A stretch of DNA of 64,000 bases, from contig NZ_BMBP01000003.1 in the NCBI RefSeq assembly GCF_014634745.1, forward strand, positions 1 through 64,000, in the 5' to 3' direction. Origin of the DNA: Leuconostoc pseudomesenteroides KCTC 3652. GTDB taxonomy: Bacteria > Bacillota > Bacilli > Lactobacillales > Lactobacillaceae. The notes beneath the pieces were generated by a model, which did not search any database, was not told the DNA's origin, and saw only the letters and a program-made list of their open reading frames with translations. Below, in pieces: positions 1 to 64,000 of this stretch; the first letter of the stretch is position 1; every line of letters starts with the position of its first letter. The position numbers and the translations under genes are program-made.

Positions 1-143
1 AAGCACTAAGAGACTTTATTTTAACTGATCAAGATTTGATTGGTAAAAATTACGATCCTAGGAAACTATTAGCACCTGGTGTCACGGCCGTGGAAACGAG
101 TTTGGCAGAACGTCTGGCTGTTTTCGGTGCTTCATCACACTAA
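1..143 (+). CDS. fba: Class II fructose-bisphosphate aldolase, C-terminal end (partial)
   Basis: Only the last 46 codons and the stop are inside the window, read from base 3. The visible end contains YDPRKLLAPG followed by a helix and FGASSH. This is the layout at the C-terminus of class II (zinc) fructose-1,6-bisphosphate or tagatose-bisphosphate aldolases: DPRK, then an AFGS-like end. The enzyme would interconvert fructose 1,6-bisphosphate with glyceraldehyde 3-phosphate and dihydroxyacetone phosphate in the cytoplasm. The gene converges with araR and shares its terminator. The family call rests on a short tail, so fructose versus tagatose specificity cannot be decided. Confidence 0.7.
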   Translation, partial: ALRDFILTDQDLIGKNYDPRKLLAPGVTAVETSLAERLAVFGASSH

Positions 144-182
144 AAAAACGCTAACACATTAATTAATGTGTTAGCGTTTTTT
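143..182. terminator. Bidirectional rho-independent terminator
   Basis: A perfect 40-bp palindrome with six A at the left end and six T at the right (arms ACGCTAACACATTA and complement). It lies between the converging fba and araR genes, so it can stop transcripts from both sides. Confidence 0.9.
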
Positions 183-184
183 CG

Positions 185-1270
185 CTATTCTTTGAGTTTT
201 CGAACAGAATCTCGCTCCACCATGAGTGATTCGTAAACAACAGAGTCCACTTTATGATGATTTATTTTTTGCAATAATAGCGTAGCTGCATCACGTCCCA
301 TCATTTGCTGCGCATGCGTCATTGTCGTTAATCTAGGCGACATATACTTTGACAGTTGAAAATCATCAAATCCAATTATCGAGACATCTGTCGGTATTTT
401 TAAGCCAATGTCATTAACTAAATCCATAATTCTGATGGCTAGTTGATCATTATACGCCAAAATGGCCGTGGGCCGTTCTGATGATGTTTTCAATAATAAA
501 TCATTCATTTGCTGAAGCGCACTATTAACATTATCAGATTGATACATGATAGGTTTACAGAAAGGAAGTAGTGAAGAATGATCTTGATAAGCCTCAAGAT
601 AGCCATTTAATCTGTGAACGCCTTGAAGATCATCAACTTGAAAAACACCTACAATTTTTTTATGATTTTTAGAAAAAAGGTAGTTTGTTGCCTGATAAAA
701 AGCATGTTGATCATCACTAACTAGTGATGTTCCTTGAATATTTTTATAGGCAGCGTTAATAAAAATAACGGGAATTCCTAATTTCTCAATTTCTTTATAC
801 AGGTCAATATTGGTTGTTTCACTCGCGCTTTTTGTTGGTTCAACAATTAATCCCCCGAGATTTTGTCGCATAAAATTTTTTAATGCTGATCGTTCTCTTA
901 CAGGATCATTGTGAGTGTTCGCTAATATAAAAGAAAAATTATGCATTGATAAAACTTGGTCAATGCCGTCAATAATGGCAGGAAAAATATATGACGCAAT
1001 ATGCGTGGAAATAACCCCTACTACTTGTGGCACACTTTCTTTTTGCAATATTTCCGTTTTATCTGCTACAAAAGATCCACCACCTTGAATACGATAAATA
1101 AAGTTTTCGTTTTCTAAATCAGAAATAGCTCTTCGCACAGTGTAACGACTAACTGAAAATGCGGACATTAATTCGCTTTCAGTAGGTAACTTTTGGTCAA
1201 CACTGTAGTCTCCACTCAATATTTTATCTAAAATATATTGTTTAATAATTTCATATTTATTAGTTTTCAT
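185..1270 (-). CDS. araR: AraR-type GntR/LacI arabinose-responsive repressor
   Basis: A 361-residue DNA-binding regulator. The first ~70 residues form a GntR-type winged helix (KLPTESELMSAFSVSRYTVRRAI), and the rest is a LacI/periplasmic-binding-like effector domain (VVGVIS..., IIGFDDFQLSKYMSPRLTTM). This GntR-head/LacI-body fusion is the hallmark of AraR, the repressor of L-arabinose genes in Firmicutes. I start at the ATG at 1270, preceded by a GGTGG ribosome site, rather than at an upstream in-frame GTG. No arabinose catabolic genes are in the window, so its targets are elsewhere or the ligand differs. It sits beside the xylose genes, which suggests a pentose-use cluster. Confidence 0.85.
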   Translation of the reverse strand: MKTNKYEIIKQYILDKILSGDYSVDQKLPTESELMSAFSVSRYTVRRAISDLENENFIYRIQGGGSFVADKTEILQKESVPQVVGVISTHIASYIFPAIIDGIDQVLSMHNFSFILANTHNDPVRERSALKNFMRQNLGGLIVEPTKSASETTNIDLYKEIEKLGIPVIFINAAYKNIQGTSLVSDDQHAFYQATNYLFSKNHKKIVGVFQVDDLQGVHRLNGYLEAYQDHSSLLPFCKPIMYQSDNVNSALQQMNDLLLKTSSERPTAILAYNDQLAIRIMDLVNDIGLKIPTDVSIIGFDDFQLSKYMSPRLTTMTHAQQMMGRDAATLLLQKINHHKVDSVVYESLMVERDSVRKLKE

Positions 1271-1440
1271 AAATTTAACCACCACGATAAACCATCACAA
1301 TTTTTGTTAGCACGTAAGAGACACAACTGCATTGTATCGCGACTAATTTTTTTATGGAGATATGGTAATATATTGCGCTATCAACAATTATTGCTAATCA
1401 CTAACTGTTATTTAATAATGCCACCACTCCAATTTCATAC

Positions 1441-2610
1441 TCAATGGCTGAACTTCAAATCAACATCTTCCAAGTCAAGCACGTGGCGCGTCACACTTGC
1501 TGCCCCACCAAGCAAAGTTGCTTGATAGACAGAGTGATTTGCAAATAATAATTCTGATTGACAAGTTGGATTCAGATCTTGATACACTTCAATCACACGG
1601 CCTAATAATTCCGGCATTTCAGCGATAAAACGTGAGTGAATAAAGAGCGCTTGTGGGGCATAGGTTTGTATAATATCATAAGCCATTTGCGCAATGCCAC
1701 GGACCCAATCATCAATTAACGCTGTTGTTTCTGGTGCATTATGACTAGCACAAGCCACAAAATCAGCACGGACGACTTCTTTTTTGCCTAAAGCCTCGGC
1801 CAAACGTTTCAGCATGGCGTCTTCAGAATATAAATCTTCCATGCGAATAATTTCCTTATTCTGAGACCAAACAATACTGCGACCAACTTCACCAGCGCGT
1901 CCAGCCAAACCACGATATAACTGACCATCAATAATAATTCCAGCACCAATACCATAGTGAATATTGAGTGCAATTAAATTATCATATTGATCAATTTGTC
2001 GGTAATCATGATAATCCCGAATATAGACAGCCGCATAGTTAGCTTCGTTTTCTAGTAAAACTGGCACACTAATTACTTGTCCAAGTAAATCAGCCAAATC
2101 AATACCTGAATAATCAAAAAAAGGAGAGTATGTCACTTGATTTTGATCAACAACACCATGCACGCCAACCGCAATTCCCATAACACCCTCTTGCGTACCA
2201 TATTTTTGCGGTTTAATGCGATGCAAATTTTTCATCATTAAATCCACGACTTGTTTTAGTGTCAAGCCATCAACGTCAAATTCATCAGTCGCAATGACTT
2301 CACCACTCAAACGTACCTGTGCCATTCGTAAATGATGGCGTCCCATGTCAAATGCTACCACAAAACCGTAATTACGATTGAAACGAATCATTTTAGCCTT
2401 GCGACCACCTGTTTCGGTTGTATCCCCTTCGCCCAAATCTTCAATGAAACCAATATCATCTAAATCACGGTAAATTGAGCTAATTGTTGATTTATGTAAT
2501 TCTAGGTCAACCGCTAGTTGGGCACGCGACGTTTCTTTAGCATTAAATAACGCTTGTAAAACTAAGCGCTGATTATGATCCCGCATGGTGATTTGATCTG
2601 TTTTCTTCAT
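1441..2610 (-). CDS. xylR: XylR-type ROK family transcriptional repressor
   Basis: A 389-residue ROK protein. Residues ~1-75 are a MarR-like winged helix (RDHNQRLVLQAL, then SRAQLAVDLELHKSTIS) typical of XylR/NagC. The remainder is a sugar-kinase-like fold (FDMGRHHLRMAQ, GVMGIAVGVHGVVD, NIHYGIGAGIIIDG, GRAGEVGRS). Regulatory ROK proteins bind a sugar (xylose for XylR) and leave their operators. It is the last gene of the galM/xylT/xynB run, 37 bp after galM. A GGGAGAGG ribosome site lies more than 20 nt before the ATG, so the exact start is uncertain. A XylR-like operator at 6953 supports xylose as ligand. Confidence 0.85.
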   Translation of the reverse strand: MKKTDQITMRDHNQRLVLQALFNAKETSRAQLAVDLELHKSTISSIYRDLDDIGFIEDLGEGDTTETGGRKAKMIRFNRNYGFVVAFDMGRHHLRMAQVRLSGEVIATDEFDVDGLTLKQVVDLMMKNLHRIKPQKYGTQEGVMGIAVGVHGVVDQNQVTYSPFFDYSGIDLADLLGQVISVPVLLENEANYAAVYIRDYHDYRQIDQYDNLIALNIHYGIGAGIIIDGQLYRGLAGRAGEVGRSIVWSQNKEIIRMEDLYSEDAMLKRLAEALGKKEVVRADFVACASHNAPETTALIDDWVRGIAQMAYDIIQTYAPQALFIHSRFIAEMPELLGRVIEVYQDLNPTCQSELLFANHSVYQATLLGGAASVTRHVLDLEDVDLKFSH

Positions 2611-2646
2611 AGCATCGCTGGCATTAAAACAACCAGCACCTCTCCC

Positions 2647-3660
2647 TTATTTGTGATAATGATAAACAATTTCTGCCACACGGGTTTCATCTTTTTTCAA
2701 ACGCACGTCACCAAAGGCTGGAATATTTTCAGAGTTTGGTAATGTGTGGGGTTCCAAGGCAACTGCCACCCATTTATGTCCGTTGCCATGATTATTTATC
2801 ATATCCGATGTCATCGAATTGGCGGTGAAAACAACTAACCCATTTCGATGAGATATTACATCTATTGTACGCGAACTAACCTTATCTTTCAAACTAGCAA
2901 TTTTTGGTCCTTGAACGACAAAGACATCATCAAAGCCATGCTCTGCGGTTGTTTTATCCAAAGTTGCTAACGCAGCGCCCAAATCCGGCGCCATTCTCAA
3001 ATCAAATGGCGAATTATGATTGGCCATCGTCTCTCCAGTTGGTACTTTCCCAGTATCAACTGCCAAATGAACTTTACTATTGAGATGCAATTCATGGTTG
3101 GAGACATCATCAGATTGGCTTAAATTAAAATAAGCATGTGACGTCGGATTAAATACACCATCAGTTTCACGTTGCGTCCCGCTCATAGTCAAGGCCACAG
3201 TATCGTCATCTGAAAGTGTGTAGCGTATTTCCGATTCCAAATTCCCCGGAAAGCCATCTTGTGCTGACGTTATAGTCGCCGTCAAGACAATACTATTTTG
3301 ATCAAATTTTACGGCAAACATCGTATTGGACCAACCATTACCACCACCATGTAGCGAATTATCACCTTCATTTTGTGGTGTTTGAATCAATTGATCGCCA
3401 AGCTTGAATGTTGCATCTTTAATACGACCGGCAACGCGCCCAATCAGACGATTGATATAAAAAGGATTATCGGTGTAACCTGACATCTCCGGTGCTGACA
3501 ATAACATATTAACTCGTGTTCCTTCGTCAATGACCGAATATTCATGCCAAATACCGGCATAGTCGAGCACTGTAATCCGCGTGCCATTCTTATTTTCTAA
3601 CGAATAAGCAGACACTTTTTGTCCTTCAAAGTTACCAAATGTTTGAATGGTTGTTTTCAT
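2647..3660 (-). CDS. Aldose 1-epimerase (mutarotase)
   Basis: About 337 residues of the GalM family, which interconverts alpha and beta anomers of aldoses such as xylose, glucose or galactose in the cytoplasm. Visible family features are NRLIGRVAGRI, the NSLHGGGNGW histidine motif near residue 105, NPTSHAYFNLSQ with the second catalytic histidine, and VALEPHTLPNSEN carrying the glutamate base. I start at the second ATG (3660), which has a GAAAGAGA ribosome site; the ATG at 3678 has none. It lies between the sugar symporter and xylR, so it probably equilibrates xylose anomers released by the beta-xylosidase. The family rarely allows substrate assignment from sequence alone. Confidence 0.88.
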   Translation of the reverse strand: MKTTIQTFGNFEGQKVSAYSLENKNGTRITVLDYAGIWHEYSVIDEGTRVNMLLSAPEMSGYTDNPFYINRLIGRVAGRIKDATFKLGDQLIQTPQNEGDNSLHGGGNGWSNTMFAVKFDQNSIVLTATITSAQDGFPGNLESEIRYTLSDDDTVALTMSGTQRETDGVFNPTSHAYFNLSQSDDVSNHELHLNSKVHLAVDTGKVPTGETMANHNSPFDLRMAPDLGAALATLDKTTAEHGFDDVFVVQGPKIASLKDKVSSRTIDVISHRNGLVVFTANSMTSDMINNHGNGHKWVAVALEPHTLPNSENIPAFGDVRLKKDETRVAEIVYHYHK

Positions 3661-3687
3661 TTTTAAAGTCTCTTTCATTTTTGATTT

Positions 3688-3712
3688 AAAAAAATCAGTC
3701 TAACGACTGATT
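3688..3712 (-). terminator. Hairpin between xylT and galM
   Basis: On the minus strand an 8-bp stem AATCAGTC/GACTGATT with a 4-nt loop is followed by a T run. It lies in the 59-bp gap between xylT and galM and may terminate or attenuate transcripts leaving xylT, lowering galM and xylR expression. Confidence 0.75.
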
Positions 3713-3719
3713 ATTGTTA

Positions 3720-5093
3720 CTAATTTGCAACAGGTGCATCATTTAAATGATTCTTACGATGACGTAAGCTCGCTTCAATTTGTTCTAGTGAGCGACCACG
3801 CGTTTCTATGGTAAACTTGTGCACGAACCAAATGGAAATGAAGCACATCACCGCATAGAGATAGAATAAATTACCTGTACCAAAAGCACTTAGCAATGGT
3901 GGGAAGGTCAGTGAAACAATCGTGTTCGCTGTCCAGTTGACCACAGCACCAAATGAATTACCTAAACCACGGATATTGAGTGGGAAGCTCTCACCAATCA
4001 TAACCCACATGACAGGACCCCATGTTGCAGAGAAGAAAGCAATGTAGATTGTCAATGCAATCGCAGCAAGATACGAACCAAACTTGCCTGTACCTGAGAG
4101 TTGCATACCAACTGACATCAAAATCAGCGAAATACCCATCCCCCATGCACCGTAAATCAACATTTTCTTACGATCAATTTTGTCCATAATCATGACCGCA
4201 ACCCAAGTCACAATCACGTTAAAGATACCAATGCCAATGTGTGCCATCAAGGCTGCCGAGACACCAAATCCAATATCAGTGAAAATCGTCGGTGCATAGT
4301 AAAGTACCGTGTTACATCCCATGGTTTGTTGGAAAATCGCCAATCCCATCGCCATAATAAGCACTGGCCGGCTAAGTGGACCAAACAAGTCAGAAAGACC
4401 ACCAGTTTTGGCAGCTGCTTGTAATTCAATGTCACCTAATTCGGCTTCAACCATTTTTTCATCTTTGCTAAACATTGCCAACACTTCACGTGCTGCTTCA
4501 TTGTCGCCTCGGCGTACCAAATATCGTGGTGACTCTGGCAAAACAAGACCACCAAAGAATAAAGCTAACGCTGGTAAAGCTGCCAAAGCCAACATAATAC
4601 GCCAGCCAAACGTCAAGTCTTGCAACAGATAGTTAGAAATATACGCAACTAAGATACCAGTCATAATCATCATCTGAAATAATGACGCAACCCCACCACG
4701 TTTGTCGGCGGGTGCCATTTCAGATAAGTAAGTTGGAATGAGTGACGATGCGCCACCCACGGCTAAACCTAGCACTATTCGTGATGCTACTAAGTGAGCA
4801 AAATCAGGTGCTAAACCTGACCAAACCGCACCAACTAAGAAAATGATTGATGACAGCAATAATAACTTTTTACGACCGAATCGATCTGACATCGGTCCAA
4901 TCACAGCGGCACCAAGAATGGCACCCACAAGGACTGCGGAAACAACCCAGCCTTCTTGCCATTTGGTCAAAGTCAACTGTTTAGAAATAAACAATATGGC
5001 ACCGGAAATCACACCCGTATCATAACCAAACAATAACCCACCTAAAGCACCAAAGAAGTAAATAAAGCCCGCCGATAATTTATGCACTTTCAT
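3720..5093 (-). CDS. xylT: MFS sugar:proton symporter (XylT/AraE type)
   Basis: A 457-residue, 12-helix sugar porter of the major facilitator superfamily in the cytoplasmic membrane. Signatures are GGLLFGYDTGVISGA in helix 1, DRFGRKK in the 2-3 loop, PESPRYLVRRG in the central loop, QQTMGCNTVLYYAP in helix 7, and the ETRGRSLEQIE end. These are found in XylE, AraE and IolT. It probably imports D-xylose (or arabinose) with a proton. It lies 84 bp after the beta-xylosidase gene and before galM and xylR, so one xylose-use operon is likely. The precise substrate is inferred from the neighbours. Confidence 0.88.
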   Translation of the reverse strand: MKVHKLSAGFIYFFGALGGLLFGYDTGVISGAILFISKQLTLTKWQEGWVVSAVLVGAILGAAVIGPMSDRFGRKKLLLLSSIIFLVGAVWSGLAPDFAHLVASRIVLGLAVGGASSLIPTYLSEMAPADKRGGVASLFQMMIMTGILVAYISNYLLQDLTFGWRIMLALAALPALALFFGGLVLPESPRYLVRRGDNEAAREVLAMFSKDEKMVEAELGDIELQAAAKTGGLSDLFGPLSRPVLIMAMGLAIFQQTMGCNTVLYYAPTIFTDIGFGVSAALMAHIGIGIFNVIVTWVAVMIMDKIDRKKMLIYGAWGMGISLILMSVGMQLSGTGKFGSYLAAIALTIYIAFFSATWGPVMWVMIGESFPLNIRGLGNSFGAVVNWTANTIVSLTFPPLLSAFGTGNLFYLYAVMCFISIWFVHKFTIETRGRSLEQIEASLRHRKNHLNDAPVAN

Positions 5094-5177
5094 TTGTAAG
5101 ACACTTTCTGTTTAAAAACGTATAATCAATTGAAGTAACAATTACTTGAGATACTATTGCTTATTTATATGTTATTT

Positions 5178-6866
5178 TTAATAAAATCGACTCTCTGATT
5201 TCTGCCATGAATAACTACCGTCAGCTTCTTGGTAATCACCCAATTCCTTATAATCAAAGAAATCAAATTCTGCTGTTGAGTCATAGCCTGAATAATCGAC
5301 TGCAGCTAATCCAACATAAGCCCCCGTGAAGAAACCACCATATTCGCGTACGACATAGTCATCTGACAATACCGCAGCATCTAATGTAATGCCTGTTGCA
5401 ATCCAGTTTTGACCATCGAATGAATAGTAATAAGTATATGATTCCTTACGATTTTCGGACTTAAACCAAACGTATTCCGTACCTTCAGGAATCACCGGCG
5501 CATCGTCTTTAAAGTATGATGTGTATGATCCGTTACGCAAGCCACCTTTATTTTCACCAACTTCAATGACATTTTTACCGTCATCATTTTTTGTAATGAA
5601 AATAAACGACCAATGTGAGTGGTTGTAGTAATTAGTCAAACCAGCCATTGCTTGATATGAATATGGATCAAACTTTACTTTGGTTTCGGCATCAAAGTAG
5701 AAAGCTTGCCAACGGCGTGCAATCAAAGATAAGTCAAACGTGTTAGCCAATGAACCTTGACCGCGTAACACTAATTTGCCCGCGCCAGTGTGACCCATCT
5801 TTTCAGTAAATGGTACACGTAGTGTGTTCCAGTTAATGTCAAGCTTGTCATCAGTAAAGTCATCATGTTGTGAATGATCAGCTGGTGCATCAGTCAAAAT
5901 AGCGTCCTTAGGGGCTTCGACAAACGTTGAACCACCATGACCACCAACAACTCGTGGCCAACCTGCTTCATCCCATTCAACTTTTTGAATTGATGACTCG
6001 CGACCTAATGTTGACCAACCGCGTGGATCCGTAGCACTCTCCGTTGGATGATTCCAAGGACGAGCTGACAAGGAAGCATAATACCACTCGCCCCCCGGTG
6101 TATCAACAAGAGCGCCGTGCCCTTGCTTTTGCAAGTAAGCATTTGGCGTGTCAAAGTTAGTTAAGAATGGTCCTTCTGGTTCGCGTTCAAATGACAACGC
6201 ATCCAAAGTCTGTGAACGTGCAACGACTTCTTGATGAGTAAAGATCGTACCACCTTCCGCCGCAAACAAGTAATATTGACCCTTAATTTTATACAAATGT
6301 GGGCCTTCAACTAACTTAACTTCAGTCCCTTCCCAAATTGTACGGGCTGTTTCTGGCTTTAACTTCATTGTTGTTGTATCGAATTCAGTCAAAGTAATAC
6401 CATCAAATGGGTGATGATACTCGCGATGATCCCATGTCTGTTGCACAAGATACTTGCGACCATCATCGTCATGGAACAATGAGGCATCAAATCCAACACC
6501 ATTCACCAAAATTGGATCTGACCATGGCCCTTCAATGGATTCCGCAGTTGTCAAGTAATTTTTCATGTCTTTAAACGAGCCATCGGTAATTTTAACATCC
6601 GTGAAAATTAACCAGAACTTACCGTCGGCATAAGACAAGTCTGGTGCCCAAATACCACCTGATGATGGGTTGCCTTTCATATCCAATAGTGTCGTTGTAT
6701 CAAGGACATTTTTAACTAAATTCCAATGCACCAAATCTTGTGAGGCGTGAATTCGCACACCTGGGAACCATTCAAATGTTGATGTCGCAATATAGTAAGT
6801 ATCTGCCACACGAATAATAGATGGATCTGAGTTAAATCCCGGTAATACTGGGTTTTGAATCTGCAT
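5178..6866 (-). CDS. xynB: GH43 beta-xylosidase
   Basis: A 562-residue glycoside hydrolase family 43 enzyme hydrolysing xylose from xylo-oligosaccharides (some members also release arabinose). There is no signal peptide, so it acts inside the cell. The N-terminal five-bladed propeller shows NPVLPGFNSDPS (catalytic base Asp14), GFDASLFHDDDG (pKa-tuning Asp) and LVEGPHLYK (acid Glu). The last ~200 residues form the beta-sandwich common in XynB-type enzymes. It is the first gene of the operon, directly after a promoter with a XylR-like operator and a cre site, so it should be xylose-induced and glucose-repressed. AGAAAGGAAAGC precedes the ATG. Confidence 0.92.
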   Translation of the reverse strand: MQIQNPVLPGFNSDPSIIRVADTYYIATSTFEWFPGVRIHASQDLVHWNLVKNVLDTTTLLDMKGNPSSGGIWAPDLSYADGKFWLIFTDVKITDGSFKDMKNYLTTAESIEGPWSDPILVNGVGFDASLFHDDDGRKYLVQQTWDHREYHHPFDGITLTEFDTTTMKLKPETARTIWEGTEVKLVEGPHLYKIKGQYYLFAAEGGTIFTHQEVVARSQTLDALSFEREPEGPFLTNFDTPNAYLQKQGHGALVDTPGGEWYYASLSARPWNHPTESATDPRGWSTLGRESSIQKVEWDEAGWPRVVGGHGGSTFVEAPKDAILTDAPADHSQHDDFTDDKLDINWNTLRVPFTEKMGHTGAGKLVLRGQGSLANTFDLSLIARRWQAFYFDAETKVKFDPYSYQAMAGLTNYYNHSHWSFIFITKNDDGKNVIEVGENKGGLRNGSYTSYFKDDAPVIPEGTEYVWFKSENRKESYTYYYSFDGQNWIATGITLDAAVLSDDYVVREYGGFFTGAYVGLAAVDYSGYDSTAEFDFFDYKELGDYQEADGSYSWQKSESRFY

Positions 6867-6909
6867 AGTATGCTTTCCTTTCTTACTACCAAACCGGCTT
6901 CCGTATATC

Positions 6910-6923
6910 TGAAAGCGGTATCA
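6910..6923. promoter_or_regulatory. cre site (CcpA operator)
   Basis: TGAAAGCGGTATCA matches the TGWNANCGNTNWCA consensus at every fixed position. It lies roughly 10-25 bp downstream of the xynB transcription start, where bound CcpA-HPr-P would act as a roadblock. This predicts carbon catabolite repression of the xylose operon. Confidence 0.85.
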
Positions 6924-6940
6924 TTTCTTTTACAAAATAT

Positions 6941-6969
6941 ATCTTACCACGGTTAGTTTGTTCGTGCAA
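6941..6969 (-). promoter_or_regulatory. SigA promoter of the xynB operon
   Basis: On the minus strand: -35 TTGCAC (6964-6969), a 17-bp spacer and -10 TAAGAT (6941-6946). The start would be near 6934, giving a ~70-nt leader before xynB. Confidence 0.8.
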
Positions 6970-6977
6970 CCAACTAT
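6953..6977. promoter_or_regulatory. XylR-type operator (xylO)
   Basis: The left arm TTAGTTTGTT is separated by 5 bp from AACCAACTAT. The known xyl operator of Bacillus and Lactobacillus has TTAGTTTGTT, 5 bp, AACAAACTAA, so the left arm is exact and the right has two changes. It covers the -35 box and part of the spacer, as expected for repression by XylR. Confidence 0.8.
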
Positions 6978-6986
6978 GATATATTT

Positions 6987-7601
6987 TTAATCCAAAACGG
7001 CACATTCTTGACGTTTTGGTACACGTCTTCTCAGCACTAACATATAAATAATGCACCCACTCATAATAAATACCCATATCAATGGCACAAACACTGTTTC
7101 AAAACTAATGGCATGAACTGCTAAAAGACTCAATAACATCGAGACATCATTCCAGACATAACAAGATAAACTCTCTGAATATGGCGCCCGTTTAATTTTC
7201 TGAATCGTTGGAATAATTGCCAAGGCTTCAACAATCGCCAAAATAAACAATAACTCACCCTGCGTCAGCCCGTGAACCAAGGTCAACAAAAGTGGCACTA
7301 CAACCGCGCCTAACATGGCCAAAATAAATCGTCGATTGGTTGGTTGTTCTTTGGCGTATTTAAGACCCATAACACCAAAATATGAAAAAAAGACGACGCT
7401 CAAAACCATTGATGTTGCACCAAAACCGCCACGATTAGCCAAAATAATCACAGCCTCAATTAACGAAATTAATGCCCAAATCATATAGGTCGCAAAATTA
7501 GGTTGGAATTGCCCACGCTTCAACGCACGAAGCGCTGGCACATTACGATAAAATACCGCTAACATTGCTAATCCACCTAACCACGTTTGTATATGTAACA
7601 C
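6987..7601 (-). CDS. Multi-pass membrane protein of unknown function
   Basis: A 204-residue protein made almost entirely of hydrophobic segments; I count about six or seven helices. It starts at a GTG preceded by GAGGATAGACTG. The short loops contain basic residues (YRNVPALRALKRGQ, KYAKEQPTNRR, QKIKRAPYSES) and the tail is RRRVPKRQE. I see no catalytic motif and do not recognise the family; a PQ-loop/SWEET-like small transporter is possible but unproven. It is upstream of the xynB promoter on the same strand, with the xylose operator starting just past its stop. It is probably a separate unit. Confidence 0.6.
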   Translation of the reverse strand: MLHIQTWLGGLAMLAVFYRNVPALRALKRGQFQPNFATYMIWALISLIEAVIILANRGGFGATSMVLSVVFFSYFGVMGLKYAKEQPTNRRFILAMLGAVVVPLLLTLVHGLTQGELLFILAIVEALAIIPTIQKIKRAPYSESLSCYVWNDVSMLLSLLAVHAISFETVFVPLIWVFIMSGCIIYMLVLRRRVPKRQECAVLD

Positions 7602-7718
7602 CAGTCTATCCTCACTTTCTTATCACACCACTGACTATCATGATCAACCTTTACTTTGCTATTTATCATAACAAATATTTATTATCGTGCGTTAAAGTTC
7701 ATATTTTGTTCACAAAAA

Positions 7719-8843
7719 TTACTTTTTTATATGAAATAAGCGTGATAACCAGCCATGTTTGTTGGTTGTCACCATGTTATCATCTTCAATAAAAGGTACT
7801 TCTGCTAATTCAGGTGTTTCGTAATACAATTTTTTTAATCGTGCAGTATTCGGGTTTCGTAATCCCGGCATCTGCGTGAGTAGCGGTTTCTGCTCACTTT
7901 CGTCTAACCTAATGAAAGCATCATCTAATGAGATAGTTGGGTATGTTTTGCCGTCATTCAAAACAGATTGCGTCGTACGATTACGCTGATTACCCGCTAA
8001 ATAAGTGGTAGGTTGTACAATGGCATCAGATGAAATAACCGCTTTCCCAGTCATTTGTTTTTGATAATATCCGGCAGCGTAACTTGAAATAGGACCATAA
8101 CCTATAAATTCGATGATTGACGCATGGCTTTTAACTTTTGCATCCTGAATGATTTGTTTAAGTGCTGTTTCGTAAGTACTGCTTGTTGTTTCATTAACAT
8201 AAAAGCCGGCCAATAAGCGACCATCAGCGATATATAACACATTTTGCTGAGTTGGCACAATCCACTGATGTGCGTAATCCGTCATATTGTCACTTGGTTC
8301 TGAAAAAATGACGCGCAATGTTTGACTTGTCACTAGAGAAGCTTCTTGTAAGTACCAATACAGGTCTTCACCACTATCAAAACGCTCATGATGGTCGCCC
8401 GCCAACAATGTACCATTGGTCAACGCAAGACGAATGGTAAACTCATGGAAAATAATATGTTCTGCTCCAGCAGTAATCAATTCAATTTCGTAAGCATCAT
8501 AATTTTTAGGCACTTCAAACGTCATGATATCTTTGTTTTCATGATAGGCTACAATTTGGCGATGATAGACATCAAAAAATGTAATCGTTAAGTAGCCAAA
8601 CATGTGATTGGCGTTTGTAATGTCGCGTTCTAATTCATACGTTTCGCCCTGAACTAAATAGGGAAGATCTGCAAGCTTGTTACTTACAATGTAATCACGT
8701 TTTGAAGCCCACCTTGCAACCACTTGGCCGCTTGGCAGCCATTGATTTTCGTAAAAAACTTGGTTCATCCGGTCAAATCGGATATTTGCCCCTTGTAATT
8801 CTAACAACTCTGTCTGTGGTGTCCAATAAATATGATATTGCAT
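7719..8843 (-). CDS. asp3: Accessory Sec protein Asp3 with extended C-terminal domain
   Basis: About 374 residues. The first ~150 match Asp3, a carbohydrate-binding-like partner of Asp1 and Asp2 in export of serine-rich adhesins: IYWTPQTELLELQGANIRFDRM, the GETYELERDI strand, ITFFDVYHRQI and a FHEFTIRLA end. Streptococcal Asp3 is far shorter, so ~220 residues here are extra. The added part contains IIEFIGYGPISSYAAGYY, which resembles the nucleophile-elbow region of the neighbouring Asp2 (VIFHGYSMGSYPAMYYA) but with the serine position changed. I start at the ATG at 8843, 11 nt after a GGGGG site and 4 nt past the asp2 stop; an ATG at 8861 is an alternative. It is the last gene of the adhesin locus. 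Confidence 0.8.
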   Translation of the reverse strand: MQYHIYWTPQTELLELQGANIRFDRMNQVFYENQWLPSGQVVARWASKRDYIVSNKLADLPYLVQGETYELERDITNANHMFGYLTITFFDVYHRQIVAYHENKDIMTFEVPKNYDAYEIELITAGAEHIIFHEFTIRLALTNGTLLAGDHHERFDSGEDLYWYLQEASLVTSQTLRVIFSEPSDNMTDYAHQWIVPTQQNVLYIADGRLLAGFYVNETTSSTYETALKQIIQDAKVKSHASIIEFIGYGPISSYAAGYYQKQMTGKAVISSDAIVQPTTYLAGNQRNRTTQSVLNDGKTYPTISLDDAFIRLDESEQKPLLTQMPGLRNPNTARLKKLYYETPELAEVPFIEDDNMVTTNKHGWLSRLFHIKK

Positions 8844-8847
8844 AACG

Positions 8848-10392
8848 TCATTTACCCCCATCGCCTTGAAGCGACCATCTCTTATCGCGTAACGTGTAAA
8901 GTCGATTTTTGATGAAAGTAATCATTTCAGAAATCTTTTCAATATGATAACCATGCTCTTCAAAATGGGTCAGGTGCACATGTTGCTCGCGGAAAAAGTC
9001 TAATAATTCAGGCAAACTTTCACCATCATATTCATCCAAATCCATTGTAAATAGTGATACATCAATATTTTTCCAATCAATTTGTTTGATATGTTGCCAC
9101 AATTTTTCGTCAAGAACTACTGTGTCTTCCTTTGACATACGTCCTGTCAAATGTCGACGCATATCAAGCGTCCAATCAGTATTACGATGATGTGGAAAGT
9201 CCATTTTAGCTGAAAAAGAACCCAAATTAATAATCGGCTTAGAAATCACAATTGCAGCTGGCTGAATGTCAGCAGCATAATACATCGCTGGATAGCTGCC
9301 CATCGAATACCCGTGAAAGATAACGTCATCCCCAGTGATCCCAAGTTCCGCCATCGCTTGGCGAATACGATCTATCACCGTTTGTTCAAAAATTTTAGTG
9401 CCCACTTCAAAAACGCCACCTTGTGTGCGCGAATCCGTAAACAGCAGGTATGGCGTCTCCAGCTCATCAAACACACCCATCAATTCAAATCCATCTGAAA
9501 AGAGCCGTGATCCAGCAAAAGATACAATTAAAGGCTTATTTCGCATACCGGGATTAAAATAACTTAAGACCTCTTCTCCTTCAGAAGTGAGGTGCCATTC
9601 ACCACCCGGTAGCAAGTGTCCTAATCCATGACGTGTCCTGCGTTGGTGTAGCGCGTGTAACGATACTTGACCACGCCCTTTTGCCATGACAATCACTTGA
9701 TAGTTAGCATAATCAGACAAACCACCAATCGGTGTCAAAGCGTGCAATGGTTCGCCACTGACAATTTGAACTTGTTGTATCTTATCATCCCGAAAAAATA
9801 CAAATTTCAAGGCAACTTCAATATTTCCTTGCGTCTCATGTTCCAACCAAACTAAATTTTCACGGTTAGGAGATAAATCACCGGCTAAAACTTTTAAATA
9901 CCCTAGCGCTTGCCACTGTGACCCAAAATCACCACTAAATTGCGTCAAAAAACGACCACCACGTGATAAATGACCGGTTACTTTTTCTGACGGTACGAAT
10001 TGTTGTTCACTAAAACGCGTGGCAAACCCAATCTGTCCGAAATACAAGTCCGTCTCAATTCTTTGAACCACCCGATCCGGTGTAAAATCATCAAAATAAA
10101 ATGCCCGACGCGCCTGTAAAATTGCTAACCATTCCGGTAAAATATTTTTCGTTAAGTAAATCACGTGAAAAGCTGGGCACTGGTTGACATAATCGAAAAC
10201 AGCTTGATTATCTTGAATTTGATTAGTCAACAAAACGTAATTATATTGATTGGCTGGTTCATCTTCTTCCGGTGACTCTACTAACGTATGAATCTCAGAA
10301 ACAGGCATATAATGCCAATCAAAAAAATCTGTTTGGGTAATTTGTCGCCAATCAGTATCTCCAATTTGTAGAATTGCAATTTTTCGTTTCAT
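8848..10392 (-). CDS. asp2: Accessory Sec protein Asp2 (sugar O-acetyltransferase)
   Basis: A 514-residue protein of the Asp2 family. Asp2 forms a cytoplasmic/membrane-associated complex with Asp1 and Asp3 and, in streptococci, O-acetylates GlcNAc on the adhesin while helping SecA2 export it. The C-terminal half is an alpha/beta-hydrolase fold. The GYSMGSYPAM elbow puts the nucleophile at Ser363, acidic residues lie in TMDLDEYDGE, and His480/His483 sit in EEHGYHIEK, consistent with an intact Ser-Glu/Asp-His triad. The N-terminal ~280 residues are beta-rich. GGGGGAATAGCTAA precedes the ATG, 4 nt after the asp1 stop. The active-site residues suggest both enzymatic and export roles are kept. Confidence 0.9.
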   Translation of the reverse strand: MKRKIAILQIGDTDWRQITQTDFFDWHYMPVSEIHTLVESPEEDEPANQYNYVLLTNQIQDNQAVFDYVNQCPAFHVIYLTKNILPEWLAILQARRAFYFDDFTPDRVVQRIETDLYFGQIGFATRFSEQQFVPSEKVTGHLSRGGRFLTQFSGDFGSQWQALGYLKVLAGDLSPNRENLVWLEHETQGNIEVALKFVFFRDDKIQQVQIVSGEPLHALTPIGGLSDYANYQVIVMAKGRGQVSLHALHQRRTRHGLGHLLPGGEWHLTSEGEEVLSYFNPGMRNKPLIVSFAGSRLFSDGFELMGVFDELETPYLLFTDSRTQGGVFEVGTKIFEQTVIDRIRQAMAELGITGDDVIFHGYSMGSYPAMYYAADIQPAAIVISKPIINLGSFSAKMDFPHHRNTDWTLDMRRHLTGRMSKEDTVVLDEKLWQHIKQIDWKNIDVSLFTMDLDEYDGESLPELLDFFREQHVHLTHFEEHGYHIEKISEMITFIKNRLYTLRDKRWSLQGDGGK

Positions 10393-10396
10393 TTAG

Positions 10397-11884
10397 CTAT
10401 TCCCCCAGTGGCTTTACTTGATCAAACACCCGCTGCCATTTGGACCAAAGCACTGTATCGTAGTAATTCTCAGAATGCTTGAATGCTTCATTTTTAGCAA
10501 ATGCCCAATCATTGATATTATGTTGATAAAACTGAATCTTAGCGCTCAGTTCATTGACATCATCAATAATGAAACCATTTTGATTTGCCAACACGAATGG
10601 TGTTTTAACAGCATTGATTTGTGGAATCAGGGCTGATAAGGCCAAAGTTTGTAGGTAGGCGTTTGGTTGTGTGTTTAAATCAACCAACACACGGACTTTT
10701 TCAATCGCTCGTTGCTGCTTTTCCTCAGTAGGCGCGATGTTTATGATAAAGCGCTCCGCGAATGTTTTTATCGTTGCGGGCTGGTTGCCAGCCATTTTAA
10801 GTTCATCTGACAAACCATTATTGTCCAACAACTCATCATCTATGTCAGTCGATTGATCACTTGTTTCGATCAGATTGGTAACCGCTTGTGATAATGCAAC
10901 CGGTGTGTCGACAATGACGCGCGCATGTTCGTTGTCCCGTAATATCGTGATGAACTGAGAAACGACAGCCAATTGTTGTGCAATCGTTTGATCAGCCACC
11001 CAATAATAATCAAGATTGGCGGTTTCTTGAGACTTTCCTTCTGACAAAATAGTCGCAAATGTGGGAATATAATGCTGATTTACCATTGTTGTGCTCACAT
11101 TATCGGTAACGACTGCTTTCACGCACTGAGGTAGCGTCATCTTTGACGTTTCGCGTCTTTCCTGGGCGCTGTAAATAATATCATGTTGTATGTCGTTTTC
11201 TAGCAAAAACTGATTGATAACATCAGTTTGCGTTACAATTAATGGTGCTTCATCACTGATCTTACTGATTTTTTGTTTCAAAATAGCTTGAAATAAAACT
11301 GTCGTATTGGCGAATTTTTTGGCACCGAACCACGTCTCTTTTGTTGTCACAACCTGATCTGGTAGCGAAACATGCATAGCAACTTCACCACTAGGCGTCA
11401 AATAATCAACAGCAGTTTTCTCACCATTAACAAAATAGGTTGTCCGAGACACAAAACCGCGATCATCAATATCTAAACAAGTTTTTTGATGATCATTTTC
11501 ATAAAAAATAATGGCTACGATTTGCCCTAAATTATCGCCATCTAATTGAATTTTGGCAAATAACTTGTCATCTTGCATTGCCACAATCTGGTCGGGCATT
11601 TCTACAAAATAAACCGTCTCTGGCCAACTAAAATCTTGTAAAGCCACCACGCGAGTATCAGTCAAACCGACCTCTTGTATATCATCATATAGTGACCAAT
11701 ATGTCACATGATCTAGATTTTTAGTATGAAACATTGAACGCAGACGCGTCAAATAATCCACCAATAACAAATTCACATCACAGCCTTGCGACTGAAATAA
11801 TTGTGCTTGATGAATACTGTCATTGCCTTGTGGCATGGCCTGTTCATTTTCATGCCAATCTGGCAAAATATGAATGGTTGTCAT
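10397..11884 (-). CDS. asp1: Accessory Sec protein Asp1
   Basis: A 495-residue Asp1-family protein. Asp1 has a GtfA/GtfB-like fold without known catalysis and is required for export of glycosylated serine-rich adhesins. Family landmarks are IHILPDWHENEQ at the start, LLLVDYLTRLRSMFH, VTYWSLYDDIQ, LQDFSWPETVYFV, the DDRGFVSRTTYFVNGE insert and a C-terminal Rossmann-like half. Its ATG overlaps the end of the short gtfB gene (ATGA), so the two are translationally coupled. It is followed by asp2 and asp3, giving the complete Asp trio but no secA2 or secY2 nearby. Confidence 0.9.
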   Translation of the reverse strand: MTTIHILPDWHENEQAMPQGNDSIHQAQLFQSQGCDVNLLLVDYLTRLRSMFHTKNLDHVTYWSLYDDIQEVGLTDTRVVALQDFSWPETVYFVEMPDQIVAMQDDKLFAKIQLDGDNLGQIVAIIFYENDHQKTCLDIDDRGFVSRTTYFVNGEKTAVDYLTPSGEVAMHVSLPDQVVTTKETWFGAKKFANTTVLFQAILKQKISKISDEAPLIVTQTDVINQFLLENDIQHDIIYSAQERRETSKMTLPQCVKAVVTDNVSTTMVNQHYIPTFATILSEGKSQETANLDYYWVADQTIAQQLAVVSQFITILRDNEHARVIVDTPVALSQAVTNLIETSDQSTDIDDELLDNNGLSDELKMAGNQPATIKTFAERFIINIAPTEEKQQRAIEKVRVLVDLNTQPNAYLQTLALSALIPQINAVKTPFVLANQNGFIIDDVNELSAKIQFYQHNINDWAFAKNEAFKHSENYYDTVLWSKWQRVFDQVKPLGE

Positions 11885-12711
11885 GACATTTTCTCCAATT
11901 TATTGCTGGCATACCCTGCTTTAATGAGCCGTTGATAATCATCTTTTGACACGATAACCCGTTTAATTTTATGTTGATCGTTGGTTAAAATTTGTATCAA
12001 ATTCGGGTAAATCTGACCTTGATCATCAATCACGCCTGCCGGCATGGTCAGTTGTGTGTTGTCCGGTGCAAAGTCCAACTCACGACCTAACTGCGTAATA
12101 TCAAATGTCACTTCTGGAAATGATGACATGACATCTAACAAATAAGTATCTGCCGAACTGAATTGTGATTGTCCATGAACGACAAAATTACGAGCACCAT
12201 TGAAATAATAATCAACAGTCGACAACTCCCCCGTCGTTTGGTAAAAATCACTTTCCAGTAAATCCCCTTCACTAAAGAATTGGCGAGCAAATAACGTCCC
12301 ATCTCGATGGTAAATGTCCTTATAATCAAGCTTCCCATCGGTATCTAACCATGAAACAGCCTGTACAATTCTGGTGGATTGTGGAAACCACTTCACTTGC
12401 GCCAATTCGCTACCCAAGCTCACAACACTACTCGTCCAATCTTGATTAACGACAATTTGTGCATCATTTGGCACCGACAAATCACTCCACCAGATGCCTT
12501 TAGAGACGTCAATTTCAGTCAAATATTGTTGCCGGTAAACATCAAATACTTTTTCTGGCGCAATATGGTGTGCCTTAATCAGTGATACGGCGTCTTCGTG
12601 TGGGGTAGCTAACCATAATTCATCACTATGACCATTAGCCACTTGCTCAATTTGCCATTTAATACCAGCAAAGTTTTGATAGACTAAGCTATTGATGAGT
12701 TCAACTTTCAT
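11881..12711 (-). CDS. gtfB: Short GtfB-like adhesin glycosylation chaperone
   Basis: A 276-residue protein resembling the first ~60% of GtfB, the non-catalytic partner of GtfA that recognises the serine-rich substrate. The add-on domain is visible around residues 125-190 (RIVQAVSWLDTDGKLDYKD, YHRDGTLFARQFF, YYFNGARNFVVHG). Streptococcal GtfB is about 440 residues, so the second Rossmann half is reduced or missing. A recent frameshift is unlikely: the stop overlaps the asp1 start cleanly, and a strong AGGAGGG precedes the ATG, which overlaps gtfA by 11 nt. It could still bind the adhesin and GtfA, but may have lost part of the interface. Confidence 0.78.
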   Translation of the reverse strand: MKVELINSLVYQNFAGIKWQIEQVANGHSDELWLATPHEDAVSLIKAHHIAPEKVFDVYRQQYLTEIDVSKGIWWSDLSVPNDAQIVVNQDWTSSVVSLGSELAQVKWFPQSTRIVQAVSWLDTDGKLDYKDIYHRDGTLFARQFFSEGDLLESDFYQTTGELSTVDYYFNGARNFVVHGQSQFSSADTYLLDVMSSFPEVTFDITQLGRELDFAPDNTQLTMPAGVIDDQGQIYPNLIQILTNDQHKIKRVIVSKDDYQRLIKAGYASNKLEKMS

Positions 12712-14164
12712 GATTAACCCTCCTAATCAACGCTGACCACTTTTTAGCAATTTCTTGTGTTTGATATTTTTTGGCGACTGCTTCAGCGCCACGTGATAAA
12801 TCAGCATAATGCGCTGTTGATTGAAAGACTGCCGCCATGGCTTGACTCAATTGCACAACATTTTTTTCAGTTGCATCTTGGTGGCGTTCAAAGGTTGCTA
12901 AATGACCATTCAGACCTTCTTTGACCAATTCCTGTGCACCAAAAAAATTAGCATAAGTCGCAATTGGTAGCGCATCACTAATAGCCTCAATATACGTCAA
13001 ACCAAACCCTTCCGAATAGGAGGCTGACACAAAAGCGTCGTATTGCTTCAAATCATCAATAACATGTTGACTCAAACCCGCCAAAGTCACAAATTTCTGT
13101 AATTTGAGCTCACTAATGCTCTTTTTAATATGAGGTATATCACCGCCATCACCATAAATAGTTAGGGTAGCATTTAGTCCTTGATCCCGTAACAATTTAA
13201 TTGCTGACACGATTTGAGTGATATGTTTTTCTGGATGAAGACGGGATGCTGTCACAAATCGCGCCTCTTTTCCTGACCAATGGCGCGCCGGCATAACAGT
13301 TTCGACACCACCAACCGGAATAGTGGTAATTTTATCAAGTTGTTTCTGTCCAACACGTGACAAATCAGCTTTCATCGCTTGCGTTTGCACTTCAGTGGCG
13401 TTAATGACAGCAGACATATCGTCAAGGTGATCAAACATGTATTGATAATAATTATTCCAAAGTGGATGTGCCCCTTCAAATTGCGCCAAATGGGCAGCAT
13501 GAACAACATCAAGTAATTTGACACCGGCACCCTGGCGTTTCAGATGAATCAGAGCTTCTTCATGTTCTTGCCCTCGATCAATGATGTAAAGACTATTAGG
13601 GTAAGTCTGATTTAACTGTTCATAAAAAAACATCACTAAAGCTTCATAAGTTTGGAAAAAATAATCTCGCCCTTTAAAGTTAAATAATCGTATGCTAACA
13701 GCTTGCTTTTTTCTGGAACCAGAATCACGATAATGCCACATTATTTTGTGATTGCCATTGGTTAAAATCACACGGTCGTCATCTACCAAATAAAGTTTAC
13801 GCTCATCAGAATACCGCTTCACGCGTTGAATCGTTTCAAAATACCCACCTGTTGTTTGACGATCAAATCGCCGTTGCGTATGCGTTTGATCCCATAATAC
13901 TTCTTCATGATACTCGCTCACCTCACGCAATCCATTGCGCAAATAATCATCCGGATCATCACTTAAAAAATAATCATAAAGCCCAATTACTTCAGATTCT
14001 TGCAAATGCCATTCCGCTGCATGTTCATGCAGTTTTGGTAGTAAGTCTGAATAAATCATCTTGAAGGGTTGGTGTGCTTGCCGAAAAATATCCGCACGAT
14101 AAAATTGCGCGTGCTCCACACCACTGTTGCCATGTCCAATTGCTTTGTTCACAAAAAAGATCAC
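12701..14164 (-). CDS. gtfA: GtfA-type GlcNAc transferase for the serine-rich adhesin
   Basis: A 487-residue glycosyltransferase family 4 enzyme. GtfA, with GtfB, adds the first N-acetylglucosamine to serine and threonine of the adhesin in the cytoplasm. The N-terminus has GHGNSGVEHAQFYRA as in GtfA. The C-terminal Rossmann domain shows FVTASRLHPEKHI, LTIYGDGGDIPHIKK and SASYSEGFGLTYIEA with the donor-binding EX7E glutamates. I start at a GTG (14164) after AAAGGAATTTATC; an upstream in-frame ATG at 14188 has no comparable site. It overlaps gtfB and directly serves the adhesin gene upstream. Confidence 0.9.
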   Translation of the reverse strand: MIFFVNKAIGHGNSGVEHAQFYRADIFRQAHQPFKMIYSDLLPKLHEHAAEWHLQESEVIGLYDYFLSDDPDDYLRNGLREVSEYHEEVLWDQTHTQRRFDRQTTGGYFETIQRVKRYSDERKLYLVDDDRVILTNGNHKIMWHYRDSGSRKKQAVSIRLFNFKGRDYFFQTYEALVMFFYEQLNQTYPNSLYIIDRGQEHEEALIHLKRQGAGVKLLDVVHAAHLAQFEGAHPLWNNYYQYMFDHLDDMSAVINATEVQTQAMKADLSRVGQKQLDKITTIPVGGVETVMPARHWSGKEARFVTASRLHPEKHITQIVSAIKLLRDQGLNATLTIYGDGGDIPHIKKSISELKLQKFVTLAGLSQHVIDDLKQYDAFVSASYSEGFGLTYIEAISDALPIATYANFFGAQELVKEGLNGHLATFERHQDATEKNVVQLSQAMAAVFQSTAHYADLSRGAEAVAKKYQTQEIAKKWSALIRRVNHES

Positions 14165-14197
14165 GATAAATTCCTTTCTACTGCTCACTTAAATTAA

Positions 14198-14845
14198 TTA
14201 TTGTTCTGCGATATTAATCAGTTCTTTACCGTCTTTGGCAGCATACAAAATATTTTGACTATTGTTCACACCCATCAGTTCTAATGTATATCCTGGTTTG
14301 AAAGCAGTACCAATTGTTTTAGAAGTTGTTTTTAATGAATTGGTGAAAGACTGCCAGCCGGTTGTGGCCGCTTGACTAGGGTGAGCCTCAACGACACTCA
14401 CACTCTCAGCCAATTGTGTTTTGGCATATAAACGCAGTTGAAATGCTTTCGTTTTTTCATCAAATGACACATCACCAATCTGTTGATAAGCTGTGTCTAG
14501 GCTCCGGGCATATTTTGTTTCTTGTAAGGAAAGTGCCTGTTGCTGATCTTCTGCTGATGTTGTTGGAATTTCAATCGTACGCGATCCGCTGACATTTTCA
14601 AAGCTCTTTTGCATGGCCGCTCTTTGACTAGCAGTCAGCTGCGCCACTTTTCTAGTAGTGTCTTGTCGTGATTTAATTTGTTTAATTGTTGCTGGTAACT
14701 TACTTGCACTCCAGACAGTACCACCAATCAGCAAGAGGGTTAAAAATAATGGCACAAAAAGTGTGCCATACTTGCGATAATTTTGAATTGTAAAAGTCAC
14801 CATCATTAACGTCAATATTATGAACATAATAAGTAAGAATATCAT
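14198..14845 (-). CDS. Membrane protein in the adhesin locus, unknown function
   Basis: A 215-residue protein with two N-terminal hydrophobic helices (~1-20 and ~31-50). A ~165-residue soluble part follows, starting with a charged, coiled-coil-like stretch (KQIKSRQDTTRKVAQLTASQRAAMQKSFE), then mixed alpha/beta sequence ending ELINIAEQ. GAGGGATTATA precedes the ATG. I do not recognise the family. It sits between the adhesin and gtfA, with only 33 bp to gtfA, so it is probably expressed with the glycosylation genes. Streptococcal adhesin loci have no obvious counterpart. A role in export or in holding the machinery at the membrane is inference from position only. Confidence 0.65.
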   Translation of the reverse strand: MIFLLIMFIILTLMMVTFTIQNYRKYGTLFVPLFLTLLLIGGTVWSASKLPATIKQIKSRQDTTRKVAQLTASQRAAMQKSFENVSGSRTIEIPTTSAEDQQQALSLQETKYARSLDTAYQQIGDVSFDEKTKAFQLRLYAKTQLAESVSVVEAHPSQAATTGWQSFTNSLKTTSKTIGTAFKPGYTLELMGVNNSQNILYAAKDGKELINIAEQ

Positions 14846-14874
14846 TATAATCCCTCTTTTAACCAGTTTAGCAT

Positions 14875-14924
14875 AAAAAAGTCTCCATAAATGTGGTTTA
14901 TATCACAATTATAGAGACTTTTTA
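14875..14924. terminator. Terminator downstream of the adhesin gene
   Basis: A long imperfect stem (AAAAAGTCTC paired with GAGACTTTTTT, extended inward) lies between the adhesin stop and the small membrane-protein gene. It can end most adhesin transcripts, with read-through or a separate promoter feeding gtfA-asp3. Confidence 0.75.
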
Positions 14925-14950
14925 TCTAATGATGCAATATCCTTAATAAA

Positions 14951-17900
14951 TTACTTTGTTTCTGCATCACCTTCTTTTTTACGACGTTTTGCTGCCAATA
15001 AGAAGCCCGAAATTAAGATCAGCGGCGTTAAAATCTCTAAGATTAACCTAATGTTGAATTTGTCACCCGTTTCATATTGTCCAATCAAAATACGACGTGC
15101 CGTAATAATTTTCGGATTTTCTGGTAACAGACCTTTCAGAACTGTTGCCTGACTGGGTACACTCAAGCTATTCGTGCTAGTTACTTTTTCGGCACTAATT
15201 GTTGGCGCCGTAGTAGTCAACTTTGCTGTCATATTCGAACCAGTTGTCGATTCAAGTGTTTGGACACGATCGGTTGCTTGATTTTTCATGACAATATTGC
15301 CAGTTGTGTCATCTACTTGTGATTTTGACTGACGTTCACTTGATACCTCTGACTGATGTAGACTAGTCAACGTTGAATCAAACTCACTCGTAAATTCGCT
15401 TACTGATTGCGATTTTGACTCACTCGTTGATGTCTCATCAGACGGCATCACGCGAACGCTTGTTGAGTCACTTTGGTTGACAATTGCCGTACTTTCGCTT
15501 AATGACGTGGCATCTGATAACTTAACACTAGTGGCATTATGCTCACTCACTATTATTGCGCTTGTTGATTCTGCTGTACTCAAACTGTCACTTGCTGAAA
15601 TACGTTCGCTGAGACTTGTTGATATTTCATCACTAGCTATCGTTGAAAGAGACTGACTTTCGTTTGCCTGTGAACTTGATGTGGACAAGCTTTCACTTGA
15701 TTTCGTAGAATTTAATTCACTATATTCAGAAGTTGATACATTTTCACTAGTGATTGTCGTACTAGTTGAATTTTTGGTGCTCAAACTTGCTGAATTTGAT
15801 GCTAAATCGCTAGCAACTGTTGAAGTCGATTCACTATTGGCTGTTGAATCACGCAATGAGACTGATGTGCTTGTTGAGCGACTGTCTGATACTGAATCAC
15901 TTGCTAGCTTACTATCGGATTCTGAAACGCTCGTTGATGTTACAGCACTTTCTGAAGTTGATTCACTCTTTGATGTTGAGTCACTGTTTGAGATTAAGTC
16001 ACTCTTTGACGTGGAATCGCTGTTTGAGATTGAGTCACTCTTTGATGTTGAGTCACTCTTGGTCGTCGAATCACTCAATGAAACTGATGTACTCATGGAG
16101 CGGCTATCGGAAACTGAATCACTTTGTGACGTGGAATCTGTCAATGAAACCGACGTGCTCATTGAGCGACTATCGGATTCTGAAACGCTCGTTGATGTTA
16201 CAGCACTTTCTGAAGTTGATTCACTCTTTGATGTTGAGTCACTGTTTGAGATTGATTCGCTCTTTGACGTTGACTCACTGTTTGAGATCGATTCGCTCTT
16301 TGACGTTGACTCACTGTTTGAGATCGATTCGCTCTTTGACATTGAATCGCTGTTTGAGATTGACTCACTCTTTGATGTCGAATCGCTATTTGAAACAGAC
16401 TCACTCTTTGATGTCGAATCACTATTTGAAACAGATTCACTCTTCAACGTTGAATCACTGTTTGAGATTGACTCGCTCTTTGATGTCGAATCGCTGTTCG
16501 AGATAAAGTCACTCTTTGACGTTGAATCGCTGTTCGAAATTGAGTCGCTCTTTGATGTTGACTCACTATTCGAGATAGAGTCACTCTTTGATGTCGAATC
16601 GCTGTTCGAAATTGAGTCGCTCTTTGACGTGGAATCGCTGTTTGAGATTGAGTCGCTCTTTGACGTTGACTCACTGTTCGAGATAGAGTCACTCTTTGAC
16701 GTTGACTCACTATTTGAAACAGATTCACTTTTGGTCGTTGAATCAGTCAATGAAACTGATGTACTCATGGAGCGGCTATCGGAAACTGAATTACTTTGTG
16801 ACGTGGAATCTGCCAACGAGACTGACGTACTCGTTGAACGACTGTCGGAAACTGAATCACTTGCTAGCTTACTATTGGATTCTGAAACGCTCGTTGATGT
16901 TACAACACTCGCTGAGGTTGACTCGCTCTTGGTCGTCGAATCAGTCAACGAAACTGATGTACTCATGGAGCGGCTATCGGAAACTGAATTACTTTGTGAT
17001 GTTGAATCTGCCAATGAAACCGAAGTGCTCATGGAACGACTATCAGATACCGATTCACTCGTCGCACTTGATGTTGATTCGCTTAACTTTGCGGAAGTTG
17101 ACTCACTCGCCACTGCTGATACCGATTCACTTGTTACACTTGATGTTGATTCGCTCAACTTTGCGGAAACAGACTCACTCGCCACTGCTGATACCGATTC
17201 ACTCGTTGCACTTGATGTTGATTCGCTTAACTTTGCGGAAGTAGACTCACTCGCTACTGCTGATACCGATTCACTTGTTGCACTTGATACTGATTCGCTC
17301 AACTTCGTGGATGACGACTCACTCGCTACTGCTGAATTCGATTCACTCGTTGCACTTGATACTGAACCACTCAACTTTGTTGATGACGACTCACTCGCTA
17401 CTGCTGATACCGATTCACTCGTTGCACTTGATACTGAACCACTCAACTTTGTTGATGACGACTCACTCGCTACTGCTGATACCGATTCACTCGTTGCACT
17501 TGATGTTGATTCGCTCAACTTCGTGGATGACGACTCACTCGCCACTGCTGATACCGATTCACTCGTCGCACTTGATGTTGATTCGCTCAACTTCGTGGAT
17601 GACGATTCACTGACTACCTTTGAATTCGATTCACTCGTCGCACTTGATGTTGATTCGCTCAACTTCGTGGATGACGACTCACTCGCTACTGCTGATACCG
17701 ATTCACTCGTCGCACTTGATGTTGATTCGCTTAACTTTGCGGAAGCAGACTCACTCGCTACTGCTGATACCGATTCACTTGTTGCACTTGATGTTGATTC
17801 GCTTAACTTTGTGGATGACGACTCACTCGCTGCCGCTGAATTCGATTCACTCGTCGCACTTGATGTTGATTCGCTTAATTTTGTTGAGACCGACTCACTC

Positions 17901-20900
17901 GCTGCCGCTGAATTCGATTCACTCGTCGCACTTGATGTTGATTCGCTCAACTTCGTGGATGACGACTCACTTGCTACTGCTGATACCGATTCACTTGTCG
18001 CACTTGATACTGAATCGCTTAACTTTGCGGAAGTTGACTCACTCGCCACTGCTGATATCGATTCACTTGTCGCACTTGATGTTGATTCGCTTAACTTTGT
18101 GGATGACGACTCACTCGCTACTGCTGATACCGATTCACTTGTTGCACTTGATACTGATTCGCTCAACTTTGTGGATGACGACTCACTCGCTACTGCTGAT
18201 ACCGATTCACTCGTCGCACTTGATGTTGATTCGCTTAACTTTGCGGAAGCAGACTCACTCGCTACTGCTGATACCGATTCACTTGTTGCACTTGATACTG
18301 ATTCGCTCAACTTTGTGGATGACGACTCACTCGCCACTGCTGAATCTGATTCACTCGTCTCTGTCGACACTGACTCACTCAAGCTTGCCGCAGTTGACAT
18401 TGACTCACTTTCGCTAATCGAAGTTGACTTCTCAATCGACATCTGCAAATGAACCGTAATCGTTGGCGTGGCATCGACAGAAGTGCCATCAGTACCAGCT
18501 GACATAACATAGGTTCCAGAACCATTATCGACGCTCACAAGTTGATAATCAGCGGTATCATATTGCTGTTCACCATTTAAAGTATCGGACCCGTCAACGT
18601 CAAACAAAGATCCCACTTGTCCACTAATAGTAGCCGTTGAAATCACACTACCAGTCTCATCATCCACATAATTGACAGTAGCACTTGTTGTTTCTGGCGT
18701 AGCTTCGATAATCAAATAATGGGTATATGAGCCGTCTGTTTCAGCAATCGCACCATTGATTGTGTAAGTTCCAGGAACCGTTGTGTTACCAAGGGTATCC
18801 CAATAAATGTGTTCACTTAGATTGTACCCAGCTGCAGAGAGTCCCATCGATGCAGCAGTTTCAGGACTATAACTATTGATAATAGCCTGCAAATTTGCAC
18901 CATCAATGACATCACCAATATGTGCAGAACCTTCAGCCAAATCAGAACCGTTCCCAGCCTCATTTACAATATAATATTTATTCCCAGCGGCGTCTGTAAA
19001 CTCTTTTAAAACAGAACTAACTGAATCTGTGTAGTCGCTTGCTTTGACAACCGTAATCAATTTCAAAGCAACTTGTTGTGCTGCACCATATACTTCATTA
19101 ATGGTCTGTGTTGAAACCACAGTTTGATTCTCATCAAAAGTTAGTGTGATTGCGTTAGTACCGTCAATTGCATTACCTTGCGCATCTTTACCCGGTGTAT
19201 GCAAATAGTATGTCTGCCCATTTGACGTGATCGTTGCTGGTACATCAATCGAGTTAACCGTATAAGTCGTACCATCATCAGAAGCCACGCCATCTGCACC
19301 TTGCCAAACAACAGCGCCACTTTGCGTCGTAACACCAGTTACGCCGTCGGTAGCTAGAGCGGCTGTTCCAGTTACAGTGGTTGTTGTAGCCGGCTGTAGT
19401 ATATTGCCACTCGCATCTTCGTACGTCAATTGAATATTAAACGTATTTACCTTGCTTGACGTGGTAATTTTGTGCGGTACATCAATCGTCACTGGCTGAT
19501 CAACTGTGCTATCATTGTCGAAGTTAACCGTTAAGACACCATTCGCATCAATCGTGCCACCAGTTACTACTGCTTGCGAAAAATCATATCCAGCAGGCAT
19601 TACTTTTGATAAATCAAAGGTTGCTGTGGTGCCAGATCCACCATAGACAGTGCTATCTGATGTCAAAGTGACAGCTTGCCCAGTAGTTGCATCGTTGACA
19701 GTGATAGTGGCTGTTTGAGCGACTAAATTAGCGTACGCTTGATTCAAATCTTGTTGTGACGCATTATCATTCGTCAAAACTTGTTGTGCATCAGTCAATT
19801 GCGCCGCCATCACACTTGCAAGATTGCTATTAGCAGTCGTTGTGTTCACCAACGCCTGTAACTGTGTCTTGTCAATTGCTTGATACGCAATTACAGTCGC
19901 TGACGCGCCAGTAACTGCGCCCGTATAGGTCGCCGAATAAGTTGTCGTCGCAAATTGTCCAGTCGCGACATCTGACACATCTGGCGTCCCAGTATCAAAA
20001 CCAGCTGTAACTGTAATGGTTGGTGCAATTTTTGTTGATTGCAAAGACTGAAGCATACTATTCAAACCATTGACTAAGTTAATGCTTGCTTGGTTAACAC
20101 TTTTCATCATGTTATCCACTGCTGTTGCGATACCTTGAGAGGCTGTATTAGCAACACCTGTTACAACATCTGTTAAAGTACCACCTATAACACCACCGCC
20201 TAATAGACCCCCAAGAGCACTTACAACCTGATTTCTAAATGTTGAAGAAGAAATATCTGATGTTCCCAAATAAGCAACCTCAGAATTATAACGAATGGTT
20301 GCTTGATCCAACACCTTTTGTTCCTCAGTAATCAATGTCTCTAAGACTGACTTAGCATACATTGAATTACTATCAGTACCACTTATAGCGTTCATAGCAT
20401 TCGTTAACGTTTTAATATAACCTGCAGCTAATGTTTTCACTTGTGAATCAACTGTAACAGCGACACCCTGTGAAATTAATTTCAAAGCTGTCGTATTTAA
20501 GTCACCTTTTAACGCACCATTGAAAGCGTTGTAGACAACAGCATACCATCCAATAACAAAATTAGGTACAGTCGTACTAGCATAAGTGTTAATGTCAGAT
20601 TGAATATTAGACATATTAGCGGTTAGTTGTGCCATCAGTGCATCGATGTTGCTATGAACCAATTCATTCGGATCTAATGAAATATTTGTTGAATACGTGC
20701 CATCACCATTGTCAACAACCGGGTTGACATATGTCGCGGAAGTAATATTTTCTGGTTTTAAAATATTCATAAGTGATGACAAAGTCGCTTGAATCGCTGT
20801 TAAGTCAGCATTATTCTGTCCAAAGGTCAAAGCAGGAATCATACCACCAGCATTGCCATTTTTCATACTGCTTATCATCTGTTGCGCTTCCGCACCATTA

Positions 20901-22618
20901 ATATCGTTAGCCAATGATGAAGCATATGACTGTACCGTTATCCACATTGATTTATCAGCTGTGTTAGAAGCAGCGGCTGCATTATTACCTGCTGTAGTGG
21001 CATAACTCGTCAACCAACTCTGCGGATTACTGTTGAAGTTCAAAAAGGAACCCGCAGAGGTACTAAATTTCAAATTACTATCGGTGTTAATGTTTGACAT
21101 GCCATTTGTTAAAGCTGTGACATAAGAACTAACAGCGTCAGTTGCTGAAGCAGTTGCTGCTGAAGTAACGGCAGTATCAGCATTGTAATTGACATTGACT
21201 AACACTGTGTCCGCGTTTAACAAGGCAGCGTATGAATCAGCAAGCGATGTTGCTTGAGATTGCGCCAAAGATACTGCTGCTGATTCTGCACTACTCGTGG
21301 CAGCAGATTGCGCGTAAGCGTTAGAAGCTTGAGCACTCGTAGCCGCAATTGCGGCAGAATTAGGTGCAGCATTAAGGGCATTAAGTGCTGATGTGGCTGC
21401 AACTGCGGCGCTTGATGTTGCGGCTGAGGCTGCCTCCCATGATGTCTCTAGACTAGCAATTGCTTGTGTCGTCACACCAGACGCCCATTGCTTAGCAACA
21501 CCAGTATTTGAACCATCCCAAGCAGTCCCAAAAACAGCCAAAAATGTTGCCTTATTAGCTGTGGCATTTACTAGAGCAAATCCAACTGCAGCTGCTGTCG
21601 TGCTGGCAGCGCTATAATAACTATCATATGCTGCTTTTAAATTACCACTGTTTGCGGATGCCAATGCGGCATTCAATGAAGATAATATCGCACTGTAACT
21701 ATCTGAGCTTTTATTAAGGTTAGATATAGTAGTCGTGATAATTGCTGCCATTGAAGCGCCATTACTACTTGCAATAGCAGCCTGTGAGCTTTGTGCACTT
21801 GCATAACTAGTTTGTGCAGCAGCATTAGAATTCTGTGCTGCTAGCAGAGCAGCAGATTGAGCAGTAGCTGCAGCCGAGTACGAATTAGCCAAAGAGGCCG
21901 CCGCTGAATTAGCTTGAGCAGCAGAGCTGGCAACGGTGGCCACACTTGCAGCAGCACTGCTATTTGCAGAGGTAGCCGCGGAACTAATCGTTGCCAATGC
22001 GTCTGATGTCACAGTAGCAGTCGAACCACCAGCCGTGGTTACTGTACTGCCACTTTGTGTCGGCGATACCAATGAAGAGGTGGCATTACTTGGCGTGGTG
22101 ATAGTTACCGCCACACTACCGTTATTGTATGTTGAAGCTGCACTGCTTGATGTAGCACTTGCACTTGTCGTCACATCAACAGCATTAGACGTTGCATCAG
22201 CATTTTTATCTACTGAAATGGCATTTTGGTCATTCGCGTCAGCACTAACTGTGTTATCTGTGGCAACTGAATCAAGCGTTGGGTAGGCACTGCTCCCCAA
22301 AGAACCAGTGGCGTAAGAATCACTGGCTGAATTAGCTGATACTTGTGCATTGGCTGAAGACACTGCTTCACTGGTTGTATTAGAAAGTGTGTTGTCAGCG
22401 GCACTTGCTGGACTAGCTGCTGCTGAAGCCGCCATTGCGGTACTACCAGTGGTTGTGTCTGCACTAACTTTATCAGTGTCGTCAATGAGAGCCATCCCCG
22501 TCAAAACCATCAACGTTGACAATCCAGCTGTAATCCATTGCCGACCAGATTTATACATTTTATAACGTTTTACTTCATTTGTTGGTCGAGAGTTGCGACC
22601 ATCATATTTTGCGCTCAT
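14951..22618 (-). CDS. Giant serine-rich-repeat surface adhesin
   Basis: A 2555-residue secreted adhesin. The N-terminus carries the long KxYKxGKxW signal (KMYKSGRQW at 20-28, hydrophobic core, probable cleavage after VSA near 54), the usual tag of accessory-Sec substrates. A ~250-residue Ala/Ser-rich stretch follows, then a non-repeat region to ~1400 with MucBP-like and beta-sandwich segments ([22 protein letters not shown]). Two serine-rich blocks follow: about 18 copies of a 24-residue unit (TKLSEST...AVAS) and then a 12-residue unit ([12 protein letters not shown]). The C-terminus has a hydrophobic helix and AKRRKK tail but YETGD instead of LPxTG. I start at the ATG at 22618 (AAAGGAAG); an in-frame TTG lies 2 codons upstream. 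It is glycosylated presumably by GtfA/GtfB and exported with the Asp proteins. Confidence 0.93.
15950..16740. repeat. 36-bp tandem repeats encoding SRR block 2
   Basis: Tandem imperfect 36-bp units encode 12 residues of the [13 protein letters not shown] type on the minus strand. Synonymous differences between units show they are maintained at protein level rather than recently copied. Boundaries are approximate. Confidence 0.85.
17040..18370. repeat. 72-bp tandem repeats encoding SRR block 1
   Basis: About 18 imperfect 72-bp units encode a 24-residue repeat with a central TKLSEST or AKLSEST on the minus strand. Copy number is likely to vary between strains. The repeat also leaves a long spurious open frame on the opposite strand. 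Confidence 0.88.
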
Positions 22619-22800
22619 AATCAACTTCCTTTTCGTTTAGTCAATCTTCTACTTTAAATGTATCACTACTAATACTATTTATGATATTTTATGCCTATAT
22701 ATAACCACATATTTTACACATTATTCATATATTATACATACTTACAAAAAGAAAGCATATTTTTAGACTTAACTATGACTTTTTAATGAATTTTAAGCAC

Positions 22801-22837
22801 AAAAAAACGTTAAATGGTACCACACCAGCTAACGTTT
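22801..22837 (-). terminator. Terminator after lysP
   Basis: On the minus strand AACGTTA pairs with TAACGTT around a GC-containing loop and is followed by seven T. It lies just beyond the lysP stop and well upstream of the adhesin start. The ~180 bp between it and the adhesin ATG are very AT-rich and must hold the adhesin promoter. Confidence 0.8.
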
Positions 22838-22848
22838 GCAAAAAATAT

Positions 22849-24291
22849 TTATTTTTTAGGTTGTGACAGGTCGACGTCTTTTAACTTAATCACTTTTGTT
22901 TTGTGAGAAATTTTGTACCAAATATATAGAATGGCAAATAATGGTACCGACAAGTAGGTAACTGCAATCTTTTCCCAATTCAAATTAGTAAAGCTTTCTG
23001 GATCTTGACCAATAATGACCCCAATTGAGATAACCAGAGCAAATAGTGGCCCAAATGGGAACCACTTTGCCCGATACTTCAAATCTGACAGGCTTTTACC
23101 TTGCGCGATATACGCGCGGCGGAAGCGATAATGCGAAATTGCAATTCCAACCCAAGCAATAAAGCCAGTCAATCCAGAGGCATTAACGAGCCAAGTATAG
23201 GCAACCGAGCCACCTTTAGTATTAGAAATAAACGCTAATAGACCGATTGCCGTCGTCAATACCAGCGCTGCCACGGGCACGCCACGTTTTGACACTTTGC
23301 CGAAAATCTTAGGGGCTTCACCCTTACGCGCCATAGCAAACAACATACGTGATGACGCATAAGATCCCGAATTAGCCGATGAAACAATTGATGTCAAAAT
23401 AACAGCATTCATCAAACTGGCTGCAAAAGCGATACCCGCATTTTTAAAGACAATCGTAAATGGTGATACAGCAATATTTTCAGTTGATGAACTTAACAAA
23501 CGTGGGTCTTGGTAGTAAACCAAAGCCGAAATCACAAAAATGGCTAAAATATAAAATAACAAAATTCGCCAAAAGACTTGATTGATAGCCTTGGGCACTG
23601 ATTTGTCAGGGTCTTGTGCTTCTCCAGCAGTAATACCAATTAGCTCAGTCCCTTGGAAAGAAAATCCTGCCACGACAAAGACTGACAAAATGGCTTGTGG
23701 TCCGCCAACGAAGCCATGGTTGCCAACTGATAAGTTTTTCATGACATTGACGTCAGAATGAATAACACCAAAGATTGTTGCCACACCAACCACCAAAAAG
23801 GCGATGATTGTAATCACTTTAATCATTGATAACCAAAATTCAGCCTCACCAAAAGCGCCAACGGAGAACAAATTAATCAAAAAGATGAACGCCAAAGCAA
23901 CGGCTGAAAAAATCCAACCCGGTGTATTGGGCCACCAAAACTTAGCAACTAATCCAACAGCCACAATATCAACCGCCAGCGTGATTGCCCAATTAAACCA
24001 ATAATTCCAACCCATCGCAAATCCTAATGCGGGATCAACATATTTACCTGCATAATCAGAAAATGAGCCAGAGGTTGGTGCATAAGTCGCCATTTCTCCC
24101 AAACTGGTCATCAAAAAATAAACCATCACGCCAATCGCTAAATAAGCAACAATCGCGCCCATTGGACCAGCCTGTGCCACTGTGGCACCCGAAGCGACAA
24201 ACAACCCTGTACCAATTGATCCGCCTAATGCAATCATCGACACATGACGTGTTTTCAGATTTCGTTTGACTTGCCCACTATCTTCAGACAT
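22849..24291 (-). CDS. lysP: Lysine-specific permease
   Basis: A 480-residue, 12-helix amino-acid permease of the APC superfamily. It is very close to LysP across the N-terminal half: RHVSMIALGGSIGTGLFVASGATVAQAGP, YFLMTSLGEMATYAP, GWNYWFNWAITLAVD, FGEAEFWLSMIKV. LysP imports lysine with protons. The true start is the ATG at 24291 after AGGAGAATTTTT; earlier in-frame codons fall inside the riboswitch terminator and are not coding. The lysine riboswitch directly upstream confirms the substrate. Confidence 0.94.
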   Translation of the reverse strand: MSEDSGQVKRNLKTRHVSMIALGGSIGTGLFVASGATVAQAGPMGAIVAYLAIGVMVYFLMTSLGEMATYAPTSGSFSDYAGKYVDPALGFAMGWNYWFNWAITLAVDIVAVGLVAKFWWPNTPGWIFSAVALAFIFLINLFSVGAFGEAEFWLSMIKVITIIAFLVVGVATIFGVIHSDVNVMKNLSVGNHGFVGGPQAILSVFVVAGFSFQGTELIGITAGEAQDPDKSVPKAINQVFWRILLFYILAIFVISALVYYQDPRLLSSSTENIAVSPFTIVFKNAGIAFAASLMNAVILTSIVSSANSGSYASSRMLFAMARKGEAPKIFGKVSKRGVPVAALVLTTAIGLLAFISNTKGGSVAYTWLVNASGLTGFIAWVGIAISHYRFRRAYIAQGKSLSDLKYRAKWFPFGPLFALVISIGVIIGQDPESFTNLNWEKIAVTYLSVPLFAILYIWYKISHKTKVIKLKDVDLSQPKK

Positions 24292-24311
24292 AAAAATTCT
24301 CCTATTCCCAA

Positions 24312-24347
24312 CAAAAAACCTCTTCCTGCTCACACAGAAAGAGGTTT
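24312..24347 (-). terminator. Expression-platform terminator of the lysine riboswitch
   Basis: AACCTCTTTC pairs with GAAGAGGTT ahead of a T run on the minus strand. The same AAAGAGGTT element occurs at the 5' start of the aptamer, so the terminator strand can pair alternatively with the aptamer closing stem. Confidence 0.85.
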
Positions 24348-24370
24348 AAAAAGTCATTTTCGTAATCACT

Positions 24371-24530
24371 TTTCAAAGCGCACCGTATTACTACGACAGT
24401 CTAGTAACTCTTAATTACCAGCCCAAATATCATATTGCCAGATGATATTTTCGGCAATCGCCCCTTTAACATAACATCAGTGTCTTGGCAGACTCAGTTA
24501 TGCGACTCATGTTGATTGCAACCTCTTTGA
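24371..24530 (-). ncRNA. Lysine riboswitch (L box) aptamer
   Basis: The ~160-nt leader shows conserved L-box blocks in order on the minus strand: AGAGGTTGC, ATGAGTC, AAAGGGGCGATTGCCGAAA, GATATTTGGGCTGG, GAGTTACTAGACTG and ACGGTGCGCTTT. In this class lysine binding closes the aptamer and allows the terminator to form, shutting off the permease. It lies directly upstream of lysP and ends at the terminator at 24312-24347. Confidence 0.93.
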
Positions 24531-24554
24531 TATATTAGTAAAAGCATATCACAA

Positions 24555-25229
24555 TCAAACCCGACCGTCAATTTTTAGCACATGTTGCCACTGGCGAGCA
24601 CGTTTGCGGTAAATTTGTGCGCTTAATTGCCACCAAAAGTAGCCAAATAACAAAGCGCCAATGCCGCTTGATAATAGCATATTATTGGCTTGCATCAGTG
24701 AAATCATCATGAAAAGCCAAAATACACCAATCAACGTACTCATGATTATTTGCAGTCGCCTTGACTTCAGTAAACGCGGTAAAATCAACGCCACCACCAA
24801 GAATAAGACTTGCAACCACCATACCAACAATAAATTTGGCATCATGTCACGTAACTGTAGCCCACTATCCCAAGAGATACCAACTACGATGGCAACAATC
24901 AAACACACTAACATCCCCATTATTTGTGAAATAATGAACCACCACATGGCAATTTTGTATTGTGCCAGATAAAGCACACCAGCCATCAAAGCGATAAATG
25001 GCAAGACTAACCAATAATGCGCAAATAGATGTCCTATTGCTAACAAAGCTTGCAGAGAATGTGGCAACATATTTTGAACCACTAGCGTAGCCGCATCATC
25101 TCCAAACGTTACCAAAACAGCATTAAACCTGACTGCAAGGCAAAAGACAATAAAAACGACACCAAAAATAATAATCAATAATTTTCGTAATTTATCAGGT
25201 TGAATTAACACAAATACACTTCCGTTCAC
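24555..25229 (-). CDS. Multi-pass membrane protein, PAP2-like size but no catalytic motif
   Basis: A 224-residue protein with about six transmembrane helices and a basic tail (YRKRARQWQHVLKIDGR). The N-terminal layout, one helix, an extracellular stretch and then IGHLFAHYWLVLPFIAL, is reminiscent of PAP2-type phosphatases. However, the KX6RP, PSGH and SRX5HX3D motifs are absent, so enzymatic activity is not supported. It is divergent from the TauE gene, with a 25-bp inverted repeat between them. It lies just upstream of the lysine riboswitch on the same strand but is not part of that unit. Function unknown. Confidence 0.55.
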   Translation of the reverse strand: MNGSVFVLIQPDKLRKLLIIIFGVVFIVFCLAVRFNAVLVTFGDDAATLVVQNMLPHSLQALLAIGHLFAHYWLVLPFIALMAGVLYLAQYKIAMWWFIISQIMGMLVCLIVAIVVGISWDSGLQLRDMMPNLLLVWWLQVLFLVVALILPRLLKSRRLQIIMSTLIGVFWLFMMISLMQANNMLLSSGIGALLFGYFWWQLSAQIYRKRARQWQHVLKIDGRV

Positions 25230-25292
25230 TCGTCATGCCGAAGTAAACGCTCTCCCAATTTATTAAAATTCTACAAACACGTTTGCTTATCG

Positions 25293-25317
25293 TACACAAT
25301 AATTGTAGCATTGTGTA
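25293..25317. promoter_or_regulatory. Inverted repeat in a divergent promoter region
   Basis: Perfect 8-bp arms TACACAAT and ATTGTGTA are separated by 9 bp, next to a TATAAT at 25320-25325. Its position between divergent genes fits an operator; the cognate regulator is unknown. Confidence 0.5.
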
Positions 25318-25361
25318 GAATATAATTATTGAAAAAACAGTGAAGTGGTAGGAATTTAATC

Positions 25362-26216
25362 TTGGCTTTAACTTTATCCATTATCATTATGCTATTGGTT
25401 GGTGTTTTTGCCGGAGTCCTTGGGGCGCTTTTGGGCCTAGGAGGTGGCATGATTGTCACACCAATCTTAGTGATTGGTTTTAATATTCCTATTCACTACG
25501 CAATCGGTGCCAGTATTGTCGCTGTGATTGCGACTTCATCTGGTGCTTCAATCGCATATTTAAAAGACGACATGCTCAATCTGCGTGTTGCTATGTTACT
25601 CGAAATTTTTACGACAATTGGTGCGCTAATCGGCGCAATATGCGCAGGTTTTTTTGCCCCAATTTGGTTAAATTTCCTTTTTGGCGTGCTGCTGGTTTAT
25701 CAATCCTATCGCATGTGGCGTAAGTTACACACCCACAATCAAGCCGAATTAGTTGCACATAACGACCCTCTCGCCAACAAATTACAGCTCAACGCTACCT
25801 ACTATGACAAAGCACTGAATCAAAACATTGATTATCGTGTAGAGAATATTCCCGGTGGTGCAGTGGTCATGTTGTGGGCTGGACTCGCGTCTGGTTTATT
25901 AGGCATAGGATCTGGTATGTTCAAAGTATTTGCCATGGATGGTGTCATGAAAATGCCACTCAAACCTGCCAGCGCAACCTCTAATTTAATGATGGGCGTC
26001 ACGGCTGCGGCCAGCGCTCTTGTTTATTTTTTTAATGGCACAATTCGAGCTGACATCGCAGTACCAATTGCTTTAGGTATCGTGTTAGGTGCAACCATTG
26101 GCGCACGCATTATGCCACATGTTCCAGCAAAACGACTCCGACAACTATTTATCCCAGTTGTTGGCATTGCTGGCTTACAACTACTACTAAAAGCATTTAA
26201 TATCACGTTGTACTGA
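25362..26216 (+). CDS. TauE/SafE-family anion exporter
   Basis: A 284-residue membrane protein of the TauE/SafE family (sulfite or organosulfonate export), with about eight helices in two similar halves. Each half carries the glycine-rich motif: VGVFAGVLGALLGLGGGMIVTP at the start and GLASGLLGIGSGMF in the middle. The start is a TTG with TAGGAATTTAATC upstream; no ATG fits. It is followed 11 bp later by a DUF1634 gene, a common partner of this transporter, and then an LCP gene. The transported anion cannot be deduced. Confidence 0.85.
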   Translation: MALTLSIIIMLLVGVFAGVLGALLGLGGGMIVTPILVIGFNIPIHYAIGASIVAVIATSSGASIAYLKDDMLNLRVAMLLEIFTTIGALIGAICAGFFAPIWLNFLFGVLLVYQSYRMWRKLHTHNQAELVAHNDPLANKLQLNATYYDKALNQNIDYRVENIPGGAVVMLWAGLASGLLGIGSGMFKVFAMDGVMKMPLKPASATSNLMMGVTAAASALVYFFNGTIRADIAVPIALGIVLGATIGARIMPHVPAKRLRQLFIPVVGIAGLQLLLKAFNITLY

Positions 26217-26227
26217 GGCACCCACGT

Positions 26228-26590
26228 ATGTCCACTAATCAAACAGAAAAAGATTTAGAACGCCAAATTGGCATTGTTTTACGAATTGGCGTCATAATAG
26301 CGGTTGTTGTCATGATTCTTGGCTTTGCCTGCTATCTTATCAATGGCGCTAAAACAGGCTATTTCCACAATCACTATCCGCGTCAACTAGCACAGATTGT
26401 AAATGGTTCTTTTCATTTTCAAGCCGGTGCTATCATGATGTTAGGATTATTTTTACTCATTCTAACACCCGTTTTACGAATTGTCGCTTCCATTTACGCC
26501 TTCACCAAAGTTAAAGATTGGCGATATGTTGGCATTACCGTCGCAGTTTTCATTATTTTACTTGTTGCCATGTTCATTGGCCAACACTAA
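26228..26590 (+). CDS. DUF1634 small membrane protein
   Basis: A 120-residue protein with three hydrophobic helices (about 20-42, 70-90 and 98-117) that matches the DUF1634 layout: LERQIGIVLRIGVIIA, an amphipathic loop with FHFQAGAIMMLGLFLLILTPVLRI, and a final helix. DUF1634 genes usually adjoin TauE/SafE transporters, as here, so it is probably an accessory subunit. It lies 12 bp ahead of the LCP gene. Confidence 0.8.
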   Translation: MSTNQTEKDLERQIGIVLRIGVIIAVVVMILGFACYLINGAKTGYFHNHYPRQLAQIVNGSFHFQAGAIMMLGLFLLILTPVLRIVASIYAFTKVKDWRYVGITVAVFIILLVAMFIGQH

Positions 26591-26602
26591 TCGGAGATCA
26601 TC

Positions 26603-27802
26603 ATGGCAGAAAATCAAACAAAGTCTCGTACGGAGCGTTTTAAGAAACCAACCCACAAATTGCGAAATACGATTTTAGCAATCATTGCTGTATTAGCAAT
26701 CACGGCCGGCGGCTTCGCATGGTACGCAATTAATAACGCTAAATCAACCATTGATAAGGTTTATAAGAGCACAGGCACTAAAAAGGCCCGCAACGTCTCA
26801 AGCGTTGTTTCTAGTGGTAAGCCATTATCTATTCTATTATTTGGAACTGATACAGGTGAACTGGGTCGTACTTACAAAGGCCGTACGGATTCTATGATGC
26901 TATTGCTCATCAATCCCAAAACAGAAAAAACGACAATGATTTCAATTCCTCGTGACGCAATGGTTGCTATTCCTGGTTATGAAGATACTTTCCCACAAAA
27001 AATAAATGCCGCTTATGCTTATGGTTCAACATCAACAGCCATTAAAACTGTTGAAGCTTATCTCAATATTCCAGTTGATTTCTACGCATTAGTGAACATG
27101 TCTGGTTTGGAAAAAATGGTCACCCAAGTTGGTGGTATTTCAGTGAAATCACCACTTGATTTCACTTATAGCCAAGACACTGCTCACGATTACGGTCCCA
27201 ATTTATACCGTTTCCACAAGGGCAGTACCGGTTATGAACACTCTGATGACAATGGCGTTACATGTTCTGAAACAAAGCACGTCATGACCGGCGATGCCGC
27301 ACTAGCATTTTCTCGGATGCGCTATGACGATCCTGAAGGCGATTATGGTCGTCAAAAGCGTCAACGTCTCGTCCTTGAAGGTTTAATTAAAAAATCTGCC
27401 AATGTTTCGAGCCTCTTGAACAATTCATTTATGACAACGCTTAGTAAAAACGTCCTCACCGATTTGACATTTGGTGACATGACAACAATTGCAAGTAAGT
27501 ATATCAAAGCTAAAAATAACATTGTGAGTGAACATATTCAAGGTGAGGGAACAAGCTATCCAGACTCTTCTGGTAATGCCATTTCCTATGAAGTTGTGAC
27601 ACAGCAAGAAAAGCAACGCGTGACTAACTTAGCTCGTAAAGCGCTGGGATTAAAAGCAGCAACCACTGGTCCTGCCTATGCTGGTGAGGTACCAAGTACA
27701 CTTCAGGCTGTGGCTGCCTCTCTTAGACCAGCAGATGACGAATCCTCAAGTAGCACTGATACTTCTTCCGACACGTCAACAGAAAGTTCTTCAGATCAAT
27801 AA
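26603..27802 (+). CDS. LytR-CpsA-Psr (LCP) family wall-polymer ligase
   Basis: A 399-residue type II membrane protein: cytoplasmic KSRTERFKKPTHKLR, one helix at ~24-45, then an extracellular LCP domain. Core features are ILLFGTDTGELGRTYKGRTDSMMLL, INPKTEKTTMISIPRD, the RMRYDDPEGDYGRQKRQ block with the lipid-phosphate-binding arginines, and an Ser/Thr-rich tail. LCP proteins transfer teichoic acids or capsule chains from undecaprenyl phosphate to peptidoglycan. A short C-terminal serine-rich extension (DDESSSSTDTSSDTS) is unusual and may reach into the wall. It is followed by a strong terminator. Confidence 0.9.
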   Translation: MAENQTKSRTERFKKPTHKLRNTILAIIAVLAITAGGFAWYAINNAKSTIDKVYKSTGTKKARNVSSVVSSGKPLSILLFGTDTGELGRTYKGRTDSMMLLLINPKTEKTTMISIPRDAMVAIPGYEDTFPQKINAAYAYGSTSTAIKTVEAYLNIPVDFYALVNMSGLEKMVTQVGGISVKSPLDFTYSQDTAHDYGPNLYRFHKGSTGYEHSDDNGVTCSETKHVMTGDAALAFSRMRYDDPEGDYGRQKRQRLVLEGLIKKSANVSSLLNNSFMTTLSKNVLTDLTFGDMTTIASKYIKAKNNIVSEHIQGEGTSYPDSSGNAISYEVVTQQEKQRVTNLARKALGLKAATTGPAYAGEVPSTLQAVAASLRPADDESSSSTDTSSDTSTESSSDQ

Positions 27803-27815
27803 TTTTATCATTTTA

Positions 27816-27852
27816 AAACCCCCGAAAAGTTATTTTCGGGGGTTTCTTTTTA
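27816..27852. terminator. Terminator after the LCP gene
   Basis: AAACCCCCGAAAA and its complement form a GC-rich stem followed by a T-rich tail. It separates the converging LCP and APC permease genes and may act in both directions. Confidence 0.9.
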
Positions 27853-27862
27853 ACTGAAAAAC

Positions 27863-29191
27863 TTACTTTTTAATTTGTCGTTTTGATAAGACCAAATAAA
27901 CAGGCAATCCAATCGCGACAACGGCAATTGATATTACAACACCAGAAAAATCATGCAAAATTTCTGAAATTTCCACGTAAAGTGAACCTGCAATTGCTAG
28001 TATTGGGATAAACGGATATAACGGTGTTGAAAATGCTCTATTAACGCCAGTCGGATCTTTACGTCGCAAAATGAAAACGCCGACAAATGCCAAAATATAG
28101 AACAAGAAAGTCGTGAACATGGCAATGTCAGTGAGTCGATCAGGATTAGTCAACAATAACATCAAGTCTCCCAGCACAATCATAAACCAAATCGCAGCAT
28201 TAGGTGTTTTGGTCCGCATGTTAATCTTAGAAAACGTTTTTGCAAACGGGAATAAGCCATCCCGCGCCATTGCAAACAATACACGTGGAAATGAAACAAT
28301 TTTACCATTGAGTGTCCCTAGTAATGAAATTAAAACCGCCACACTCATCAAACGACCACCAACGACACCAAAGGCACTGGTTGCCATATGAATTGTTGTA
28401 TTTTGACCAAGCGCAACGATGTTCGCTGCATCTAAACTTCTATATGTCCCATAACTGACACCCACGTAAGAAATAATAACAATAATAAGCCCAAATACGA
28501 TTGCCTTTGGCAGAACTTTTTGCGGATTTTTAATTTCACCACTAATATTTGCCAAAGTTACCCAGCCGTCGTAAGCAAATAGCGTTGCTAAAATAGCAAC
28601 CCCAAATCCCCCACTGTTAGTGTGTGCTACCGCAGTGACTGTCTGTCCTAATGCTTCATGTTGTCCAAAAAACATACCAAAAATGATCAACGCAACAATC
28701 GGCAACATTTTAAGTGTCGTCGTCAATATCTGAAAGCCAGCACTGAAACGATTAGGAATTGAGTTGATTATGCCAACAAACGCCAATGCAATAATCGCTG
28801 AGGGTATCGCCCACATTTTGGGTAATTGAAACAAGTCAACAAATAGTATCCCAAAATAAGCAGAAATTGATCCCATCATAGCCGGACCATAAAAGATGAC
28901 TTGCATCCATCCAGCTAAATAGCCCCAAACTTTGCCATAAATTTTTTCAATATAAATGTATAAGCCACCAGTTTTAGCCATTTGGGAGCCAATTTCAGCA
29001 ACACTCATACCAGAAGCAAGTGTCAAAATACCGCCAGCTGCCCATGCAATTAATGCAGATGTCGTACTACCTGCCGACGCTAATACACTACCTTGTTTAA
29101 AAAAAATCCCTGAACCAATGATTGTGCCAACCACTAACGCCAGTGAGGCAGTCAGGCCGAAGCCGCGGTTGAGTTGTGCTTTATTGTCCAT
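27863..29191 (-). CDS. APC-family amino-acid permease (SteT/LAT-like)
   Basis: A 442-residue, 12-helix transporter of the APC superfamily. The N-terminus FGLTASLALVVGTIIGSGIFFKQGSVL contains the GSGIF motif of the LAT-like exchangers (Bacillus SteT, a serine/threonine exchanger), followed by SVAEIGSQMAKTGGLYIYIEKIYG. It is therefore probably an amino-acid exchanger or importer, substrate not determined. It stands alone between two converging terminators. Confidence 0.82.
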   Translation of the reverse strand: MDNKAQLNRGFGLTASLALVVGTIIGSGIFFKQGSVLASAGSTTSALIAWAAGGILTLASGMSVAEIGSQMAKTGGLYIYIEKIYGKVWGYLAGWMQVIFYGPAMMGSISAYFGILFVDLFQLPKMWAIPSAIIALAFVGIINSIPNRFSAGFQILTTTLKMLPIVALIIFGMFFGQHEALGQTVTAVAHTNSGGFGVAILATLFAYDGWVTLANISGEIKNPQKVLPKAIVFGLIIVIISYVGVSYGTYRSLDAANIVALGQNTTIHMATSAFGVVGGRLMSVAVLISLLGTLNGKIVSFPRVLFAMARDGLFPFAKTFSKINMRTKTPNAAIWFMIVLGDLMLLLTNPDRLTDIAMFTTFLFYILAFVGVFILRRKDPTGVNRAFSTPLYPFIPILAIAGSLYVEISEILHDFSGVVISIAVVAIGLPVYLVLSKRQIKK

Positions 29192-29294
29192 ATCGTCCCC
29201 TGATTTTGTATCTATCTTGCCATTATATACTATTTTGTTTTATCACATTTTAACAATTTGTGTCTTTTTTGTGTCCATAAACATATTTTGGCAC

Positions 29295-29319
29295 TAAAAA
29301 AGCAACCTTTTCAGATTGC
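29295..29319 (-). terminator. Terminator after trpS
   Basis: A 6-bp stem GCAATC/GGTTGC with a 6-nt loop is followed by TTTTTT on the minus strand, 11 bp past the trpS stop. Confidence 0.7.
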
Positions 29320-29329
29320 AGTGATTTTT

Positions 29330-30346
29330 TTAGTCGAAATAATCAATACCCATTGCATGGCGTACGTCTTTCATTGTTGACTCTGCTACTTCATTAGCAT
29401 GATCAGAGCCAGCCTTTAACATAGCCATCACAGCTGGAATATCTTGGGCAAATGTTTCACGTCGTTGACGAATGGGTGCCATTTCAGCTTCCATCACTTC
29501 AATCAAGTGCTTTTTGATTTTCATGTCACCAAGACCACCAGCAGTATATTGCTCTTTTAGTGCCTGTACACGTTGCTTGTCGGGATCAAAAATATCCAAG
29601 TAAGTAAAGACGACATTGCCTTCAACATGACCGGGGTCATCAATATTGATATGCAATGGATCAGTGTACATCGACTTGACTTTTTTAGCTAATGTATCTG
29701 CATTATCACTAATATAAATCCCGTTGTTCAGTGATTTTGACATTTTAGCATTACCATCAATACCCGGAAGACGTCCTTGCCCTTTGGGCGGAAAGACACC
29801 GACAGGCTCAACCAATACTTCTGATTGATAAGCATTGTTGAATGAACGAACTAGCTCGCGCGTCTGTTCAATCATGGGTTCTTGATCGTCACCAACTGGC
29901 ACTTTTGTAGCTCTAAAAATTGTAATATCGGCCGCTTGAGACACCGGATAAGTCAAAAATCCCGCTGGAATACCCTCTCCAAAACCTTTTTGTTGAATTT
30001 CTGATTTAACAGTCGGGTTGCGTTGCAGACGTGCCACACTGACCAAATTCATAAAATATTCAGTTAATTCTGGCAACCCTGTAATTTGTGATTGTACAAA
30101 AATCGTTGATTTAGCAGGATCAATACCAACTGCCAAATAATCCAATGCGACTTCTGTTAGCGAACGGCGAATTTTTTCAGGATTACGAGCGTTGTCTGTA
30201 AAAGCTTGAGTATCAGCAATCATAATAAATGGATCAAATTCACCGGAATCTTGCATTACCACACGATTTTTTAGTGAACCAATATAATGTCCAATATGCA
30301 ATTTGCCAGTTGGTCGATCACCTGTTAAATAAATTTCTTTTGCCAT
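29330..30346 (-). CDS. trpS: Tryptophan--tRNA ligase
   Basis: A 338-residue class I aminoacyl-tRNA synthetase. The HIGH signature is [11 protein letters not shown] (residues 14-24) and the KMSKS loop is [13 protein letters not shown] near residue 200. The dimeric TrpRS layout and length are normal. It charges tRNA-Trp in the cytoplasm. I find no T box in the ~270 bp upstream; a TATAAT-like -10 lies ~40 bp before the ATG. Confidence 0.97.
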
Positions 30347-30426
30347 GTTTAACCTCGATTTAATTGATTAGCTTATTTCATTATACTTGAAAACGTACAC
30401 GTCGTGACAAGAAATATCGTTTCAGT

Positions 30427-30455
30427 TTGACATTGGGTTTGAAAACTTATACACT
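30427..30455 (+). promoter_or_regulatory. SigA promoter of hflX
   Basis: TTGACA (30427-30432), 17-bp spacer, TACACT (30450-30455). The start near 30462 gives hflX a ~158-nt leader. Confidence 0.8.
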
Positions 30456-30461
30456 ATCACT

Positions 30462-30619
30462 ATTAAGAAAAAGAGGTACGGGAACTTGTTGAGCGAATTT
30501 TAAGATGTAGTGACAACAAACAGGCAACTGTTTTGGTGCGCTTTTCTTGAGATTGGTCTGCAATTTTCGTCAACACGTTAAATTCCCCAGTCTCGTAGTT
30601 TGATTGGAGGCATTTTTTG
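30462..30619 (+). promoter_or_regulatory. Long structured 5' leader of hflX
   Basis: The ~158 nt between the promoter start and the hflX ATG contain an 8-bp stem with one G-U pair (GAGATTGG with CCAGTCTC) just before the ribosome site, a TTGTTG/CAACAA pairing upstream, and an ATGTAG start-stop codon pair. No terminator-type T run is seen. I recognise no named riboswitch; translational control is possible. Confidence 0.45.
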
Positions 30620-31900
30620 ATGCAAGAAACACCCCGAAAAGTATTTTTAGTTGGCTTGACAACGAGTCAGGCAAATTTAACTTATGAATTAGAAGAATTA
30701 GGTAACCTAGCAAGAGCAAACAACTTAGACCCAGTTGAGACTTTTACCCAAAAATTAGAACGCCCTAATCCAGCAACTTATTTTGGTAAAGGCAAAGTCG
30801 AGGAAATTAGCGCGGCAGTAACCACTTATGACGTCGACATGATCGTTGCTAACGACGAGTTGACGCCCTCGCAAATCCGTAATTTGGAAAAAGCGACCAA
30901 CGCGACTGTGGTGGATCGCACTGGTTTGATTTTAGATATTTTTGCGCAACGTGCACAAACAAAAGTAGCCCAATTACAAGTTCAATTGGCGCGCTTGCAA
31001 TATCAGTTACCAAGATTACGTACAAGTATGTCAATCACGCTGGATCAGCAAACTGGTGCTGGTGGTGGTGGCTTTACATCTCGAGGCGCTGGAGAAACAA
31101 AACTCGAACAATCTCGTCGTCGTATTACAGCTCAAATGGTTCATATTCGTCAAGAATTAGCAGACCTTGAGAAAGGCGAGACAACACGATCAGCACAACG
31201 CCAAAATAATGATCTGCCAAACGTAGCCTTGGTCGGCTACACTAACGCCGGTAAATCAACACTAATGAACCGGCTGTTAGCGCGTTTTGGTATTGGTGCT
31301 AGTAACGATGATAGCAAACAAGTTTTTGAAAAAGATATGCTTTTTGCCACTTTGAACACAACCGTGCGCCAATTGACATTACCAGATAAAAAACAATTTT
31401 TGCTCAGTGATACCGTTGGCTTTGTCTCTAAGCTACCTCACAGCTTAGTCGCTGCTTTTAAATCGACATTGCAAGAAGCGGCCAGTGCGGATCTACTGTT
31501 ACACGTCGTTGATGTCTCTGACCCTCACTATCAAGACATGATGACAACCACTAACAAAACATTACAAGAAATTGGTGTTAGCGGTCGCCCAACCATCACA
31601 GTTTATAATAAAGCTGACCGTACCGAGCTCGTTTTTCCAGAAGTAACTGGTGAAAATGCCATCACCATTTCTGCATTAGATATTGCTTCCCAAGATGCAT
31701 TAATTGACCTTATCAAACAACATGTGTTCAAAGACGTCGCAGTCGTTAACTTGCACATACCTTTTGACAAAGGTAATATTCAGGCTCAGCTCGCCGCAAA
31801 ACATACATTTTTACAGGAAGATTATGACGATACTGGCACCCTCATAACCGTTGAACTCTCCACTAATGAACGCGAGACTTTCAAAGATTATATCGTTTAA
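30620..31900 (+). CDS. hflX: Ribosome-associated GTPase HflX
   Basis: A 426-residue GTPase that splits stalled or antibiotic-bound 70S ribosomes. The N-terminal HflX domain (ELGNLARANNLDPV, YFGKGKVEEI, DELTPSQIRNLE) leads to a coiled linker with the glycine-rich GAGGGGFTSRGAGETKLE. The G domain has GYTNAGKST (P loop), DTVGF (G3) and NKAD (G4). I start at the ATG 9 nt after TGGAGG, although a TTG directly before it is in frame. It is controlled from its own promoter with a long leader and ends at a strong terminator. Confidence 0.95.
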   Translation: MQETPRKVFLVGLTTSQANLTYELEELGNLARANNLDPVETFTQKLERPNPATYFGKGKVEEISAAVTTYDVDMIVANDELTPSQIRNLEKATNATVVDRTGLILDIFAQRAQTKVAQLQVQLARLQYQLPRLRTSMSITLDQQTGAGGGGFTSRGAGETKLEQSRRRITAQMVHIRQELADLEKGETTRSAQRQNNDLPNVALVGYTNAGKSTLMNRLLARFGIGASNDDSKQVFEKDMLFATLNTTVRQLTLPDKKQFLLSDTVGFVSKLPHSLVAAFKSTLQEAASADLLLHVVDVSDPHYQDMMTTTNKTLQEIGVSGRPTITVYNKADRTELVFPEVTGENAITISALDIASQDALIDLIKQHVFKDVAVVNLHIPFDKGNIQAQLAAKHTFLQEDYDDTGTLITVELSTNERETFKDYIV

Positions 31901-31901
31901 A

Positions 31902-31939
31902 AAAAGGGCAGCAAACCAATTATGGTTTGCTGCCCTTTT
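31902..31939. terminator. Terminator after hflX
   Basis: A 16-bp perfect stem (AAAAGGGCAGCAAACC and complement) around a 6-nt loop, flanked by A and T runs. It serves hflX on the plus strand and the tRNA-Pro transcript on the minus strand. Confidence 0.93.
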
Positions 31940-31954
31940 AATATTTCTCGCTCA

Positions 31955-32028
31955 TCGGGATGACGAGATTTGAACTCACGACCCCCACGTCCCGAACGTG
32001 GTGCTCTACCAAGCTGAGCTACATCCCG
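31955..32028 (-). tRNA. tRNA-Pro(CGG)
   Basis: 74 nt with a full cloverleaf: acceptor CGGGATG/CATCCCG with the C1-G72 pair typical of bacterial tRNA-Pro, D stem GCTC/GAGC, anticodon stem CCACG/CGTGG around TTCGGGA (anticodon CGG), and TTCAAAT T loop. It reads CCG. The CCA end is not encoded. Confidence 0.95.
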
Positions 32029-32074
32029 TTGATACGAGAATAATTTTAACGCAATCAATGCGCCAATTCAAATT

Positions 32075-33268
32075 TTAATACACTAACGTTTCACCTTTTG
32101 TTGGTAAATAGACATTCAAACCTACTTTGCGCAAGGCTTCTGCTTCTTTTTCTGGCTTGAACGAATGCCAAGTAACAGTCTTTTGAGCATTGACATGTTG
32201 TGCTAATGACACCAAATCTTCTGGCTTGGCGTGACCACTTGCACCCAAACGTTGGAGCTCGACATGATTGGCATCTAAGTATGCCTGTAATTCGGCAAAG
32301 CGAGGATCATACTCGCCTAAAGGTTCACCGTTCATGTGTAGATATACAAATTGACCATCAAATTGATCTAAATCATGTAATTGATTAAAGTGATTTTGAA
32401 CAACGTAATGATTGGGATCTGCCACAACGGCTTCCCAATCAATTTCTTTAACATCCGCAACACCCATGGCCCGCATGATTGTTGCAAATTGCTTATCCCA
32501 AAGGATTTCACGACCATGCAGCCGTGCTGTATTTTGCAGAGCCTCTAAGCGATCAATGTTACGTTCATAGGGATTAATGACAACTAATTGATGATGTTCA
32601 TCTAAAATTTGTCCAAAATCTTGTTGCACTGACATCTCAGTATGGCGCACATGTTCCGTTTCGTCATCGGCATCAAAGCTAAATTCCGTACCTTCTAACA
32701 AAAATAAATCAATGTGTGCTTCACGTAAGATATCTGCCCAATGATTGACACGTTCGGGGTGAGGACCATCAAGTCGCACATCCCCACTATGAACAAATGT
32801 GTGTACGCCGTCACGGACACGAATTGCAGCAGCGCCACGTGCATCATGGTCAGTTTCGAAAAATGTAACTTCAAAATCACCAAACATCATTGGCGTCTCA
32901 AATGGGATCACTTTAATAGTCGCATTAGGCGCAGATTCTGTCCCTAATTCAGTCAAGACCTGATATAAATCAGCCGAAGCTTGACTCATGTAAACATCGG
33001 TTGGCTTGGTTAAATACTTCAACGCGCCCATATGATCCAGATGTAAATGAGAAACAAAAATTGTTGTCGCCATATCACTGTCAACATCAGTGAATAAATC
33101 AGGTAGTGCTGGTAATGTTCCGTCTGCTAATAAATCACCAGTCGGCGTTTCAGCCGGGGCAAAATTAACGCCAAAGTCCATTACAAGTCGGGTGTTTCCC
33201 TGTGTGAACGAGACCACATTGCCACCAATTGTATTCAGTCCATTTAAAAATTGTACTTGCGTACTCAT
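32075..33268 (-). CDS. Metallo-beta-lactamase-fold hydrolase coupled to the ugp importer
   Basis: A 397-residue cytoplasmic MBL-fold enzyme. The metal site is visible: SHLHLDH at 73-79, FVHSGDVRLDG with the bridging aspartate, and a late histidine in GASGHAKPEDL and TVTWHSFKPE. The arrangement resembles RNase J/beta-CASP-type or phosphodiesterase MBL proteins, and AxxHSFKP-like ends occur in RNase J relatives. Its ATG shares a base with the ugpB stop (TAATG), so it is translationally coupled to the importer. In the E. coli ugp operon this place is taken by the diesterase UgpQ. A phosphodiester-cleaving role here is inference; a nuclease is the alternative. Confidence 0.75.
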   Translation of the reverse strand: MSTQVQFLNGLNTIGGNVVSFTQGNTRLVMDFGVNFAPAETPTGDLLADGTLPALPDLFTDVDSDMATTIFVSHLHLDHMGALKYLTKPTDVYMSQASADLYQVLTELGTESAPNATIKVIPFETPMMFGDFEVTFFETDHDARGAAAIRVRDGVHTFVHSGDVRLDGPHPERVNHWADILREAHIDLFLLEGTEFSFDADDETEHVRHTEMSVQQDFGQILDEHHQLVVINPYERNIDRLEALQNTARLHGREILWDKQFATIMRAMGVADVKEIDWEAVVADPNHYVVQNHFNQLHDLDQFDGQFVYLHMNGEPLGEYDPRFAELQAYLDANHVELQRLGASGHAKPEDLVSLAQHVNAQKTVTWHSFKPEKEAEALRKVGLNVYLPTKGETLVY

Positions 33269-34557
33269 TATTTATTCTCTTTCAAAGTCTTCTTTGTTTG
33301 GTCAGATAATGTTTTCAAAGCGTCTGCAGCAGGTGTTTTCTTCGTCAACATTGAATCAACAGCATTCAGCAAGTTCGTACGGTAATCTTGGTAACCCAAG
33401 AATGCAGTGTCTGAGAAGGCACCTGGCAATGAGTCTGACGCTGCTTTAGCTAATGGGTTCTTCTTTAGATATGCTTTATAAGCAGATGACTTCGTTGCTT
33501 TCTTAGTAATTGGCAAGTAACCTGTTGCTTCTGCCCACTTTTCAGTTTGCTTATCAGACATCAAATATTTCATGAATGCCCAAGCGCCTGCTTGTTGCTT
33601 CTTAGTGGCTGTTGCCGTAACTACTAAGCTATTACCAGCCAAAACAGTTGCTGATTTGCCTTTGTAAGATGGTAATGGTGCAGTACCCCAATCAAAGTCT
33701 TTAGCTGCAGCTGCCTGCGTTGCTGTAATTCCTGCAGATGATGAGAAAGTCAAAGCTGTCTTACCATTGACAAAGTTTGTTGTGCCGTAGATATCAGAAC
33801 CAGCCGTTTTAGCAGTGCCATCAGCGACCATATCAGTAATCAACTTAGCAGCAGTCACAGCCTTCTTTGAGTCAACATTAACTTTGTCTTTGCTAGTTAC
33901 CAATGATACACCAGCTGAACGGACCATTGAATCCCATTCCATGTCAAATGACTTATCGAATCCTACTGTTGCAATGCCATCTTTCTTCAAAACGTCAGAC
34001 ATCTTTGCAATATCATCCCAGGTTTTTGGTACTGATAAATTGTATTTTTTCAGAAGCGTTTTATTATAGAACATTTCTCGTACAGAGGCTGAGAAAGGTG
34101 TTGAGTAGAATTCGCCCTTATACTTAGATTGTTGCAAGAAACCAGAATAAATATTGTTTAATTGCTTCTTTGACAAGCCATTCTTACCATCAACCTGTGA
34201 TTGAAGTGACGTTACAATACCGTCTTTGACGTAATCAGGCACTTGTGTGTAAGTTGCTTGTGCCATAACCGGCAAAGTTTTTGACTTCGCACCAGCCATG
34301 ATTCTTTGGTTCAAAGTCGTATAGTCACCTTGCGCAGTTGCGACAACCTTATACTTACTTTGTGATTTGTTGAAGGCGTCAATACGCTTTTGCAAAGCGT
34401 CTTTGTATGGGCCAGCCATGGCGTGCCAAAATGTGACTTTAACTGGTTTAGTTGCTGCACTCACTGTCTCTGTGTGCACAGCCGACAAACCTGCAAAAGA
34501 TGAACTTGCCATAATCGTGATAGCAGCCAAAGCTGCAACTTTCTTCCCAGTACTCAT
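33268..34557 (-). CDS. ugpB: UgpB-like ABC transporter substrate-binding protein
   Basis: A 429-residue extracellular binding protein of the carbohydrate/glycerol-phosphate cluster. After a signal sequence (hydrophobic at ~6-25, probable cleavage at VSA) comes VKVTFWHAMAGPYKDALQKR, matching UgpB (FWHSMEG), then TWDDIAKMSDVLKKDGI and PLPSYKGK. Glycerol 3-phosphate or glycerophosphodiesters are the likely ligands; related maltodextrin-type sugars cannot be excluded. Unusually there is no lipobox cysteine, so it would not be lipid-anchored. A stem-loop lies between it and ugpE. AAAGGAAACATG precedes the start region. Confidence 0.82.
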   Translation of the reverse strand: MSTGKKVAALAAITIMASSSFAGLSAVHTETVSAATKPVKVTFWHAMAGPYKDALQKRIDAFNKSQSKYKVVATAQGDYTTLNQRIMAGAKSKTLPVMAQATYTQVPDYVKDGIVTSLQSQVDGKNGLSKKQLNNIYSGFLQQSKYKGEFYSTPFSASVREMFYNKTLLKKYNLSVPKTWDDIAKMSDVLKKDGIATVGFDKSFDMEWDSMVRSAGVSLVTSKDKVNVDSKKAVTAAKLITDMVADGTAKTAGSDIYGTTNFVNGKTALTFSSSAGITATQAAAAKDFDWGTAPLPSYKGKSATVLAGNSLVVTATATKKQQAGAWAFMKYLMSDKQTEKWAEATGYLPITKKATKSSAYKAYLKKNPLAKAASDSLPGAFSDTAFLGYQDYRTNLLNAVDSMLTKKTPAADALKTLSDQTKKTLKENK

Positions 34558-34583
34558 GTGTACATGTTTCCTTTCGTGTTCCC

Positions 34584-34646
34584 AAAAAAATTTAGCTGCT
34601 TTTTATAAGCAGTAAAGAGATACCATGTCTCATCACATCTCTTTAC
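34584..34646 (-). other. Intra-operon stem-loops between ugpE and ugpB
   Basis: Two hairpins on the minus strand: a 10-bp perfect stem GTAAAGAGAT/ATCTCTTTAC and a 6-bp CTGCTT/AAGCAG followed by a T-rich run. They may partly terminate transcripts from the upstream genes or protect the ugpB mRNA end, tuning binding protein versus permease levels. Confidence 0.6.
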
Positions 34647-34670
34647 CGCCCACAAAACGTGGACAGTAGC

Positions 34671-35498
34671 TTAACCCTTAATGCCACCACCAGAAATACC
34701 AGCAACAACATATTTATTCAAGAATAAGTACAAGATAACCATAGGTAGAATCACAAACGTAGATGCCGCCATCAATTCCGGATAATTGACACCCGAATCT
34801 GAACTGAACGCTTGCAATCCAACAGGCAAGGTACGCATCTTGTCTGTGTTTGTGACAATTAATGGCCACATAAATGAGTTCCATGAGCCAATAATTTGTA
34901 ACAAGCCAATTGCCGTAATGGACGACTTAGCATTTGGTACCAAAATTTGCCACAGAAACTTCCAATCAGAAGCCCCATCAAGCTTGGCGGCGTAGTAAAG
35001 CTGGTCTGGTACACTAGCAAAAGACTGGCGCAAAGTGAATACCGCAAAGAAACTAGCTAACCATGGAATAATCAAAGCGCCATAAGTATTCACCAGATGC
35101 ATTTGTGATAGTGTCACAAAGTTTGGGATAATCAACATTTCACCCGGTACCATCATTGTTGCTAACAAAATAGTGAAAAGCGTCTTCTTACCAAAAAAAT
35201 TCATTTTAGCAAACGCAAACGCTGCCATGATGGCTGTGATAATCTGTCCTATCGTGGTCACAAATGATACAACCACTGAATTCAGAAGATACGTTGCAAA
35301 AGGTGCTGCTTTCCATGCTGAAATCCAATTAGTGATTTGCAACTTTTTTGGCAACCAAGTTGGTGGTGTTTGCAATGCTTCAAAACCAGTTTTAAATGAT
35401 GTTGATACCATCCAGAAGAATGGCAATAACATTGTCAGTGCACCAACCACTAACAGTAAGTAAACGATTGTTTTTGATATTGTCTTTCTCATCGTCAA
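34671..35498 (-). CDS. ugpE: ABC transporter permease (UgpE type)
   Basis: A 275-residue inner-membrane permease with six helices and the EAA loop AAKLDGASDWKFLWQILVPNAKSS, which docks the ATPase. This is the second permease of a CUT1-type sugar or glycerol-phosphate importer, next to UgpA (7 bp away). It begins with the short basic segment MTMRKTISK typical of MalG/UgpE proteins. Confidence 0.88.
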   Translation of the reverse strand: MTMRKTISKTIVYLLLVVGALTMLLPFFWMVSTSFKTGFEALQTPPTWLPKKLQITNWISAWKAAPFATYLLNSVVVSFVTTIGQIITAIMAAFAFAKMNFFGKKTLFTILLATMMVPGEMLIIPNFVTLSQMHLVNTYGALIIPWLASFFAVFTLRQSFASVPDQLYYAAKLDGASDWKFLWQILVPNAKSSITAIGLLQIIGSWNSFMWPLIVTNTDKMRTLPVGLQAFSSDSGVNYPELMAASTFVILPMVILYLFLNKYVVAGISGGGIKG

Positions 35499-35504
35499 CT
35501 CCTC

Positions 35505-36401
35505 TTAGTAATGAACATGTTTTTTGCTAAACCATGTCTGCAATAATGTCACAATTAAAATCATAAAGAATAATACGACACCTGCGGCCGCAGCGATACC
35601 GTATTTGTTTTGCTCATAAAACATACGATATAAGTAAAATACAACTGTCATTGCAGCATTTCCAGGTCCTGCCTGTCCACCAAACAATGAGAATATTTCA
35701 TCAAAGACTTTAAACGATCCAATCACAGCATTAACGGCAATCAAAAACGTCATCGGACTAATCATTGGCACTGTAACATGCAAAAAGCGTTCCCAAGCGT
35801 TGGCACCATCTAAGGTCGCCGCGCTATACAGTCGTTTGTCAACATTATTGAGAGCAACCAAGAAGAGCATAATATTGAAGCCCAAGCTCTTCCAAATAGC
35901 CAAAATAATCAACGCTGGCAATGCCCATGTTGGATCATTCAACCAGTCAATTGGATGGATACCTACAAAGCTCAAAAAATAATTCAATAAGCCCGCATCT
36001 TTATTATAAATCCACTTCCAAACCATTGATATTGCAACAATACTGGTCACAAATGGTAGAAAATAGATGGTACGGAAGAACCCAGCCAACACTTTGATCT
36101 GGTTTAAAAGTACGGCCACTGTCAACGAAATGACAATTTCTAATGGGACAACACCAACAACGAAAATTAAAGTGTTCGCCACAGCAGAATGAAACAGCGG
36201 ATCTTCCCATAAATATTTAAAATTATCAAAACCAAGCGCCATTACTTGATTCGTGAAAAAGTTGTACTGCGTATAAAAGCTCATCGCCAAACTTGAGACA
36301 ATCGGGTATAAACTAAAAATCGCGACAATGATTAGCATTGGCAAGACATAAAGCCACCCTTTTAATGTCTGTTTCCAAGTAGGCTTTTGATTGTTCATCA
36401 T
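35505..36401 (-). CDS. ugpA: ABC transporter permease (UgpA type)
   Basis: A 298-residue permease with six helices and the EAA loop AATLDGANAWERFLHVTVPMISP. N-terminal WKQTLKGWLYVLPMLIIVAIFSLYP matches UgpA/MalF-like proteins lacking the large MalF domain. It heterodimerises with UgpE. It overlaps the ATPase gene by 4 nt, supporting one operon ugpC-A-E-B-MBL. Confidence 0.88.
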   Translation of the reverse strand: MMNNQKPTWKQTLKGWLYVLPMLIIVAIFSLYPIVSSLAMSFYTQYNFFTNQVMALGFDNFKYLWEDPLFHSAVANTLIFVVGVVPLEIVISLTVAVLLNQIKVLAGFFRTIYFLPFVTSIVAISMVWKWIYNKDAGLLNYFLSFVGIHPIDWLNDPTWALPALIILAIWKSLGFNIMLFLVALNNVDKRLYSAATLDGANAWERFLHVTVPMISPMTFLIAVNAVIGSFKVFDEIFSLFGGQAGPGNAAMTVVFYLYRMFYEQNKYGIAAAAGVVLFFMILIVTLLQTWFSKKHVHY

Positions 36402-37438
36402 GCGTGATCACCCCTTAGTGGCAATCGCTGACCACTTTGATCGAAGGCGTAAACGCCACTAAGTGCGGCAAAGAGTGTTGTTTCTTGTTCCAAAGGTGCT
36501 GCCGTTGTGACTTCTGTTGCAACTAGTTGATGTGATCCAACTGAAATCGCCGCTTGCCGATCACGTCCAAATGACAATACTTCATGGACAACCGCTTGCA
36601 TTTTGATGGCAGGTGCTTTCACCTCATTTGTTAATGCTTCAGCACGAATACCAATTGTGGCAACGTCACCATCAAATAATTGTCTCACCTCGTCATCAAA
36701 CTGGTCTGCTGGTACCACATTTAACGCAGGTTCTCCGATAAAGTTAGCGACAAATTGATTATTTGGATTTTCATATAGTGATTGTGGTGCATCATATTGT
36801 TGAATGCGACCATCGTTTAATAGCATAATTTTATCAGCAACATGCATTGCTTCACTCTGATCATGCGTAACAAAGACTGTTGTGACGCCTGTTTCCTTTT
36901 GAATACGTCGAATTTCTTCGCGCATTTCAACTCTGAGACGTGCATCAAGATTTGAGAGAGGCTCATCAAGTAACAAAATGTTAGGTGATTTTGCTAACGC
37001 GCGGGCAATGGCAACACGTTGTTGCTGACCACCAGACAAATCACTTGGTTTTTTGTTAATTTGATCAGAGACACGAACCAGTTGTGCTAATTCTAAAGCA
37101 CGCTGTTTACGTGTGGATTTATCCACCTTAGCCATTTTCATTGGGAAAATAATGTTATCTAAAACGGTCATATGAGGGTACAAGGCATAGTTTTGGAAAA
37201 CCATCCCAACACCACGTCCCAACGCATCTTGCTTTGTAACATCTTTGTCACCAAAGTATATATTGCCACTAGTTGCTGATAATAGACCCGAGATCAAATT
37301 CAGCGTGGTAGATTTACCACCACCTGAGGGTCCTAAGAGTGCAACGAGTTGTCCGTCGGTGATATCAAAATCCATGTCATGTAAGACTTCGACGCCGTTT
37401 GGATAGGTCAAAGTCACGTGATTAAATTTAACTTCCAC
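36398..37438 (-). CDS. ugpC: ABC transporter ATPase (UgpC/MsmK type)
   Basis: A 346-residue CUT1-family ATPase energising the importer. It shows Walker A GPSGGGKST (36-44), Q loop FQNYALYPHMTV, signature LSGGQQQR, Walker B ILLLDEPLSNLD and switch VTHDQSEAM, then the C-terminal regulatory OB domain from ~240. It starts at GTG (37438) after a GAGAG site. Related ATPases (MsmK, MalK) can serve several importers, so it may be shared. Its promoter is at 37471-37500. Confidence 0.92.
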   Translation of the reverse strand: MEVKFNHVTLTYPNGVEVLHDMDFDITDGQLVALLGPSGGGKSTTLNLISGLLSATSGNIYFGDKDVTKQDALGRGVGMVFQNYALYPHMTVLDNIIFPMKMAKVDKSTRKQRALELAQLVRVSDQINKKPSDLSGGQQQRVAIARALAKSPNILLLDEPLSNLDARLRVEMREEIRRIQKETGVTTVFVTHDQSEAMHVADKIMLLNDGRIQQYDAPQSLYENPNNQFVANFIGEPALNVVPADQFDDEVRQLFDGDVATIGIRAEALTNEVKAPAIKMQAVVHEVLSFGRDRQAAISVGSHQLVATEVTTAAPLEQETTLFAALSGVYAFDQSGQRLPLRGDHA

Positions 37439-37470
37439 TGTGTTTCTCTCTTCTTTTTTGTTATAAAGTT

Positions 37471-37500
37471 AGTATAGATGAAATCATCTGTCCTGTGCAA
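37471..37500 (-). promoter_or_regulatory. SigA promoter of the ugp operon
   Basis: Minus strand: TTGCAC (37495-37500), 18-bp spacer, TATACT (37471-37476), ~33 bp from the ugpC start. No cre or PhoP-type repeat was found beside it. Confidence 0.7.
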
Positions 37501-37710
37501 ATGATATGTGGATAAGGACAATTTTTGTCTATGGTTCAAATATAGCAGAGTTCTGTCATGATTATGTAAATATCAGATAAAGATTTCATCATCATTATAA
37601 TATTAACTGAATATACACAATCCTGTAATTAACTATGTCAAGTTTGATTACACAAAAAAATAGTATTTCAATTCAAATTACTCGCTTGATAAGAGTCATA
37701 ATTTTGTGCA

Positions 37711-37727
37711 GTTCACACTTTGTTCAC
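37711..37727. promoter_or_regulatory. Two phased GTTCAC repeats upstream of the BspA-like gene
   Basis: GTTCAC occurs at 37711-37716 and 37722-37727, spaced 11 bp (one helical turn), 67 bp before the surface-protein ATG. The rest of the 355-bp divergent region (37439-37793) is AT-rich and holds the two promoters and nothing else I can name. Confidence 0.35.
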
Positions 37728-37793
37728 CAATAATTCGTCTAGTCTTCTTCCCCCCTAGTAGAATGGAGCAAAAGGGTACTTTGGAGTAAAATT

Positions 37794-40364
37794 ATGAGAC
37801 GAAAACAAGCAGGCTACTTACCAATATTAATTGCAGTATTAACGCTCGCCGGCCCTGCACAAACCGTAACGGCTGCAGAATTGACGACCACCGATGACGT
37901 TAAAACGGATAAAAAGCTACGTCTAAAAAATGACGGTCGTTCTGACCTACAGGAATTAACCCAACGGATTGCTACTGGCGATACGGGTGATGGTCAGCCA
38001 GCGGCGGCGGAACCTAATAAGCCCGACACTCTCGAAACCCCCGAAGTAACAGAACCTGAACAGCCTAATGAAACAGACCCACCAGCTGAACAACCAGCAC
38101 TGCCAACAACAGACAACAAGCCGCCTACGTCTGGTAAGGCACCTCGATCAATAACAACGAACACTAATGGCAGCAGTACTTGGACATTTGATTCAGATAC
38201 TGGTTTGTTAGTTTTTTCAGCGGGGCAATTATCGCAGAGAATTGATACAAATCTAGCAGAAAATAGCTTAACTGCCTCACAAGTTAAAAAAATTCAATTT
38301 AATGGTGATGAGGGTAAGGTCACAGTAGACCCAAGCGTCCCCCATTTATTTGATAACCTAGATCAACTCACTGATTTTATTGATTTACAAAATTTTGATA
38401 CGACCAATGCGACGTCAATGTCATATTGGTTTACTAATACTAAAGGGCTTACCAATCCTGACTTGAGCTCATTAAATACCAGTAATGTACTTTATATGAC
38501 TGAAATGTTTCATGATAGTGGTGTTACTAATTTGGACCTAAGTAATTGGAATGTCAATCAAGTGACAACATTTCAGGACATGTTTTTCTGGGCAGATAAG
38601 TTAACGACTTTAAATCTATCCACTTGGGGGGCTGATCGTACAGTTGACTCCGTTAATATGGGTGCAATGTTTTCTAACGCGTCTGCCTTGACCAACTTAG
38701 ACTTGACGAATTTTAAGACAAAAAATGTCACGAATATGTCTTCTATGTTTCGTAATACGGGATTAATCAGTCTTAATCTCAGTACCTGGGACGTCACAAA
38801 AGTGAAAGAATTTCAATACATGTTTTATAGCTCAGCTGCCTTGGCCAACTTGAATTTATCTGATTGGGGCATTGCCCGTATAGCTGATTCAATTTATATG
38901 AATTATATGTTTTATAACACGTCCGCCTTGACCAACTTAAACTTGATGAATTTTAAGACAAAAAATGTCACAGGCATGTCTTATATGTTTTACGGTAGTG
39001 GTATCACTAATTTGGACTTAAGCAATTGGAATGTTGATCAAGTGACAACATTTAATTGCATGTTTGCTGAGGCAAAACACCTAACAACCTTAGATCTATC
39101 TAATTGGGGTGTTGCCCGCACCGCTGATTCTGTTAATATGACTTATATGTTCTCTAATACAAGTGCGCTAACTACTTTAAAACTGACAAATTTTAAAACC
39201 ACCAATGTCACGACTATGGCTTATATGTTTCGCGGAACCGGTATCACTCATTTGGACTTAAGCGATTGGAATGTTAATCAAGTAACAACATTTGATAACA
39301 TGTTCGCGGAGGCAAAGAACCTAACGACCTTGAATTTATCTAATTGGGGTGTTGGCCGCACGGCTGATACAATTATTATGCGCTATATGTTCTTTAATGC
39401 CAGTGCGCTAACTACCTTAAACTTGACAGATTTTAAAACCACCAATGTCACGAATATGGCTCGTATGTTTGTAGGAACTGGCTTAGCTGAATTAGATTTA
39501 AGCCACTGGGATGTTTCAAAAGTGACCACATTTGAAAGTATGTTTCTTGATAGCAGTATCACTAATTTGGACTTAAACGCTTGGGATGTTTCAAAAGGGA
39601 CCAAATTTTTTAACATGTTCTATAATGCGTCTAAACTGAAGACATTGGACTTATCAGGGTGGTATACTTCCGGTGCTGATGTGACCGCGATGTTTGGCAA
39701 GACTACCAGCCTCTGGAAAATCACCCTCAGTGCAAATATGAAGTTTACCGGTAGTCCTATGTTCTGGTCAGCTCCGGCTATTGGCACAACAATTAGCGAT
39801 AACGGACAAAATTATAAAACTACAGCCGCGTCTTGGCAAATTGTTGGTAACGGCACTGATCATAATCCAGCAGGAAACATGGTAACAACCGACCAAATGT
39901 ACGCTGACCGATCTGAAACAATCACCTACGTTTGGGCGCAAGCGCCTACTTTTGATGGCGTTGCTAACCTTACCTTTGACACACTTGGCGCTGGTGCTTT
40001 CCGTAATGGTAACAAGCCATTGGCAAGTAATATGTCAACTGGCGCAGTTAGTCTTATCAACTTGGATGCCAGCAAATCGTACAAAGTGTCCGTAGCGCAA
40101 ACAAGTGATTGGAACACATCTGGTCAATCCGCAAAAATTTCAAAGAATGATTTGAGCATTCAATATGGTCAATCTAGTTTAGAAAGTAGTGTTGACTTTT
40201 GGACTGGGACTTCCGCCAGTAGTCAAAACAATATTATGTTCAATCATAACACCAGCAACTCATTTAGCATTTGGTTAAATCCTAACACGGTGATTGATAC
40301 AAAACTATTGGGGAAACAATTAGCATCTGAACTCACTTGGACGTTAAGTGAAACACCCCAGTAA
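37794..40364 (+). CDS. BspA/DUF285-repeat surface protein with C-terminal WxL domain
   Basis: An 856-residue secreted protein. Order: signal peptide (1-28, cleavage near VTAAE); proline/glutamate-rich stalk (~65-120, PEVTEPEQPNETDPPAEQP); about 14 DUF285-type leucine-rich units of ~23-30 residues (LTTLDLSNW, NVTNMSSMFRN) from ~170 to ~630; and a C-terminal WxL-type domain (~715-856) ending LTWTLSETPQ. DUF285/BspA repeats mediate adhesion in other bacteria, and WxL domains bind peptidoglycan without a covalent link, which explains the lack of LPxTG. The first WxL motif is degenerate (DWNTS). No WxL-cluster partners (DUF916, small LPxTG protein) are nearby. It is a single-gene unit with its own terminator. 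Confidence 0.87.
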   Translation: MRRKQAGYLPILIAVLTLAGPAQTVTAAELTTTDDVKTDKKLRLKNDGRSDLQELTQRIATGDTGDGQPAAAEPNKPDTLETPEVTEPEQPNETDPPAEQPALPTTDNKPPTSGKAPRSITTNTNGSSTWTFDSDTGLLVFSAGQLSQRIDTNLAENSLTASQVKKIQFNGDEGKVTVDPSVPHLFDNLDQLTDFIDLQNFDTTNATSMSYWFTNTKGLTNPDLSSLNTSNVLYMTEMFHDSGVTNLDLSNWNVNQVTTFQDMFFWADKLTTLNLSTWGADRTVDSVNMGAMFSNASALTNLDLTNFKTKNVTNMSSMFRNTGLISLNLSTWDVTKVKEFQYMFYSSAALANLNLSDWGIARIADSIYMNYMFYNTSALTNLNLMNFKTKNVTGMSYMFYGSGITNLDLSNWNVDQVTTFNCMFAEAKHLTTLDLSNWGVARTADSVNMTYMFSNTSALTTLKLTNFKTTNVTTMAYMFRGTGITHLDLSDWNVNQVTTFDNMFAEAKNLTTLNLSNWGVGRTADTIIMRYMFFNASALTTLNLTDFKTTNVTNMARMFVGTGLAELDLSHWDVSKVTTFESMFLDSSITNLDLNAWDVSKGTKFFNMFYNASKLKTLDLSGWYTSGADVTAMFGKTTSLWKITLSANMKFTGSPMFWSAPAIGTTISDNGQNYKTTAASWQIVGNGTDHNPAGNMVTTDQMYADRSETITYVWAQAPTFDGVANLTFDTLGAGAFRNGNKPLASNMSTGAVSLINLDASKSYKVSVAQTSDWNTSGQSAKISKNDLSIQYGQSSLESSVDFWTGTSASSQNNIMFNHNTSNSFSIWLNPNTVIDTKLLGKQLASELTWTLSETPQ

Positions 40365-40458
40365 AAAAAACAGTAGATTTTCAATTATTTTTCTAAAAGT
40401 TGTCAAGTGAAGGACACGACTTATTTTAGAGAATGTTGCAACACCATTTTAATACACA

Positions 40459-40492
40459 AATAGGCTAACCACTTTGTGGGTCAGCCTATTTT
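40459..40492 (+). terminator. Terminator after the BspA-like gene
   Basis: AATAGGCT-ACC pairs with GGT-AGCCTATT around CACTTTGT and is followed by TTTTG, ~95 bp past the stop. Confidence 0.8.
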
Positions 40493-40795
40493 GATTATCA
40501 TAAGTTTCTACTTACTGTTGCAACATGTTTTATCAATACTTTGAGTCTCATTGCACATTGCTTCCAAGTTGGCTCAAATATCCAAGACAAATCAAAGTGA
40601 TGCCATTCGAATCTGATTAAGGATTTATAGGTGAGTACGACTCTTGATTTTCGCGAAATCACATAAGCTCTGCATAGAAGCAACCACGCTATAATTCTCA
40701 AACGCTTTTGAAACTAAAAATTTATGAATCAGTGCACAATACACGCAGTTGGTTCAAAAAATATTTTCTCCATTGCGATTTCTATCCATGAGAAA
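40493..40795. other. Gene-free stretch
   Basis: About 300 bp with no credible gene. A 67-codon open frame on the minus strand (40498-40701) lacks a ribosome site and known motifs; it may be chance or a decayed remnant. Nothing else is seen before the tRNA terminator. Confidence 0.4.
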
Positions 40796-40832
40796 ATAAA
40801 AAAGCTTTGAATGAATAATCATTCAAAGCTTT
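40796..40832 (-). terminator. Terminator of the tRNA-Leu/tRNA-Thr unit
   Basis: A 13-bp perfect stem AAAGCTTTGAATG and complement, loop of 6, followed by a T run on the minus strand, directly after tRNA-Thr. Confidence 0.9.
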
Positions 40833-40841
40833 CATAAATTA

Positions 40842-40914
40842 TGCCGACCGCCGGGCTCAAACCGGCGACCCCCTCATTACTAGTGAGGTGCTCTATCAAC
40901 TGAGCTAGGTCGGC
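40842..40914 (-). tRNA. tRNA-Thr(AGT)
   Basis: 73 nt; acceptor GCCGACC/GGTCGGC with discriminator A, D stem GCTC/GAGC, anticodon stem CCTCA/TGAGG around CTAGTAA, T stem GCCGG/CCGGC. The anticodon is AGT. A34 outside tRNA-Arg is uncommon in bacteria and implies deamination to inosine or superwobble. It is transcribed after tRNA-Leu. Confidence 0.93.
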
Positions 40915-40988
40915 AGATCAAAGTACTCAAGTATTATATCAAATAATACCAGATACCTCAATATAATAATATGGCGGCGACCATATTA

Positions 40989-41070
40989 TACGGGTGACAG
41001 GAATCGAACCTGCACGGATTTCTCCACTGGAACCTAAATCCAGCGCGTCTGCCAGTTCCGCCACACCCGC
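40989..41070 (-). tRNA. tRNA-Leu(TAG)
   Basis: 82 nt with the long variable arm of class II tRNAs. Acceptor GCGGGTG/CACCCGT (G1-U72 wobble), anticodon stem CTGGA/TCCAG around TTTAGGT (anticodon TAG), T loop TTCGATT. It reads CUA and other CUN codons and probably shares a transcript with tRNA-Thr 74 bp downstream. Confidence 0.94.
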
Positions 41071-41180
41071 ATGTCTAACACAACCCTTTAATTTTACTGG
41101 AAAAATGATTGTACGTCAAGCATTTATTTACCTTTGATCGCAAATAGGCGTAACATGGAGTTAGCGAGGTGACACAACAA

Positions 41181-41531
41181 ATGACAAAAAGAAACGTTGC
41201 AACAGTATTCGAAGCAAAACACAATATTGAATTATTATACTTATCGCTACAATCTAAGCTTATTGCCCCAGGGATTCGTGATATCACTGATGTTTTACTA
41301 CAAGTTAACAAACAAATAGACACCAGTAAAAACCCTGAAGCCTTAGTGAACAGAATGGTTAATTATATTCGTATCACAGCCTCGTCTGAAAAGCTTCATT
41401 TTTCAAAAGCTGACGAAAAATTGATTATTGATTTAGGCGTGATTGGTCAACAAGCTGGTCTGAATGGTCAATATATGGCTGATTTTTCTGATAAATCACA
41501 ATTCTATAGTTATACCGACGCAAATAAATAG
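41181..41531 (+). CDS. Class IIa-type bacteriocin immunity protein
   Basis: A 116-residue cytoplasmic four-helix protein of the pediocin/enterocin A immunity type. The third-to-fourth helix and tail, RMVNYIRITASSEKLHFSKADEKLIIDLG...Y..F, aligns with PedB (NKIASQALVDKLHFTAEENKVLAAI). Such proteins protect a producer by locking the bacteriocin-bound mannose PTS. I start at the ATG 11 nt after GAGG; an in-frame GTG 12 nt earlier is less likely. No pediocin-type YGNGV structural gene is adjacent; instead it converges on two genes for larger secreted proteins ending YGGWSCDYAxVAxGAAW. It ends at the shared repeat-borne terminator. Confidence 0.82.
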   Translation: MTKRNVATVFEAKHNIELLYLSLQSKLIAPGIRDITDVLLQVNKQIDTSKNPEALVNRMVNYIRITASSEKLHFSKADEKLIIDLGVIGQQAGLNGQYMADFSDKSQFYSYTDANK

Positions 41532-41557
41532 ATTGGAATTAGCAGCTCTAATCATTC

Positions 41558-41607
41558 ATCAACAAAAAAGGTTCGATACACTATTCTCTGTATCGAACCT
41601 TTTAATC
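41558..41607. repeat. 50-bp direct repeat, left copy, carrying a bidirectional terminator
   Basis: It begins ATCAACAAAAAAGGTTCGAT and ends TTTTAATC. The hairpin pairs GGTTCGATACA with TGTATCGAACC. 48 of 50 positions are identical to the copy at 43207-43256 in the same orientation. It terminates the immunity gene (plus) and the secreted-protein operon (minus). Confidence 0.92.
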
Positions 41608-41614
41608 GCAATAA

Positions 41615-42246
41615 CTACTTATAACCCTTGCCAATACCTAACCAAGCAGCGCCCTTGGCTACATTGGCGTAATCACAAGACCAACCACCATAAAATGCAG
41701 AGGTTATATTCCCTAATTCCGACCAATATTTAACTGTTTTCTTCCCACTATTTTTTTTAGTAGCATAGTGCCATACATCTGGCGCAATTTTTTGATTAAC
41801 AGCGCTTTGCCGATTAGGAAATGAGTCATTACACCAAAAATTGGTTTTCAATCGATTGATATTTTCAAACCCGGCAACACTGATTTGTAACCCAAAACCG
41901 TTAGTAATTGCATACTTAAATAACGCTTTTAGCGTCGTATTATTATGACTATATTGTGTCGTAATACCATTTCTGGCGGTTAATTTAACATCTCGATCTA
42001 ACACACTGTTTAAGAATTTATACGCCGCCACACTATTGTGATAGCTCCATGCTAAAGTATTTTTATACTTAACATCTGCTTTTGGAAAGTCACTCTGTCT
42101 AGTAACAGCACTTTTAGTAGCTAAGTGAACAATTTCATTATGATGAGTAATGTTGGCTTTCACAGATTGAAAGTTTGTTATTATGAGTGCGATAAACACA
42201 CTTAAACTAACAGTACCAACGCGGATTAGTATATTTTTTTATACAT
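41615..42246 (-). pseudogene. Secreted paralogue, frameshifted in its signal peptide
   Basis: The intact part (from 42199, read from an in-frame GTG) encodes 194 residues closely related to the upstream 259-residue protein: TLAWSY.NSV, NGFGLQIS, WCNDSFPNRQSAV, APDVW, K.VKYWSELG and FYGGWSCDYANVAKGAAW. The natural ATG (42246, after GGAG) reads MYKK and then runs into a stop because the A run at 42234-42240 has seven A. With eight A the frame would continue as NILIRVGTVSLSVFIALIIT...VKA, an ideal signal peptide. It is therefore either a decayed gene, a phase-variable one, or a sequencing slip. It lacks the propeptide of its paralogue. Function unknown; its place beside an immunity gene suggests an antibacterial protein. 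Confidence 0.75.
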
Positions 42247-42293
42247 GTCATTTCTCCAACCAAGTATAAACTATTGCTAATTATGTTTAGCGC

Positions 42294-43073
42294 CTATTTG
42301 TGTCCCTGACCAACGCCTGCCCAAGCAGCACCTCTTGCTACTCCTGCATAATCACAAGACCAACCACCATAAAAAGCTGTGGGGATTGCTCCCAACTCAG
42401 ACCAATTTTTTACAGTAACTTTTCCCTTGTTACCACTATTCGCAGTATCCCACACATCTGGAGCTGAAGCAATGTGGACCGCAGATGTTCGGTTAGGATA
42501 CGAATCATTACACCACCAACTTGTTGAACCAGATGTTGGGTTGATAAAACAACCATTACTTATTTGTAATCCAAAACCGTTATCTGTGACCCAATCAAAA
42601 TACGCTCTGACAACAGTATTCTGCGCTGGAGTTAAAGAAACCGAAAGACCACTTCCTAAACTAAAGGAAACAGTAGAGGCGGTATTATTACTTAAATAAT
42701 TAAAGGCCCTCACTGAATTTTGATAACTCCACGCTAACGTACCCTTTATCTGACTATCGGCGAGTGGCATAACAGCAGCACTACTAGCACCACCAACATC
42801 ATCGGTCAAGTCCTGTTTCGCCTCTTCCTTGCCTTCAATTACAACACTTCCATCGACTTTTTTAACTTTTTGTAGTCCCAACGCCTCTTGGCTTTTTAGA
42901 CTATTTAAATATGTCTGTACGCCCCGTTCCCTGAGAATCTCTTCCCCAACCGTGCCATTATTTTTTACAGTCAATGTATCATCAGCTTTAATAAATGATG
43001 TACTTGAAAAGCCCATTAATACTATAACCACTCCTGCAAAAACAGAAAATTTAACCTTCTTATGCTTTTTCAT
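42294..43073 (-). CDS. Secreted cysteine-containing protein, candidate large bacteriocin
   Basis: A 259-residue secreted protein I cannot place in a named family. Residues 1-31 are a signal peptide (KKHKKVKF, hydrophobic core, IKADD). Residues ~32-110 look like a propeptide rich in charge with DDVGG at 91-95, a possible processing site. The C-terminal ~148 residues form the domain shared with the downstream paralogue. It has cysteines at 175, 188 and 240; the last two are conserved and may form a disulfide. It ends FYGGWSCDYAGVARGAAW.GVGQGHK. The promoter overlaps phased TGTGA repeats. It heads a two-gene operon flanked by direct repeats and facing a bacteriocin immunity gene. An antibacterial role is inference. 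Confidence 0.7.
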   Translation of the reverse strand: MKKHKKVKFSVFAGVVIVLMGFSSTSFIKADDTLTVKNNGTVGEEILRERGVQTYLNSLKSQEALGLQKVKKVDGSVVIEGKEEAKQDLTDDVGGASSAAVMPLADSQIKGTLAWSYQNSVRAFNYLSNNTASTVSFSLGSGLSVSLTPAQNTVVRAYFDWVTDNGFGLQISNGCFINPTSGSTSWWCNDSYPNRTSAVHIASAPDVWDTANSGNKGKVTVKNWSELGAIPTAFYGGWSCDYAGVARGAAWAGVGQGHK

Positions 43074-43108
43074 GACTAAAATACTCCTTTTGTATTAACT
43101 TAATTCAT

Positions 43109-43137
43109 ACTATAATCATAAAGATAACATTTTTCAC
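43109..43137 (-). promoter_or_regulatory. Promoter of the secreted-protein operon
   Basis: Minus strand: -10 TATAGT (43109-43114), 17-bp spacer, and -35 GTGAAA (43132-43137), which departs strongly from TTGACA. The weak -35 coincides with the nearest TGTGA repeat, as expected of an activator-dependent promoter. Confidence 0.6.
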
Positions 43138-43180
43138 ATATAATACACAAATATTCACAAAGAATCACATATAGTTCACA
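43134..43180. promoter_or_regulatory. Five helically phased TGTG repeats
   Basis: On the minus strand TGTG (mostly TGTGA) occurs five times with 11, 10, 10 and 11 bp spacing. Alternate copies (TGTGAAC, TGTGAAT, TGTGAAA) are exactly 21 bp apart. Direct repeats at 21-bp period beside -35 are typical of LytTR response-regulator sites of bacteriocin systems. Confidence 0.6.
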
Positions 43181-43206
43181 CTAAATTCAAAATAAATTAT
43201 TTCAAA

Positions 43207-43256
43207 ATCAACAAAAAAGGTTCGATACACTATTTTCTGTATCGAACCCTTTAATC
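43207..43256. repeat. 50-bp direct repeat, right copy, carrying a terminator
   Basis: Same sequence and orientation as the copy at 41558, with two substitutions (one in the hairpin loop, one at the 3' edge of the stem). It acts as the terminator of the DUF6508-like gene on the minus strand and marks the right edge of the secreted-protein module. Confidence 0.9.
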
Positions 43257-43277
43257 ACCCTATTTTAGTCGCAATTA

Positions 43278-43652
43278 TTATGCTTTTTGTTTTAAGTCAC
43301 GTTCTCTTACTAACAAATCAAGTAAAATTCCATTTTGCACCAACGCTTGCCACATCCCCGGCGTGTACTTTTCACCACGAATAATCGCTGATACAATCGC
43401 TCTGATCAAGCTATAATCCTGAGAAGTATTCGCCAGTTGTGCCACATCTTCTTCTGCCAAACCTTCATGAAATTGGTGCTGGCGTAGCGTACGATCAAAA
43501 TTTCTATCATATTCATCAGACTTAAAATAACTCTGCGCTAACGTCAAAATATCGGCTGTATAAGACGGATATGTCGTCTCATGCCATGGAATAGCCTGCC
43601 CTTTTGCCTGCCGTAAAATACTAATATTTTTGTCAAAATCAAATGCTTGCAT
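43278..43652 (-). CDS. DUF6508-like small protein
   Basis: A 124-residue soluble helical protein without signal peptide or membrane segment. The C-terminal part SLIRAIVSAIIRGEKYTPGMWQALVQNGILLDLLVR resembles the DUF6508 core (RAI.TAIIRGERF..G.W...I..G). No catalytic motif is visible and the role is unknown. It lies 31 bp after the AI-2E-family gene on the same strand and ends at the right-hand direct repeat. Confidence 0.6.
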   Translation of the reverse strand: MQAFDFDKNISILRQAKGQAIPWHETTYPSYTADILTLAQSYFKSDEYDRNFDRTLRQHQFHEGLAEEDVAQLANTSQDYSLIRAIVSAIIRGEKYTPGMWQALVQNGILLDLLVRERDLKQKA

Positions 43653-43682
43653 TGCGATACCTCTTTCCGTGGTATCATTGTA

Positions 43683-44786
43683 TCACTTATCTTTAGTAAG
43701 TTCACGCATTTGTGTTCCAAATTTGATAACAGTTCTAACCACAGCATAGACTGGCACTACCAAAATCATACCAACGATACCTTTCAAGTTACCCGCTACC
43801 ATCAGTAAAATCATAATTGTCAGCGGATGAATCTGTAATGATTTACCAATCACATTTGGATAAATAAAGTTGCCATCCAATTGCTGAACAACTGTCATAA
43901 CAACTAATACCAAAATCATTTGCTTCCAAGATTGCGTTCCTGCCACTATTAAGGAAGGAATGACACCAATCCAAGGGCCTACATAAGGGACAATATTAGT
44001 AATACCGGCGATGACGCCTAAAAGCCAAGCATAAGGTTGACCGATGATTAGGTAGCCAATCGCCATCGCCACCCCGACAAACAGCATTTCAATCGCTTGA
44101 CCAGAAATATACTTTTCAATCGTGTGATCCATCTTATTCGTCAAATCTGCGACATTATCAGCAAAGCGATCAGGAAAAAGACGTTGTAAAGCTGGCAAGA
44201 GACGGTTACCATCACTTAACATATAGAATAAAACAACCGGTATTGTCACTAAGTTAATGGTCACTGACGTGATTGTTGAAATCACATTGCCTAGCGTCCC
44301 AGCCGTAATAGTCAAAAATGACGCCGCATATTTACCAACGGCACTTTTCACCTCATCAACATCAATCGACAAATGCAAACTGTTAAACCATTTACTTTGC
44401 AATGTATCATTGACATACGTTTGAACCGTCTTTGCAAATCCCGGCAAAGCATTGATCAAATTGGTCATTTCACGAACCAAGGTTGGCACCAGCAATATTA
44501 AAGCCCCAACAATCACCGTTAAAAACAGCACAAACGTTATAATCACGGCCAGTTGATGTGGCATTTTGTGATTTTTAATGGTGATTTTTTCAAGTAAGGT
44601 CAAGATAGGTTTCAAGACATAGTACAAAAAACCGGCCACAATTAACGGTACGAATACCGTTGAAATGAAAACTGATATTGGCTGCATCAAAAAATCAAAC
44701 CGTGACACAATCCAAATTAGTGCCGACAGTGCTAATAATTCTATTGTCCAAAAAAACAAATTTTTATATTTCAGATTCGGAAACAT
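43683..44786 (-). CDS. AI-2E/PerM family membrane transporter
   Basis: A 367-residue membrane protein of the AI-2E transporter (UPF0118) family with seven to eight helices. Typical parts are FDFLMQPISVFISTVFVPLIVAGFLYYVLKP, GVIAGITNIVPYVGPWIGVIPS and QLDGNFIYPNVIGKSLQIHPL. Members export AI-2 or act in sodium(lithium)/proton exchange; the substrate cannot be told here. It overlaps the mutY end by 23 nt, implying co-expression. Confidence 0.88.
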   Translation of the reverse strand: MFPNLKYKNLFFWTIELLALSALIWIVSRFDFLMQPISVFISTVFVPLIVAGFLYYVLKPILTLLEKITIKNHKMPHQLAVIITFVLFLTVIVGALILLVPTLVREMTNLINALPGFAKTVQTYVNDTLQSKWFNSLHLSIDVDEVKSAVGKYAASFLTITAGTLGNVISTITSVTINLVTIPVVLFYMLSDGNRLLPALQRLFPDRFADNVADLTNKMDHTIEKYISGQAIEMLFVGVAMAIGYLIIGQPYAWLLGVIAGITNIVPYVGPWIGVIPSLIVAGTQSWKQMILVLVVMTVVQQLDGNFIYPNVIGKSLQIHPLTIMILLMVAGNLKGIVGMILVVPVYAVVRTVIKFGTQMRELTKDK

Positions 44787-45798
44787 GTAATTTCTCCAAC
44801 AATTTATATTGTAATTTTGGCAGACTTAAGGCTGCCAATTCTTCTTGACTAAAGTATTGTTGCCGTGAATCCGGTGTAATTGGTGTCGATTTGACCAACC
44901 AAATTTCCCAACGGCGATGTGTGAAAATATGAACCACGGGCTTAATATTAAGCATGTTGCCTTGAATATCTTCCACACTATTAATTGGTGTTAGTGGAAA
45001 CGTCCAAAAATTAGCTAACAATCCTGTTTCTGGTCTCTGTTCTAAAAGTAAGTCACCGTTTTTCTCATAAACATGAGCCATAAACAATTGCTTGACTGGT
45101 TTCGGCTTGGGTGTTTTAACCGGATAATGACTTTCAACACCATCACGATAGGCAGCATTAAAAGATTTTACTGGTGAATGTTGCGTATCAGGGTTTTTAG
45201 CGGACATATAACTAGCACCTAAGTCCATAATTGCCTGATTAAAGTCACCCGGCCGTTTAGAATCAACAATTGGCAAAATGGCATCATAAAATATTTGGCG
45301 TGACTTAGACTGTGCAATGTCTGCATCAATCTTTAATAAACGACTAAACACACGATATTGATTACCATCAACCGCTGGTACCACTTCGCCAAAACTGATT
45401 GAAGCAATCGCAGCAGCTGTGTAGGGTCCCACACCCGGCAAAGTCTGTAAATCTTTGCTGGTCGTTGGCCACTCACCATTATATTCCCGAACAACATATT
45501 GCGCTGCTTTTTGCAAATTACGCGCACGCGAATAATAGCCAAGTCCTTCCCACAATTTTAACACAACTTCCTCAGGTGCCTGTGCTAGGGCGCTCACTGT
45601 CGGTAACTGTTGCATAAATCGTTCAAAATAAGGAATAACTGTGGCAACTTGCGTTTGCTGTAACATTATTTCTGAGACCATTACGCGGTAAGGATCGTGA
45701 TTTTGCCGCCAAGGTAAGGTTTTACGCCCCTCGTCATCATACCAACGAAGTAATGTATCCCGAAAAGATTCAATTGTTTGTTCAGACCATTTTTCCAT
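44764..45798 (-). CDS. mutY: A/G-specific adenine glycosylase MutY without Fe-S ligands
   Basis: A 344-residue DNA repair enzyme that removes adenine opposite 8-oxoguanine. It shows SEIMLQQTQV (catalytic Glu), LPGVGPYTAAAI (helix-hairpin-helix), VDGNQYRVFSR (catalytic Asp) and a C-terminal NUDIX-like 8-oxoG recognition domain (VYEKNGDLLLEQRPETGLLANFWTFP). The [4Fe-4S] loop that should follow NQAIMDLGA contains no cysteine: the region SYMSAKNPDTQHSPVKSFN has Met, Thr, Ser and Asn at the four ligand positions. Cluster-free MutY proteins are known in some lactic acid bacteria and anaerobes, so activity is likely retained. Confidence 0.93.
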   Translation of the reverse strand: MEKWSEQTIESFRDTLLRWYDDEGRKTLPWRQNHDPYRVMVSEIMLQQTQVATVIPYFERFMQQLPTVSALAQAPEEVVLKLWEGLGYYSRARNLQKAAQYVVREYNGEWPTTSKDLQTLPGVGPYTAAAIASISFGEVVPAVDGNQYRVFSRLLKIDADIAQSKSRQIFYDAILPIVDSKRPGDFNQAIMDLGASYMSAKNPDTQHSPVKSFNAAYRDGVESHYPVKTPKPKPVKQLFMAHVYEKNGDLLLEQRPETGLLANFWTFPLTPINSVEDIQGNMLNIKPVVHIFTHRRWEIWLVKSTPITPDSRQQYFSQEELAALSLPKLQYKLLEKLHVSESEI

Positions 45799-45815
45799 AA
45801 TATCTATTGTAGCAC

Positions 45816-45844
45816 TTGTAATTGCTATTTTTTTAAAGTATAAT
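45816..45844 (+). promoter_or_regulatory. SigA promoter of the 47-residue protein gene
   Basis: TTGTAA (45816-45821), 17-bp spacer, perfect TATAAT (45839-45844), 44 bp from the ATG. Confidence 0.8.
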
Positions 45845-45888
45845 AGTTATTTGTATGGAAAACATTGGATAAAAAAAGGAGCACTATC

Positions 45889-46032
45889 ATGGCATTAAAG
45901 AAGCCTCTTAACTCATTCGCCCGTGCCCGCAAAGTTAGTCACAGCGCTGCGAAGAAGCAACGCCAAGCTGCTATTGCAAAGTTGCAACAATGGGCCAAAG
46001 GTAAGTCAGAAGAATTACCTACGACAAAGTAA
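45889..46032 (+). CDS. Small basic protein of 47 residues
   Basis: A 47-residue, strongly basic protein (MALKKPLNSFARARKV...KQRQAAIAKLQQWAKGKSEE) with no signal peptide or cysteines. A strong promoter, AAGGAGCACTATC ribosome site and dedicated terminator show it is a real gene. The arginine/lysine-rich amphipathic helix suggests nucleic-acid or ribosome binding, but I recognise no family. It is short enough to be missed by automatic annotation. Confidence 0.75.
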   Translation: MALKKPLNSFARARKVSHSAAKKQRQAAIAKLQQWAKGKSEELPTTK

Positions 46033-46041
46033 GTTTGACTT

Positions 46042-46080
46042 AAAAAACAAAACCAGTATGCGTACTGGTTTTTTGTTTGT
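46042..46080 (+). terminator. Terminator after the 47-residue protein gene
   Basis: AAACCAGTA/TACTGGTTT with a TGCG loop followed by TTTTGTTTG, 10 bp after the stop. Confidence 0.88.
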
Positions 46081-46136
46081 TTTTTTAACAGTAGCTCTTC
46101 TATCACTAAAACTTCCAAAAGAAAGGACGTTATTAC

Positions 46137-47540
46137 TTGAATATATCTCAAAAGAATCGCACAATTTTAATCATTTTGGTGATTGGCACTTTCCTGGGTT
46201 TCTTAAATCAAACACTGATGAACGTTGCGCTACCAGATATTATGCGTGAATTTCACATTTCAACCGCATTAGGACAGTGGTTAACCAATGGTTATATGCT
46301 AGTCAACGGCATTATGGTTCCTTTAACTGCCTTCCTCATTCAGCGCCTAACAACGCGTACACTTTATCTGACAGCGGTTGGGTTATTTGCTGTTGGCACG
46401 ATCACTGCTGGCTTTGCACCTAATTTTGAAATTTTGATCACGGGTCGTATGATTCAAGCAATGGGAGCCGGTGTTTTTGGTCCGCTAATGAATGTCGTGG
46501 TTATGAATTTATTTGCCCCTGATCGTCGTGGATCGGCAATGGGAACTATTGGGTTGGCGCTAAACTTCGCACCAGCCTTGGGCCCAAGTCTGTCTGGATT
46601 TATTGTAACCAACCTGAATTGGCGCTTTCTATTTTACATTGTTGCTCCGCTCATTATCGCCAATTTTATTCTGGCTTATTTTCTTCTAAACAACATTGGC
46701 ACACCAAAACAATTAAAGTTTGATGTACTTGGTGTCATTCTATCAAGTATCGGTTTAGGCGCACTACTTTATGGGTTTTCCAACGCTGGTGGTACACCCT
46801 GGCATGACTTTACCGTTTGGGGATTTATCGTAATTGGTTTAGTTGTCACAACATTGTTCGTTCTTCATCAATTACATACGTCAACGCCATTGCTTAACAT
46901 GAGCGTTTTTTCTAATCGAGAGTTCAATGTTGCTGTTTTGATTAACATCGTTTTGATGATGGCTATGTACGGTGGTGCGTTAATGTTACCACTTTATATG
47001 CAAAATGTCCGTGGTGCTTCTGCCTTTATTTCTGGTTTGGTTTTATTCCCTGGGGCTTTGGTTACAGCATTTTTGTCACCATGGAGTGGTCGCTTATATG
47101 ATCGTTATGGTGCCAAATATCTCACCCTCACCGGAATCTTAATTACTGCTATTGGTACTTTTATTCTCGCTTCATTGACACTAACAACACCACTTTGGTT
47201 TGCTGTGATTGGACAATTTGTACGTCAATTAGGCTTAGTTTTGGTTTTGATGCCGATCCAAACTGAAGCATTTAACGCCTTACCACTTACTATCATCCCT
47301 GATGGTTCGGCCATGTTTACAACCATTCGTCAGCTAGCTGCCTCGTTTGGTACGGCCGCATTAGTAACAATTATGACAAAAAGCGCCGCCAATTATCAGC
47401 TACACCACCAACATGCTAGCAGTTCACTAGTCAATTTGCATGGCGTCCACATTACCTTTTTAACTGCTGCGTTGTTAATGCTCGTTGCAGCAGCGATGAC
47501 TAGTTTACTGAAACCCAAAACAGCTATTGCAAAAAAGTAG
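46137..47540 (+). CDS. DHA2-family (14-TMS) drug:proton antiporter
   Basis: A 467-residue MFS exporter of the EmrB/QacA type with 14 helices. It has FLGFLNQTLMNVALPDI in helix 1 with the conserved charged/polar pattern, GRMIQAMGAGVFGPLMNVV (motif C-like), LGPSLSGFIVTNLNWRFLFYI and GSAMFTTIRQLAASFGTA. Probable multidrug efflux (LmrB/MdrL-like). The start is a TTG with AAAGGACG upstream. It stands between the small basic protein and proC; no adjacent regulator is seen. Confidence 0.88.
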   Translation: MNISQKNRTILIILVIGTFLGFLNQTLMNVALPDIMREFHISTALGQWLTNGYMLVNGIMVPLTAFLIQRLTTRTLYLTAVGLFAVGTITAGFAPNFEILITGRMIQAMGAGVFGPLMNVVVMNLFAPDRRGSAMGTIGLALNFAPALGPSLSGFIVTNLNWRFLFYIVAPLIIANFILAYFLLNNIGTPKQLKFDVLGVILSSIGLGALLYGFSNAGGTPWHDFTVWGFIVIGLVVTTLFVLHQLHTSTPLLNMSVFSNREFNVAVLINIVLMMAMYGGALMLPLYMQNVRGASAFISGLVLFPGALVTAFLSPWSGRLYDRYGAKYLTLTGILITAIGTFILASLTLTTPLWFAVIGQFVRQLGLVLVLMPIQTEAFNALPLTIIPDGSAMFTTIRQLAASFGTAALVTIMTKSAANYQLHHQHASSSLVNLHGVHITFLTAALLMLVAAAMTSLLKPKTAIAKK

Positions 47541-47599
47541 CGAGTATCTAAACTATTTCAGTTATAATAGAGATAACTTAATTAATTGGAGGTATTGTT

Positions 47600-48367
47600 A
47601 TGACTTACGGGTTTATTGGTGCCGGCAACATGGCGACCGCAATGATGAAAGGTCTACTGCACGCAAATGTTGATCCAGCAGATATTTACGTGTCTTCACC
47701 ACACCGTGCCAAGTCGTTGGCAGAGGAACTTCACATCAATGCTGCCGATTCACAAACAGTTATTGACCATAGTGACATCGTCGTTTTAGCATTTTTGCCT
47801 AATCAATTAACAGAAATTGGCGCAACGCTTAATTTCACTAATAAAATCGTCGTCTCTGTGTTAGCACAAATCACCATTGCTGACCTAAATCAAGCTATTC
47901 CAAATGCGTTCAATGTTCGCGCTTTACCCAACATCAACTCAGCTATCGGGCAAGGTAATACCGCGTTAGCTTTTGCCGATAACATAGACGCAGCACAAAA
48001 TAAAATCGTCACTCATTTTTGGCAGTTGTTGGGCAACAGTGTCACACTCGAGGAAGAGCAATTCGCTATATTTTCTGCCATTGCTGGTTCTGGTCCTGCC
48101 TATGTCTTCAAGTTCATTGACGCATTGACTAAAGCAGGTGTCGCGAATGGCTTGGAAGAAACGCAAGCCGCAAGTATTGCAACACAAACTGTTTTAGGCT
48201 CTGCCAGCACCCTAAATCAGTCGGACAGCGACGCCGTCACACTCATGAACAGCGTTGCATCACCCGGTGGCTCAACCCGCGCTGGCCTAGATAATTTTGA
48301 AGCTAACCAATTTGATGATGTTGTCGCCAAAGCGATTTTAGCGACCGTCAATCATAAACACGCCTAA
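47600..48367 (+). CDS. proC: Pyrroline-5-carboxylate reductase
   Basis: A 255-residue cytoplasmic enzyme for the last step of proline synthesis, reducing 1-pyrroline-5-carboxylate with NAD(P)H. It shows YGFIGAGNMATAMMKG (Rossmann nucleotide site), VRALPNINSAIGQG and AIAGSGPAYVFKFIDAL, and VASPGGSTRAGLDNFE at the C-terminus. GGAGG is 8 nt before the ATG. It is slightly short but complete, with its own terminator. Confidence 0.95.
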   Translation: MTYGFIGAGNMATAMMKGLLHANVDPADIYVSSPHRAKSLAEELHINAADSQTVIDHSDIVVLAFLPNQLTEIGATLNFTNKIVVSVLAQITIADLNQAIPNAFNVRALPNINSAIGQGNTALAFADNIDAAQNKIVTHFWQLLGNSVTLEEEQFAIFSAIAGSGPAYVFKFIDALTKAGVANGLEETQAASIATQTVLGSASTLNQSDSDAVTLMNSVASPGGSTRAGLDNFEANQFDDVVAKAILATVNHKHA

Positions 48368-48371
48368 TCAT

Positions 48372-48399
48372 TAGCACTTCAATCTTGAAGTGCTTTTTT
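48372..48399 (+). terminator. Terminator after proC
   Basis: AGCACTTCA/TGAAGTGCT stem followed by TTTTTT. Confidence 0.92.
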
Positions 48400-48415
48400 A
48401 GTGGGCAATACAAAT

Positions 48416-48441
48416 AAAAAAGCCGCAACCAACGTTGCGAC
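48416..48441 (-). terminator. Terminator after the second immunity-like gene
   Basis: Minus strand GTCGCAAC-GTTG-GTTGCGGC then TTTTTT. The same stem recurs after tRNA-Glu at 48909-48936. Confidence 0.85.
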
Positions 48442-48473
48442 TAATAAGCAGCTATCTCAGCAAAATTATTAAA

Positions 48474-48761
48474 TCAAATACTGAACAAAACATCACGACC
48501 GCCCATATCATTTGCGCCAATATAGCGCTGAGATAATTCTACAAGAAACTTTGTCGATGCAGATGTCAACTGTCGCTCAACTGCAAGTAAAGATAAACTA
48601 TCTTTGAGCGACGCAGCCACAGCGCGATCATTTTGGCTTTTTTCTAGTTGGGTTTTATTGCTAACAAATATGTCGCGTTCATTACTTGTAATGGTTTCAT
48701 CTAAAATTAAATCAACCAAATTTTCTAGCAACCAATTTTTATCTGGTATCTGCCATGTCAT
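48474..48761 (-). CDS. Second bacteriocin immunity-like protein
   Basis: About 95 residues, all helical, resembling the enterocin A immunity family: LLENLVDLILDETITSNERDIFVSNKTQLEKSQND, then SLKDSLSLLAVERQLT and KFLVELSQRY. These fit the LltelydLI...eR..l..aK..Le, sL..LA....L pattern of the family. I start at the ATG 9 nt after GGGAGG (48761). No bacteriocin gene is adjacent, so it is an orphan immunity gene protecting against others' bacteriocins, or unrelated in function. It is monocistronic. Confidence 0.6.
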   Translation of the reverse strand: MTWQIPDKNWLLENLVDLILDETITSNERDIFVSNKTQLEKSQNDRAVAASLKDSLSLLAVERQLTSASTKFLVELSQRYIGANDMGGRDVLFSI

Positions 48762-48908
48762 CACGATACGCCTCCCATTTTGCTCAATGAACAGCACGAT
48801 ACGCTATTCTTATCGTTTTAATTAACAATGATTATTTATATCATACTACTTTTTATCAGTGACAGATTATTAAAAAAAGAAAAATGTATATCATATTTAA
48901 CAGCACAC

Positions 48909-48936
48909 AAAAAGCCGCAACCGAAGTTGCGACTTT
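48909..48936 (-). terminator. Terminator after tRNA-Glu
   Basis: Minus strand GTCGCAAC-TTCG-GTTGCGGC (one mismatch in the stem) followed by TTTTTG. It shares its stem with the terminator at 48416. Confidence 0.85.
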
Positions 48937-48939
48937 TAG

Positions 48940-49011
48940 TAGCTCGTGAGAGAATCGAACTCTCGATTCCGCCGTGAAAGGGCAGCGTCTTAGCCACTTG
49001 ACCAACGAGCC
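48940..49011 (-). tRNA. tRNA-Glu(TTC)
   Basis: 72 nt; acceptor GGCTCGT/ACGAGCT (G1-U72), anticodon stem CTGCC/GGCGG around CTTTCAC (anticodon TTC), T stem GAGAG/CTCTC with TTCGATT. It reads GAA and GAG. Confidence 0.94.
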
Positions 49012-49075
49012 ATGGTCAGTTGTTGTTCGCTCTCGCTAAACAACTATATTAGTATACCAAGAATTCAAATACTCG

Positions 49076-50311
49076 TCAACCCTTTTTCTTCAAAGTCATC
49101 AGTTTTGTTGGATCAATTGGTTGTGGCACTTTGACTGGTGTACTTTTGTAATAACGCCAGGGCTTGTTCGGATCAAATTCCAAATCTGTCGTTACCGGCA
49201 AACCATTCTTAAAGCGTGTCAACAACCATTGTTCTAATGGTTTGGGGACACCCAACAAGTCGAAATCTGCCGGTGAAATGGCATACCGAATTGCCCGTTC
49301 ATCATTCATCTTCACCTTTTGTACCCAGTTAGGTTCAACAATCAATTCACGTCCCATCGCAGCAAAGGTCACGCCGGTATCCATCAATTCTTCAACTTGC
49401 GCAGGTTGTTTTACTAAGCCAGCAACCATCAGCGGAAAGTCGTCTGGTAGTGCCTGTCGATAATAATCAACAATTTTTGTCTGATCATCCTTATCTTTAA
49501 ACGGTGTTTGAAGGGCGTCTTTCAATGACAAATGTACATAATCAACTGGCAAGTCAATTAATTTGTTGACAAAAGCTAACGAGTCTTGCAATGTAATCCC
49601 TGGTGTCATTGGTTCTTCGGGTGATTGACGATAGCCAAGTAAAAATGGTCGATCAGCGTACTGCTCAATAGTCTGCGCGACTTTAGCCGTCACCGCTAAA
49701 CCAAAACGCATCCGTTTTGCCAATGTCCCACCCCAAATATCATCACGTTGATTACTGTCAGGCGAAAAAAACTGTTGCATTAAATATAAATTAGCACCAT
49801 GGAGTTCAACCCCATCAAACCCAGCCAAAATAGCTCTTTTTGTAGCAGCAGCAAAATCATCAATTGTTTGTGCAATTTCTTGATGCGTTAGCGCCCGTGG
49901 CGTTTCAAAGTCACCACGTGGATACGCAACGGCTGACGCCGATACTGGTTGTTCCCCACGCAATATTGCAGTAGTCGTTTGCCGACCAGCAGAAAATAGT
50001 TGCAGTATCGCTTTTGCCCCGCCTGATTGTATGGCACTGGCTAAACGTGATAACCCTGGAATTTTGTCATCATCAGCAGCCGAAATACCACCTTCCCAGC
50101 CTTTACCTAAATGATTCACATGCGCTACTTCACTCACAATAATTCCTGGACCACCGCTGCGCATTTGGTAATAGCGCAATTCATTATCCGTTACACTACC
50201 ATCTTCAAAAGACGCACGTAAGGTTGTAGGCGCCATTACGACGTGATTACGCACTGTCATTTGCTTATTTTTAAATGTATATGAGTCTAAAAAATCGTAA
50301 TTTATTTGCAT
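49076..50311 (-). CDS. Old Yellow Enzyme family NADH:flavin oxidoreductase
   Basis: A 411-residue FMN-dependent TIM-barrel oxidoreductase (YqiG/NemA group). FMN-binding features are NHVVMAPTTLRAS, a Gln/Ser-rich ILQLFSAGRQT strand, and DGVELHGANLYLMQQFFSPDSNQRDD with the conserved His-Gly-Ala-Asn and Arg-Asp. Further along are LMVAGLVKQPAQ and FAAMGRELIVEP. It reduces activated C=C or nitro compounds, physiological substrate unknown. It is a single gene between tRNA-Glu and a membrane-anchored protein. Confidence 0.88.
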   Translation of the reverse strand: MQINYDFLDSYTFKNKQMTVRNHVVMAPTTLRASFEDGSVTDNELRYYQMRSGGPGIIVSEVAHVNHLGKGWEGGISAADDDKIPGLSRLASAIQSGGAKAILQLFSAGRQTTTAILRGEQPVSASAVAYPRGDFETPRALTHQEIAQTIDDFAAATKRAILAGFDGVELHGANLYLMQQFFSPDSNQRDDIWGGTLAKRMRFGLAVTAKVAQTIEQYADRPFLLGYRQSPEEPMTPGITLQDSLAFVNKLIDLPVDYVHLSLKDALQTPFKDKDDQTKIVDYYRQALPDDFPLMVAGLVKQPAQVEELMDTGVTFAAMGRELIVEPNWVQKVKMNDERAIRYAISPADFDLLGVPKPLEQWLLTRFKNGLPVTTDLEFDPNKPWRYYKSTPVKVPQPIDPTKLMTLKKKG

Positions 50312-50333
50312 ATCAATATTGTAACACGATATG

Positions 50334-51002
50334 TTAGTGTGTCACGAATTGACCGGTGGCAAGATTCGGTGTGCCACCGTGAAGATCATTTTTGCTAGTA
50401 CCCACTTGGTGTAAATAATAGGCATACTTTAATTTCAAATCGCTAATGATATTCTGATTCAGTTTTGTTGGTTTAACAGCCTTTTTTTCCATTTTATATA
50501 GATGAGCGGCAATTAAAAGATCGCTGTCAGTTAATTTTTTTGATTTAATTTGTGAATCTGACAAAATCACATCATACTTTTTCGCCTTCAGCAGCATATG
50601 TTTGACCACGACAGTCTGATAAGTTAACGCTTTTCTCGTTGAAAAAGAACGATTGGTAAAATTAATTGTGTCATTATAATCGCCATTCCCTAGATATTTT
50701 GCAACGTAAAGTTCCCAAGTAGTGCCATTTGTCAATGAAAATTGATATTTGTTAGCAGAAACATTGACTTTCTGCGTTTCTGTACCGATAAAATTTTCAG
50801 TAGTTGCAATCGTGACATCTTGTGGCGCATTACTGGATGTTACACGAACAATAGGCGCATGAAAACTATGATTAACCACGATAACTTTTTTTGGTTCAAA
50901 GCCAAACAGTAGTACGTTAACTAATAATACGGCAAAATACATTAGCATGACAAAGACCGACATGGCAATGATCATTTGATATTTATTTGATAATAGTCTC
51001 AT
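50334..51002 (-). CDS. Membrane-anchored extracellular protein, unknown function
   Basis: About 222 residues: one N-terminal helix (IIAMSVFVMLMYFAVLLVNVLLF) and a ~190-residue soluble part, probably outside the cell. It has beta-rich sequence (IVVNHSFHAPIVRV, TTENFIGTETQKVNVSANKYQFSL) and then helices (SDSDLLIAAHLYKME-like). I choose the second ATG (51002) because the first sits in the tail of the upstream terminator. I do not recognise the family. It follows the LysM gene on the same strand but is separated by a terminator. Confidence 0.6.
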   Translation of the reverse strand: MRLLSNKYQMIIAMSVFVMLMYFAVLLVNVLLFGFEPKKVIVVNHSFHAPIVRVTSSNAPQDVTIATTENFIGTETQKVNVSANKYQFSLTNGTTWELYVAKYLGNGDYNDTINFTNRSFSTRKALTYQTVVVKHMLLKAKKYDVILSDSQIKSKKLTDSDLLIAAHLYKMEKKAVKPTKLNQNIISDLKLKYAYYLHQVGTSKNDLHGGTPNLATGQFVTH

Positions 51003-51023
51003 CTCATCTCTTTTCTCAAACAT

Positions 51024-51055
51024 AAAAAATCATCCCCGCAAACGGAGGATGATTT
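51024..51055 (-). terminator. Terminator after the LysM gene
   Basis: AAATCATCC-TCC stem pairing with GGGATGATTT on the minus strand, loop GTTTGC, followed by a T run. Confidence 0.85.
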
Positions 51056-51078
51056 AATATCACTTTTTGATTAATAAA

Positions 51079-51678
51079 TTAATACCAACCAGTTGCTTGT
51101 GAGTGGGCCCAAGCATTTTCAGCAGTACCGTAACGTGCTGCAATATAAGCCTTCATAGCATTTAATTGATCGTTATAATCGGCTGAGTTTCCACCATAGA
51201 TAGCACGTGCTTGTGCTGAAAGTTGACCTAAACCATAATATTGACCATTAGTAGCATTAACGTTACCACCTGATTCACGTGCAATCAAAGCATTCAATGC
51301 AGCAGAGTTAGAGCCGGTAGTTGAAGTTGTTGTTGCAGATGAAGTAGTAGTGGTGGTAGTTGTTGTTGTTGTCGTTGTGCTGGTTGCCGCTGCTTCAGTT
51401 GTTGTTGACTGTGCAGGCGTTGCTGCCGCTTTTGTTGCTGTGGCAAATGACAAGTGTTGACCAACAATAATCAAGTTAACATTTGAAATGTTGTTATTAG
51501 TAGCAATTGTGTCAACTGAAACACCATACTTTGCTGACAACTTGTTCAATGTGTCACCAGATTGCACAACATAATCTGATGGGGCTGTTGTTGTATCGGC
51601 ACTAGCATGTGCACCACCAAAGGCAAAGGCACCTGCAACACCAGCAGCAATGGTCAAAGTCTTCTTAATATTAAACAT
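51079..51678 (-). CDS. LysM / transglycosylase-like secreted wall protein (Apf type)
   Basis: A 199-residue exported protein. It has a signal peptide (1-27, AHASA|DT), one LysM domain (~35-80, YVVQSGDTLNKLSAKYGVS...IIVGQHL) that binds peptidoglycan, a ~45-residue Thr/Ser/Ala linker, and a C-terminal lysozyme-like domain (LNALIARESGGNVNATNGQYYGLGQLS ... WAHSQATGWY) with the catalytic-type Glu in RESGG. This is the aggregation-promoting-factor/Sep-like architecture of lactobacilli, involved in wall turnover and cell shape. It is strongly expressed in relatives; here a good promoter gives a ~90-nt leader. Confidence 0.9.
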   Translation of the reverse strand: MFNIKKTLTIAAGVAGAFAFGGAHASADTTTAPSDYVVQSGDTLNKLSAKYGVSVDTIATNNNISNVNLIIVGQHLSFATATKAAATPAQSTTTEAAATSTTTTTTTTTTTTSSATTTSTTGSNSAALNALIARESGGNVNATNGQYYGLGQLSAQARAIYGGNSADYNDQLNAMKAYIAARYGTAENAWAHSQATGWY

Positions 51679-51776
51679 TATATATTTGTACTCCTAAATT
51701 ATCTGTTCGAAGATGACAACATCCGAATTGATGAAGTCATGTAATTAACTTACGAGTATTAGTTTAGTCGCTGAAT

Positions 51777-51805
51777 ATAATAAGCAAACATCTGTTTCAT
51801 ATCAA
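51777..51805 (-). promoter_or_regulatory. SigA promoter of the LysM gene
   Basis: Minus strand: TTGATA (51800-51805), 17-bp spacer, TATTAT (51777-51782). A TGTAAT-N5-TGATAT element overlapping the -35 resembles a WalR box (TGTWAH-N5-TGTWAH) with one poor half-site; this part is tentative. Confidence 0.6.
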
Positions 51806-51883
51806 GAACATTACATACTATTATTTATTATACATTTACCGTGTTAGTTGTCTTATAAAAATCTTAAGATTTAAAATAAAGCC

Positions 51884-53389
51884 TTAATATAGAACTTTTA
51901 ATATTAATTGTGGCGTCTTTGGTAATTGATCATGATCCTCAAAATATGCAACTAACATATCTTGAATAGCCTTATCCCCAGTATAAATTGTCTCAGAATT
52001 AGCATAACTTTGGTAATCACCACCGCCGACAGCGCGATAATTATTCATCGCAATGCTAAAGTAATCAGTGTCTTGAATATCTTTTCCCTGATACTTTAAT
52101 TTTGTAATACGGTTCCCTACTGGTTTACGGACATCAATTTCATAATCAATGCCAAAGGCCAAGTCGTAGTTATAATGTTCCACTTTTGGTTTCAACCAAT
52201 CAGGATTAACAGCTAATTTCTGATTTTCAATAACAAAATAATTTGCTGTATGCTCCAATCCAACGCGTAAATCAGCACCCGAAATACGTTTTGTGACCAA
52301 TGTATTATCAAATGGGTAATTTTGCAAAATTGATCTGAGTGTCAACTGTTTTGGCAAACTCGACGGGTTGTTATTTAGGCCTTGCAATGTGATTTGCGCA
52401 CCAGTCGCAGCCATTTGTACTGCCGCCACCCAGCGCAAAACATCATTACCATATTGTGCCAAAATTAACGGTTCTTCAACCGCAACAGATGTTGTCAAAT
52501 TAGCGATTGGCTGATCCAACCACGCTTCAACTTTGTCATTAAGTGGTTGTAAGGCTTTAAGCATGTCAGGTTGGCTAGTCGTACCAGCAGCATTTGTTGA
52601 TGAGGTGAATAACCATTTTCCGTCTCTTAACTCGCCATCAATTTGCGCAAAAAACTTAGCTTGGTTAGGTAATTGTAGCGTTAATGTGTCGTTCATTAAC
52701 TGGGCCGGCACTTGACCATGCTGATGTGCTGTCAATAAAATATCCAAATCCAGTTCTGCGGTGAGTTGCCAAGCAATATTTTCAGATGTTGTACTAATTA
52801 CCTTGCCCGAATCCAAGTCACGCTCATAACCACCATGATAAATGCCAATCACAACATCAGCTGATTGGCGCAGACGCGCGATAGTCTGCGCCGCTTTAAT
52901 CAAAGGTGATTCAATTTTAATGCCTGCGAGATGTTCCGGCTTTTCCCAAATGTTAATATAATCAGTCACTAAACCAATTAAACCAACTTTTGTGCCATCA
53001 GCTAGGGTCTTAATTTCTGCTGGATATAAGGTCTGTCCGTTTTCATCCGTAACATTTTCGGCTAACACAGTCGCATTCAAATTTGCCAAATGTTTCTTGA
53101 GTTCGTCATAACCCGCATTAAAGTCATGATTACCAAGCGTAACATAGTCATATCCTGCCATGTTCATCATGTCTGATACTGCGTCAATATCGTCATACTT
53201 CTTGAGATATTGTAATAGTGGTGAACCTTGATACATGTCACCGCCATCAATTACTAGGGTGTTGCCATCTTTTTGATAGTTCGCGGCTACATTGATAAGG
53301 CCTTGAGGTTGTGAACCGCTTTGAATGTAGTCAGTTGGCCATAAGTAACCATGAACATCCGAAGTGTAATATAACTTGAAATGCTTCAT
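51884..53389 (-). CDS. Cytoplasmic 5'-nucleotidase/2',3'-cyclic phosphodiesterase-like metallophosphatase
   Basis: About 501 residues in two domains. The N-terminal calcineurin-like metallophosphatase shows YYTSDVHGYLWP, DGGDMYQGSPL, LGNHDFNAGYD, and IYHGGYERD ... LTAHQHGQ, giving a complete two-metal site. The C-terminal 5'-nucleotidase domain has LRSILQNYPFDNTLV and NNYRAVGGGDY. UshA relatives are usually exported, but this one has no signal peptide when started at the ATG (53389) after AAGAAGGAATTTA; the upstream in-frame stretch is not coding-like. It is the last gene of the phn-type importer operon, so it probably releases phosphate from the imported compound inside the cell (inference). 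Confidence 0.85.
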   Translation of the reverse strand: MKHFKLYYTSDVHGYLWPTDYIQSGSQPQGLINVAANYQKDGNTLVIDGGDMYQGSPLLQYLKKYDDIDAVSDMMNMAGYDYVTLGNHDFNAGYDELKKHLANLNATVLAENVTDENGQTLYPAEIKTLADGTKVGLIGLVTDYINIWEKPEHLAGIKIESPLIKAAQTIARLRQSADVVIGIYHGGYERDLDSGKVISTTSENIAWQLTAELDLDILLTAHQHGQVPAQLMNDTLTLQLPNQAKFFAQIDGELRDGKWLFTSSTNAAGTTSQPDMLKALQPLNDKVEAWLDQPIANLTTSVAVEEPLILAQYGNDVLRWVAAVQMAATGAQITLQGLNNNPSSLPKQLTLRSILQNYPFDNTLVTKRISGADLRVGLEHTANYFVIENQKLAVNPDWLKPKVEHYNYDLAFGIDYEIDVRKPVGNRITKLKYQGKDIQDTDYFSIAMNNYRAVGGGDYQSYANSETIYTGDKAIQDMLVAYFEDHDQLPKTPQLILKVLY

Positions 53390-53437
53390 TAAATTCCTTC
53401 TTTCAAAAACAAGGCAGCCAATGAGGCCGCCCATCTT

Positions 53438-54247
53438 CTAACCATGGAGTAAGTGTTGACGTAATTTATCTGATAAGTATTCAATGACAAAAATTAGCAC
53501 AAACAAACCAATTAGAATGGCACCAACTTTATGCCACTCATACCCACTCATTGCAAAAATCATCGGTGCACCAATACCACCAGCACCAACTAATCCTAAA
53601 ATAGTGGCTTCACGTAGATTCATATCAAATCGGTACGCAAGAATTGAAATGAAATCGGAACTAAGTTGTGGCAAAACACCATAACGAATTTTTTGGAAAA
53701 ATGTGCTACCGGCTGCATCTAATGATTCCAAGATGCCCGAATCCAAGTCTTCAATTGTCTCAATAAATAGTTTTGAAATCATACCGATAGAGACAACTGC
53801 CAGTGTCATCACACCGGCAAACGGTCCTGGCCCAGTGACGCGAATAAACATCAAACCATATACCAATGACGGTACTGTACGAATCGCCATAATCACAAAC
53901 CGTGTTACCACGACAACTGGTTTTGGCACTATATTTGTAGCTGAAATAAATGACAATGGTACTGCAATAATTGCCCCAACTAGTGTCCCAAGAAAAGCAA
54001 TTGCAATTGTTTGCAAAATCAAATAGGCAACGCCACTATCCCCACCACCGAATAATAGGTCTTTATCGGGTGTCACAATTCCTTCTAAGATATTCCAACC
54101 AATTCGCCAACCTTTATCGGTTAAAGTCATTTGATTGACAGCAGATGATGACCAAATTAAAGCAATCAATACGATGATAGCAGCGGTGATATAATATTTA
54201 GCACGTTTAGGTTGCGTCAGCAGAACAGCTTCTAGTTTTTTATTCAT
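53438..54247 (-). CDS. phnE: PhnE-type ABC permease 2
   Basis: A 269-residue permease with six helices of the phosphonate/phosphite importer family. The core is TLVGAIIAVPLSFISATNIVP, RTVPSLVYGLMFIRVTGPGPFAG and the EAA-like ESLDAAGSTFFQKIRYGVLPQ, followed by RFDMNLREATILGLVGAGGIGAPM. It pairs with the other PhnE just upstream (10-bp gap). Confidence 0.88.
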   Translation of the reverse strand: MNKKLEAVLLTQPKRAKYYITAAIIVLIALIWSSSAVNQMTLTDKGWRIGWNILEGIVTPDKDLLFGGGDSGVAYLILQTIAIAFLGTLVGAIIAVPLSFISATNIVPKPVVVVTRFVIMAIRTVPSLVYGLMFIRVTGPGPFAGVMTLAVVSIGMISKLFIETIEDLDSGILESLDAAGSTFFQKIRYGVLPQLSSDFISILAYRFDMNLREATILGLVGAGGIGAPMIFAMSGYEWHKVGAILIGLFVLIFVIEYLSDKLRQHLLHG

Positions 54248-54257
54248 GTTGTTCTCC

Positions 54258-55079
54258 TTAACTCAAGAATTTCCGTAGTTGTTGACTCAATGTTTCAATC
54301 AGCACCACGGCAACAAATAATGAAACCAATATCATGCCAACACTTTGAAATTCGCGCCAACCAATTTTTTGGTTCAAAATCATACCAATACCACCAGCCC
54401 CAACGTAACCTAGAATGGCAGCATAGCGAACATTACCTTCAAAAGCAAATAACGATGTCGACAAATAAGTCGGCAAAATTTGCGGCATAATAGCGGTAAC
54501 GAAAGCTCGCGGTGCATTTGCACCTGTTGCAATCAAGGCTTCATACGCTCCCATATCGACTGTTTCAATATACTCAAACAGTTGTTTACCAACGAATGAT
54601 AAACTAAACATAAAGATAGCAACCGTACCGGCAAATGTGCCTAATCCAAAAATATAAGTCGCAATTAAGGCAGCAACTAATGTTGGCAAGGTCCGTAACA
54701 CTGTCAATGAAAACCGCACAATAAGATTGACGAATCGATTATTAGTCACATTATTAGCAGCCAATATTGCCAATGGTAAGGCCACCACTGCCCCAAAGAA
54801 AGATCCAAAGAGTGACATTTTAATTGTATCAATTAGAGGTTGCCAAACTGATGGAAAATAAGACCACTTTGGTGGAAATAAATCGCCAAAGACAACCCAA
54901 AACTGCTGAAAATTAGCAAACAAAGTTGGCAAACTAAAACCAGTCACAACAACTGAAATAATTAAAATAATTAACAGTATCAACAAAATAAGTGGCGTTC
55001 TCGTAAACTTCTGGCTGACTGTTTTACCGTTGGCTAACGTATATTTCTTAGCTTTAAATAATTTATCATACCACCACAT
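54258..55079 (-). CDS. phnE: PhnE-type ABC permease 1
   Basis: A 273-residue permease paralogous to its neighbour: GSFFGAVVALPLAILAANNVT, LRTLPTLVAALIATYIFGLGTFAG, EALIATGANAPRAFVTAIMPQ (EAA loop) and FEGNVRYAAILGYVGAGGIG. Its ATG overlaps the phnC stop by one base (TAATG). Two different PhnE proteins forming a heterodimer are usual in Firmicutes. Confidence 0.88.
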   Translation of the reverse strand: MWWYDKLFKAKKYTLANGKTVSQKFTRTPLILLILLIILIISVVVTGFSLPTLFANFQQFWVVFGDLFPPKWSYFPSVWQPLIDTIKMSLFGSFFGAVVALPLAILAANNVTNNRFVNLIVRFSLTVLRTLPTLVAALIATYIFGLGTFAGTVAIFMFSLSFVGKQLFEYIETVDMGAYEALIATGANAPRAFVTAIMPQILPTYLSTSLFAFEGNVRYAAILGYVGAGGIGMILNQKIGWREFQSVGMILVSLFVAVVLIETLSQQLRKFLS

Positions 55080-55825
55080 TATTCGGCCTCATCTTTTGAA
55101 TAGATATTATCTAAAATTTCTTGTGTCACACCAGAAACTGGTCCGTCATATACCACACGTCCAGAACGAATACCAATAATGCGTTTGGCATAGTCAAGTG
55201 CCAAGTCCACATGGTGAATATTGATCAAAACGGTTTGACCAAGTTCGTCATTAATACGTTTAAAATCGTCCATAACTTCATGCGCTGTCACAGGATCAAG
55301 TGCCGCTACTGGTTCATCCGCCAAGAGCACAGATGGATTTTGTGCCAAAGTTCTCGCCAATGATACGCGCTGCTGTTGTCCACCAGACAATTGATCGGTT
55401 CTAACAAAAGCCTTATCTAACATTGAAACACGATCTAATGCCTCTAACGCGCGCATTTTATCATTCTTTGAGAATAGCCCCAAAATGACGCGCCATAATG
55501 GCATGTCTGGAACCAATGAACTCATAACATTGCGAATAACCGTAATACGGGGCACCAAGTTATATGACTGAAAAATCATACCCACCTTGCGACGAAAACG
55601 GCGTAATGCTTTTCCTTTTAAGTTTGAAATTTCAACGCCATCGACCGTCAATTTACCCTCTGTGATATTATTTAATCGGTTAATGGTTCGAATAAATGTA
55701 GATTTTCCAGCGCCAGACATACCGATAATGCCCACAAATTCACCATCTTCAATTTCTAAATTGATATCTTGTAAACCCTTCACACCGTTGGGATACGTTT
55801 TTGAAACATGCTCAAATTTAATCAT
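55079..55825 (-). CDS. phnC: PhnC-type ABC ATPase
   Basis: A 248-residue ATPase: Walker A GMSGAGKST, FQSYNLVPRITVIRNV, signature LSGGQQQR, Walker B VLLADEPVAALDP, and the IHHVDLAL switch histidine. The sequence FEHVSKTYPNGVKGLQDINLEIEDGEFVGIIG is typical of PhnC. It powers the PhnE pair. Separated from phnD by 95 bp with a terminator-like hairpin. Confidence 0.92.
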   Translation of the reverse strand: MIKFEHVSKTYPNGVKGLQDINLEIEDGEFVGIIGMSGAGKSTFIRTINRLNNITEGKLTVDGVEISNLKGKALRRFRRKVGMIFQSYNLVPRITVIRNVMSSLVPDMPLWRVILGLFSKNDKMRALEALDRVSMLDKAFVRTDQLSGGQQQRVSLARTLAQNPSVLLADEPVAALDPVTAHEVMDDFKRINDELGQTVLINIHHVDLALDYAKRIIGIRSGRVVYDGPVSGVTQEILDNIYSKDEAE

Positions 55826-55879
55826 CTTTTCTTCCTAAACTATAATATGTATTGGCGCCATTTAAGGCACCAAACGCAA

Positions 55880-55904
55880 TAAAAAGCAGCTCAGGAGCCG
55901 CTTA
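55880..55904 (-). terminator. Attenuating terminator between phnD and phnC
   Basis: AAGCGGC pairs with GCTGCTT (one G-U) around TCCTGA, then TTTTTA on the minus strand. A second small hairpin (GGTGCC/GGCGCC) follows. It would keep binding-protein mRNA more abundant than transporter mRNA. Confidence 0.7.
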
Positions 55905-55920
55905 TTAATGTCGTTGATTT

Positions 55921-56964
55921 TTACTTAGTTGACTCTTTCAACACTTTTTGTGCTGCACGTTCACCGTCATAGTTAGATGACTTTGCCTTAACATAACCTT
56001 CGTGTGAATAGATTGCAATCACTTTTTTACCTTCTTTAGTCTTAGCCAATTTGATAAATGACTTTGACAAAGCTGACTTAAAATTCTTTGTCATAATCTT
56101 TGACTTCTTTGAAACTGAAATTGTGTCGTTGTAAATTGGTTGTGAAACACCGATAACGTTTGTTTCAGCCCAAATTGACTTTGATTGCTTGTAATCTTTT
56201 GTCCAAGCATCTGCAAAATCACGACGGGCATCTGCATAAACTGGCAAAATATCAATTTGTCCAGAAGCTAAACGTGCCATCCCTGAACCATATGAGTCAA
56301 CTTGTACTGTATTTGACAAATCAGTCACTGTCTTCTTGTAGTTTTTGTTCAACCACAATGATGGATAAATGTAACCAGCTGACGAAGTAGTTGATGACAA
56401 TCCCCACTTAGCAGAGTTCAAATCTTTCCATGTCAACTTCTTGCCCGCGTTGATTTTCTTAGCCAATTCTTGTCCCTTAGCAGAAGGACCAGCGATAAAT
56501 AATGAACGGTATGTCGCTGCTTGCTTTTTAGTAGGTTCAGTTGCCTTGCCATCATTCCACTTTGCAGCAGAAGTGAAGTCTTTATTTAAACCGGCACGCG
56601 TTGCAGTTAACAAAACTTGAACGCCGTCTTCATACATCACATAAGTACCACCAGGAATAAAACCAACATCAGCAGTGCCTGATGTTAGCGCTTCTCCGGC
56701 AGCTTCATAACTGGTACCTACTTTGATATCAACATTCTTAACGTTGTAACCTTGCTTTTTTAATTGTGCTTTCAGCAAGCCTTTCAATGGCTTAGTTGCT
56801 GTTACAATTTGGTCAGGTTGTTTTGAAGGAACAAAATAAATTTTCAATTCCTTGATTGTCTTTGTTGCTGCACTTGCGCTCTGCACGCTCAATGTTGCAA
56901 AAGCAATCAATGCAACAGCAAAAACCATACTCAAACGGACGATCTGCTTAGCAGTCTGTTTCAT
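55921..56964 (-). CDS. phnD: PhnD-type ABC substrate-binding protein
   Basis: A 347-residue binding protein of the phosphonate/phosphite/phosphate-ester class. Signal sequence ~1-33 with SASAAT cleavage, then KELKIYFVPSKQPDQIVTATKPLKGLLKAQL, TADVGFIPGGTYVMY, KWGLSSTTSSAGYIYPSLWLN and ARLASGQIDILPVYADARRDF. These are PhnD features, including the SxxSGY-like ligand loop (STTSSAGY). There is no lipobox cysteine. No C-P lyase or phosphonatase gene is present; the operon ends instead with a nucleotidase. The ligand may therefore be a phosphate ester or nucleotide rather than a phosphonate (inference). ACAGGAGAACTGAATC precedes the ATG. Confidence 0.86.
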   Translation of the reverse strand: MKQTAKQIVRLSMVFAVALIAFATLSVQSASAATKTIKELKIYFVPSKQPDQIVTATKPLKGLLKAQLKKQGYNVKNVDIKVGTSYEAAGEALTSGTADVGFIPGGTYVMYEDGVQVLLTATRAGLNKDFTSAAKWNDGKATEPTKKQAATYRSLFIAGPSAKGQELAKKINAGKKLTWKDLNSAKWGLSSTTSSAGYIYPSLWLNKNYKKTVTDLSNTVQVDSYGSGMARLASGQIDILPVYADARRDFADAWTKDYKQSKSIWAETNVIGVSQPIYNDTISVSKKSKIMTKNFKSALSKSFIKLAKTKEGKKVIAIYSHEGYVKAKSSNYDGERAAQKVLKESTK

Positions 56965-57027
56965 GATTCAGTTCTCCTGTGACCTTAACGGTCTCTCTCG
57001 TTTTAGTAACCATTACGTTACCAGTTT

Positions 57028-57082
57028 ATTCTACACAAGCATTGTCAAATTTTCGTCAAACTTTTGTCAAGAAAAATTCAAT
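57028..57082 (-). promoter_or_regulatory. phnD promoter with PhoP-like tandem repeats
   Basis: Minus strand: TTGAAT, CTTGAC, TTTGAC, TTTGAC at an exact 11-bp period (57077, 57066, 57055 and 57044 as plus-strand starts), followed 10 bp on by -10 TAGAAT (57028-57033). PhoP boxes of Firmicutes are TT(A/T)ACA-like direct repeats at 11-bp period overlapping a weak -35. Phosphate-starvation control is suggested. Confidence 0.6.
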
Positions 57083-57188
57083 GTTTGTCCAGATACTACT
57101 TTACCAAAAAAATCATCATCATAGCGAAAAAATAATTAAGTATTTCCTCATTTTTAAAAACAACGTACGGTACGTACTGAACATTCGT

Positions 57189-57288
57189 TATAATTTTTAA
57201 TAAAAATACGAACGTTTAGTTTGTAAGCGCTTTTCATACAAACTAATGTCATCATAAAAACCCCAAAACAGTTGTTTTGGGGTTTTAC
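57189..57288 (+). ncRNA. Possible small RNA or orphan regulatory element
   Basis: TATAAT (57189-57194, no good -35) is followed by a perfect 10-bp inverted repeat TTAGTTTGTA (57216-57225) / TACAAACTAA (57237-57246) with a cre-like AAGCGCTTTTCA loop. The atpC terminator at 57256-57286 then follows. A transcript of ~85 nt would be one reading; an operator whose arms resemble xylO half-sites is another. Weakly supported. Confidence 0.3.
57256..57286. terminator. Terminator of the atp operon
   Basis: AAAACCCCAAAACA and complement form a stem with A and T runs on both sides, 11 bp past the atpC stop. Confidence 0.92.
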
Positions 57289-57296
57289 AAATTGAT

Positions 57297-57740
57297 TTAA
57301 CGTCCAGATTTGAGAGCAGCAACGTGAATTCGGTTAACGGCCCGCATCAAAGCAATACGAGCACGCTTTAGTTCTTCATCATTGTTGTCATCTTGGGCAT
57401 GAGCTAAACGCGCTTCCGCACGTTCTTTAGCACTTTCAGCACGCGATACATCAATTGTATCAGATGTTTCAGCACTATCAGCAATCACTGTCAAAATGTT
57501 ATTAGAAAATTCAGCAATACCACCATTTACGGCTAATGATTCTTTATCATCACCACGCTTAACAATTAATTCATCAATCGTCAATGCAGCTAAGATAGGA
57601 ACGTGTTTTGCCATAATTCCAATTTGACCACCTTGCGTATTTACAATCGCGATATCAATACCACTTTCATTGTAAACATCACCAGCTGGCGTAACAATTT
57701 GAACTTGGATACCATGTGTTGCAGTTGTTTCATCTGCCAT
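57297..57740 (-). CDS. atpC: ATP synthase epsilon subunit
   Basis: A 147-residue F1 central-stalk subunit coupling rotation to catalysis and inhibiting ATP hydrolysis. It has an N-terminal beta-sandwich (VQIVTPAGDVYNESGIDIAIVNTQGGQIGIMAKHVPILAALTI, FSNNILTVIADSAE) and a C-terminal helical hairpin (RAESAKERAEARLAHAQ ... LKRARIALMRAVNRIHVA). It is the last gene of the operon, 14 bp after atpD. Confidence 0.95.
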   Translation of the reverse strand: MADETTATHGIQVQIVTPAGDVYNESGIDIAIVNTQGGQIGIMAKHVPILAALTIDELIVKRGDDKESLAVNGGIAEFSNNILTVIADSAETSDTIDVSRAESAKERAEARLAHAQDDNNDEELKRARIALMRAVNRIHVAALKSGR

Positions 57741-57754
57741 ATGTCAATACCCCC

Positions 57755-59302
<1,548 letters not shown>

Positions 59303-60211
59303 TTACTCTAGAGCAGCCATACCACCAGTAATTTCTGTAATTTCAGTCGTAATCGCTGCCTGACGTGCTCGGTTAAACTGTAACTCTAAACGACCTATTA
59401 AGTCCTTAGCGTTATCCGTAGCGCCCTTCATCGCAGTTGATGAAGCCGCATGTTCAGCCGTTTTTGCGTCAAGCACCGCTTCATACACTAAGCTTTGTGC
59501 AAATTGTGGTAAGACAACATTTAGCACCGCCGTTGTGTCTGGTTCGATTTCATACGTGGATTGAACGTCTAGTTCAGCTTTTTGTGCTTCTGTTCCACCC
59601 ATTGCTTCCAACGTATCTGTTGTTAGTGGCAATAACTGGACATCACGGTACTCACTAGTCAATCGGTTAACAAAGTGATTATACACAACGTGTAAGGCAT
59701 CAAATACACCCGTCTCATACAAACTCGTTACTGTTTTGACAACAGAACGAATTTCGTTAAATGACGGCACATCCGACACACCACGATGTTCTAAAATCAC
59801 TTCAAACCCACGCTTTTTGTAGAAATCGGCACCATTTCCACCTACAGCAAGAATAGCTGTGTTAGTGGTATCCAAATTCAATTTTTCTAACAGTGCGTTA
59901 GTTTGCTTAATAACGTTAGCGTTGTATGAACCAACCAAACCGCGGTCTGATGTTACCACCAAGATACCCGTTTTTTGGATTGGACGTTGCGCAATCAACG
60001 GAATATGATCAGCATCCGCATTATCGAACAGATGAGCAGAGACAAGATGCTCAACCACCGTCTCTAAACGAGCAGCATAGGCACCATATCCAGCACTGTA
60101 TTTTTGAATTTGACTCAACTTGGCCGTTGAAACCATTTGCATGGCACTCGTAATTTGGCGCGTCTTCTTAGTTGATGAAATACGACGCTGAATATCTTGC
60201 AAAGAAGCCAT
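59303..60211 (-). CDS. atpG: ATP synthase gamma subunit
   Basis: A 302-residue rotor shaft of F1. The N-terminal helix [31 protein letters not shown] and C-terminal helix [42 protein letters not shown] form the coiled coil; the middle has [31 protein letters not shown] precedes the ATG, 14 bp after atpA. Confidence 0.97.
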
Positions 60212-60225
60212 TGCAGCGCCTCCTT

Positions 60226-61752
<1,527 letters not shown>

Positions 61753-61755
61753 TCA

Positions 61756-62298
61756 CTAACCTAATAATTGTGCCTTCATTTTGGCAATTTTTGTTTGTAA
61801 GCTACCATCAATCAGAATTGATTGTGATTGCAAGATAACACCACCAAGAATGCTGTTATCAACGACGTTTTCAATATTAACTTGTTTTGCGCCAGTCTTG
61901 GCTGCAAATACGTTAGCTAATTTATCTAAACGTTGGTCATCCAAAGCAACAGCCGTTGTTGCTTTGACGTCAACGATGCCCTTGGCCTCATTATAATGAC
62001 TGACAAATTGATCAATAACCATTGACAAAATGTCTAAACGATCATTGCGCGCCAGCAGCTGAATCAAATTTTGAATTGACTCAGCTGCGCCCTTTGTGAG
62101 CGTCTGCAACAATTGATCACGATCTGTTATCGCTAAATCCGAAGCAGTCACAACAGTTACAAAACTTGGATTCTCAGTAATTAACTTTTGAATCGTTTCT
62201 AAGTCATGCAAGACATCATCAAGCTGATCTCGTTCACTTGCTAGCTCAAAAATTGCTTTGGCGTATTGGTCAGCAATATCTTTAATATTTTTTGCCAT
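61756..62298 (-). CDS. atpH: ATP synthase delta subunit
   Basis: A 180-residue subunit linking the peripheral stalk to the top of F1. N-terminal helical bundle (DQYAKAIFELASERDQLDDVLHDLETI) and the C-terminal GSILIDGSLQTKI-like end (LQSQSILIDGSLQTKIAKMKAQL) are typical. 11 bp after atpF. Confidence 0.94.
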   Translation of the reverse strand: MAKNIKDIADQYAKAIFELASERDQLDDVLHDLETIQKLITENPSFVTVVTASDLAITDRDQLLQTLTKGAAESIQNLIQLLARNDRLDILSMVIDQFVSHYNEAKGIVDVKATTAVALDDQRLDKLANVFAAKTGAKQVNIENVVDNSILGGVILQSQSILIDGSLQTKIAKMKAQLLG

Positions 62299-62309
62299 CC
62301 CAATACTCC

Positions 62310-62813
62310 TTATTTAGTTTCTAAATCTGAAATGTAAGCATCAATTAATGCTTGTTGATCATTCAACGACAATTCCTTTTGCATTAACTTTGATGCAATA
62401 GCCACTGAAAGGGCTGCTACATCGTCTTTTGCACCTGAAATTGCGTCTTCCTTGAGCTTTTGTGCATCCGTCTGAGCTTGTTGATTGATTGACGTTGCGC
62501 GATCAGTTGCAGCAGCAATCAAAGAATCACTTTGCTTTTGAGCACTTGCCTTGGCATCTGCTACCACTTTTGTGGCATTTTGACGTGTCTCAGCTAGCTC
62601 AGATTGACGTTGTGATGCTAATTGTTCTGCCTCTTGACGCGCTGACTCAGCACCGTCAATATCAGAAGAAATTTTATCTGCACGTTCGTCAAGAATTTTT
62701 GTCAATGGTCCGTAGGCCACCTTCTTCAAAATGAGCATCAACAAGAGGAAGGCAATGATAATAAACAGCATATTTCCCAATGGAAGTGCTGCTAATGTTG
62801 TTAATCCCAACAT
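62310..62813 (-). CDS. atpF: ATP synthase b subunit
   Basis: A 167-residue peripheral-stalk subunit with one N-terminal membrane helix (LGNMLFIIIAFLLLMLILKKVAYGPL). A long charged coiled coil follows (LDERADKISSDIDGAESARQEAEQLASQRQSELAETRQ) and a C-terminal segment that binds delta. The ATG follows GGAAAATC. Confidence 0.95.
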   Translation of the reverse strand: MLGLTTLAALPLGNMLFIIIAFLLLMLILKKVAYGPLTKILDERADKISSDIDGAESARQEAEQLASQRQSELAETRQNATKVVADAKASAQKQSDSLIAAATDRATSINQQAQTDAQKLKEDAISGAKDDVAALSVAIASKLMQKELSLNDQQALIDAYISDLETK

Positions 62814-62839
62814 GATTTTCCTCCGCTACTATTGTGTGA

Positions 62840-63124
<285 letters not shown>

Positions 63125-63237
63125 CTATATAGATGATACGCTCTCGCGTTCTTTTGGCAAACCAACTCGTGTCATAACCCCATTAAACGTCTAAGTTTAG
63201 TGCGATTGTGGCACAAATCCCATTTGCTCCAACAACA

Positions 63238-63963
63238 CTATTCATTACCTGACAATTGTGAAATAAACACGCCAGTCAAAATAACAAATACGTATGCCTG
63301 AATGGCACCAATAAAGAGTGAAAATCCTTGCCAAACCATTTCGATTGGCAATGACAACACTGACCAAAGACCATTAAAATGTCCTGGCCATGCCAAACTG
63401 TTAGCTACGAGTGTCAGCAACATTTCACCAGCGAAGATGTTACCGAACAAACGCAGTGACAACGTCAAGAAATTGGCTAATTGTTCAATAATATTCAACG
63501 GCAACATCCATGCATACGGGGTGAAGAACATATTCTTGATATAGCCTTTAAAGCCAAGTTCTTGCACACCCATACCATGAGCTACCATTAACGACATAAT
63601 TGCCAAGGTCATTGTTACAATTGGGTTGGCCGTTGGTGACTTAATATAAGTCACACCATCACCAAGCTTAATTTGTAACAGCAAGCCCATTTCGTTTGAC
63701 ACAATTACAAAGAAAAACAATGTAAATGCGAACAAACCAAATTGACGTGCTTGTTTTTTTGATAGTTGTCCACCAACGATACCGTTCGTGAAATCTAGCA
63801 AATATTCAATCACATTTTGCCGCTTGTTAGGTTTTACACTAAGATTGCGGGTCAATACAACTGAGACAATGACAACAATTGCCATAGCCAGCAACGTTGA
63901 AATAATTGTGGTCCAATCAAAGGTCAAACCAAGAAACTTAAACGTTGCCGTTGGGTCATCCAT
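63238..63963 (-). CDS. atpB: ATP synthase a subunit
   Basis: A 241-residue membrane subunit forming the proton half-channels. Features are PNKRQNVIEYLLDFTNGIVGG, and the essential arginine in SLRLFGNIFAGEMLLTLV, followed by the paired helices ending SGNE. AAAGGAGAAGGCGC precedes the ATG. A 170-bp gap to atpE holds the atpE ribosome site and AT-rich sequence. The operon head (atpI or other) lies beyond the window end. Confidence 0.96.
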   Translation of the reverse strand: MDDPTATFKFLGLTFDWTTIISTLLAMAIVVIVSVVLTRNLSVKPNKRQNVIEYLLDFTNGIVGGQLSKKQARQFGLFAFTLFFFVIVSNEMGLLLQIKLGDGVTYIKSPTANPIVTMTLAIMSLMVAHGMGVQELGFKGYIKNMFFTPYAWMLPLNIIEQLANFLTLSLRLFGNIFAGEMLLTLVANSLAWPGHFNGLWSVLSLPIEMVWQGFSLFIGAIQAYVFVILTGVFISQLSGNE

Positions 63964-64000
63964 GCGCCTTCTCCTTTCTCAAATATTTGGCGAAGTGGTC

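What the first reader, a model, noticed from the sequence alone, without database searches (positions are those of the whole stretch)
41181..43256. Candidate undescribed antagonism module: two paralogous secreted proteins, an immunity gene and flanking direct repeats
A pediocin-type immunity gene converges on an operon for two related secreted proteins. They share TLAWSY, NGFGLQIS, WCNDS(Y/F)PNR, WSELG and the end FYGGWSCDYAxVAxGAAW, with two conserved cysteines. No known class IIa structural gene (YGNGV) is nearby. The first protein has a signal peptide and a probable propeptide, as expected of a larger secreted bacteriocin. The antibacterial role is inferred from the neighbour and architecture only.
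Basis: partly seen in the sequence, partly recalled or inferred. Interest (0 to 1): 0.82.

Follow-up and report, generated by a model that had tools for sequence, protein, structure and literature searches.

The report
Secreted bacteriocin-like pair beside unrelated immunity gene
Two related secreted-type proteins of unknown fold belong to a rare, patchy lactic-acid-bacterial family whose other members mostly sit beside a tiny membrane protein, as bacteriocins sit beside their immunity proteins; the classic immunity gene next door here looks like an older, unrelated neighbour.

Summary
P2's ribosome-site ATG is out of frame with its signal peptide.

The proposed link to the immunity gene fails. 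A congener has that gene (95% identical) at the same site with one terminator and no P1/P2; seven others have neither; a genome of another genus has the P1-P2 operon and no EntA_Immun match.

Antagonism gains other support. P1/P2 belong to an undescribed family, found convincingly in four genomes of two genera, multicopy and partly decaying. Nine of 14 family ORFs are followed at once by a membrane-protein gene, mostly 47-79 aa (fixed criterion: 7 of 14 against 3 of 192 control genes). At one locus a toxin-type gene was replaced and its small gene left behind. The P1/P2 clade lacks a partner, and its three loci are damaged.

Best reading: a new family of signal-peptide-exported, bacteriocin-like proteins with small membrane immunity proteins. 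A weak local resemblance to C39-like peptidases is unresolved. No activity was tested.

The parts
42294..43073 (-). P1: 259-aa protein; signal-peptide-like start (about 42981-43073), then a propeptide-like stretch, then the conserved C-terminal domain (about 42297-42746)
   Evidence: ORF, ribosome site AAAGGAG, family alignments; signal peptide and propeptide by eye
41615..42199 (-). P2: 194-aa ORF, paralog of the P1 core; frame open from 42238, but the ribosome-site ATG at 42246 is out of frame, before a run of seven A (42234-42240)
41558..41607 (.). left copy of the 50-nt direct repeat = hairpin, called as a terminator on the - strand (end of P2)
43207..43256 (.). right copy of the 50-nt direct repeat = hairpin, called as a terminator on the - strand (end of the DUF6508 gene)
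   Evidence: the single copy in G112 equals it over the 30-nt hairpin
41608..43206 (.). stretch present here and absent from the same site in G112 (P1-P2 cassette)
43133..43180 (-). array upstream of P1: four TGTGA and one TGTGT at 10-11-base steps, overlapping a weak -35/-10-like pair (43137-43109); possible response-regulator site
   Evidence: (0.02 expected in the window for the three-unit pattern)
41181..41531 (+). EntA_Immun gene; neighbour, not shown to belong to the cassette
40841..41071 (-). tRNA-Thr (40841-40915) and tRNA-Leu (40988-41071): left side of the insertion site
43278..43652 (-). DUF6508 gene: right side of the insertion site

Best explanation
P1 and P2 belong to a previously undescribed family of signal-peptide-exported, bacteriocin-like proteins. 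Most members are encoded with a very small, membrane-spanning protein directly downstream, which I take to be the producer's immunity protein; a membrane immunity protein suggests action at the membrane or cell envelope of close relatives. P1-P2 is a clade that has no such partner. It came as a cassette into the gap between a tRNA-Leu gene and a DUF6508 gene, beside an EntA_Immun gene that was already there, and is decaying, as in the two other genomes that hold it. Shown: homology, gene order, the empty site, the small downstream genes, the damage. Inferred: export, antibacterial action, immunity role of the small proteins, direction of the insertion, regulation by a response regulator.
For: No relative over a cut-off in the libraries searched. 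Convincing members in 2 of 19 genomes of the own genus and 2 of 28 of g18, with 3, 2, 8 (fragments included) and 4 matches. Hydrophobic ORF of 40-110 aa starting -15 to +27 nt from the stop: 7 of 14 family ORFs, 3 of 192 control genes, Fisher p 1.3e-7; two more have a membrane-protein gene that the criterion misses (L036 79 aa; L013 209 aa). Stricter earlier criterion: 4 of 14 against 1 of 192. At the orthologous radA-gltX gap G000 has one long-form gene with its small gene; G112 keeps only the two ends of that long-form gene and a frameshifted copy of its small gene, and has two other modules; small proteins there are homologous (43%). Empty site in G112; 7 of 7 other congeners that match the DUF6508 flank have the tRNAs directly beside it and no EntA_Immun match, and none of the 17 other congeners has a family match at E 1e-6. 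P1/P2 clade well supported and partnerless. Damage in three genomes.
Against: No activity, expression or export was tested. P1/P2 themselves have no partner, so the toxin reading reaches them only by homology. L037, outside the P1/P2 clade, has no partner either. Two of the nine genes with a partner (L012 long form, L013) have their signal-peptide-like start in another frame and may be broken. The small proteins match no known immunity family. The 14 family ORFs are related, so the Fisher test overstates independence; the looser rule was set after seeing the data; controls were not limited to secreted proteins, include orthologs of one another and one fragment of the broken G018 P1. The AlphaFold models are weak (mean pLDDT 58 and 61). 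The weak resemblance to C39-like peptidases could mean another function. Deletion from G112 by recombination between the repeats is not excluded as the origin of the empty site.
Confidence: 0.53

Rival explanations
1. Secreted surface or matrix proteins (adhesin, wall or sugar binding) with a small membrane helper for export or anchoring; no killing.
For: Signal-peptide-like starts, aromatic-rich conserved core, no catalytic family over a cut-off. The small partners have no match to immunity families.
Against: No anchor motif seen by eye; the small partners vary more than I would expect of an export helper (mean column identity 31%; inference); strong turnover and damage; a small gene left behind where its long-form gene was replaced.
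Confidence: 0.2
2. Secreted enzymes, perhaps a remote papain-like (C39-type) fold, with the small membrane protein as regulator or immunity. This does not exclude a toxin role.
For: The two weak hits outside the family, G152 (E 1.8e-4) and G478 (E 6e-4), are both Peptidase_C39_2 proteins. Against 191 proteins compared with the family profile they rank directly below the family rows, scores 32.5 and 30.8, the best of the rest 21.3. Aligned together they give hhalign probability 65% over 28 columns around YYNDSW. The GWSC cysteine is kept in 13 of 14 rows.
Against: The match is local and lies behind the C39 histidine; the C39 cysteine and histidine have no conserved counterpart in the family (by eye). 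No family row matches a C39 model in Pfam at E 1. The two hits were picked from nearly 800 searched genomes and are 44% identical to each other, so they are not independent.
Confidence: 0.15
3. One reading: P1/P2 are bacteriocins whose immunity protein is the convergent EntA_Immun gene.
For: Adjacency in the window; the EntA_Immun assignment is firm.
Against: Ortholog at the same site without P1/P2 in G112; no EntA_Immun match in G018, which has P1-P2; in G373 the one EntA_Immun match lies on another contig than any family gene (draft assembly); the gene is not in the operon.
Confidence: 0.08
4. The P1-P2 cassette alone is a relic with no present role (compatible with the best explanation for the rest of the family).
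For: All three P1-P2 loci are damaged.
Against: P1 here is intact, with a ribosome site and an ordered upstream array. The P2 frameshift is one homopolymer run in a draft assembly and could be an error or a phase switch.
Confidence: 0.3

Closest known systems
Pediocin-like immunity proteins (EntA_Immun, PF08951)
   Same: The gene at 41181-41531 is a member by Pfam and by match to enterocin A immunity protein.
   Different: No class IIa structural gene passes the cut-off in the genome, so it looks like an orphan immunity gene; it is not tied to P1/P2 in relatives.
Sec-exported bacteriocins such as lactococcin 972 (Sec export recalled)
   Same: Signal-peptide-like start and no double-glycine leader (by eye).
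   Different: No match to a bacteriocin model in Pfam; P1 is larger and has cysteines, whereas a passage of PMC8538875 says lactococcin 972 lacks them.
Class IIb bacteriocins with small membrane immunity proteins (CbnZ, 42 aa, one transmembrane domain; passage of PMC8538875)
   Same: A very small membrane protein belonging to the bacteriocin genes.
   Different: Here the exported protein is far larger, with a signal-peptide-like start and a conserved domain of about 140-180 aa of no known family.
Polymorphic toxin-immunity systems (PMC3482391, start of abstract seen in search listings)
   Same: Patchy, multicopy, exchangeable modules and a left-behind small gene.
   Different: The listing describes diverse C-terminal toxin domains; here the C-terminal part is the conserved one.
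Peptidase_C39_2 proteins (PF13529)
   Same: Weak local match around a YNDSW motif.
   Different: Catalytic cysteine and histidine without conserved counterpart; no Pfam match.

Membership tests
EntA_Immun (PF08951), for 41181-41531 | profile match over the curated cut-off | tested here: met
   41.5 bits, cut-off 22.1; 2bl8 E 3.5e-15
Class IIa (pediocin-like) bacteriocin, for P1/P2 | Bacteriocin_II profile / YGNGV peptide | tested here: not met
   No PF01721 match in P1 or P2 up to E 10; no match over the cut-off in 4 genomes
Bacteriolysin (class III) with a known wall-hydrolase domain, for P1/P2 | recognised hydrolase domain by sequence profile | tested here: not met
   No Pfam or NCBIfam domain over a cut-off in P1/P2 or in the other members scanned; an unknown hydrolase fold is not excluded
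Peptidase_C39_2, for the family | profile match and catalytic Cys/His | tested here: inconclusive
   No Pfam match in 14 rows at E 1; weak local profile match to two C39_2 proteins
Bacteriocin-immunity type gene pair, for the wider family | small membrane protein gene directly downstream | tested here: met
   9 of 14 family ORFs by inspection, one of the nine with a 209-aa membrane protein; 7 of 14 against 3 of 192 by fixed criterion
Bacteriocin-immunity type gene pair, for P1/P2 | small membrane protein gene directly downstream | tested here: not met
   None directly behind P1 or P2; all 4 rows of the P1/P2 clade lack it
Bacteriocin | killing of related bacteria, relieved by immunity protein | not testable with these tools
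   needs an experiment
Known fold | structural match | tested here: inconclusive
   Model mean pLDDT 61; no Foldseek match at E 0.001, best E 0.35; best Z 6.1

The most novel reading that the evidence does not exclude
A new family of signal-peptide-exported bacteriocins, about 190-330 aa as precursors, of unknown fold (GFG...NDS...P..W...FYGGWSCDY), each typically paired with a divergent 47-79-aa membrane immunity protein and exchanged as modules between lactic acid bacteria of two genera; the P1-P2 branch has lost or never had its partner and travelled as a cassette to a gap beside tRNA genes.
Probability: 0.48. Interest if true: 0.72.

Novelty: new variant of a known kind. Interest (0 to 1): 0.57.

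Why it matters
If true, it adds a family of large, signal-peptide-exported antibacterial proteins to bacteria in which most known bacteriocins are small peptides (recalled). It would not be found by tools that look for known bacteriocin or immunity profiles. It also shows how a neighbouring immunity gene can mislead: comparing the same site in relatives separates the two.

Tried and rejected
Known families: nothing over a cut-off for P1/P2 in Pfam or NCBIfam, and no match in PDB sequences, phages, plasmids or viral contigs (other members); PHROGs gave only E 0.058 or worse. The nearest to a cut-off is VCBS_repeat on the N-terminal part of P1 (12.4 bits, cut-off 15.5); other weak hits (DASH_Ask1, TolA, ECF) differ from member to member.

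C39-like peptidases: I first put aside the two weak hits, G152 and G478, as chance, the second without having read its frame (one search printed the other strand). On checking, both are Peptidase_C39_2 proteins and stand above the other proteins compared. I now keep this as a rival, raised from 0.10 to 0.15, and lowered the best explanation from 0.55 to 0.53, the surface-protein rival from 0.22 to 0.20 and the novel case from 0.50 to 0.48.

Fold: two AlphaFold jobs gave mean pLDDT 58 and 61, with the conserved C-terminal part worst. Foldseek's first row was the B subunit of a type II heat-labile enterotoxin at E 0.35, probability 0.23, then mostly acetyltransferases; VIA-align 2 put sliding clamps on top at Z 4-6. 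None was used. No papain-like fold was noted in the rows shown, which proves nothing.

Repeats as a mobile element: the hairpin has two copies in the own genome, one in G112, none in G018 or G373, so no repeat-borne mobility is claimed.

Composition: GC of the cassette is 0.35-0.39, little different from its surroundings, so it gives no support for recent transfer; GC skew is stronger there (to -0.33).

Literature: seven searches. Among the titles listed (not all hits: 15 of 79, 8 of 44, 8 of 96) none names such a family; the motif GGWSCDY is in 0 papers of the library. I saw search listings, and passages of PMC8538875 and PMC2806384; no paper was read whole.

Full report
What is in the window. 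The EntA_Immun gene (41181-41531 +), P2 (41615-42199 -) and P1 (42294-43073 -) are as described. The first is a real member of the enterocin A immunity family. P1 has a clear ribosome site and a signal-peptide-like start. P2 is 52% identical to P1 over P1 residues 100-259. Behind P2's ribosome site the ATG at 42246 leads to a stop after a run of seven A; the P2 frame opens only at 42238. So P2 is probably disrupted, phase-variable or misassembled here. The flanking direct repeats fold as strong hairpins and are called as terminators of the - strand: the right one ends the DUF6508 gene, the left one P2.

The site in relatives. G112, a congener, matches window 40816-41606 (93%) and 43207-44197 (94%), with a single terminator where the window has P1 and P2. 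Its EntA_Immun ortholog is 95% identical. G112 has two family genes, but on another contig. Nine of 19 congeners match the DUF6508 flank: the own genome, G112 and seven others. In these seven of seven the tRNA-Thr/tRNA-Leu pair lies directly beside the DUF6508 gene with no EntA_Immun match in the locus, no match to the window's EntA_Immun protein in the genome and no family gene in the genome at E 1e-6. The simplest order is: EntA_Immun gained in the ancestor of G000 and G112, then P1-P2 gained in G000. Loss of P1-P2 from G112 by recombination between the repeats is possible too.

The family. Profile searches found convincing members in 2 of 19 genomes of the own genus and 2 of 28 of genus g18. 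Wider samples added two weak hits: family 5 of 397 genomes, one of them the weak G152; order 4 of 395, one of them the weak G478; phylum 1 of 398, the own genome. A first search with P1 alone had 3 of 201. Matches: 3, 2, 8 and 4, fragments included. Invariant in 14 rows: Y, GFG, ND, P, W, F, GWS.

Small genes downstream. I first saw these by eye and then counted. With ATG starts -15 to +27 nt from the stop, 40-110 aa and a hydrophobic 19-residue stretch of 1.5 or more, 7 of 14 family ORFs and 3 of 192 other genes in the same stretches have one (Fisher p 1.3e-7). A stricter earlier rule on hydrophobicity, with a ribosome site but a wider gap, gave 4 of 14 and 1 of 192 (p 6.6e-5). The looser rule was set after seeing the data. 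Two further genes have a membrane-protein gene that the rule does not count: L036 (79 aa, less hydrophobic) and L013 (209 aa), making 9 of 14. Two of the nine, L012's long form and L013, have their signal-peptide-like start in another frame. Without a partner: P1, P2, L012's P2, L038's P2-like gene, L037. On the tree the first four are one supported clade (100/99); the label 'partner' needs 2 changes against 4.3 in shuffles, 11 of 500 shuffles as low; only 3 of 11 inner branches are well supported and L015_b is a long branch. Some small proteins are related to each other (43%; 35%). None matches a Pfam or NCBIfam family over its cut-off (those in Pfam only). The best sub-cut-off hit is KPN_two_small, a small membrane protein family (20.9 bits, cut-off 33).

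Turnover. At the gap between the radA-like and gltX-like genes (names by eye), G000 (L016) has a 302-aa member plus a 76-aa small gene. G112 (L015) has two other modules between the first about 31 and last about 19 bases of that 302-aa gene, and still carries the sequence of the 76-aa gene, with a shorter T-run that shifts its frame. A small gene outliving its larger neighbour is what one expects of toxin-immunity pairs (general knowledge).

Damage of P1-P2. In G018 the P1 ortholog (64% identical) has a TGA and a TAG inside, next to an intact P2, which is 66% identical to the window's P2 over 169 residues. In G373 only the last codons of a P1-like gene remain before a P2-like gene whose end is altered. 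In the window P1 is intact and P2's start is not. A partnerless toxin pair could be costly; this is inference.

A weak lead to C39-like peptidases. The two weak hits outside the family, in G152 and G478, both prove to be Peptidase_C39_2 proteins. In a comparison of the family profile with 191 proteins they rank directly behind the family rows (scores 32.5 and 30.8; next best 21.3), and together they give hhalign probability 65% over 28 columns around the motif YYNDSW. They were chosen by the searches, are 44% identical to each other, and the family has no conserved counterpart of the C39 cysteine and histidine (by eye). No family row matches a C39 model in Pfam. It may be a remote papain-like fold, or a shared short motif. 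I leave it open.

Regulation. Upstream of P1 lie four TGTGA and one TGTGT in 10-11-base steps. Four TGTGA were reached in 1 of 10,000 mononucleotide shuffles of that 150-base stretch, and a three-unit pattern occurs once in the window against 0.02 expected. The pattern was chosen after seeing it. The array overlaps a weak promoter-like pair, but such pairs are no more frequent here than in shuffles (5 against 9.1). Direct repeats at one helical turn are typical of OmpR-type response regulators (recalled). Of the other upstream regions printed none has such an array; L036 has two TGTGA 11 bases apart.

Judgement. Antagonism is somewhat more likely than not for the family and rests on gene order and evolution, not on activity. 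The EntA_Immun neighbour is best read as an independent orphan immunity gene. For P1/P2 themselves the function is inferred through homology only.

Noticed in passing
window 48474-48797 -: A second EntA_Immun gene (27.6 bits, cut-off 22.1), with a match at a like distance in G112; a third match lies on G000 contig C8. Three immunity-type matches and no class IIa structural gene over the cut-off.
   Followed up: partly
window 37609-40815: A stretch with the 856-aa PARCEL-repeat surface protein gene has no match in G112 between two matching blocks, so both sides of the tRNA pair differ in gene content.
   Followed up: no
window 50407-51010: Another stretch without a match in G112 between two matching blocks.
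   Followed up: no
window 7719-22624: Very long serine-rich repeat surface protein (2557 aa) next to glycosyltransferase-like and accessory-secretion-like genes (by eye).
   Followed up: no
L037:8403-9011: A family gene without partner lies directly behind mannose-type PTS genes (by eye); such PTS proteins are receptors of class IIa bacteriocins (passages of PMC8538875). Possibly coincidence.
   Followed up: no
L014:5814-6072: Remnant of a family gene (last codons) with its own 53-aa small membrane ORF beside an intact module.
   Followed up: partly
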